This document shows, piece by piece, positions 1-26,821 of a stretch of 26,821 bases of DNA. Positions within the stretch are counted from its first letter, which is position 1; each line of letters begins with the position of its first letter. Origin of the DNA: a virus; IMG/VR virus record IMGVR_UViG_3300049203_000089, positions 1 through 26,821 of that record; one strand, 5' to 3'. The notes beneath the pieces were generated by a model. That model was not told the origin of the DNA and ran no database searches. It saw only the letters and a list, made by a program, of their open reading frames with translations. The position numbers and the translations under genes are program-made.

Positions 1-99
1 AGCCCCGGACTTGCTGAGCGGCTCGCCCGACGCGGCGACGCGGCGCCCGAGCCCGAGCGAGTGCGGCCCACGCGCAAGCGCAAGCAGGCGCCGGCGTGA
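1..99 (+). CDS. C-terminal end of a phage head or connector protein (partial)
   Basis: Only the last 32 codons are present, in frame from the first base, ending in TGA at 97-99. The peptide is rich in Arg, Lys, Pro and Ala (it ends RKRKQAPA) and has no diagnostic motif. The next gene starts with GTG inside its stop codon (GTGA overlap), which points to translational coupling. In phages of this type the gene just before the head-tail adaptor is usually a gp6-like head-tail connector or the major capsid protein. The connector identity is inferred from position only. Confidence 0.5.
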   Translation, partial: SPGLAERLARRGDAAPEPERVRPTRKRKQAPA

Positions 100-446
100 T
101 CGACGCTGGCGCGCTTCGGGAGCGTCTGACGATCCTGCGACACTCTACGTCGTCCGCTGGATCGCTCGGCACGCCGCAAGACATCTGGACTCCGGAAGAC
201 ACCTCGATCGCCGCCCAGCGCCGCGACGTCAGCGATGGCGAGAAGGCCGCGGCCGGCGCGCTGATTTCAGTGCTGCGAACCCGCTTCATCGTCCGTCGTT
301 GGGCGCGCACCGACAGCGTCGCGCCCAAGGACCGCGTGAGCCACGATGGGACCGTGTTCGAGGTCGTCGGGATCAAGCAGCTCGTCCCCAACTCTGGCGC
401 AGCGACGATGCTGGAATGGACCTGCGAGGCGAGGGTGGACGCTTAG
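96..446 (+). CDS. Phage head-tail adaptor (SPP1 gp16 / Phage_H_T_join-like)
   Basis: This 116-residue protein has the size and pattern of the head-tail joining family. It begins MIDAGALRERLTIL, the typical 'rlr.ritl' opening strand, continues with a WTP/DTSIAAQRRDVS segment, and has a central RTRFIVRRW strand. It ends with a DGTVFEVVGIKQL strand pair, as in adaptors where the closing hairpin describes the reference frame of the ring. Proteins of this family form a ring beneath the connector and join capsid to tail. The GTG start overlaps the upstream stop codon, and the gene lies before the gp10-like and tail terminator genes, the expected order. The assignment rests on motif recognition and synteny. 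Confidence 0.85.
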   Translation: MIDAGALRERLTILRHSTSSAGSLGTPQDIWTPEDTSIAAQRRDVSDGEKAAAGALISVLRTRFIVRRWARTDSVAPKDRVSHDGTVFEVVGIKQLVPNSGAATMLEWTCEARVDA

Positions 447-628
447 GCGGGCTTCGGTGCGGGTCCGGGATGCCATCCCGCTTCGGGTTCGCCGGTGAAT
501 CTAAGCCGGTGGCGATGAGTTGCGGTTTTCGGAGAGCCTGGCGGCGCCCTGACGTCCAATTGTTCTTCGTAGTCGCAGGAAGCGACGGTCGTCACGTCGA
601 TCCACTGCGGTTCGATGGGCCGGTTCAT
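443..628 (-). CDS. Small reverse-strand hypothetical protein within the tail operon
   Basis: A 61-residue reading frame faces against the late operon and fills an otherwise empty 210-base gap between the adaptor and the gp10-like gene. It starts MNRPIEPQWIDVTT and ends in a Pro-rich WHPGPAPKPA tail. Small phage proteins with a 'WIDVT' opening and a 'RHR...W.PGP' end occur at similar places, so I think it is real, but I cannot name a function. There is no clear Shine-Dalgarno sequence before the ATG. Its end overlaps the adaptor's stop by four bases. If the frame is not coding, the gap is simply unassigned. It would behave as a moron-type insert. Confidence 0.45.
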   Translation of the reverse strand: MNRPIEPQWIDVTTVASCDYEEQLDVRAPPGSPKTATHRHRLRFTGEPEAGWHPGPAPKPA

Positions 629-659
629 CTGATCAGCTTAGCACAGATCGGGGCGCGGC

Positions 660-1181
660 ATGAGAGTTACTATGAAGATCGCCGGCGCCAAAGAACTCGA
701 CGCCGCGCTCGGCGAGTTCAAGAAGTCCACCGCCCGCAACATCCTGCAACGGACGCTGATGAAGGCGGCCGATCCGGTGCTGGAGACGGCCAAGGCGTTG
801 GCTCCCGAGCGCACCGGCGTTCTGAAGTCGAAGATCCGCAAGGACACTCGCAAGCCCAAGGGCCACGCCAGCAAGGCCGCGTTCGCCGAGGCGATGGCGG
901 CCGGCGCCACCAAGGCGGAAGCCGCCGCGTACCAGCGCGCCTTCAACCGCGAGAATGGCCAGACCTTCGCCGAGGTGTTCGTCGGTGTTGAAGACCGCGT
1001 CGCCCAGGCGTGGCCGCAGGAAATCGGCACCGTCAACCACGCGCCGCACCCCTACATCCGCCCGGCTATCGAGCAGCGTGGGGAAGACGCCCAGCGGATC
1101 ATCGAGGCCGAACTCTCCGGCGAGATCGAGCGCGCGCGCCAACGCGCCGCGCGCAAAGCGCTGAAGACCCCGAAGGGCTGA
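660..1181 (+). CDS. HK97 gp10-like tail completion protein
   Basis: The 173-residue protein starts with a MKIAGAKELDAAL segment, has a central long helix (ILQRTLMKAADPVLETAKALAPERTGVLKSKI, given here as family pattern 'apertGxLk.si'), and a late NHAPHPYIRPAIE motif. These are the hallmarks of the HK97 gp10 family, which completes the neck or tail end of siphoviruses. A roughly 30-residue Ala/Lys-rich insertion (about residues 75-100) lies between the two conserved parts. The start could be the ATG at 660 or the in-frame ATG at 672; neither has a strong ribosome-binding site. It sits between the adaptor and the DUF3168 gene, the standard order. Confidence 0.9.
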   Translation: MRVTMKIAGAKELDAALGEFKKSTARNILQRTLMKAADPVLETAKALAPERTGVLKSKIRKDTRKPKGHASKAAFAEAMAAGATKAEAAAYQRAFNRENGQTFAEVFVGVEDRVAQAWPQEIGTVNHAPHPYIRPAIEQRGEDAQRIIEAELSGEIERARQRAARKALKTPKG

Positions 1182-1233
1182 GCTCGCCCGGCCCACGAGG
1201 GCCATCACACCGTCCGTCCTGTGAGGTCGCGCC

Positions 1234-1644
1234 ATGTCGATGGAAGCCGATCTGCGCGCGCTGCTGGTCTCTGCCATAGCGGGTGTCTCGCCCGCGCTTG
1301 TGCCAGCAGGCTCGATCCTATGGGACGCCCGCAACGGCGTGCCGTCAATCCGGCTGGCGCTGATCAACTCCGCTGATGGCCTGACCTATGCCGGCGGCGA
1401 CGAGCTAACCGAAGCGATGGTGCAGATCGACTGCTTCGCCTCCACGCCCGACGCCGCGCACGACATTGCCCAGGCCGTCCGCAGCGAATTGCACGGCCTG
1501 CGCGCCGACAACTTTCGCCTGGTGAAGGTGGAGGGCGTCTCCGGCGCCCCGCCCGAACTGGAAACCGCAGCGCCCGCGACGGACACCCCCGCCGCCATCG
1601 CCCGCCGGATCGTCATGGTCCGCGTCTTCCACGCCACTCCCTGA
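1234..1644 (+). CDS. Tail terminator / DUF3168 family protein
   Basis: The 136-residue protein opens with a helix (MSMEADLRALLVSAIAG), followed by strands around RLALINSADG and MVQIDCFASTPDAAHDIAQAV. This 'v.i.c.a.t...a..la..vr..l' pattern is the signature of the DUF3168 tail-completion family (related to lambda gpU). Members cap the tail tube after it reaches its full length and bind the head. A basic strand, RRIVMVRVFHATP, closes the protein, as in the family. It lies directly before the tail tube gene. Assignment is by pattern and order; confidence is high. Confidence 0.9.
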   Translation: MSMEADLRALLVSAIAGVSPALVPAGSILWDARNGVPSIRLALINSADGLTYAGGDELTEAMVQIDCFASTPDAAHDIAQAVRSELHGLRADNFRLVKVEGVSGAPPELETAAPATDTPAAIARRIVMVRVFHATP

Positions 1645-1657
1645 AGGAAACTGATCT

Positions 1658-2086
1658 ATGACCACTGAAGCAGATATCGGCTACGGCGGCACCGTCGAAG
1701 TCCAGGACGCCACCAGCCCAGACGTCTGGACCGAGCTGGGCGAGGTGACCAACATCACGCCGCCGAGCGAGAGCGTTGACGTGATCGACGTCACCCACAT
1801 GGCCAGCCCGAACCGCTATCGCGAGTTCATCCAGGGTCTGATCGACGCCGGCACAGCTTCGATCGAAGTCAACTGGGTGGCCGGCGGGACGACCGACGAT
1901 TACGTGTTCGCCTGGCGCTCCGCCGGTGAGACCCGCAACATGCGGATCACCACCAACAATAACACGACCTACACCTTCCCGTCGTTCGTCACCGGCTGGC
2001 AACCGCAGATGCCGGTCGACGGCAAGATGGCCGCGACGCTGGAAGTCAAGGCCGCAGGGGCCATCACTGTCGGCACGGCGGCCTGA
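1658..2086 (+). CDS. Major tail tube protein
   Basis: This 142-residue protein matches the tail tube family of alphaproteobacterial siphoviruses and gene transfer agents. It shows a WTELGEVTNITPP opening strand, a VDVIDVTHM motif, an REFIQGLIDAGTASIEVNW segment and a WQPQMPVDGKMAATLEVKA closing strand. Monomers stack as hexameric rings around the tape measure protein to form the tail tube. A good ribosome-binding site (AAGGAAA) precedes the ATG. The last codon overlaps the start of the next gene (TGATG). The GTA-like relationship supports an alphaproteobacterial setting. Confidence 0.9.
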   Translation: MTTEADIGYGGTVEVQDATSPDVWTELGEVTNITPPSESVDVIDVTHMASPNRYREFIQGLIDAGTASIEVNWVAGGTTDDYVFAWRSAGETRNMRITTNNNTTYTFPSFVTGWQPQMPVDGKMAATLEVKAAGAITVGTAA

Positions 2087-2484
2087 TGCCGGCCAATCCG
2101 CACAAGGGCGAGGTCTCCTTCGAGCTTGTCTCGGGGGAGACCTACACCCTGCAGTTCACCATCGACGCGATCTGCACGCTCGAAGAGCTGCTCGACAAGT
2201 CGTCGATGGAGATCTTCACCCAACTGGCCCGGGGCCGCATCGGCGTGCTGCGCGCCGCGATGTGGGCTGGTCTGCAGGCGAACCACCCCAAGATCACCGT
2301 GCGCGAAGCCGGCGAGCTGATCCCGCATATCAAGGGCGAACAGAAAGCTCTGCAACTCGTCACGCGGGCGATGAACCGGGCGTTCGGCGAGGCTGAAGCG
2401 GACGGGGAGGCGGCCGAGGATGGCAAATCGGACCCTCCCGAAGGTGGGACTGGCCAGGCCTCTTCCGAAGCTGGTGCAGCCTAG
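2086..2484 (+). CDS. Tail assembly chaperone, upstream part (GTA gp10-like)
   Basis: The 132-residue protein starts MPANPHKGEVSFELVSGETY and has an FTIDAICTLEELLDKSSMEI segment followed by RIGVLRAAMWAGLQ and a helical MNRAFGEAE end. These are the features of the GTA 'TIM-barrel like / TAC' family of tail assembly chaperones, which bind the tape measure protein during tail building. It lies between the tail tube and tape measure genes, the standard place. The C-terminal 45 residues are acidic and Gly/Pro-rich (low complexity), and a second frame carrying a conserved chaperone domain begins there. This suggests a lambda G/GT-like frameshift arrangement. Confidence 0.85.
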   Translation: MPANPHKGEVSFELVSGETYTLQFTIDAICTLEELLDKSSMEIFTQLARGRIGVLRAAMWAGLQANHPKITVREAGELIPHIKGEQKALQLVTRAMNRAFGEAEADGEAAEDGKSDPPEGGTGQASSEAGAA

Positions 2485-2840
2485 GCTACGAGCCTGACGC
2501 CTTCTGGCGCCAGACCCCCAAGACCCTGCGGCTCGCCATCCAGGGCGCGCAGGACCGCGTAAAGCGTGACGCACAGACCACCCGCTTCCTCGCCTGGCAT
2601 TCGATCATGCCGCACGTGGACAAGAAGAAGCTGCCCGACCTCAAGACCTTCATGGGCCTAGAGGCGTCGGGCGAGCGGAAGGCCAGGCCCGCCGAGCGGC
2701 TCGACCTCGACACAGCCATGCGTCGTTGGGCCGCGGCCCAGAACGCCGTCATGGCCGCGGAAGCCGCCAAGGCCCGCAAGCGCGAGCAGCGCCGAAAAAC
2801 CCCACCCCCCAAACCTGACGGAGAGAGACATGGCGTCTAA
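2397..2840 (+). CDS. Tail assembly chaperone, downstream part, probably made by -1 frameshifting
   Basis: This frame is open from 2397 (just after a TGA at 2394-2396) to the stop at 2838-2840. Its recognisable domain begins near 2481 with LGYEPDAFWRQTPKTLRLAI and continues with RFLAWHSIMPHVDKKKLP, the usual pattern of the second tail assembly protein. No ATG, GTG or TTG occurs in this frame before the ATG at 2607, which lies in the middle of the domain. The first frame ends at 2484. Fusion by a -1 shift from the first frame between 2397 and 2484 is the simplest explanation; CCCTCCC at 2433-2439 is a possible but imperfect slip site. The start given is the limit of the open frame, not a start codon. 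The end overlaps the tape measure start by 11 bases. Confidence 0.65.
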   Translation, partial: SGRGGGRGWQIGPSRRWDWPGLFRSWCSLGYEPDAFWRQTPKTLRLAIQGAQDRVKRDAQTTRFLAWHSIMPHVDKKKLPDLKTFMGLEASGERKARPAERLDLDTAMRRWAAAQNAVMAAEAAKARKREQRRKTPPPKPDGERHGV

Positions 2841-5800
2841 GCCCATCGGCTCCCTCTACGCCGCGCTCGGCCTGGATAGCTCGCAGTTCGACTCGGGCAT
2901 CTCGAACGCGCAGAAGAAGCTCAAGGGCTTTGGCGATTTCAAGTTCGGCCGCGGCCTCAAGGGCGGCATTGACGAGATCGACGCCGGGATGCGGGGTTTG
3001 GCCTCGCGGGCCGGGATCGCTGGAGCGGCGTTGTCAAGCGCGGGTATTGCTGGCGTTGCGACGGCGGCGGCTTTCGTTGGCCTGGCCGGCGCCTTGGCCA
3101 AGACCCGCCAGGCGCTCGCCTTCGCCGATGAGATCGGCGACACGGCCAACAAGCTGGCCATCACGACCGATGCGCTGCAGGAGTACCGCTACGCCGTCCA
3201 CCAGCTGGGCGGTGAATATGCGGATGCCGACAAGGCGCTGGAAAGCTTCGCGCAGAAGTTCGGCGCCGCCCACGCGCAGCTGACCAAGAAGGCCGGCAAG
3301 CCGTTCGAGGCGCTCGGGCTCGACGCTACCTCGTTCAAGACCACGGAAGAAGCCCTCCAGGCGGTCATCGAGAAGATCGCCGCGCTGGAGTCCGCCGCAG
3401 AGCAGGCGGCGATCGCCGACAAGCTCGGCCTGACCTCGATGCTGCCGGCGATCCGCGCGGGCGGCGAAGCGATCGATGGCCTGCGCAAGAAGGCGCACGA
3501 TCTCGGCTATGTCATGGACGCCGAGCTGATATCGAAGGCCGGCGAGGCGAACGACAAGTTCGAGGATCTGCAGCAGATCCTAGGCGTCCAGCTGAACAGC
3601 GCCTTCGTGGACCTGGCGCCGGTGCTGTTGAGCGTAACCGGCGGCCTCGCCTCGATGGCCCGCGAGGTCAACCACCTTATCGGCGAGATCAAGGACGCTT
3701 TCCCCGACCTGCAGAAGTGGGTGGCGCTGATCGCGAAAGCCGGCGGCAGCGTCCTTAAGGATCTGCCGGGCGGGGCGGTGGCCAGCGCCTCGCTGCAGGC
3801 CGGGAAGGTTGCGCTTGCGAAGGCTGCGCAGGATGGCCGCGCGCGTCAGCTCGGCTCCCGTGTCAGCGACATGCTGGCCGGCAAGCCGGTCGACCTCCGC
3901 GGGACAGAGTGGGACCCCGCCAAGAAGGCCGGGGCCGGCGGCGGCGCGTCGCTCCTTCCGGTTGGGGGCGGCGGCAAAGGCCCGCGCGACCGCACGGCCG
4001 ACGCCCTGGCCGATGTCGAGCTGAAGGAACTCAACGCCCGCATGGCGCTGACCGAGAACGTCGAGCGCCTGTCCGAGATGAAAGCGCGCCAGGTCGACAT
4101 CGAGACCAAGAAGGCCAATCAGGACGTGGCGCAGGACGTCGCGGAAGGGTCGATCACCGCCGCGGCGGGGAAGATCCTGGTCGCCAAGAACAACGAACTC
4201 GCCGACCTGGAAAAGCAGAAGATCGCCCGCGAGGCGACGGCCCAACTGGTGGCGCAGGAATTCGAGTATCGCGAGGCGATCCTCGCCGATCTCGACAAGA
4301 CTTCCGATCTGGAGGCCGAGTACGCCGCCACCGCCGCCGAGCGCAATCGCATCGAAGCCGCCGCGCTCGCTGGTCGGCAGAAGCTGGAACGCGACCGGCT
4401 CGACGAGGATCTGAAGCAGCAGCTTCAGGCCGAAGCGATCACCGAGAGCGGTGTGCGTGACCTCAAGGCGGCTCAGGCCGACCGGCAGGCGGCCGAGCGG
4501 AAGGCACAGGCGCGCAAGGCGCAAGCCCGGATCATCGACGAAGAGACCGACCTGGCCACGTCCACACTGCGCAAGCAGCAGGACCAGTTGGGCGCGCTCT
4601 CCATGGTCGCGAAGTCGACCTACGCGCGCGCGGTGATCGAGGCGAAGATCCTCAAACTGAAGCAGCAAGAAGAGCGCCTCGAAGCTGAGAAGGCGCTGCG
4701 GACGGCGACGCCCGGCTCTGCCGAAGCCAAGGTGGCGCAGGACCGTCTGGACGGTCTGAAGGCGCTCCATGAGGCCGAGCAGGAGGTCGCCAGGGAGTCG
4801 ACCAGCCTCGCACACGCGATCGAGGACGCCACCGGCAATGTCCGAGACTTCAAGGACGCGTTCAATTCGCGGAATTGGGCTGGCCTGCTGGACGCCTTGG
4901 GCGCGACGATCGACGGCATCAGGGCGTCGTTCGCTCAAAACGGCGTGCTCGGCGGCCTGCTCACCACGGGCTCAGCGTTGGGTTCACTGATCGGCGGCAA
5001 GACCGGAAAGGCCGTGGGCAACGTGGCCGGCGGCGCTCTGCTCGGCCTGGCCGGCGGAAATCTGCTCGCGGATACCGCGTTCGCGCTCGGACCATCGGCC
5101 ATCGGCGGGACCGGTTTGCTCGGGGCGGGCGCGGTCAACTTCTTGGCGGGTCCGCTCGCCGCGGCGTTGCCGTGGGTCGGTCTCATCGCTGGGCTCGCCA
5201 GCGTATTCCTCGGCTCCAAGCCCTCCAACCACGCCGGCATCGCCCAGATCGACGGGAACACCATTCGATCGGTCTCTTCCGGCAAGGAAAACGACGAAAC
5301 GCAGAACGCGGCGAACCAGACCGCCCAAACCATCTTGCAGGCCGAGCAACTGCTGGCCCAAGCAGGCGTCACGCTTTCCCAAACTGTCAGCGCCGTCGAT
5401 CTCGGCACGCGCGACAAGACCCGCATCGTGCTCAGCGACGGGACCGAATTCCGGACCAACGCCGTGGGCGACCCGGCTGAAGCGGCCGAGACGGCGCTAA
5501 AGCGACTGCTGCAGGGCGCCATCTATGCCGACGACGCCTTGAAGCAACTTGTCGAGAGCGCGCTGGCCGCCGGCAAGGGTTTCGACGACATCGCCGCCAT
5601 TCTCCAGGCGCAGCAGGTCGGCAAGCAGCTGGCGGACCAGATCCTGCAACTGACCGACCCGAAAGCCTACGCGAAGAAGCAAGTCACCGACAACATCAGG
5701 ACCCAACGCGACGCGGCGAAGGCGCTGTTCGATCAAGGCGCGCTCACCGCCGACCAGTTGGCCGCAATCAACGTGCAGCTCGACCAGCTTGAGGCGTTGA

Positions 5801-6390
5801 GGCTCGCCGACGTCATGAAGGATTTCGGCGACGCCGCAACAAGCGCTGCCGACGATTGGAAGAAGGCCTCGCAAAGCCTCTCCGATTGGCTCGCCTCGCT
5901 AACCGGCCAGACGGCGTCGGGAGCGCAGGCCGCAGCCCAGGCCTACGCCGCGCTGCAGGCCGCGGGGATCGCCGCGCGCGCAGGCGACCTCGACGCCGCC
6001 GAGAAGATCCCCGATCTCGGCAATGCCTATATCGCAGCCGCCAAGGCCATCGCCGGCAGCCAGCAAGAATACCTGATGGCGGTGGCTCGCGCCCGCGCGA
6101 TCGGCTCCAGCGTGCAGCTCGACGCCGCCGCTCGTGCCGGCATGGACGCCTCCGCGCTCTCTGCTGCGAATAGTCCCGTGGTCGGAAACACCACCAGCCA
6201 GCTCGTCGCGGGCGACGCCTCGTCCAGCGACGCGGCCGGGGACACGCTGGCAGCGCTGAAGAGCGAGATCGTCAGCCTGCGCGACGACATCCGCGCCGCA
6301 GCCACGGCCCTCGCCCGCAACGGCAGCGACACCAAGAAGCTGCTCGACCGCTGGGACGGCGAAGGCCTGCCGGCCGAGCGCGCTTCGTGA
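2830..6390 (+). CDS. Tape measure protein
   Basis: At 1186 residues this is the longest gene in the window and lies just after the chaperone genes. It begins with the 'LYAALGLDSSQFDSGI' domain typical of tape measure proteins. A hydrophobic Ala/Gly segment follows at about residues 62-90. Residues 395-680 are a long charged helical, probably coiled-coil region rich in Lys, Glu, Gln and Ala. Residues 706-798 are a second strongly hydrophobic Gly/Ala/Leu stretch, likely membrane-inserting during DNA entry. The C-terminal third is again helical. The protein sets tail length and is packed inside the tube. At about 1.5 angstrom per residue the tail would be near 170-180 nm; this figure uses the common rule of thumb and is only an estimate. 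Confidence 0.95.
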   Translation: MASKPIGSLYAALGLDSSQFDSGISNAQKKLKGFGDFKFGRGLKGGIDEIDAGMRGLASRAGIAGAALSSAGIAGVATAAAFVGLAGALAKTRQALAFADEIGDTANKLAITTDALQEYRYAVHQLGGEYADADKALESFAQKFGAAHAQLTKKAGKPFEALGLDATSFKTTEEALQAVIEKIAALESAAEQAAIADKLGLTSMLPAIRAGGEAIDGLRKKAHDLGYVMDAELISKAGEANDKFEDLQQILGVQLNSAFVDLAPVLLSVTGGLASMAREVNHLIGEIKDAFPDLQKWVALIAKAGGSVLKDLPGGAVASASLQAGKVALAKAAQDGRARQLGSRVSDMLAGKPVDLRGTEWDPAKKAGAGGGASLLPVGGGGKGPRDRTADALADVELKELNARMALTENVERLSEMKARQVDIETKKANQDVAQDVAEGSITAAAGKILVAKNNELADLEKQKIAREATAQLVAQEFEYREAILADLDKTSDLEAEYAATAAERNRIEAAALAGRQKLERDRLDEDLKQQLQAEAITESGVRDLKAAQADRQAAERKAQARKAQARIIDEETDLATSTLRKQQDQLGALSMVAKSTYARAVIEAKILKLKQQEERLEAEKALRTATPGSAEAKVAQDRLDGLKALHEAEQEVARESTSLAHAIEDATGNVRDFKDAFNSRNWAGLLDALGATIDGIRASFAQNGVLGGLLTTGSALGSLIGGKTGKAVGNVAGGALLGLAGGNLLADTAFALGPSAIGGTGLLGAGAVNFLAGPLAAALPWVGLIAGLASVFLGSKPSNHAGIAQIDGNTIRSVSSGKENDETQNAANQTAQTILQAEQLLAQAGVTLSQTVSAVDLGTRDKTRIVLSDGTEFRTNAVGDPAEAAETALKRLLQGAIYADDALKQLVESALAAGKGFDDIAAILQAQQVGKQLADQILQLTDPKAYAKKQVTDNIRTQRDAAKALFDQGALTADQLAAINVQLDQLEALRLADVMKDFGDAATSAADDWKKASQSLSDWLASLTGQTASGAQAAAQAYAALQAAGIAARAGDLDAAEKIPDLGNAYIAAAKAIAGSQQEYLMAVARARAIGSSVQLDAAARAGMDASALSAANSPVVGNTTSQLVAGDASSSDAAGDTLAALKSEIVSLRDDIRAAATALARNGSDTKKLLDRWDGEGLPAERAS

Positions 6391-6400
6391 GGGGCCTTAA

Positions 6401-7462
6401 GTGAAGATCGTCCCCCCCATCACCATAACCGACGCGATGCTGGTCTCCAGCAACGTCTCCGAGGGGCCAGCCGCCGCCTACAACGCCGGCACCACCTACG
6501 CCGCGGGCGATGTGGTCAGCTACGGCGGGACCCTGCTGCAAATCCAATGGGCGAGCCTGCAGGGCGGCAACACCGGCAACACGCCCGACGACGCAGCCTC
6601 CACCGACTGGTGGCGGGCGATCGGTTATGCGGCGGCGGCCTACAGCGCCTTGACCACCTATGCCGCTGAAGACGGCGCCCAGATCGACGGGGATGACGTT
6701 CACCAGCTCTGGTGGTCCGTGCTTGACGACAACCTCGCCAACGACCCCACGGCGGACTCTGGCGACAACTGGCTTCTCATGTCGCCGACCAACCGCTGGG
6801 CGCTGCACGACCTGGCGCTCGGCTTTGGCACCGGCAATGTCCGCGTCGCGACCCGTTGGGGCGAGCTGATCGACAACACTTACGAGATCGATGAGCCGAT
6901 CGACACCGTCTGCGCCTTCGTGCTGCAGGGCGCCACTGTCCGGGTCTCCGTCGCCGCCACCAGCTACGACGAGACAATCACGATCGAGGGCGATGCGGGC
7001 CGGGTGAAGTGGCAGATCGACGACGCGCCGCACATGCACAAGGTGCTTTTCGACGACGTGGACTTCAATCCAGGCGATCAGATCCGGGTGCGGATCTCCA
7101 ACCCTGGCGGGATCGTAGCCTGCGCAGAGTTGGTGTTCGGGCTGGCCATCGATGCCGGCGGCACGCGCTGGGGCAGTCGCCCTGGCGTCCAGGATTATTC
7201 GATCATCGCGGCTGACGACTTCGGGACGTTCCAGGTGACGAAGCGCGCCTGGCACCAGCGGTGGAGCGGCGAGGTTCTCGTCGATACGGCCGACCTCGAC
7301 CCCATGATGGAGCTGCTGACCCTGAAGCGTGGCTCGCCACTGCTGTTCGTCGGCGATCCTGATTACCGCTCGACCATCGTCTTCGGGATCGTGAAGAGCT
7401 TCGAGCCGACCATCACCTGGCCGGACATGACGGTCTTCGCGCTGGACCTTGAGAGCGTCTGA
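6401..7462 (+). CDS. Tail-tip/baseplate protein with carbohydrate-binding-like repeats
   Basis: The 353-residue protein starts with GTG at 6401, ten bases after the tape measure stop. Residues about 24-76 contain AAYNAGTTYAAGDVVSYGG ... TGNTP ... DWW, which looks like a carbohydrate-binding module of the CBM5/12 type. Residues about 78-127 repeat the start as AAYSALTTYAAEDGAQIDGD, a degenerate second copy. The C-terminal half holds a beta-rich segment and a RWGSRPG ... TKRAWHQRWSG ... FVGDPDYRSTIVFGIV region seen in phage tail-tip proteins. It probably lies at the distal tail and may touch cell-surface glycan. The exact part is not known. It overlaps the start of the fibre gene. Confidence 0.65.
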   Translation: MKIVPPITITDAMLVSSNVSEGPAAAYNAGTTYAAGDVVSYGGTLLQIQWASLQGGNTGNTPDDAASTDWWRAIGYAAAAYSALTTYAAEDGAQIDGDDVHQLWWSVLDDNLANDPTADSGDNWLLMSPTNRWALHDLALGFGTGNVRVATRWGELIDNTYEIDEPIDTVCAFVLQGATVRVSVAATSYDETITIEGDAGRVKWQIDDAPHMHKVLFDDVDFNPGDQIRVRISNPGGIVACAELVFGLAIDAGGTRWGSRPGVQDYSIIAADDFGTFQVTKRAWHQRWSGEVLVDTADLDPMMELLTLKRGSPLLFVGDPDYRSTIVFGIVKSFEPTITWPDMTVFALDLESV

Positions 7463-9279
7463 TGGCCGAATCCGTCCTTCTCCGCGGCCCGGTCAGCGTC
7501 GCCAACCTCACCGCCGCAGCCGGCGTCACCACTACGGAAGACGGCTGGTGGCCGTGCCTGGATCTGACCTGGCGCACGCCGGTTCCGGCCTCCATCACCA
7601 AGATCACCGCCCAGGTGCGCGAGCGGGGCGCGGACGGCAGGTACAGCCAGCCCGCCGAGACGGTGATGACGGCCGACGATCTGTTCACCGGGACGGCGAA
7701 GATCGTCAACGGCGTCAGCGTCGGCCAGCACTTGGAGGTGCGACTATTCCCGGCGGGCGCGCCCGGCCTGCCGTTCCAGGCGACGCCGTGGGTGGAGGTG
7801 ACGACGTCCTGGGATGCGCTGATCGCGGCGTTGGGCGGGCTCAATCTCGGCTGCGGCGCCACGGTGTGCGGCGACGAAGTCGAGTTCGTGCAGGCAAAGC
7901 CCGCGAACGCGAGCTACGCCGTGACGCTTGATGGCGCTCCAACACTCGGCAATTGGCTTATCGCGTTCGGCTTCCACAATAGCGCGCTGCCGGCGGCGAA
8001 CACCGGATGGACATCTTTCGCCACGCATAACCAAACTGTGCAGGGTCCATATGTCCGCCTGGTCTACAAGCAGGCAGGAGGCAGCGAGACAGCAAGCCAG
8101 ACGCCGTTCTCGGGCTCTGCGGGGAGCCGCGGCGGTGTGACGGTTGTTGAGCTGACCGGCCTCCTCGGGGGCTTCCCGGCGCTGCTCCAGGCCGTCACCT
8201 TCGCCGAGGCGCCGGCCACTGGAAACGCCACTGCTACCGTCTCGGATGACACCACGGCCGACAACACCTTCGCGCTGGCCTTCAGCGGTTGGCAGGACGC
8301 GGCGAACCAGATCTTCACCCTGGCGCTGGACTCCGAATGGCAAGGCCCGAACGCCTCCAGCCCCAATACCGATCAGCGCGCCCAGGTTTCCGGCTATCGC
8401 GAGATCACCGGCTCGGGTGAGACTGTCACCGCGACCACTACGACGGGCGTCGCCCACTACGGCCTGACCGCGGCGCTTTTGCTGATCACCTCGCCGAAGT
8501 CGCGCAGGATCGGCGCTCTCAGCATCCGCGACGAAGGGACAGAGGTCGAGGACGTCCCGAGCGCCATCAACTTCACCGGCGCAGGACTGGTTGCGACTGC
8601 CGATGGCGCTGGGGGCGTAACCGTCACGCTGAACAGCGACACAGATCCCGCTTTCACCGCCGATAGCGACGACGTCATTCCTACGCAGGCCGCGGTCAAA
8701 GCGTACGTCGATGCGAACGTCGGCGCGGCTATCGAGGTTCAGGACGAGGGCGTCACCGAAACCTCGGCTCTCGTAAGCCTGAACTTCACCGGCGCCGGCG
8801 TCACGGCGACGGATGACGGCTTCGGCAATGTCGCCGTGAACGTTCCTGGCGGTGGAACATCGTTCAGCGGCTGCATGGTCCACAAGTCCGCCAATCTGAC
8901 CGGCCAGAACTTCGTGACCGCCACCCGCATTACGTGGGACACTGAGGACTATGACACCGGCGGCTGGCACGAGAGTGTCACCAACCCGGGCCGGCTGACC
9001 GTGCCTTCTGGCGTCACGATGGTCGATATCAACGCATTCGTCCGGAACGACAACGTCACGGCGAACAGCTTCTCGGCGATCTTCATATACAAGAACGGCT
9101 CGTTTATCCGAATGGTGAACACCTCCACGTCTAACCTTGAGAGGTGGCTCAACATCACCCTGCAAGGCTACCCGGTCACGGCCGGCGATTACTTCGAGAT
9201 CTTCATCCAGACCCAGAGCGACACGTCGACCGACATTCTGGCGGGACAGTCATCATTCGCAATCAGGGCTGTGGGGTAG
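7462..9279 (+). CDS. Tail fibre / receptor-binding protein with C1q-like C-terminus
   Basis: The 605-residue protein has the layout of a fibre. Residues 1-110 look like a beta-sandwich domain attaching to the tail. A middle beta-rich domain follows to about residue 345. Two copies of an 'NFTGAGhxAT.DG.G.V.V' repeat occur near residues 370-392 and 440-463, with a 'VIPTQAAVKAYVDANV' segment between them, a motif common in tail fibres. From about residue 466 to the end a SGCMVHKS ... WDTEDYDTGGWHE ... FIYKNGSFIR region resembles the C1q/TNF-like jelly-roll trimer head. This head would be the receptor-binding tip. The domain assignment is by pattern. Confidence 0.8.
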   Translation: MAESVLLRGPVSVANLTAAAGVTTTEDGWWPCLDLTWRTPVPASITKITAQVRERGADGRYSQPAETVMTADDLFTGTAKIVNGVSVGQHLEVRLFPAGAPGLPFQATPWVEVTTSWDALIAALGGLNLGCGATVCGDEVEFVQAKPANASYAVTLDGAPTLGNWLIAFGFHNSALPAANTGWTSFATHNQTVQGPYVRLVYKQAGGSETASQTPFSGSAGSRGGVTVVELTGLLGGFPALLQAVTFAEAPATGNATATVSDDTTADNTFALAFSGWQDAANQIFTLALDSEWQGPNASSPNTDQRAQVSGYREITGSGETVTATTTTGVAHYGLTAALLLITSPKSRRIGALSIRDEGTEVEDVPSAINFTGAGLVATADGAGGVTVTLNSDTDPAFTADSDDVIPTQAAVKAYVDANVGAAIEVQDEGVTETSALVSLNFTGAGVTATDDGFGNVAVNVPGGGTSFSGCMVHKSANLTGQNFVTATRITWDTEDYDTGGWHESVTNPGRLTVPSGVTMVDINAFVRNDNVTANSFSAIFIYKNGSFIRMVNTSTSNLERWLNITLQGYPVTAGDYFEIFIQTQSDTSTDILAGQSSFAIRAVG

Positions 9280-9301
9280 CTTCCGGCCCGTCCAACCCGC
9301 C

Positions 9302-9403
9302 CTAGCGTCTGCCCTGGCCCAGCGAGGCCAGCCCGGCGAGCACGGCCAGAGCGACGACGACCACGGCGAACGCGATCAGGCCGAACATCAGCAAAGGGTC
9401 CAT
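9302..9403 (-). CDS. Tiny membrane protein (33 residues), reverse strand
   Basis: A short minus-strand frame, MDPLLMFGLIAFAVVVVALA followed by VLAGLASLGQGRR, lies in the gap between the fibre and glycosyltransferase genes. It consists of one clear hydrophobic helix (about residues 4-26) and a short basic tail. Such peptides are common in phages and bacterial genomes, but no function can be given. There is no strong Shine-Dalgarno sequence before the ATG, so translation is uncertain. The regular transmembrane pattern makes a chance frame less likely. It lies convergent to the fibre gene and divergent from the next gene. Confidence 0.45.
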   Translation of the reverse strand: MDPLLMFGLIAFAVVVVALAVLAGLASLGQGRR

Positions 9404-9449
9404 CGGCTTAACTTAACAGCAAGGGGCGAGGTGTCCATAGTCGCGCCTT

Positions 9450-10523
9450 ATGACGCGGGCGTGGTTCGCAATCTTGGCGGTCGTGGTCGCGTGTTCGGCC
9501 TGGATCGACGTGCTCGTTCTGCGCGGCGTCATGCGCGGTTGGCCGGAGTTCCCGACCGACTTCGTGACTTTCTGGACGGCGGGCAAGGTCCCCTGGCCCA
9601 CGGTCTACGACGTGGCCGAGCTGACCCGGTTGCAGATGTGGGCGGGGTTCAAGGAAACCGCCATCCGGCCTTTCGCCTACCCGCCCACGTTTCTGTTCCT
9701 GCTCAACCCGCTCGGGCGACTGCAGCTCTTGCCGGCGTTGCTGATCTGGCTGTCCGTGGGGATTTCGCTCTATGCGCTGGCGTGCTGGCGGCTGATCGGC
9801 AAGGCGTGGCCGTTGGCGCTGCTGAGCCCTGCGGTGGCATGTGCGGCGGCGACGGGACAGGTGACGTTCCTGGTGGGCGCCGGGTTGATCATGGGCGTGC
9901 TGTGGCTCCCGGCAAGGCCGATCCTGGCGGGCGTCGTGTTCGGGGCGCTGGCGACCGTCAAGCCGCAGGCCGTGGTTCTGGTCCCGTTGGCGCTGGTGGT
10001 CGGCCGGCATTGGCGGGCAGGGGGCGCAAGTCTCGTCTCCGGCGCGCTGATCGGGCTCGCCTCCCTGGCGGTGCATAAGGGGCTGTGGGTCGAATGGCTC
10101 GGCTCCCTCAGCGAGTTCAACGCGATCATCGAAGGCGAGTGGTGGGTGGCGACGATCGGCGTCACGCCGAAGATCGCCGCCAAGGCGCTGGGCCTGGGCG
10201 GGGCGTGGCAGTTGGCCTTCCTGGTCGCCGGCGCCGTCTCGGCCGTCCTGCTGGTGGTGATGGCGTTCCGTAAGGACGATCCGATCATGCGCTATGGCGC
10301 GCTCTCGGCGGGCTTCCTCCTGATCTCGCCCTATGCGCTATGGTACGAACTGGCCATGCTTCAGCCGGTGGCGGCGAGCTTTCTGCTCAGCCGCTCATGG
10401 CCGCAGCGCGGGGCAGGGCTCGTGGTCTACAGCCTGTTCGCCAAATGGGCCGCACCGATGGCGCTGGCCGCTGCGCTCGCTGGACGCGGGTTCCGCAAAG
10501 AGACGACAGAGTTTCTCAACTGA
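9450..10523 (+). CDS. GT87-family (DUF2029) membrane glycosyltransferase
   Basis: The 357-residue protein is strongly hydrophobic with about nine to ten membrane helices. It carries the pattern of GT-C fold glycosyltransferase family 87: TDFVTFWTAGK (36-46), YDVAEL (53-58), FAYPPTFLFLLNPLGRL (75-91), a GQVTFLV segment (136-142), ATVKPQAVVLVPLALVVG (168-185) and SPYALWYELAMLQP near 293-306. Family members move mannose or another sugar from a polyprenyl-phosphate donor to a glycan or lipid at the membrane. In a phage this is unusual. Its place beside the fibre gene suggests it may change a host surface glycan, blocking superinfection or altering serotype, as O-antigen converting enzymes do. The role is inference. 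The family call is good; the substrate is not visible. Confidence 0.85.
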   Translation: MTRAWFAILAVVVACSAWIDVLVLRGVMRGWPEFPTDFVTFWTAGKVPWPTVYDVAELTRLQMWAGFKETAIRPFAYPPTFLFLLNPLGRLQLLPALLIWLSVGISLYALACWRLIGKAWPLALLSPAVACAAATGQVTFLVGAGLIMGVLWLPARPILAGVVFGALATVKPQAVVLVPLALVVGRHWRAGGASLVSGALIGLASLAVHKGLWVEWLGSLSEFNAIIEGEWWVATIGVTPKIAAKALGLGGAWQLAFLVAGAVSAVLLVVMAFRKDDPIMRYGALSAGFLLISPYALWYELAMLQPVAASFLLSRSWPQRGAGLVVYSLFAKWAAPMALAAALAGRGFRKETTEFLN

Positions 10524-10559
10524 CCCCGCGCTCGCGGCCGGTCCTGGCGCGAGCACCCT

Positions 10560-10685
10560 ATGACATCCGACCAAGCCGAGGCGCTCCGTCGCCGATACAG
10601 CCACGCCCGCAAGCTCTGGCGTGAAGCGATCAACTGGCCAGCGCCAGGAGATCAGCCCAAGCCTGAATCCACTAGTAACCAGTAA
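10560..10685 (+). CDS. Small hypothetical protein (41 residues)
   Basis: The frame runs from ATG at 10560 to TAA at 10683-10685. The peptide begins MTSDQAEALRRRYSHARKLW and is a basic amphipathic helix followed by a Pro-rich tail. It fills the gap between the glycosyltransferase and the holin-like gene on the same strand. I do not recognise it. No convincing ribosome-binding site lies upstream, which lowers confidence. It could be a real helix-rich phage peptide or an unused frame. Confidence 0.45.
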   Translation: MTSDQAEALRRRYSHARKLWREAINWPAPGDQPKPESTSNQ

Positions 10686-10710
10686 GCGTTTTCACGCCGG
10701 GGGGCGTTGG

Positions 10711-11118
10711 ATGAGACTCGACATGCCAGACACATCGACCATGACCATGGAAGAGAAGTTCGACACGTTGAAGACGGCGATTTTCCAGACGCATGGGTGC
10801 TTGGAAAGTCATCGCGATGAGACCCGAGCCAGCTTCGGGGTTGTGACGACTAAGCTCGGCCAGCTGACCACAGCCATGGACATCAGCATCGCCCAGAATG
10901 AGTCACTCGCGAAGCGGCTGGGCGCGGTGAACAAGGATGGCAGCGTTCAGAGCCCGGAAAAGGTCAGGGCCGCCGTGGGCGCCTGGCCGATGTGGAAGCT
11001 GGCGCTGGCGGTCGTGGGTTCGTTCACTGGCGTTATCGGCCTGCTGAAGTTCCTCTTCCTGTTTGCGCCGGCTGTGTGGGCCGGGTTCGTGCAAGCCGTG
11101 ATGGCCTCTCCAACTTGA
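10711..11118 (+). CDS. Holin-like membrane protein with coiled-coil N-terminus
   Basis: The protein is 135 residues from the ATG at 10711, which follows a G-rich sequence (GGGGGGCG). Residues about 12-75 form a soluble helical region (MEEKFDTLKTAIF ... SLAKRLG). Residues about 93-132 are hydrophobic (MWKLALAVVGSFTGVIGLLK, then FLFLFAPAVWAGF), enough for one or two membrane helices. Proteins of this shape, lying just before an endolysin, often act as holin or antiholin. Nothing in the sequence proves pore formation, and a membrane-anchored accessory protein is possible. A further upstream in-frame ATG at 10621 exists, but its extension looks non-coding. Its last bases overlap the next small gene. 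Confidence 0.6.
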   Translation: MRLDMPDTSTMTMEEKFDTLKTAIFQTHGCLESHRDETRASFGVVTTKLGQLTTAMDISIAQNESLAKRLGAVNKDGSVQSPEKVRAAVGAWPMWKLALAVVGSFTGVIGLLKFLFLFAPAVWAGFVQAVMASPT

Positions 11119-11267
11119 CCGAAGACCCCTTGGGCGAAGACGCCCGACCGCTCTCCGCTGAAGAGGCTGATGAGCTGCGCAGGCTATGGGCCGAGGCGCT
11201 GAAGTCGAAGATCCCGGAATACTCCAACTCTGTGCTGGTTAGGGCTTTCCTTATTCCGAGGGGGTGA
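11115..11267 (+). CDS. Small hypothetical protein coupled to the holin-like gene
   Basis: The frame begins with TTG at 11115, overlapping the upstream stop (TTGA), and encodes 50 residues starting MTEDPLGEDARPLSAEEADE. It is acidic at the start with a helix (ELRRLWAEALKSK) and a hydrophobic end (SVLVRAFLIPRG). The stop/start overlap suggests translational coupling. I do not recognise a family. The rare start codon leaves doubt. It ends head-on against the minus-strand gene at 11251-11541, overlapping it by 17 bases. Confidence 0.45.
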   Translation: MTEDPLGEDARPLSAEEADELRRLWAEALKSKIPEYSNSVLVRAFLIPRG

Positions 11268-11541
11268 GGGCGGCGTCTAGCATCGCGCGGTAGCCGATGA
11301 TTAGCTCCGGGGCATAGAGCCCATATGCGCATTCCAGGGCGAACATCGGATCGCCAGTGGTCGGCTCATAATCCACAGCCTCGGAGGCTGCGACGCCCGC
11401 GCGGATCGCTTCCGGCGTTGGCTCCCGCATCGCCTCGATAGCGGCGCGGGCGAGCGCGAGGGCAACGTCGTTAGGCTCAACGCAGCCGCCCAAGAGCTTC
11501 TCTTGGATCGCCCGCGCAACTCGCTCAATCATCTCGCTCAT
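11251..11541 (-). CDS. Conserved phage hypothetical protein (96 residues)
   Basis: This protein starts MSEMIERVARAIQEKLLGG and continues with LARAAIEAMREPTPEAIRAG, the widespread 'ierVArAi ... ARAAIeAMREPT' pattern of small phage proteins of unknown function. The rest is helical with a LYAPELIIGYRAMLDAAL end. Its ATG overlaps the stop of the next upstream minus-strand gene (ATGA at 11538-11541), so the two form a pair. They lie opposite to the lysis genes, as an inserted minus-strand cassette. No catalytic motif is visible. Confidence 0.7.
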   Translation of the reverse strand: MSEMIERVARAIQEKLLGGCVEPNDVALALARAAIEAMREPTPEAIRAGVAASEAVDYEPTTGDPMFALECAYGLYAPELIIGYRAMLDAALTPSE

Positions 11542-11828
11542 GGAAGCTCCGAGGTGAGGGCGGCCTTCGCCTCAAGCGCTTGACGCATCACGTCGCGCAG
11601 GGCTTCGGCCAGCGTGGACGGCTGGAGCAAGTCGGCGTCAAACCCGGTGTCGAAGCGACGGTCGCGCTCGATCAGGGCGAGGTCGGGGCTCTCCCGCGTC
11701 GGGGCGCAGGTCGCGTCGCAGGACACCTGACATTCACAGACCGAATACCACCAACCCGGAAGCGCGGCCTTGAACTCCGCGATAGCGGCCGGGAGGTCGT
11801 CATGCGTGGTCGAATGCCATTCGTGCAT
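11538..11828 (-). CDS. Conserved phage hypothetical protein (96 residues)
   Basis: The protein has the conserved pattern DLPAAIAEFKAALPGWWYSV, then CECQVSCDATCAPT with four cysteines, then DRRFDTGFDADLLQPSTLAE. This is a recognisable small hypothetical family in alphaproteobacterial phages. The cysteine cluster might bind a metal, but this is not established. It is the first gene of the two-gene minus-strand cassette, with the second coupled by an ATGA overlap. It is divergent from the endolysin gene, with 51 bases between them. Confidence 0.7.
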   Translation of the reverse strand: MHEWHSTTHDDLPAAIAEFKAALPGWWYSVCECQVSCDATCAPTRESPDLALIERDRRFDTGFDADLLQPSTLAEALRDVMRQALEAKAALTSELP

Positions 11829-11879
11829 GCCTGAACTCTAACTCATTCGACGTTGAATCTAAACAGGAAACTGCCTATC
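11829..11879. promoter_or_regulatory. Divergent intergenic region before the endolysin gene
   Basis: These 51 bases separate the start codons of the minus-strand cassette and the endolysin gene and must hold any local control signals for either. They contain an imperfect 14-base palindrome, ATTCGACGTTGAAT at 11847-11860 (one mismatched pair), and an AGGAA ribosome-binding site about ten bases before the endolysin ATG at 11880. No convincing -35/-10 pair stands out. Confidence 0.3.
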
Positions 11880-12368
11880 ATGGCCAATAACGCCAAGGCT
11901 GTCGGCGTCGCGGTCGGCGCGCTGCTCATTGCGGGCGGCGTCGCCACACGCGAGCTGATCGCGCCCAACGAAGGGCTGGAGCAGGTCGGCTATATCGACC
12001 CGACCGGCACGGCCACCGCCTGCCTCGGCCACGTCAAGACGGCCAAGGTCGGCGCCTACTACAGCCAGCAGCAGTGCATGGCCTTGCTGGCGCAGGACGT
12101 GACCGAGCACGCCATGGCCATCGCGCCATGCATCAAGGTCCCGGTCCCGCACGAGAGCATGGTGGCCTTCATCTCGTTCGGCTTCTGGTCGGGGGCGAAG
12201 AACTTCTGCACCAGCACCCTCGCCAAGAAGCTGAACGCGGGCGATCTCGCGGGCGCCTGCGCTGAGCTGTCCCGCTGGACCTACAGCAGAGGCAAGCAGC
12301 TTCCCGGCCTCGTGCGACGTCGCGCCGAAGAACGCCGCTGGTGTGAATCCGGCCTCCTCAGGAGCTAG
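11880..12368 (+). CDS. SAR-type endolysin, GH24 lysozyme
   Basis: From the ATG at 11880 (AGGAA upstream) the protein is 162 residues. Residues about 5-22 (AKAVGVAVGALLIAGGVA) form a weakly hydrophobic, Gly/Ala-rich signal-arrest-release helix. The catalytic triad of T4-type lysozymes is present as E31, D40 and T46 (NEGLEQVGYIDPTGTAT), with the exact E-9-D-6-T spacing. A GLVRRRAEE motif lies near the end. It cleaves the glycan strands of peptidoglycan. Six cysteines (near 48, 66, 84, 110, 127 and 155) could form disulfides that control activation after release. The usual 'FNVG' is FGFWSG here. An upstream TTG at 11853 is a less likely start. Confidence 0.92.
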   Translation: MANNAKAVGVAVGALLIAGGVATRELIAPNEGLEQVGYIDPTGTATACLGHVKTAKVGAYYSQQQCMALLAQDVTEHAMAIAPCIKVPVPHESMVAFISFGFWSGAKNFCTSTLAKKLNAGDLAGACAELSRWTYSRGKQLPGLVRRRAEERRWCESGLLRS

Positions 12369-12369
12369 C

Positions 12370-12765
12370 ATGTTCGGTCTAGACAAGATCATCGCCGTAG
12401 GGCTGTCAGGCGTCGCGCTGGTGGCCGTGATCGCCGTAGCCTGGGCCGCTCACGACATGGGCGAGCAGAAGCAGCTCAAGCGGGATCAGCCGGTCATCGC
12501 CAAGCTGAACACCGATCTCGCCGAATGCAAGGCGACGCTGGGTCAGCAGCGGGATGCGCTCAAGACCCAGAACGACGCAATCACGCAAATGGGCATCGAG
12601 GCCCAGGAGCGCAAAGCCGCGTCCGACCGCGACATCCGAAAGGCTCGGGACGAGGCGAGGGTGTACCGCGCCAAAGCCGAACGCATCGCCAAGGCGCGAC
12701 CTGGACCGGATCAATGCGCGAGCGCGCGCGAGCTGATCGTCGATGCCTTGGGAACCGAACGATGA
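12370..12765 (+). CDS. i-spanin (Rz-like inner-membrane spanin)
   Basis: The 131-residue protein has one N-terminal membrane helix (about residues 7-28, VGLSGVALVAVIAVAWAA) followed by a long charged helix from about 32 to 115, predicted to be coiled coil (KLNTDLAECKATLGQQRD and onward). This is the shape of an Rz-type i-spanin, which links to the o-spanin and fuses inner and outer membranes at lysis. An AGGAG site precedes the ATG at 12370, one base after the endolysin stop. The stop overlaps the next gene by ATGA. The partner lipoprotein is not adjacent but one gene further on. Confidence 0.8.
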   Translation: MFGLDKIIAVGLSGVALVAVIAVAWAAHDMGEQKQLKRDQPVIAKLNTDLAECKATLGQQRDALKTQNDAITQMGIEAQERKAASDRDIRKARDEARVYRAKAERIAKARPGPDQCASARELIVDALGTER

Positions 12766-13190
12766 TGGACGACGGTCTAGAGCCTCGCAAGGTCCACAAC
12801 GGCGGCTTTTCGACTGACGCGACCGATCCCGATGCCGTCAAGGCGCTGGCTCGACGGCTCATCCGGCCGCTGCGGGAGCGCGCGAAGGCGTTGGGGTACG
12901 CGCTCACCATTCACGGAAGCCTGGAGCGGGACATCGATCTGGTGGCCGTGCCATGGACAGACAGGGCGTGGCCCGCCGAGGCGCTCGCCAACAACTTCCG
13001 GCAGGTTCTCGAAAAACTCTACGGCATCGGCCTAGAGGTCGGCCCTTCGGAGGAACCGGCGAAGGCCAAGCCTCACGGGCGCCTGTGTTGGTCCTTCTGG
13101 ATCCGATCGTGGACCTACGTCGACCTCTCCGTTTTTCCGCCCTCCAGTCCCGCGCCGGTCGAAGGTGACAAATCCCGGGAGGCCCAATGA
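12762..13190 (+). CDS. Conserved phage protein with nucleotidyltransferase-like motif
   Basis: The 142-residue protein (ATG at 12762, overlapping the i-spanin stop) contains RERAKALGYALTIHGSLERD followed by IDLVAVPWTDRAW. The 'hGSxxRDIDLh' core recalls the GS...D.D motif of the polymerase-beta nucleotidyltransferase fold, but the spacing between the GS and the aspartates is shorter than in active enzymes such as MNT-type antitoxins. A later PHGRLCWSFWI...YVDLSVFPP segment looks conserved and might supply a third acidic residue. I recognise this as a recurring phage hypothetical family, without a proven activity. It lies between the two spanin genes, coupled to both by ATGA overlaps. Confidence 0.7.
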   Translation: MMDDGLEPRKVHNGGFSTDATDPDAVKALARRLIRPLRERAKALGYALTIHGSLERDIDLVAVPWTDRAWPAEALANNFRQVLEKLYGIGLEVGPSEEPAKAKPHGRLCWSFWIRSWTYVDLSVFPPSSPAPVEGDKSREAQ

Positions 13191-13444
13191 AACGCGTCGC
13201 CATCCTTGCCGCGCTCGCGCTCGCCGCCTGCGCCCACACCGAACCCCGCGTCGTGGTGCAGCGGGTTTCCGTACCTGTCAGCGTGCCGTGCAAGGTCACG
13301 CTCCCCGCCCGTCCCGCCTACGCCGCCCACACGGTCAGCCTGGACGGAACTATCTTCGATCTGGTCCAGGCTCTGCTGATCGACAGAGAGACGCGCAAGG
13401 CCCGCGAAGCCGAGCTGGAGGCCGCCGCCAAGGCGTGCAGCTAA
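13187..13444 (+). CDS. o-spanin (Rz1-like outer-membrane lipoprotein)
   Basis: The 85-residue protein begins with a lipoprotein signal peptide, MKRVAILAALALAAC, with a lipobox ALAAC and the modified Cys at residue 15. The mature part is about 70 residues with a hydrophilic body, several prolines (PVSVPCK, LPARP) and a final helix rich in Ala, Glu and Arg. Lipobox, size and position after an i-spanin identify it as the outer-membrane spanin partner. Its start overlaps the upstream stop (ATGA). It ends just before the convergent minus-strand gene at 13445. Confidence 0.75.
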   Translation: MKRVAILAALALAACAHTEPRVVVQRVSVPVSVPCKVTLPARPAYAAHTVSLDGTIFDLVQALLIDRETRKAREAELEAAAKACS

Positions 13445-13657
13445 TCAGATCTCCCCGTCATCAGCCCGAGGCTTCCGCACCTTCAGCGCCTCAGGCCCGA
13501 CGAGCCCGCGCACCGTCAGGATCGCGACGAGTTCCCTGTACGCCACGTTGAGCTCGATCGGGTGGCCATGAGCGTCACGAAAGCCGGCGCCGCTGATCTG
13601 GTCCATCAGGTCGACCACGGCGTCGATGATCTCGGCGGTGTCATCGACGCCGCTCAT
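13445..13657 (-). CDS. Small hypothetical protein (70 residues)
   Basis: From the ATG at 13657 the protein starts MSGVDDTAEIIDAVVDLMDQ and contains a GFRDAHGHPIELNVAYRELV segment. It is acidic at the start and basic near the end (LKVRKPRADDGEI). No known family comes to mind. The start overlaps the upstream gene's stop (ATGA), so this is the last gene of a four-gene minus-strand group. It lies head-on against the o-spanin gene. Confidence 0.6.
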   Translation of the reverse strand: MSGVDDTAEIIDAVVDLMDQISGAGFRDAHGHPIELNVAYRELVAILTVRGLVGPEALKVRKPRADDGEI

Positions 13658-13923
13658 GCGGGCTCCCAGCGCACCCGCCACCGGCCGCGGGGCTGGCGCT
13701 CCCGTTCCTCGCGGAGCTTAGCCTGTCGCTTCAAATACGCCCTGACCATGATGCCCAGCACGATCGGCGCATAGACGTGCGGCTTTCGGGTTCCACATGG
13801 CACGGTGAGGGAGGGCCCATAGCCCGGCGCGCGGACGCAGACACAGCCGCCCTGCCGGATTGTCCAATCGCCGCGGACCACGCGACCTTCAACCTCGACC
13901 TTGATCGGATAGAACCCAGCCAT
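13654..13923 (-). CDS. Small hypothetical protein (89 residues)
   Basis: I chose the ATG at 13923 (MAGFYPIKVEVEGRVVRGDW) over an upstream TTG at 13956. The beta-rich front is followed by QGGCVCVRAPGYGPSLTV with two cysteines, and by a strongly basic helical end (LKRQAKLREERERQPRGRW). This could be a small nucleic-acid-binding protein, but no motif proves it. It is coupled to the next gene by an ATGA overlap. Confidence 0.6.
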   Translation of the reverse strand: MAGFYPIKVEVEGRVVRGDWTIRQGGCVCVRAPGYGPSLTVPCGTRKPHVYAPIVLGIMVRAYLKRQAKLREERERQPRGRWRVRWEPA

Positions 13924-13965
13924 TCCGGGTAGATAGGCGGGGAGGGCGCGGGACAAGCGCGGCCA

Positions 13966-14235
13966 CTACTTCTGAGCCGGCGCGCTCCGCAGCAGGCCTT
14001 CCGGCGTCGATCGATCCTGCAGATAGTCCACATAGCCTTCAGACCCGCCGCAGCTGTCACACTTCAGCCGGGAGACGACCTCCCCCACCGCCACGCCCTG
14101 AGGCATGGCGACAAGCTGCCGATGCGCCAGCTTCCCCTCATGCCCGCATGGACACCTGATCCGTAGCAGCCAGCACTTCTCGACGAACAGGCCGACCGTC
14201 CAGGCTCCTACACGAGGGTCGATGTAGAAGGTCAC
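13966..14235 (-). CDS. Small putative zinc-ribbon protein (89 residues)
   Basis: The protein starts MTFYIDPRVGAWTVGLFVEK and carries two cysteine pairs, RCPCGHEG (near residues 27-34) and KCDSCGG (near 58-64), spaced as in a zinc ribbon. Such proteins may bind nucleic acid or act as adaptor domains. The family appears in phage genomes as hypothetical. Its ATG overlaps the stop of the upstream gene by four bases (14232-14235). Confidence 0.7.
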   Translation of the reverse strand: MTFYIDPRVGAWTVGLFVEKCWLLRIRCPCGHEGKLAHRQLVAMPQGVAVGEVVSRLKCDSCGGSEGYVDYLQDRSTPEGLLRSAPAQK

Positions 14236-14408
14236 GGCCTATCGAACTGAAGCCGCTCGCTCACATCGTCGAGGGTGTCCATGATCTTCGACAGGATCTC
14301 CCGCTCGGCTGCGATCAGGTCTGGATCGCCAAGGTGGTCGGCTCCGTCGTAGCGGGCGCGGAGGTGAGAGCGGGCGAAGTCGAGGCGGGCGAGGAGGGGG
14401 TCGGTCAA
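14232..14408 (-). CDS. Small helical hypothetical protein next to the attachment core
   Basis: The conserved-looking part runs LTDPLLARLDFARSHLRARY, then DGADHLGDPDLIAAEREILS, a short two-helix protein. I place the start at a TTG at 14408, giving 58 residues; a TTG at 14480 would add a less protein-like extension of 24 residues. Similar 'TDPLLaRLd.aR..L' proteins occur in phages without known function. It is the first gene of the minus-strand group left of the attachment core, so its promoter may lie close to the attachment site. Confidence 0.5.
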   Translation of the reverse strand: MTDPLLARLDFARSHLRARYDGADHLGDPDLIAAEREILSKIMDTLDDVSERLQFDRP

Positions 14409-14500
14409 ATCGTCAGACTCGTGCGAAAAGCTGAGTGTTTCTAAGCCGTGAACTGAACGGGAACAGTTAGGCGGCCGCAAGCGCTTTCAATGGCCTGAGA

Positions 14501-14549
14501 GCGACTTTTAATCGAATGGTCGTGAGTTCGAACCTCACCCGGCCTACCA
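14501..14549 (+). other. Probable attachment core (attP): 3' part of tRNA-Lys(UUU)
   Basis: The bases show an anticodon loop CTTTTAA (anticodon TTT, 14505-14511), a short variable region, a perfect T-arm GTGAG-TTCGAAC-CTCAC (14522-14538), an acceptor strand CCGGCCT and A, then CCA at 14547-14549. The 5' half of a tRNA is missing: upstream sequence does not form the D-arm or a pairing AGGCCGG strand, and only three anticodon-stem pairs form. This is the expected identity block for a tyrosine integrase that uses a tRNA gene, and the integrase stop is six bases away. After recombination it would restore the host tRNA 3' end. The tRNA identity is from the anticodon only. Confidence 0.8.
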
Positions 14550-14554
14550 TCTTT

Positions 14555-15790
14555 TCAAGCGCTTAGCGGCTTCTGAAGCCGACCGTCAGACTGCTCGTCG
14601 GACTGACCGTCAGACTTCTGTTCGACCTTCGCCCCGATCAGACCCCGTTTGCGCTGTGCGTTCCAGGCCACTTCGTTGTCTCGCGGCAGGTACTTGGCGA
14701 GGATCTGGTTCGCCGAAAACGGGCTGTGGCCGGTGATGCTGGCGATTTCCGGCACGTCGCAGCCGGCGCGCGCGAGCTGCACCACGCAGCTATGTCGAAG
14801 CGCCCGGACCTGAAGCTTGGCGTTGAACCCCGCCTCCGTGCGGATCGCCTGCCAGACGTGGCCTAGCCGCTGCTCGGCGAACGGCTTGCCGGTTTTGCGA
14901 TCGGCGAACAGGAACAGGCTGTCGGGCAGGTGGATGGCCTCTAGAAGACCCGCCAGAGCGTCGCTGACAGGGATCGTCACCCAGTTGCCAGTCTTCTCCT
15001 GCCAGAACTTGAAAGCCCTCTCCTCAGGCTTGTATTCGCCGCCCCAGCGGAACATGCGGGTATCGGTCAGTCGTTGCCCGATCTCCCACTCCGTGAGCAT
15101 CAGCGCCGCCAGCGGCGCCTGCCCGGCCATGACGCAGGCCCACGCGCCGGCCATGACGTCTTCGCGCTCCCAGATCCGCACCTTGGACTTGGGCGCCGCG
15201 ACCTTGATGCGCTCGGCGGGATTATCCGTCCGCCACTTCAGCGCAACGGCGTGATCCAAGAGCATCTTCAGCACAATCTTGACGTGGCGCCGGGTGGTCG
15301 GCCGATCATCGTAGAGCGTCAGGAAGCTTTCGATGGCTTCCCGCTCAAGCGCCGCCACGGGCTTGTTACCGGCAGCCTCGGACCAATCCAGCACGAGTCC
15401 GGCGTGGTAGCTGTAGCCCTGCTGGGTGCGCGGCTTCTTCGCCTTGTAGAACTGCGACGCTTCCCACTCCCGCACGAGATGCGGCAGATCCCGCAAGACC
15501 TTCGGGGCCTCCTCGCGGCCGAGACGTGCGTTGACCAGCCGAGCGTAAAGGCTGTCCGCATCGGCCTTGATCCGCGCGACTTCCTCGAGGTTCGTCAGGT
15601 CGCCTGTGCGCGTCCCCTTAACGGGCAGCGGGATCGCCGCCGACCAACCGGAGGGCCGCAGCCGGGCGGGCACTTCCAGCAGGACTCGGTGCGTCCCGTC
15701 CTTTCGAGGACGGAGCGTGACGTACTTTCCGAGATCGAGCCGCACGGATGGCATCGGGGTCGACCGTCCATTGGTCATTGGTCGGGGCAT
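14555..15790 (-). CDS. int: Tyrosine recombinase integrase
   Basis: The 411-residue protein has an N-terminal arm-binding region, a core-binding helical domain (about residues 100-190, including REWEASQFYKAKKPRTQQGY) and a catalytic domain. Visible catalytic residues are R240 (EIGQRLTDT), K266 (FWQEKTGNW), R332 (VRALRHS), H355 (ITGHS) and the nucleophile Y367 (ILAKYLP). The first His of the usual HxxR box is Arg (R329). It would recombine attP with the host tRNA gene. The C-terminus carries a repeated SDGQSDEQSDG stretch. Its stop is next to the tRNA fragment. The start may be 15790 or the in-frame ATG at 15754; either overlaps the upstream Xis-like gene by more than 130 bases. Confidence 0.93.
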   Translation of the reverse strand: MPRPMTNGRSTPMPSVRLDLGKYVTLRPRKDGTHRVLLEVPARLRPSGWSAAIPLPVKGTRTGDLTNLEEVARIKADADSLYARLVNARLGREEAPKVLRDLPHLVREWEASQFYKAKKPRTQQGYSYHAGLVLDWSEAAGNKPVAALEREAIESFLTLYDDRPTTRRHVKIVLKMLLDHAVALKWRTDNPAERIKVAAPKSKVRIWEREDVMAGAWACVMAGQAPLAALMLTEWEIGQRLTDTRMFRWGGEYKPEERAFKFWQEKTGNWVTIPVSDALAGLLEAIHLPDSLFLFADRKTGKPFAEQRLGHVWQAIRTEAGFNAKLQVRALRHSCVVQLARAGCDVPEIASITGHSPFSANQILAKYLPRDNEVAWNAQRKRGLIGAKVEQKSDGQSDEQSDGRLQKPLSA

Positions 15791-16001
15791 CCTTCACCAG
15801 ACCCAGCGCCTTGAGAACAGCGTCTCGGTCGAACATTGTGGACTTTCCGAGCTGCACAGGGGACGCAGGCAGCCAGGCAGGGTCTTCGCGCCGCCGGCGC
15901 CATAGGCTCGTCACGCTGCACTGAGCCAGCGCACACACCTCGGCCGTCGTCATGCGCAAGGGCAGGCGATCCGGGTCAGAGATGAGTGGGCGGGTCGTCA
16001 T
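15618..16001 (-). CDS. Excisionase/AlpA-like helix-turn-helix protein
   Basis: From the ATG at 16001 the protein is 127 residues. Residues about 10-65 (LPLRMTTAEVCALAQCSVTS, then LWRRRREDPAWLPASPV, ending FDRDAVLKALG) match the winged helix-turn-helix of AlpA/MerR-type excisionases. Such proteins bind near the attachment site, bend DNA and direct Int toward excision. It lies just upstream of int on the same strand. The C-terminal 60 residues are basic, Arg/Ala/Ser/Pro-rich and overlap the start of int in another frame by about 137-173 bases. The family call is firm for the N-terminus; the tail could be non-essential. Confidence 0.75.
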   Translation of the reverse strand: MTTRPLISDPDRLPLRMTTAEVCALAQCSVTSLWRRRREDPAWLPASPVQLGKSTMFDRDAVLKALGLVKDAPTNDQWTVDPDAIRAARSRKVRHAPSSKGRDAPSPAGSARPAAALRLVGGDPAAR

Positions 16002-16024
16002 GGCTGTGCCGTGTGATGCTCCGC

Positions 16025-16279
16025 CTACCCGGCGGCTGGCGGGGTGGCTTGCAGCACGATCATCGTGCTCTCGTCGTCTTTGCGCTCGCGGTCGTAGATA
16101 CCGACAAACGCCTGCTTGTGGCGCACCCACCCACCGCGGCAGGAGTAAAAGCTGCCGTGCTTGATGCTGAGCGTGCGGGAGCCATCGTCCAGTTTGGCGA
16201 GGATGGCCTTTTCGGTATCCGTCTCCGGCGTGAGCACGATCTGCTCTAGGCCGTCTTCGATGTAGAGGGCGATTTTCAC
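16025..16279 (-). CDS. Small conserved phage hypothetical protein (84 residues)
   Basis: A GTG start at 16279 follows a GAGG ribosome-binding site. The protein begins MKIALYIEDGLEQIVLTPET and continues with beta strands around GSRTLSIKHGSFYSCRGGWV. The compact alternating pattern resembles small phage beta-proteins of unknown role. No catalytic motif is visible. It lies between the Xis-like gene and a zinc-finger-like gene in the leftward operon. Confidence 0.65.
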   Translation of the reverse strand: MKIALYIEDGLEQIVLTPETDTEKAILAKLDDGSRTLSIKHGSFYSCRGGWVRHKQAFVGIYDRERKDDESTMIVLQATPPAAG

Positions 16280-16302
16280 ATTGGCCTCGTATGCGTCCGC
16301 CC

Positions 16303-16530
16303 TCAGGCGGCTTTGTCTTTCGAACTGGCGGAGCTGATCAGCACGTCGAGCGCCTTCAGGCGGCTCGCGCTGCACCGACCGCAGAAGTGCGCCTCGCGCT
16401 TCTCGTCCCCCACGTAGCCGCCGCGCCAGGTCAACGAGCGCCAGCCGCGCGGCGCGTGCATGTGGGGCTCGCCGCGCACTTCGTCGTCGCATCCGTTGCA
16501 GGTGAAGATGGTGGTGGTTTTCTCGGTCAT
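16303..16530 (-). CDS. Small putative zinc-binding protein (75 residues)
   Basis: The protein starts MTEKTTTIFTCNGCDDEVRG and has a second pair in HFCGRCSASRLK. The two CxxC pairs (near residues 11-14 and 50-53) suggest a zinc ribbon, with a WRSLTWRGGYVG strand region between them. This is a small phage family I know only as hypothetical. The ATG at 16530 follows a GTGAGG site. Confidence 0.7.
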   Translation of the reverse strand: MTEKTTTIFTCNGCDDEVRGEPHMHAPRGWRSLTWRGGYVGDEKREAHFCGRCSASRLKALDVLISSASSKDKAA

Positions 16531-16542
16531 GCCGTTCGTGCC

Positions 16543-16665
16543 TCACCTAAACTGGATCACGACGCCGAGCATCGGGACCGGGAAAATGTATAGGCGGCGC
16601 TTGGCCTTATCCCAGAAAGCTCCGACCCAGAGGTCGTACCAAGCGAAGATTGGGCGGACGCTCAT
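16543..16665 (-). CDS. Tiny conserved phage protein (40 residues)
   Basis: The frame encodes MSVRPIFAWYDLWVGAFWDK followed by AKRRLYIFPVPMLGVVIQFR. It is aromatic-rich with a hydrophobic end that could sit at the membrane. The clear, non-random composition and the TGATG overlap with the upstream stop support it as real. Similar 'IFAWYDLWVGaFwDr.kRrLY' peptides occur in phages without known function. Confidence 0.65.
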   Translation of the reverse strand: MSVRPIFAWYDLWVGAFWDKAKRRLYIFPVPMLGVVIQFR

Positions 16666-16994
16666 CAGAACGGCCTTTCGTCATCGAACTCGTCGCCGAG
16701 GGCGTCTTCCTCCTCGTCGTCAACCTCGGGCGCTGGGAGCCTGTAGCTAACGGGAGCAACCGGCCTCGGGTCGCCCAGGTCGCTCGCCACTCGGCGCGCG
16801 ACTTCCTCGGACGCGGGCCGCAGCGCGTAGATCGATGAGCCGCCGTAGAACTCGGTGACGAACGTGTCGTCCGCGGGAATGTCGATACGGAGCATCTTCG
16901 CTCCGAACTGCTCGACTTCCTTCACCTGGCCGGCGCGCCGGCGGTGGCCCATCAGCTCGACGATGGCCCAATATCCCTCGGTCAGATCGGTCAT
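16665..16994 (-). CDS. Conserved phage hypothetical protein (109 residues)
   Basis: The protein starts MTDLTEGYWAIVELMGHRRR and contains AKMLRIDIPADDTFVTEFYG and SSIYALRPASEEVARRVA. This pattern is a recurring phage family without known function. The last 20 residues are strongly acidic (EVDDEEEDALGDEFDDE), which recalls DNA-mimic tails but is not proof. Its stop overlaps the start of the tiny gene downstream. Confidence 0.7.
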   Translation of the reverse strand: MTDLTEGYWAIVELMGHRRRAGQVKEVEQFGAKMLRIDIPADDTFVTEFYGGSSIYALRPASEEVARRVASDLGDPRPVAPVSYRLPAPEVDDEEEDALGDEFDDERPF

Positions 16995-17034
16995 TTCATC
17001 TCCAATGGTTCAGCTAGAAAGCACCCAACGGCGT

Positions 17035-17220
17035 CTAACTGGCGTCGCCGCGAAGCTCAGCGAGCGCCGTGCGCGCCCTGAGCTTGGCCTCGATGTGCAA
17101 CTCCGGGAGCACGACCGTCTCGCACTGGCCGAACTGCGTGATCGCCATCTCGTCGTAGGTGTCGAGGAGGTCGAGCGCCCACTCCAGGCAGCGGGCGACT
17201 TCACGTTCCAGGCGGGTCAT
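17035..17220 (-). CDS. Small helical hypothetical protein (61 residues)
   Basis: The protein starts MTRLEREVARCLEWALDLLD and is almost all helix, with one cysteine in each half. It overlaps the end of the upstream gene by 20 bases, in keeping with tight packing of the operon. No known domain is visible. Confidence 0.6.
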   Translation of the reverse strand: MTRLEREVARCLEWALDLLDTYDEMAITQFGQCETVVLPELHIEAKLRARTALAELRGDAS

Positions 17221-17410
17221 TCGTCACCTCCGCCTTCGCCAGATGTTCTGTGGCAGCTTGGATCAGCCAGTCCGCCGCGTTTTTCAGCTTCACGACCTTC
17301 TTGGCCAACTCCACGCCGCCCTCGCTGTGTCGGATGTGGGCGATGTCCGCGCCGCTTATGGCGTCGAGCTGCTGTTGGAGCAGGATGGCGTGAGCGCGTA
17401 GGTCACTCAT
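17201..17410 (-). CDS. Small helical hypothetical protein (69 residues)
   Basis: The protein begins MSDLRAHAILLQQQLDAISG and has a second helix, ELAKKVVKLKNAADWLIQAA. The amphipathic pattern suggests a helical hairpin that could dimerise. No family is recognised. Its ATG overlaps the stop of the upstream gene (17407-17410, ATGA). Confidence 0.6.
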   Translation of the reverse strand: MSDLRAHAILLQQQLDAISGADIAHIRHSEGGVELAKKVVKLKNAADWLIQAATEHLAKAEVTNDPPGT

Positions 17411-17607
17411 TCCCCGCCCCCCATCTTAGCGTCAGCCATCAGCGCATCGGCCGCGCGCACCACATCCAGGGCAAACTCGACGGCGGCCCGCGGCGATTGC
17501 TGGAGGTGCGGCCCGAAGAAGTTCGGATTGGCGCAGATCCCGGAGAGCGCCGCGTTGAAGATGGCGCGGTAGCCTTCGTGATTATGCCAAGACGCTGGAA
17601 GGCTCAT
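17407..17607 (-). CDS. Small hypothetical protein (66 residues)
   Basis: From the ATG at 17607, which overlaps the upstream stop (ATGA), the protein starts MSLPASWHNHEGYRAIFNAA and ends in a helix VEFALDVVRAADALMADAKM. An upstream start exists in frame but overlaps a well-supported gene. No known domain is visible. Confidence 0.6.
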   Translation of the reverse strand: MSLPASWHNHEGYRAIFNAALSGICANPNFFGPHLQQSPRAAVEFALDVVRAADALMADAKMGGGE

Positions 17608-17939
17608 GACCGGCCCTCGGCCTTTGCAATAGCGGCACGGATCGTCGGGCCCACCCAGTCGGGTCGGTTCCACTCGCCCATCCACTTGTCGGCCAGCTTC
17701 AGCGCCTCCAGCAGCTCAGGGGCAGTGGCCATCAGGCGGGCGACAGGCCAAGCGGCCAGCCGTGTCGGCTCATGGCCGTCTCGGCTGTAGTCCACCACGG
17801 CGATTGGGACCGACCGGATAGTGCCGTCCTCGCGATACTCGCGGTCTTCGCGGTGTACAAACCAGCGGCCCTCAACGTCGCCCGGAACGGCCTCCCAAGG
17901 TGCGCGCAGGCCGACGCTTTTCATGGCTTCCTCGCTCAT
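17604..17939 (-). CDS. Small early protein, 'APELLEALK...AIAKAEG' family, copy 1
   Basis: The 111-residue protein has a variable beta-rich front (RWFVHREDREYREDG, VPIAVVDYSRDG) and the shared end LMATAPELLEALKLAD plus TIRAAIAKAEGRS. The end is a widespread small phage module of unknown function. Three other genes in this operon carry the same end, so this is one member of a paralogous set. It is coupled to both neighbours by ATGA overlaps. Confidence 0.75.
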   Translation of the reverse strand: MSEEAMKSVGLRAPWEAVPGDVEGRWFVHREDREYREDGTIRSVPIAVVDYSRDGHEPTRLAAWPVARLMATAPELLEALKLADKWMGEWNRPDWVGPTIRAAIAKAEGRS

Positions 17940-18262
17940 GACTGTCCCTCAGCTTTGGCTATGGCAGCGCGGCATCGCGCTATGTGCTTGTCGGGAGCGT
18001 CCACGGCGATGGACGCGGGGATCATGTCTCGCAGCAACTCAGCGGCGTTGAGCGCCCACTTCAGCGCTGCCAGCAGCTCGGGTGCGGCGGAGATCAGGTC
18101 GGCGTCAGCGTAATCGCGAACCTCCGCGACGGTCTTCACGCCGCCTCCCTGGCCGTCGGTGCGCACAGGCCCGCCGTCATGCACCACGCAGGCCGCCATG
18201 CCCTGGTACAGTGAGGACCAGACATTCCACGGCCCAGGCGTGTGTTTCGCTTGCTCAGTCAT
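17936..18262 (-). CDS. Small early protein, 'APELLEALK...AIAKAEG' family, copy 2
   Basis: The ATG at 18262 has a near-perfect ribosome-binding site, GGAGG, eight bases upstream, which fixes the start. The 108-residue protein starts MTEQAKHTPGPWNVWSSLY, with the 'HTPGPW' opening seen in many phage proteins of this group, and ends with DLISAAPELLAALKWALN and CRAAIAKAEGQS. The function is unknown; the HTPGPW front plus AAPELLEAL end is a typical combination. Confidence 0.8.
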   Translation of the reverse strand: MTEQAKHTPGPWNVWSSLYQGMAACVVHDGGPVRTDGQGGGVKTVAEVRDYADADLISAAPELLAALKWALNAAELLRDMIPASIAVDAPDKHIARCRAAIAKAEGQS

Positions 18263-18521
18263 GGTGTTCCTCCAGGTTGGCGGACCCAACGTCCCCTTGG
18301 GCGGGCAGTCGCCACGAACAGATTTGGCCGGGCACGTCCCAGGCGTGGGCGGCGACCTTCTCGACAAGGCCGGCGCCAGCCAGCGCCTCCAGCCGACGTT
18401 TTGCCTCTCGGATGTCCCAACCGAACCGCTTAGCTACGCAGTCGGTGTTGGAGACGCCGCCTTCGCGCCGGATGAAGCCGACGATGCCCTCGTATTTGAA
18501 GGGTCGGACAACCTCACCCAT
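18255..18521 (-). CDS. Winged-helix-like DNA-binding protein (88 residues)
   Basis: The protein begins MGEVVRPFKYEGIVGFIRRE and continues with GGVSNTDCVAKRFGWDIREA, then KRRLEALAGAGLVEKVAAHA. The helix-helix-recognition helix-wing order (block 'REAKRRLEALAGAGLVEK') looks like a small winged helix-turn-helix domain. It could regulate the early operon, although a host-takeover role is as likely. Its stop overlaps the next gene start by eight bases. Confidence 0.6.
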   Translation of the reverse strand: MGEVVRPFKYEGIVGFIRREGGVSNTDCVAKRFGWDIREAKRRLEALAGAGLVEKVAAHAWDVPGQICSWRLPAQGDVGSANLEEHHD

Positions 18522-19539
18522 GGTCGGCCTCGGCTTTCGGTGGCGTGGGGAGGGGCTGCCAGTGGGTCGGCGCGACCTGATAGTCCCCTGGCGTCGTCAG
18601 CCATCCCCAACCACTCTCATAGTGGGCGATGGACGCGACGCATCCGCGCCGTGAGGTTCGAGCTTTCTTTCCGGGCGTTTTCGGTGCGTGGACGACAACG
18701 TGCGTTCCGTCCTTCGGCGCCGTCTCGATCGGCCGCCAGTCGACTTGCTCGGAACGAGCCTCCGCCGGGGTGGGCATGGGCATCCAGCCGTAGCGAACGC
18801 TCCGGTTCAGCTCGTCCTGGGCGATCGCGAAGTCGGGATCAGGCCCCACCTCTGCGCCGTCGCCATAGTCGGGCTCTAGGTCGTGGATGATCGCCCAGCC
18901 CCCGAGGTCGGTCACAACCGCCTCGCCGCTGTCGTCGAAGGTGTGGCGAACCCTGCGATGCATGGCCCACGACCCGAAGCTCGGATGGTCTAGGTTACAT
19001 CCGATGAAGACAGTCCCGTCGCGCGGGGCGCTGGAGATGTCACGCCACGGGTAGACCGCACTCTCCGGAGGTGAACTCTGGATAGCTCTGGAGCCGATCC
19101 CGAGCACTCCAGAGTTTTTCCTCTCCTCCGCCGGGACGGAGAGGGCGGCTCGGACTTGCTCTCGCCGCTGCTGGACGATGGCAAAGTTGGTGTTGCCCAT
19201 GATCTCGCGGGCGTCAGCCTCGAACGCCGTGACCTGGGCGAGCGCTTCGTCAGCGGCCTCCAGCGCCTTCCGCGCCCGGCCTAGTTCGGTGCAGACGCGC
19301 AGGAGGTCTTCGGCGTGCTGGTCGCGCTCGCCTTCGGCGGCCTCAGCGCGTTCCACGTAGACGTCGAGCCGGTCAGCGAGTTTCTTCCACTCGCCCCGCT
19401 CCCGCTCCACCCGCTCTAGGGTGGCGGCGGCTTCGATCAGGAGATCTGGGCCGATCATGTCGACGCCGCCGCTGGCGGTAACGGCGCCACGCAGCCGCTC
19501 GATCAGCGCCTTGGCGGAGAGGTTGGCTTCCTCAGTCAT
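18514..19539 (-). CDS. Ea22/Lin-like protein with coiled coil and two DUF551 domains
   Basis: The 341-residue protein (ATG at 19539) has a helical N-terminus up to about residue 140 (SAKALIERLRGAV, LERVERERGEWKKLADRLDV, EQVRAALSV), typical of Ead/Ea22-like phage proteins. It then carries two copies of a DUF551-like domain. The first is WRDISSAPRDGTVFIGC to GWMPMPTP (about 165-258), the second WRPIETAPKDGTHVVVHAPK to THWQPLPTP (about 268-332). DUF551 is a phage domain of unknown function, usually single at the C-terminus. A tandem pair in one protein is uncommon. The first copy has an acidic insertion near residues 218-240. Confidence 0.78.
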   Translation of the reverse strand: MTEEANLSAKALIERLRGAVTASGGVDMIGPDLLIEAAATLERVERERGEWKKLADRLDVYVERAEAAEGERDQHAEDLLRVCTELGRARKALEAADEALAQVTAFEADAREIMGNTNFAIVQQRREQVRAALSVPAEERKNSGVLGIGSRAIQSSPPESAVYPWRDISSAPRDGTVFIGCNLDHPSFGSWAMHRRVRHTFDDSGEAVVTDLGGWAIIHDLEPDYGDGAEVGPDPDFAIAQDELNRSVRYGWMPMPTPAEARSEQVDWRPIETAPKDGTHVVVHAPKTPGKKARTSRRGCVASIAHYESGWGWLTTPGDYQVAPTHWQPLPTPPKAEADHG

Positions 19540-19772
19540 TGGCTGGCGTCCTGTAAGAGCTTGTCGACTGACCGGCACAGCAGATCGTGGGCGCTCTCCA
19601 ATGGCGTCAGGCCGTGGTGGTTGACCGGGCAGTTCGTCCAGCCCTTCCACGGTGCGCCGTCTTGGATGCGGTGAAAGAACGCCTTCTGCTTTTCCGGCAG
19701 GAGCGCCAGCATTCGGTTCGCACTGTCCCGAAGCGCCTGTTCTTGGACGTCGCTTGCGCGGGGCTCGCTCAC
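19536..19772 (-). CDS. Small hypothetical protein (78 residues)
   Basis: A GTG at 19772 overlaps the upstream stop (GTGA). The protein reads MSEPRASDVQEQALRDSANR and continues with LALLPEKQKAFFHRIQDGAP and a LTPLESAHDLLCRSVDKLLQ helix. It looks like a compact helical protein. No family name can be given. It overlaps the next gene by four bases. Confidence 0.65.
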   Translation of the reverse strand: MSEPRASDVQEQALRDSANRMLALLPEKQKAFFHRIQDGAPWKGWTNCPVNHHGLTPLESAHDLLCRSVDKLLQDASQ

Positions 19773-20140
19773 GGCGTCGCCCCTTCGGCCTTGGCGATGG
19801 CGGCGCGGATTTGCGAGATGCCGGTATTCGCGTGAGTGCCGTTCGGCCAGATTTCCGCAGTGAAGGGAAAGCGTGCGAGGACGTCTTCGGCCAGCTTCAG
19901 CGCCTCCAGCAGCTCCGGCGCGGCGGCAATCAGGTGGGCGAGGCTTTCGTCGCAATTGTAGATGGTCGCGAACGACCCCGCGAAATCGTCCTCGCCGTGC
20001 TGGCAGATGCCGTGACACGTCTCCGGCAGGGTCGGATGCGAGATCACGTGCCAAGGCGTGGCTCGCTCGTACGTGGGCGTGTGCGTCGTCATCTCGGGTT
20101 CCTCGTTGGGAGTTCGCAATGTCCGCTTGGGCGTGGTCAT
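19769..20140 (-). CDS. Small early protein, 'APELLEALK...AIAKAEG' family, copy 3
   Basis: The protein is 123 residues from the ATG at 20140, or 107 from an ATG at 20092 that follows a GAGGAA site. The core reads TPWHVISHPTLPETCHGICQ, then DDFAGSFATIYNCDESLAHL, and the shared end IAAAPELLEALKLAE to IRAAIAKAEG. It is closely similar along its length to the gene at 24718-25059, which shows duplication within this operon. The Cys/His pairs (ETCHGICQHG and NCD) are shared by the two copies and may be structural. Confidence 0.78.
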   Translation of the reverse strand: MTTPKRTLRTPNEEPEMTTHTPTYERATPWHVISHPTLPETCHGICQHGEDDFAGSFATIYNCDESLAHLIAAAPELLEALKLAEDVLARFPFTAEIWPNGTHANTGISQIRAAIAKAEGATP

Positions 20141-20355
20141 GCGGCGGCCCTCGCTCGATGCTCGGCGGCCATCTGCGCCCAGCGCTGGGACTCGGCGTCG
20201 TAGCGCTCGGCAGCCCCTGGGAAGCCATCGCGACGCGCATGGATGGCGGAGCCGCGCCAGCCGTTGGCGATGTACTCGCAGCCTTCGGCCTCGCGGATTG
20301 CCTCGCGCGCCTCGATCTCGGCAGGGTCATCGAACAGGCCGGGCTGCTTGGTCAT
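20137..20355 (-). CDS. Small hypothetical protein (72 residues)
   Basis: The ATG at 20355 follows a GGGAGG site, which decides the start. The protein reads MTKQPGLFDDPAEIEAREAI and continues with EGCEYIANGWRGSAIHARRD and AERYDAESQRWAQMAAEHRA. The 'GLFDDP' opening recurs in phage proteins. The rest is helical and basic. No function is known. It overlaps both neighbours by ATGA. Confidence 0.7.
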   Translation of the reverse strand: MTKQPGLFDDPAEIEAREAIREAEGCEYIANGWRGSAIHARRDGFPGAAERYDAESQRWAQMAAEHRARAAA

Positions 20356-20846
20356 GCAGCCTCCCGCTGAGCTTTCAGGCAATCGCGGGCGGGCGTGTAG
20401 TTTGGGTCGCGACCGCAGTTGCCATCCAAGGTCGGGATGGACCCGCACCATCGGCATGCCTGGACGTTCACGGCTTCGTTGTTGCGGTGAGCGACCCGGC
20501 TGAGCGGGACCTTCAGGTATCCGCGGCCGTTGGGTTCGAACTCGATATCTTCGCCGTTCAGGTCCAGCGCGCCGGGCGCAACGAACACCAACGCCCGATT
20601 GCCGGCGAGGCGGATGAAGTGGCCCGGGAACAGCAGCCGCGGAGAGGGCTCGCGTTCGTCGTTGTGATACCACGCCAGCGTTTCGACCTTCACCGCGTCG
20701 CCCGGCTGGAACGCTGCGACGTAGTCGGCGCAGCGATGTTTGACGGACGTGATCCGCAGGCCCGCAATAGCGGCCTGCAAGGCCTCGCGTGTCGGGCAGG
20801 TCGCCGCCGGCTTTGCGCAGGTGTGGCAGGTGCGGAAGGCGGTCAC
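20352..20846 (-). CDS. Conserved phage protein with cysteine clusters (164 residues)
   Basis: The protein begins MTAFRTCHTCAKPAATCPTR with three cysteines and continues LRITSVKHRCADY. A central beta domain follows (VKVETLAWYHND, RLLFPGHFIRLAGNRALVFV). The C-terminal part has another cluster, CRWCGSIPTLDGNCGRDPNY. These look like one or two zinc-binding knuckles at each end of a beta-domain. The family is a recurring phage hypothetical; its role is unknown. Confidence 0.68.
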   Translation of the reverse strand: MTAFRTCHTCAKPAATCPTREALQAAIAGLRITSVKHRCADYVAAFQPGDAVKVETLAWYHNDEREPSPRLLFPGHFIRLAGNRALVFVAPGALDLNGEDIEFEPNGRGYLKVPLSRVAHRNNEAVNVQACRWCGSIPTLDGNCGRDPNYTPARDCLKAQREAA

Positions 20847-21493
20847 GAGGGGTTCCTTTCAGGGGTAGGCAGCGCGGACGGGGGTCGAACTCTGGCGTCT
20901 TCGCGCCACCGCTCGATCCGGCTTTTGACCTCGGCGACCGTCTCGCAGTCTTCGAGGTCTTCGAGGAGAATGCTGACCCGCGTGCCCAGCATGGATGCGC
21001 TGCTCTCGGCCGCCTGGATGCTGGCGTCCTTCAGCTGGTAGTCGGCGAACTTCGCGGTCTCGTTGTACCGTTGGGCGACCCAGTGATCCGCGTCAGCGTT
21101 CAGCTGGTCACACTCAGCCTGAGCGGCAGCGGTGGCCTCATCCTTAGAGGCGAACATCACGCTCTCGCGCCAGATGTTGCCCGAGCCGATACCTGTCTCG
21201 TGACACATGTACTCGGTCTCGTCGGCTGTGCCGGCGAAGGCGCGCACCTGCCCGATTGTCATCTGCCGCGCTGTCGGGACATAGACGCTGTAATCCAGCG
21301 AAAGCGATCGGTTCGATTGGTAGCCGCTACCGCAACGCGGGCATGGAACTTCGAACGCGTCGCCCGCCGGCGAGCGAGCTTCCCACTTCCGGCTCCCCAG
21401 GCAGTCGGGGCAGGGATGCTGGCGCTTTTCAGTGGTGCGGCCCGCAACCCACACACGGTCGCCGATGCCAAACTTCGTCTCGATGACGGCCAT
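20843..21493 (-). CDS. Conserved phage protein with DnaJ-like zinc ribbon (216 residues)
   Basis: The 216-residue protein starts MAVIETKFGIGDRVWVAGRT and has CPDCLGSRKW and CPRCGSGY pairs (about residues 28-55), the 'CPDC.G...CP.CGG' form of a zinc ribbon. An SH3-like front (GDRVWVAGRTTE) precedes it. The rest is helical, with a QLKDASIQAAESSASMLG segment and an acidic helix near the end. An AAGGA site precedes the ATG at 21493. The function is unknown; binding of nucleic acid or protein is possible. Confidence 0.7.
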   Translation of the reverse strand: MAVIETKFGIGDRVWVAGRTTEKRQHPCPDCLGSRKWEARSPAGDAFEVPCPRCGSGYQSNRSLSLDYSVYVPTARQMTIGQVRAFAGTADETEYMCHETGIGSGNIWRESVMFASKDEATAAAQAECDQLNADADHWVAQRYNETAKFADYQLKDASIQAAESSASMLGTRVSILLEDLEDCETVAEVKSRIERWREDARVRPPSALPTPERNPS

Positions 21494-21539
21494 GATCAGG
21501 CGTCCTTTCGGGGGTTGGAGGAGGAGATGGCTGCCCGGA

Positions 21540-21692
21540 TCACGCGGCGGCCTTCAGTGCTTTGGCCGGGTTGGGCGGAAGCGGTTCGTCGGGCTCGGCG
21601 GGCTGCCGAATGAGCTTGATCGTCACCTCGGCGGTGAAGCCTGGGGGGACTTCGATCTCGCCGCGGAACCGGCAAGTGGTGGGCTCAGTCAT
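21540..21692 (-). CDS. Small hypothetical protein (50 residues)
   Basis: The frame reads MTEPTTCRFRGEIEVPPGFT and continues with AEVTIKLIRQPAEPDEPLPP. It has the look of a short beta-hairpin followed by a Pro-rich tail. It overlaps the end of the HNH gene by eight bases, which fits the packing of this operon. A further 15-residue GTG frame (21496-21543) overlaps its stop and leads to the next gene; it is too short to judge. No function is known. Confidence 0.6.
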   Translation of the reverse strand: MTEPTTCRFRGEIEVPPGFTAEVTIKLIRQPAEPDEPLPPNPAKALKAAA

Positions 21693-22053
21693 GGGAAAGA
21701 TCCCCCCAGCGACGCCGGAAGCCCTGGCCTTGCAGCTTGCGGGTCGGCGGCGGCTTGAGCCCTTTGTGGGTGGCGTTCAGCCTTTTCGCCTTGGCGATCA
21801 GCTTCACGTCCAAGGCGGTCTTCGCCTTGTGGTGAGGACCGCAGAGCGGGCGCAGGTTCTCGTCTGCGTCACGTCCGCCGAGCGCGAGCGGGATGGTGTG
21901 ATCCAGCTCCAGACCCACCGTCTCCGTACACTCGGGATAGGCGCAGCAGCCGTTGTGCTTGGCGAGGATGCGTTCCCGGCGCTTGGGCGTCATTGCCCTA
22001 GGCTCGATGACGACCGGCTCGGCGTGGAGCGAGGAGGCGATGCGGGCGGCCAT
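21685..22053 (-). CDS. HNH endonuclease
   Basis: The 122-residue protein (ATG at 22053, TGATG overlap with the upstream gene) has the HNH pattern. C37 and C42 in CCAYPEC form the first zinc knuckle half. LELDHTIPLALGG supplies D51-H52, DADENLRPLC supplies N66 and C71, and GPHHKAKT supplies H74/H75. The fold binds a divalent metal and cuts DNA. In phages HNH proteins are often near the packaging genes; here it is in the recombination operon. The C-terminus is basic (KAKRLNATHKGLKPPPTRKL), suitable for DNA binding. Confidence 0.9.
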   Translation of the reverse strand: MAARIASSLHAEPVVIEPRAMTPKRRERILAKHNGCCAYPECTETVGLELDHTIPLALGGRDADENLRPLCGPHHKAKTALDVKLIAKAKRLNATHKGLKPPPTRKLQGQGFRRRWGDLSHD

Positions 22054-22331
22054 CAGCCGTTCGCCTCCAGCCAAGAGTCACACTCGGCGAACGTGCCCGT
22101 AAAGACGACTTCGAAGCCCTTGCCACCCTCGCCAGCCGGGTCCGGATTGGGGCGGCGAACGCCCACGACGTTGCAGGCGGCCCGCGCGCCCCACTCGTGG
22201 GGGTTGGTCGGCGCCTCGATCCAGAACGGGCCGGGATCGGGCTCTTGCGGCCCCATGAACCGCCCGCGCTTGTCGCGGATCTGGCGTTCCAGCATGGCCT
22301 TGGCGCGGCGCTGTTCGATGGTGAGGGTCAC
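22053..22331 (-). CDS. Small hypothetical protein upstream of the HNH gene (92 residues)
   Basis: The GTG start at 22331 overlaps the upstream stop (GTGA). The protein begins MTLTIEQRRAKAMLERQIRD with a basic helix, continues with GRFMGPQEPDPGPFWIEAPT and ends in a beta-rich region (FEVVFTGTFAECDSWLEANG). It may bind nucleic acid through its basic front, but no known domain is visible. It is coupled to the HNH gene by TGATG. Confidence 0.65.
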   Translation of the reverse strand: MTLTIEQRRAKAMLERQIRDKRGRFMGPQEPDPGPFWIEAPTNPHEWGARAACNVVGVRRPNPDPAGEGGKGFEVVFTGTFAECDSWLEANG

Positions 22332-22840
22332 GCGGCCCTCGACTGCTTGGAGAGCGTGTCGGGCGTCACGCCGATCAGGCCGGCGACGATCTCCAGCACC
22401 GCCTGTTTCGACCGCTGGAACTCCGCGGCGCCCATCGCCCGCTTGCTCTGCGACTTGGCCTTTCGGACCACCACGATTGGCCCGCGCACCACGACATGGG
22501 CGAAGCCGTCCTCGGCCTTGGCGTAGTCGCGCACCCGCAGCGCGGCGGCGTTCGATCCCACGTCGAGAATGGTCTCGGTGTAGAACCCGGCGTCGATCAG
22601 CGCCCGCTTGCGCAGGTGCTCGGAGGTCGGGAAGTGTTCGGCCAGGTGGTCGGGAAGCTGCTTCCAAGCCTCTGCGATGGTGGCGAACTCGTGGTTGTGG
22701 CTCTTTTCCGTCCGCTCCGGCTCGACGTGCAGCCAGTAGACCGCGCCCTCGACGAACTGCTCATCGGCCGCGTCGGAGAACCTCGCGGTCGGGATGAGCA
22801 CCCGGTTCGACCATCGGAAGGCCATGGCGTCGCGGATCAT
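22328..22840 (-). CDS. Conserved phage hypothetical protein (170 residues)
   Basis: From the ATG at 22840 the protein contains EGAVYWLHVEPERTEKSHNH, then EFATIAEAWKQLPDHLAEHF and SEHLRKRALIDAGFYTETIL, and ends with RAMGAAEFQRSKQAVLEIVA. This is a frequently seen phage protein next to recombination genes. The 'R..kshNh.FA.i.eaW..lP' core recalls NinB- or DUF1367-like accessory recombination proteins, but that link is weak and only by pattern. An upstream GTG at 22948 is unlikely, since its extension reads as low-complexity. Its front overlaps the 64-residue gene at 22761-22955. Confidence 0.72.
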   Translation of the reverse strand: MIRDAMAFRWSNRVLIPTARFSDAADEQFVEGAVYWLHVEPERTEKSHNHEFATIAEAWKQLPDHLAEHFPTSEHLRKRALIDAGFYTETILDVGSNAAALRVRDYAKAEDGFAHVVVRGPIVVVRKAKSQSKRAMGAAEFQRSKQAVLEIVAGLIGVTPDTLSKQSRAA

Positions 22841-22955
22841 CGTACCTGTTCCGAAGGGTGATCTTGGTTCCGGGGAAGGCGCGTAGGACGTCGCGGCAGA
22901 ACTCGCGCAGCTCGTCCTCTGGCCAGATGGGCGGGGCGGGGCGTTCACGCGGCAT
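22761..22955 (-). CDS. Small hypothetical protein overlapping its neighbour (64 residues)
   Basis: The frame reads MPRERPAPPIWPEDELREFC, then RDVLRAFPGTKITLRNRYDD. It fits the gap between the nuclease gene and the 170-residue gene, starting in an 11-base overlap with the nuclease stop. Its last 26 codons run through the first part of the next gene in another frame, an unusually long overlap. The first 40 residues look protein-like (helix plus strand), the last part less so. It may be real with a dispensable end. Confidence 0.5.
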   Translation of the reverse strand: MPRERPAPPIWPEDELREFCRDVLRAFPGTKITLRNRYDDPRRHGLPMVEPGAHPDREVLRRGR

Positions 22956-23580
22956 CTCGCAGCGGTTCGCCATAGGCGCGGACCTTCTCCACGATGGCGG
23001 CGAGTTCGTCGTTGAACCTGGCGACCTCGGCGGCGAGGTTGGCGATGTACGCCTCATCTCGATGAGCCCGCTTGAGGAAGGGCGGCAGGCCGGGCCAGTA
23101 GACGGCCAGGTCGATCCATTCCCGCTCGGCGACCCAGAGCGCGCCCTGGCATTGGGCGACGTGCTCGGGGCAGAACTCATCCGCCAGGATGGCCCCAATC
23201 AGGAACTTCGGGGCCTTGCTCTTGATCTCCAGCATCCCGTCATCGCCGATCAGCGAGTCAGGGGAACAGCCGGCGCCGTGGTTGGTGATGAAGCCCACCT
23301 GCCGAGGCTCGGTGTCGGAGATCATCGCGTAGAGGTCGCGGGCCTCGGGCTCCAACGCCTTGCCGCGTTCGGTGTAGAGGCTGGAGAAGCCCTCCGGGGG
23401 CTCGCCGGTCAGACGCTCGCCCGCAAGCTGGAGCATGTAGGTCTTGCGCGTGGCGCTGGGCGTCTTGCCGTCCTTGCCGCGCTTGACGATGCACTCGAAC
23501 TCGGAGGCGGTGGCCAGGCCGGCGCGGACGGCAAACCATTCGGCCGAGCCCTGCTGGACGTCGTGAATGATTGCGGCCAT
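22945..23580 (-). CDS. YqaJ/lambda-exonuclease-type recombination nuclease
   Basis: The 211-residue protein has the fold motifs of YqaJ-type viral recombinases. QGSAEWFAVRAGLATASEF (about 10-28) is the typical 'w...R.g.ltAS' opening. SLYTERGKALEPEARDLY (about 67-84) follows. The catalytic part is CSPDSLIGDDGMLEIKSKAP, giving D108, E118 and K120, matching the D...ExK pattern of lambda exonuclease. It degrades the 5' strand of linear double-stranded DNA and leaves 3' overhangs for annealing. It lies directly after the Erf-like annealing gene (one base overlap), so the two act as a Red-like pair. Confidence 0.9.
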   Translation of the reverse strand: MAAIIHDVQQGSAEWFAVRAGLATASEFECIVKRGKDGKTPSATRKTYMLQLAGERLTGEPPEGFSSLYTERGKALEPEARDLYAMISDTEPRQVGFITNHGAGCSPDSLIGDDGMLEIKSKAPKFLIGAILADEFCPEHVAQCQGALWVAEREWIDLAVYWPGLPPFLKRAHRDEAYIANLAAEVARFNDELAAIVEKVRAYGEPLRDAA

Positions 23581-24329
23581 CAGCGGGCGCTCGCACGCTT
23601 CTTGGCGGCTAGGCTGGTCAGCGCCTTGCGGAACTCGTTCGTGCGGATGTGCTCGACCGCATCGACCGCCATGTATTTGAGGAAGGCGGCGCGGTCGGCG
23701 CCGGCGTCGCTCAACAGCGCGTTGATCTGCCCGACCTGGCCTTCGCCGATGAAGGTCGCTTCCGCCGCATTGCCGTCGTCGTCGGTCAGCGCGACGTCGA
23801 AGATCATCAGTTTGAGATATCGCCGGCCGTAGCTCATCGTGGAGCCGAAGGCGTGCGTCGCGGTCTTGTTCTGCGTCCCCTTCATGCCGGTCAGATCGGC
23901 CGGAACGTCGGCGTGGTATTCCCGTGAGTGGCCAGCCTCGTGAGAGAGGGTGCAGGTGATGCGGTAGTGGTTCGGCAGCGGGCTTTCCGCGGTCCCGAAC
24001 GACAGCGCGAAGCCGTGCTTGGTGATGATCGGGTCCATCGTCCGCGCGACCGTCTCAAGCCGCGCATAGCGCGAGTTGGTCTGATCGTTCTTGGCGTCCC
24101 GCTGGATCTGCGGCATCTCCGCTTGCGCGGCTTTCAGCCCCTCATTGAACAGCCGCTCGGCGTCGCGGGCCGTGATCCGCTCGTACATGCCGAGCAACCG
24201 CTCCAGCTTGTCCACGTCGGTGTTCGGATCGGCGGCGGCGCGGCTGATGACGTCCATCAGGGGCGCGGCGCCCACGGTGACGACTTCGCCGGTCACGCGG
24301 GCGACCTCTTGGCGGGCGGGCTCACTCAT
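23580..24329 (-). CDS. Erf-family single-strand annealing protein
   Basis: The 249-residue protein carries the Erf-superfamily core: EGLKAAQAEMPQIQRDAKND (about 64-83), RYARLETVARTMDPIITKHG (about 87-106), and KGTQNKTATHAFGSTMSYGR (about 150-169) followed by RYLKLMIFDVALTDDDGNA. The 'tp.h..GS..sYgrRY.l...l.l....DDDG' pattern is diagnostic of Erf, the P22 essential recombination function. Such proteins coat and anneal single strands and help circularise or repair phage DNA. The adjacent YqaJ nuclease would provide the strands. Confidence 0.92.
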   Translation of the reverse strand: MSEPARQEVARVTGEVVTVGAAPLMDVISRAAADPNTDVDKLERLLGMYERITARDAERLFNEGLKAAQAEMPQIQRDAKNDQTNSRYARLETVARTMDPIITKHGFALSFGTAESPLPNHYRITCTLSHEAGHSREYHADVPADLTGMKGTQNKTATHAFGSTMSYGRRYLKLMIFDVALTDDDGNAAEATFIGEGQVGQINALLSDAGADRAAFLKYMAVDAVEHIRTNEFRKALTSLAAKKRASAR

Positions 24330-24522
24330 GGATGTCTCCCTGCAAGGTGATTTCGACGCACTCGACGCAGATCCAGAGGCCAGCGGCTTGAGAGGTGTCG
24401 GGGTCGATGTGGCGGACGGTTCCGCAAAGCTCGCACTCGGGCTCTGGCGGTTCGGTCCAGCTGCGGAGGTCCGCCTGATCCGAGGGACTCAGGTCGCGGA
24501 AATGGCCGCGATAGCTGCTCAT
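24322..24522 (-). CDS. Small zinc-ribbon protein (66 residues)
   Basis: The protein reads MSSYRGHFRDLSPSDQADLR, then PECELCGTVRHIDPDTSQAA and LWICVECVEITL. CELC (about residues 30-33) and CVEC (52-55) are a clear zinc-ribbon pair. It overlaps the start of the Erf gene by eight bases. The function is unknown; a DNA- or protein-binding accessory role is possible. Confidence 0.7.
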   Translation of the reverse strand: MSSYRGHFRDLSPSDQADLRSWTEPPEPECELCGTVRHIDPDTSQAAGLWICVECVEITLQGDIHE

Positions 24523-24716
24523 GCCGCCACCGCCTGACTGTCATCCGCCGCCAGGATGGCGCGGAACGTCATGGTCCGTTCGGTGCGGATTTCGAGCTGC
24601 CAGCCAGGGAACTTGTGACCCTCGGTTTCAATCCAGAGGTCTGCGCGCTCTCTCGAACTGAAACACTCGATCGGAGCGCCATAGGCGGTGCGGGCGATCA
24701 GGTAGGTGAAGGTCAT
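24519..24716 (-). CDS. Small hypothetical protein (65 residues)
   Basis: The protein begins MTFTYLIARTAYGAPIECFS, continues SRERADLWIETEGHKFPGWQ and ends with LEIRTERTMTFRAILAADDS. The alternating pattern suggests a small alpha/beta protein. No family is known to me. Its ATG follows directly the stop of the gene to its right. Confidence 0.6.
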   Translation of the reverse strand: MTFTYLIARTAYGAPIECFSSRERADLWIETEGHKFPGWQLEIRTERTMTFRAILAADDSQAVAA

Positions 24717-24717
24717 G

Positions 24718-25059
24718 TCAGCGGCCCTCGGCCTTGGCGATGGCCGGCAGCAGTACGGTTTCCCGGAAAGCCGTCTCGCCCCCGCCGGAGCGGTCGCGGA
24801 TGAAAGCTTCGGCCGATCTCAGGGCTTCCAGCAGATCAGGCGCAGCGGAAAGCAGGTGAGCGACGCTCTTGTCGCAGTTGTAGACGGTCGCAAACGAGCC
24901 GGCGAAATCCGCCTCACCCCGCTCGCACACACCGTGGCAGGTGGTGGGGAGGCCGGGGTGCGAGAGCACATGCCACGGCGTTGGGCGGTCGCGGTTCGGC
25001 GATTGACCGCTCGTTACGGCAGTGATCGACGGGGACAGGTCCCGGGATTCAGTATTCAT
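24718..25059 (-). CDS. Small early protein, 'APELLEALK...AIAKAEG' family, copy 4
   Basis: The protein is 113 residues from the ATG at 25059, which overlaps the upstream stop; an in-frame ATG at 25068 adds three. It contains RPTPWHVLSHPGLPTTCHGV, then ADFAGSFATVYNCDKSVAHL and LSAAPDLLEALRSAEAF, ending LLPAIAKAEGR. The core is nearly the same as copy 3 at 19769-20140, over 4 kb away, including the conserved Cys/His positions. The function is unknown. Confidence 0.78.
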   Translation of the reverse strand: MNTESRDLSPSITAVTSGQSPNRDRPTPWHVLSHPGLPTTCHGVCERGEADFAGSFATVYNCDKSVAHLLSAAPDLLEALRSAEAFIRDRSGGGETAFRETVLLPAIAKAEGR

Positions 25060-25163
25060 TTCACCCATCCGAGTAGAGTGGCGACGAAGACGACGCCGCG
25101 TATTTCGTTCAGCAGCAGCATCGCCACGCCGAATGCGCCGAGCCGCTTGACAAGCGCCTTCAT
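25056..25163 (-). CDS. Tiny membrane protein (35 residues)
   Basis: The frame encodes MKALVKRLGAFGVAMLLLNE followed by IRGVVFVATLLGWVK. A basic front is followed by a hydrophobic stretch broken by one Glu-Ile-Arg, so it may be one helix or a re-entrant pair. Its ATG overlaps the stop of another tiny membrane gene, and its stop overlaps the next gene. A GGCGGG site lies upstream. The function is unknown. Confidence 0.55.
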   Translation of the reverse strand: MKALVKRLGAFGVAMLLLNEIRGVVFVATLLGWVK

Positions 25164-25249
25164 GATCCCGCCGCCATCAGCAGAGCCGTGACGAAGCCGA
25201 AGAAGCCGAGGACGGCTCCCAGGCGCGAGGCTTCGAGGAGGAGGCGCAT
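25160..25249 (-). CDS. Tiny membrane protein (29 residues)
   Basis: The frame encodes MRLLLEASRLGAVLGFFGFV followed by TALLMAAGS. It has a single hydrophobic helix. The start overlaps the upstream stop (TGATG) and the stop overlaps the next start (ATGA), so it fits the coupled series of the operon. Very short length keeps confidence moderate. The role is unknown. Confidence 0.5.
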   Translation of the reverse strand: MRLLLEASRLGAVLGFFGFVTALLMAAGS

Positions 25250-25491
25250 CACGCGGCCTCGGCCTGATCGGCGCCAAAGTGCGCCAACACCGCGCGCAAG
25301 GCGTCGGCGAACCGGGCGAACTTGGCTTTGCTCGTGGTGTCGTGGCGGATCATGTAGTCCGAGTGCGGGGCTGGCAGATCCGCCGCCTTCATCGCGGCGT
25401 TCTCGCGGGTCTTCTTGATGAGATCGCGGTCATAGAACTCGACCATGCTCTCGGCGTGAGCGAGGGTTTCGCGGATGGCGTCGAGGTCCAT
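25249..25491 (-). CDS. Small helical hypothetical protein (80 residues)
   Basis: The protein reads MDLDAIRETLAHAESMVEFY, continues DRDLIKKTRENAAMKAADLP and ends with KFARFADALRAVLAHFGADQ. The helical, charged pattern resembles small phage proteins of unknown role. It lies in the promoter-proximal part of the leftward operon and would be made early. Confidence 0.65.
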   Translation of the reverse strand: MDLDAIRETLAHAESMVEFYDRDLIKKTRENAAMKAADLPAPHSDYMIRHDTTSKAKFARFADALRAVLAHFGADQAEAA

Positions 25492-25492
25492 G

Positions 25493-25699
25493 TCAGGCCT
25501 CCGTCTTCGGGTTGGAAAGGACGTGCCGCAGCGTCTCGGCGGCGAAGGCGCGGGCGGCGCGGAGTTCGCGCAGCGCGGCCGAAGCTTCCGGCCAGGGCGC
25601 CGGAGCCGTCACCGGGTGGCCGTCGCAGGTGACGAAGTAGGTGGCGACCGGACCGCGCTCGGCGGCGTTGGTCTGCAGGGTGAGAGCGGGCCCGCCCAT
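25493..25699 (-). CDS. Small hypothetical protein (68 residues)
   Basis: The start is the ATG at 25699 in a TGATG overlap, or a GTG three bases upstream. The protein has a beta-rich front (TLQTNAAERGPVATYFVTCD) followed by APWPEASAALRELRAARAFA and an AAETLRHVLSN helix. The hydrophilic alternation suggests a small alpha/beta fold. No family is known. Confidence 0.6.
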   Translation of the reverse strand: MGGPALTLQTNAAERGPVATYFVTCDGHPVTAPAPWPEASAALRELRAARAFAAETLRHVLSNPKTEA

Positions 25700-25950
25700 C
25701 ACGCCGCTCCCCGTAGGGCCGGCTTGGTCGCGACGTCAGCGATGTACGGCCGACCCTGGCTCGCCGCGTAGGCCGCGACTTCGGCTTCCATCTTGGCGAG
25801 GGCTTGGAGGTAAGCGGCCTGCGCCTTGGCTTGGGCTTCCGGGGAAGGGCGCAAGGACGGCTCGTCACCCATCCCTGACCACCTAACCCCACTATCCGGG
25901 GTCGGCATCTGGCCGGCGTCTGCGGGACTGAGGGGCATCGGTGTCTCCAT
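25699..25950 (-). CDS. First gene of the leftward early operon (83 residues)
   Basis: The protein starts METPMPLSPADAGQMPTPDS with a disordered Pro-rich front and continues to a helical part, SPEAQAKAQAAYLQALAKME, then AEVAAYAASQGRPYIADVAT. I see no known domain. It is the first gene after the divergent control region, so it would be made immediately early. The ATG at 25950 lies about 10-20 bases after the predicted transcription start. Confidence 0.65.
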   Translation of the reverse strand: METPMPLSPADAGQMPTPDSGVRWSGMGDEPSLRPSPEAQAKAQAAYLQALAKMEAEVAAYAASQGRPYIADVATKPALRGAA

Positions 25951-26061
25951 CAGGTCGATGGAGAAACACTACAGACTGTAGCTTAGGAGCGCAAGTCTAA
26001 AACTCACAGCGAGTAGTGTTTTTTCCCGCAACCTCGCGGCCGCGGTGTGGGGGAGGCTACA
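25951..26061. promoter_or_regulatory. Divergent early promoter/operator region
   Basis: This region separates the leftward operon from the rightward exported-protein genes. For leftward transcription I read -35 TTGCGC at 25994-25989 and -10 TAGTGT at 25971-25966, with a 17-base spacer. A perfect palindrome CTACAG-A-CTGTAG (25969-25981) covers part of the -10 and spacer, the place of a repressor operator. A degenerate copy, TCACAGCGAGTAG, lies at about 26004-26016 (9 of 13 positions). The outer bases AAACACTAC (25964-25972) and GTAGTGTTT (26013-26021) are exact inverted repeats, so a TAGTGT box also faces rightward, though without a clear -35. A repressor or Cro-like protein outside the window would bind here. 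Confidence 0.6.
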
Positions 26062-26313
26062 ATGCGCTGGGTGATTTTCGGACTGAGTCTAGCGATGATT
26101 GCGGCTGCGCCCTCGCTTGCGGATGCGAGCGGCAGCCATCGACGGTCCGGATATTTTACGAAGAACGGGACTTATGTAGCGCCGGCCCGCGCGACCAACC
26201 CGAACCGCACCCGCGTGGATAACTGGTCCAGCAAGCCGAACGTGAACCCCTATACGGGCAAGCGGGGGATGCGCGACCCGCTCGCGCCAAAGCGTCGACA
26301 GGGCGGGTTTTGA
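26062..26313 (+). CDS. Small secreted protein (83 residues)
   Basis: The ATG at 26062 follows a strong GGGGGAGG site. The protein starts with a signal peptide, MRWVIFGLSLAMIAAAPSLA, with cleavage likely after ADA near residue 22. The mature part is about 60 residues and has the pattern HRRSGYFTKNGTYVAPARAT followed by VDNWSSKPNVNPYTGKRG. This 'GY.kkdGtYV.p..R..p...NW.tkgNvNpYTGk.G' family is widespread as small exported proteins of unknown function. It sits where a lysogeny or regulatory gene is often found, and may be a lysogenic conversion or periplasmic protein. Confidence 0.75.
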   Translation: MRWVIFGLSLAMIAAAPSLADASGSHRRSGYFTKNGTYVAPARATNPNRTRVDNWSSKPNVNPYTGKRGMRDPLAPKRRQGGF

Positions 26314-26317
26314 AGGC

Positions 26318-26650
26318 GTGAGGTACGCCGCTTCCTTAGTCCTCGCGCTGGCGATCGGGTGCCCCGCACGGGCCGAAACCACCCAATTCTGGTCGCCCGG
26401 CAGCAGCGGAGGAACAAGCTGCGCAACTTGGCTGTCCAATCCTGTGCAAGAGGCGGCTGGCGCCGAATGGATCTTAGGCTTCGTTACTGGCGCCAACGCC
26501 TACAACGACCGATACCATTACGTTGGTCGCACAACCGATAGCGCTGGCCTGATCGCTGAGGTGAGGCTTGCCTGTCAGGCCGCCCCCGCGGACACGGTGC
26601 AGGCTGTGACATTCCGCGTGTATGTCCGACTACAGAATGACCGGCGCTAG
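26318..26650 (+). CDS. Small exported protein (110 residues)
   Basis: The GTG at 26318 follows an AAGG site four bases after the previous stop. A signal peptide MRYAASLVLALAIGCPARA is followed by the mature part, starting ETTQFWSPG. It has SCATWLSNP and later LACQAAP cysteines, which could form one disulfide, and AEWILGFVTGANAYNDR. The 'C.tWL..p......WilGfvtG.n' pattern is seen in small periplasmic proteins, and it recalls Rap1a-type immunity proteins only loosely. The pair with the preceding gene suggests a two-gene operon of exported products. Confidence 0.7.
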   Translation: MRYAASLVLALAIGCPARAETTQFWSPGSSGGTSCATWLSNPVQEAAGAEWILGFVTGANAYNDRYHYVGRTTDSAGLIAEVRLACQAAPADTVQAVTFRVYVRLQNDRR

Positions 26651-26694
26651 TGGGTCCTGCGCCGAGCCGACGCTATGTGCTGGCGGGGGAGTGA

Positions 26695-26821
26695 ATGAAG
26701 GCGCAAGTCGAGGATGCGCTGTTCGAATGGATGGCCGGCGTCGGAGTCGGCCTCATACCATTGGCCGCTCACGGTGTGATTGAGCTGGCCGTTGCGGACG
26801 CCGCCCATGTTGAGGGTAGCT
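26695..26821 (+). CDS. Start of a further rightward gene (partial)
   Basis: An ATG at 26695 with GGGGGAG upstream opens a frame that runs to the window's end: MKAQVEDALFEWMAGVGVGL and onward. The visible 42 residues include a moderately hydrophobic stretch (VGVGLIPLAAHGVIEL). It is not enough to assign a function. Confidence 0.5.
   Translation, partial: MKAQVEDALFEWMAGVGVGLIPLAAHGVIELAVADAAHVEGS

Follow-up and report, generated by a model that had tools for sequence, protein, structure and literature searches.

The window analysed here is an entire IMG/VR record, a linear sequence of 26,821 bp with no end repeat. To the left of an attachment core, on the plus strand, genes for head closure, neck, tail terminator, major tail protein, tail chaperone and a 1186-aa tape measure protein are followed by a further tail-side gene, a GT87 glycosyltransferase, an endolysin and a spanin. 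To the right, on the minus strand, lie the integrase, several small genes, an HNH gene and the genes for NinB, YqaJ exonuclease and ERF (Table 1). This gene order is one lambda-like plan, with the att site between the late and early blocks. The first-pass annotation had described phage-like genes on both sides of the core, and tail and lysis genes are indeed found on the left and integrase, NinB, YqaJ and ERF on the right. Its own counter-case, host genes immediately left of position 14500, did not materialise: the window shows no recognisable host gene to the left of the core, and the DNA flanking it there has a homologue on the phage side of the attR in the genome G304.

Some other genes of the window are worth recording. 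The GT87-family glycosyltransferase, located at 9450-10523 between the tail and lysis genes, is possibly a lysogenic-conversion gene. Three proteins (17604-17939, 17936-18367 and 24718-25068) belong to phrog_1273, an unknown family. PADLOC found no defence genes among the eight proteins tried.

Table 1. Features of the window around the attachment site, and a related integrated prophage. Positions refer to the window unless a genome is named.
Feature	Position	Strand	Basis or remark
Head closure, neck, tail terminator, major tail protein, tail chaperone, tape measure, further tail-side genes	96..7462	+	PHROGs
Lysis genes: endolysin (Phage_lysozyme), Rz-like spanin	11853..12765	+	
Probable P-arm site P1, TCGTCAGACT, 9/10 to CCGTCAGACT	14410..14419	+	Starts 92 bp left of core start
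Conserved P-arm block GTGAACTGAACGGGAACAGT	14449..14468	+	G304 attR and one IMG/VR contig
Probable second P-arm site, degenerate, inverted, 7/10 (weak in window)	14465..14474	-	Perfect copy at offset -37 in G304
Core of the putative attP	14502..14549	+	48-bp exact match, 28 Caulobacterales/Alphaproteobacteria records, all intact tRNA-Lys(TTT)
Anticodon loop CTTTTAA, flanked by CGA/TCG; putative strand-exchange (overlap) region	14505..14511	+	Start of phage/host identity
Tyrosine integrase, 411 aa, reads towards core	14555..15790	-	PHROG, Pfam, alignment, AlphaFold/Foldseek
Probable P'-arm site CCGTCAGACT, first	14583..14592	+	
P'-arm middle copy TCGTCGGACT, degenerate	14595..14604	+	Within 12-bp tandem repeat (repeat family D1)
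Probable P'-arm site CCGTCAGACT, second	14607..14616	+	24 bp from first
Possible excisionase (RDF), 127-aa ORF, overlaps int 5' end in another frame	15618..16001	-	Weak HTH_17
Early recombination genes: NinB/Orf, YqaJ exonuclease, ERF annealing protein	22328..24329	-	Same order beside int and tRNA-Lys in G366
G304 prophage (L070-L072)	G304:C2:18975-43304		

The core and its host gene

The core, CGACTTTTAATCGAATGGTCGTGAGTTCGAACCTCACCCGGCCTACCA on the plus strand, repeats the 3' part of a host tRNA-Lys(UUU) exactly over 48 bp, from the anticodon stem to CCA. It consists, in order, of three anticodon-stem bases, the loop CTTTTAA with the anticodon UUU, the variable loop, the T-arm, the 3' strand of the acceptor stem and CCA. 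At position 14501 the phage has G, whereas all host tRNA genes read have T. Directly to the left of the shared stretch, the host tRNA genes have GTAGAGCATT where the window has GGCCTGAGAG, and thus the 5' half of the tRNA is absent from the window. ARAGORN found no tRNA gene in the 26,821-bp window and Rfam gave no match there at the curated threshold; both are silent because the 5' half is missing, as expected for half a tRNA. A gap of five bases (14550-14554) separates CCA from the integrase stop codon (14555-14557).

The 48-mer was searched for in the GTDB species genomes (about 85,000) and was found exactly in 28 records. These comprise 16 Phenylobacterium, 3 Caulobacter, 4 other Caulobacterales or Caulobacteraceae and 5 labelled only as Alphaproteobacteria, so that all 23 records labelled below class are Caulobacterales, with Phenylobacterium in the majority. 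Each of the 28 matches sits in an intact tRNA-Lys gene with the anticodon TTT. An exact 48-base match that ends at CCA and is seen only inside intact tRNA-Lys genes is not due to chance. When the Caulobacteraceae were considered separately, 47 of 390 genomes carried the core at one mismatch or fewer, 34 of them exactly. The host family of the phage is the Caulobacteraceae, and the host is most likely Phenylobacterium, which fits best. An exact molecular match thereby ties an uncultured phage fragment to a host family.

Most of what the first-pass annotation had said about the core stands. A tRNA-Lys(UUU) 3' part is present on the plus strand, its 5' half is missing, and the survey agrees with the proposed target gene and with Caulobacterales as the host group; tRNA-Lys genes with the same 3' end were found in plausible hosts when they were looked for. 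The core had been given as 49 bases, whereas the host-identical stretch is 48 bases long (the G at 14501 lies outside it), and the spacing of six bases to the integrase stop has to be corrected to five.

In three separate att sites, namely those of the window, the 58.7-kb IMG/VR contig G001 and the G304 prophage, identity between phage and host starts 3 bp to the left of CTTTTAA. Since identity starts so close to the loop in all three, strand exchange most likely falls in the 7-base anticodon loop, which would contain the putative exchange point.

Integrase and probable arm-type sites

The integrase matches the PHROG integrase profile (E=4.3e-25) and Pfam Phage_integrase above the cut-off (E=7.4e-11). 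Residues R240, R332, H333, H355 and Y367 are invariant in the integrase alignment (A1). They fit a tyrosine recombinase, as expected, and catalytic roles can be assigned to them by pattern. The AlphaFold model is of modest quality (pLDDT 65.7, pTM 0.40). Within it, a beta-beta-beta-alpha arrangement is predicted at residues 24-89 (local pLDDT mostly 78-86, at the overall pTM of 0.40), and this region of the model looks like an N-terminal arm-binding domain. Foldseek searches with the same model (pTM 0.40) returned XerA and lambda Int, the latter (1z1b) with an E value of 2.7e-7 over 382 columns. A sequence search of solved structures gave weak matches only, of which the top one was a XerC-like recombinase. 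The 127-aa ORF at 15618-16001 matches HTH_17 with E=0.019, under the Pfam cut-off, and is tentatively considered a candidate excisionase.

The motif CCGTCAGACT is found three times in the 26.8 kb at one mismatch or fewer (14410, 14583 and 14607), each time within 115 bp of the core. Three copies per 26.8 kb are not unusual, as 29 of 100 shuffles reach the same number; it is their placing that is unusual. An offset of exactly 92 bp from the start of the left site to the core is shared by the window, G001 (L079) and the G304 attR, which are all the known left arms. The nearby block GTGAACTGAACGGGAACAGT was found, among 388 Caulobacteraceae genomes, only in the G304 attR, and it recurs at the equivalent position in one IMG/VR contig. 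Left-arm homologues are known from the G304 attR and G001, and right-arm homologues from six other loci. The right pair keeps a spacing of 23-24 bp at the corresponding sites in seven of seven loci, with some copies degenerate. In each complete att site, the motif is present on both sides of the core. The 9-mer CGTCAGACT has 15 copies distributed over nine of ten arms (200 bp each), and in none of 300 Markov shuffles was any 9-mer present in more than four arms; the ten arms are partly homologous, so these counts are not ten independent events.

The CCGTCAGACT repeats are probably the arm sites of the integrase. Such probable arm-type sites are an addition to the first-pass annotation, which lacked them. 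In the window, the right-arm motif sits within the int coding sequence, where the last codons, KSDGQSDEQSDGR, encode the P' arm repeats. The C-terminal tail of the integrase is repetitive because 12-bp DNA repeats, the probable arm sites, underlie it. Conservation of the right-arm motif could therefore be partly at the protein level, but the right pair of G304 lies outside int, which argues against this. In G304, int abuts the left arm instead, and its last codons (GRTVRLA) encode the left site. Compared with the window, the G304 att segment is turned round with respect to the phage genes, with int next to the P arm and a lysis-type gene on the P' side; both sets of arm sites are nevertheless retained. 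A tentative idea, which we consider possible but favour less than its opposite, is that the arms and the core, together with int, make up a portable integration cassette common to Caulobacteraceae phages that are dissimilar in other respects. The arm sites would then lie in the last int codons whichever arm int abuts, P' in the window and P1 in G304.

Integrated relatives and the state of the window DNA

Seven IMG/VR records contain relatives of the integrase with identities of about 58-72%, and five Caulobacteraceae genomes contain relatives at about 60-68%; no relative found exceeds 72%. In G359, G378, G265 and G366, the 3' end of the int relative is no more than about 100 bp from that of an intact tRNA-Lys(TTT), an arrangement as expected for attL. 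In G366, NinB, YqaJ and ERF follow in the order of the window. While only the intact-tRNA end was seen in these four genomes, both ends were seen in G304. A search with the left-arm block in 388 genomes did not find the attR ends of the four prophages, whose contigs break 4.5-9 kb into the prophage.

The G304 prophage, 24.2 kb in length, is bounded by an intact tRNA-Lys and a tRNA fragment that form a 48-bp direct repeat, in line with the earlier proposal of prophages bounded by a repeat of 45-50 bases. The tRNA and the fragment share exactly the 48-bp extent of the window core, and G replaces T before the fragment as in the window. When the G304 flanks are rejoined, they align unbroken across the tRNA and the next gene in the relatives G311, G380 and G388 (69-75% identity), which show the uninterrupted empty site. 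Inside the virus contig G001, the order is left arm, the same core, int, as in the window. No genome was found to hold a prophage close to the entire window. Four IMG/VR relatives (L031, L033, L034 and L035) terminate precisely with the stop codon of their integrase relative, and no core is visible in them; presumably they are proviruses trimmed at the gene edge, with their att sites lost.

A further relative, G011 (58.4 kb), has int on the minus strand at one end and plus-strand tail genes towards the other, and the window joins the same blocks at att. The left-side genes of the window are only 33-53% identical to those of G011. Ends like those of G011 joined at att are what a circular or virion form would give, and the window DNA may thus represent a virion or an excised circle. 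Neither the core nor the arm motif is present near the G011 int, and so its target is either different or cut off. At the very end of G011 is a small lipoprotein gene that looks spanin-like by inspection.

Phage arms on both sides of a core make the site either an attP or the junction of two tandem prophages. In our judgement, the window very probably contains a complete attP (P arm, core and P' arm) of an unintegrated temperate tailed Caulobacteraceae phage. A tandem junction or double lysogen at one tRNA-Lys, with the attR end of one prophage as the left half and the int end of the following one as the right half, would be locally identical to attP, and no local feature of the sequence tells the two apart. 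Tandem islands at one tRNA are indeed known, with 125 arrays of two or more listed in Islander (PMC4383910), but they are a small minority of the islands in that table. Moreover, the two halves of the window form one sensible plan (tail-lysis, att, int-early), in which no module was seen twice, and free phage DNA is a simpler source of such a virus contig. We therefore regard a tandem junction as improbable.

Two further readings are very unlikely. In the first, the phage would use a complete phage-borne tRNA with a core of 9-17 bp (tRNA-dependent lysogeny), and restoration of the host gene would not depend on the fragment. Cluster K4 and L mycobacteriophages use the same target, tRNA-Lys-TTT, in this way (PMC10865867), and Achromobacter phage Mano has a complete tRNA-Lys near int; the window, however, has no complete tRNA, and its core is not short but extends over 48 bp to CCA. 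A core of this extent means that integration restores the host tRNA, which is intact in five lysogen genomes. The second reading, a chance or vestigial fragment (a decayed gene or the scar of an old att site) that takes no part in present integration, draws on the tRNA fragments that genomes do accumulate as island scars, but is opposed by 48 bp identical to the tRNA of living hosts, by an intact int at a distance of five bases, by arm repeats positioned as at other att sites, and by the same core bounds in the prophages of relatives.

With regard to Mano (L081, MT708550.1), its tRNA-Lys was the only match in a DNA search of isolated phages. The complete gene, at 2974-3048, lies between int and a baseplate gene and could be a case of tRNA-dependent lysogeny or of a full-length tRNA core.

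If the site is a complete attP, the N-terminal domain of the integrase (14555-15790) would probably bind the CCGTCAGACT arm sites and its catalytic part the core. By bridging arm and core sites, the integrase would recombine attP with the host tRNA-Lys(UUU) gene, with the exchange most likely across the anticodon loop. Integration would join the host promoter and the 5' half of the tRNA to the phage-borne 3' half, making the gene whole beside int at attL, and the displaced host 3' fragment would mark the far prophage end, attR. Because the phage carries its own 3' half, a tRNA gene with its promoter would stay whole next to the phage. What was read from the sequences is the core with its host target, the boundaries of prophages in relatives, the empty sites and the conservation of the arm repeats; recombination of attP with the tRNA-Lys attB by the window integrase is predicted. 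A set of integrase, attP and attB with probable arm sites is thus defined and might become an integration tool for Caulobacteraceae.

Comparison with known systems

In lambda, arm sites flank the core on both sides and int is transcribed towards att from the early side; the probable arm sites and the int of the window are arranged likewise. Lambda integration does not use a tRNA gene. The integrase model, of modest confidence (pTM 0.40), has a predicted N-terminal region of three strands plus a helix and matches lambda Int by Foldseek (1z1b), whereas the arm motif and the core are unrelated.

The class of tRNA-derived attP is already well known, and what is added here is the name of the host family and the probable arm sites. 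The site type is textbook, and in this case it is unusually well documented by related integrated viruses. The proposed mechanism follows the general principle of tDNA integration (PMC4383910). In Islander, class A comprises the anticodon-centred tDNA attachment sites (PMC4383910). As in that class, the shared stretch runs from the anticodon stem to the tRNA 3' end and the 3' fragment is displaced to the far end of the element; there is no difference of substance. In the tRNA-inserted prophages KplE1 and HK620 (PMC2951348), the core is likewise the tRNA 3' end and arm-type sites adjoin int. Their int promoter, however, is located in attL and int reads away from att, whereas the int of the window is directed towards att, with the probable arm sites overlapping the 3' end of the gene.

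Of the described cases on this tRNA, the closest is the attP of Boilgate, a subcluster K8 mycobacteriophage, with its attB-4 in the M. smegmatis tRNA-Lys-TTT (PMC10865867). Both attP sites use the 3' half of tRNA-Lys-TTT as the common core, with 43 bp in Boilgate and 48 bp in the window; the tRNA is remade at attL, as predicted for the window, and putative arm-type sites lie on the flanks. Boilgate differs in the phylum of its host and in a core that departs from the host at five positions, against none here, and in the window the 3' end of int contains the P' arm repeats. The likeness drawn between the two is one of layout.
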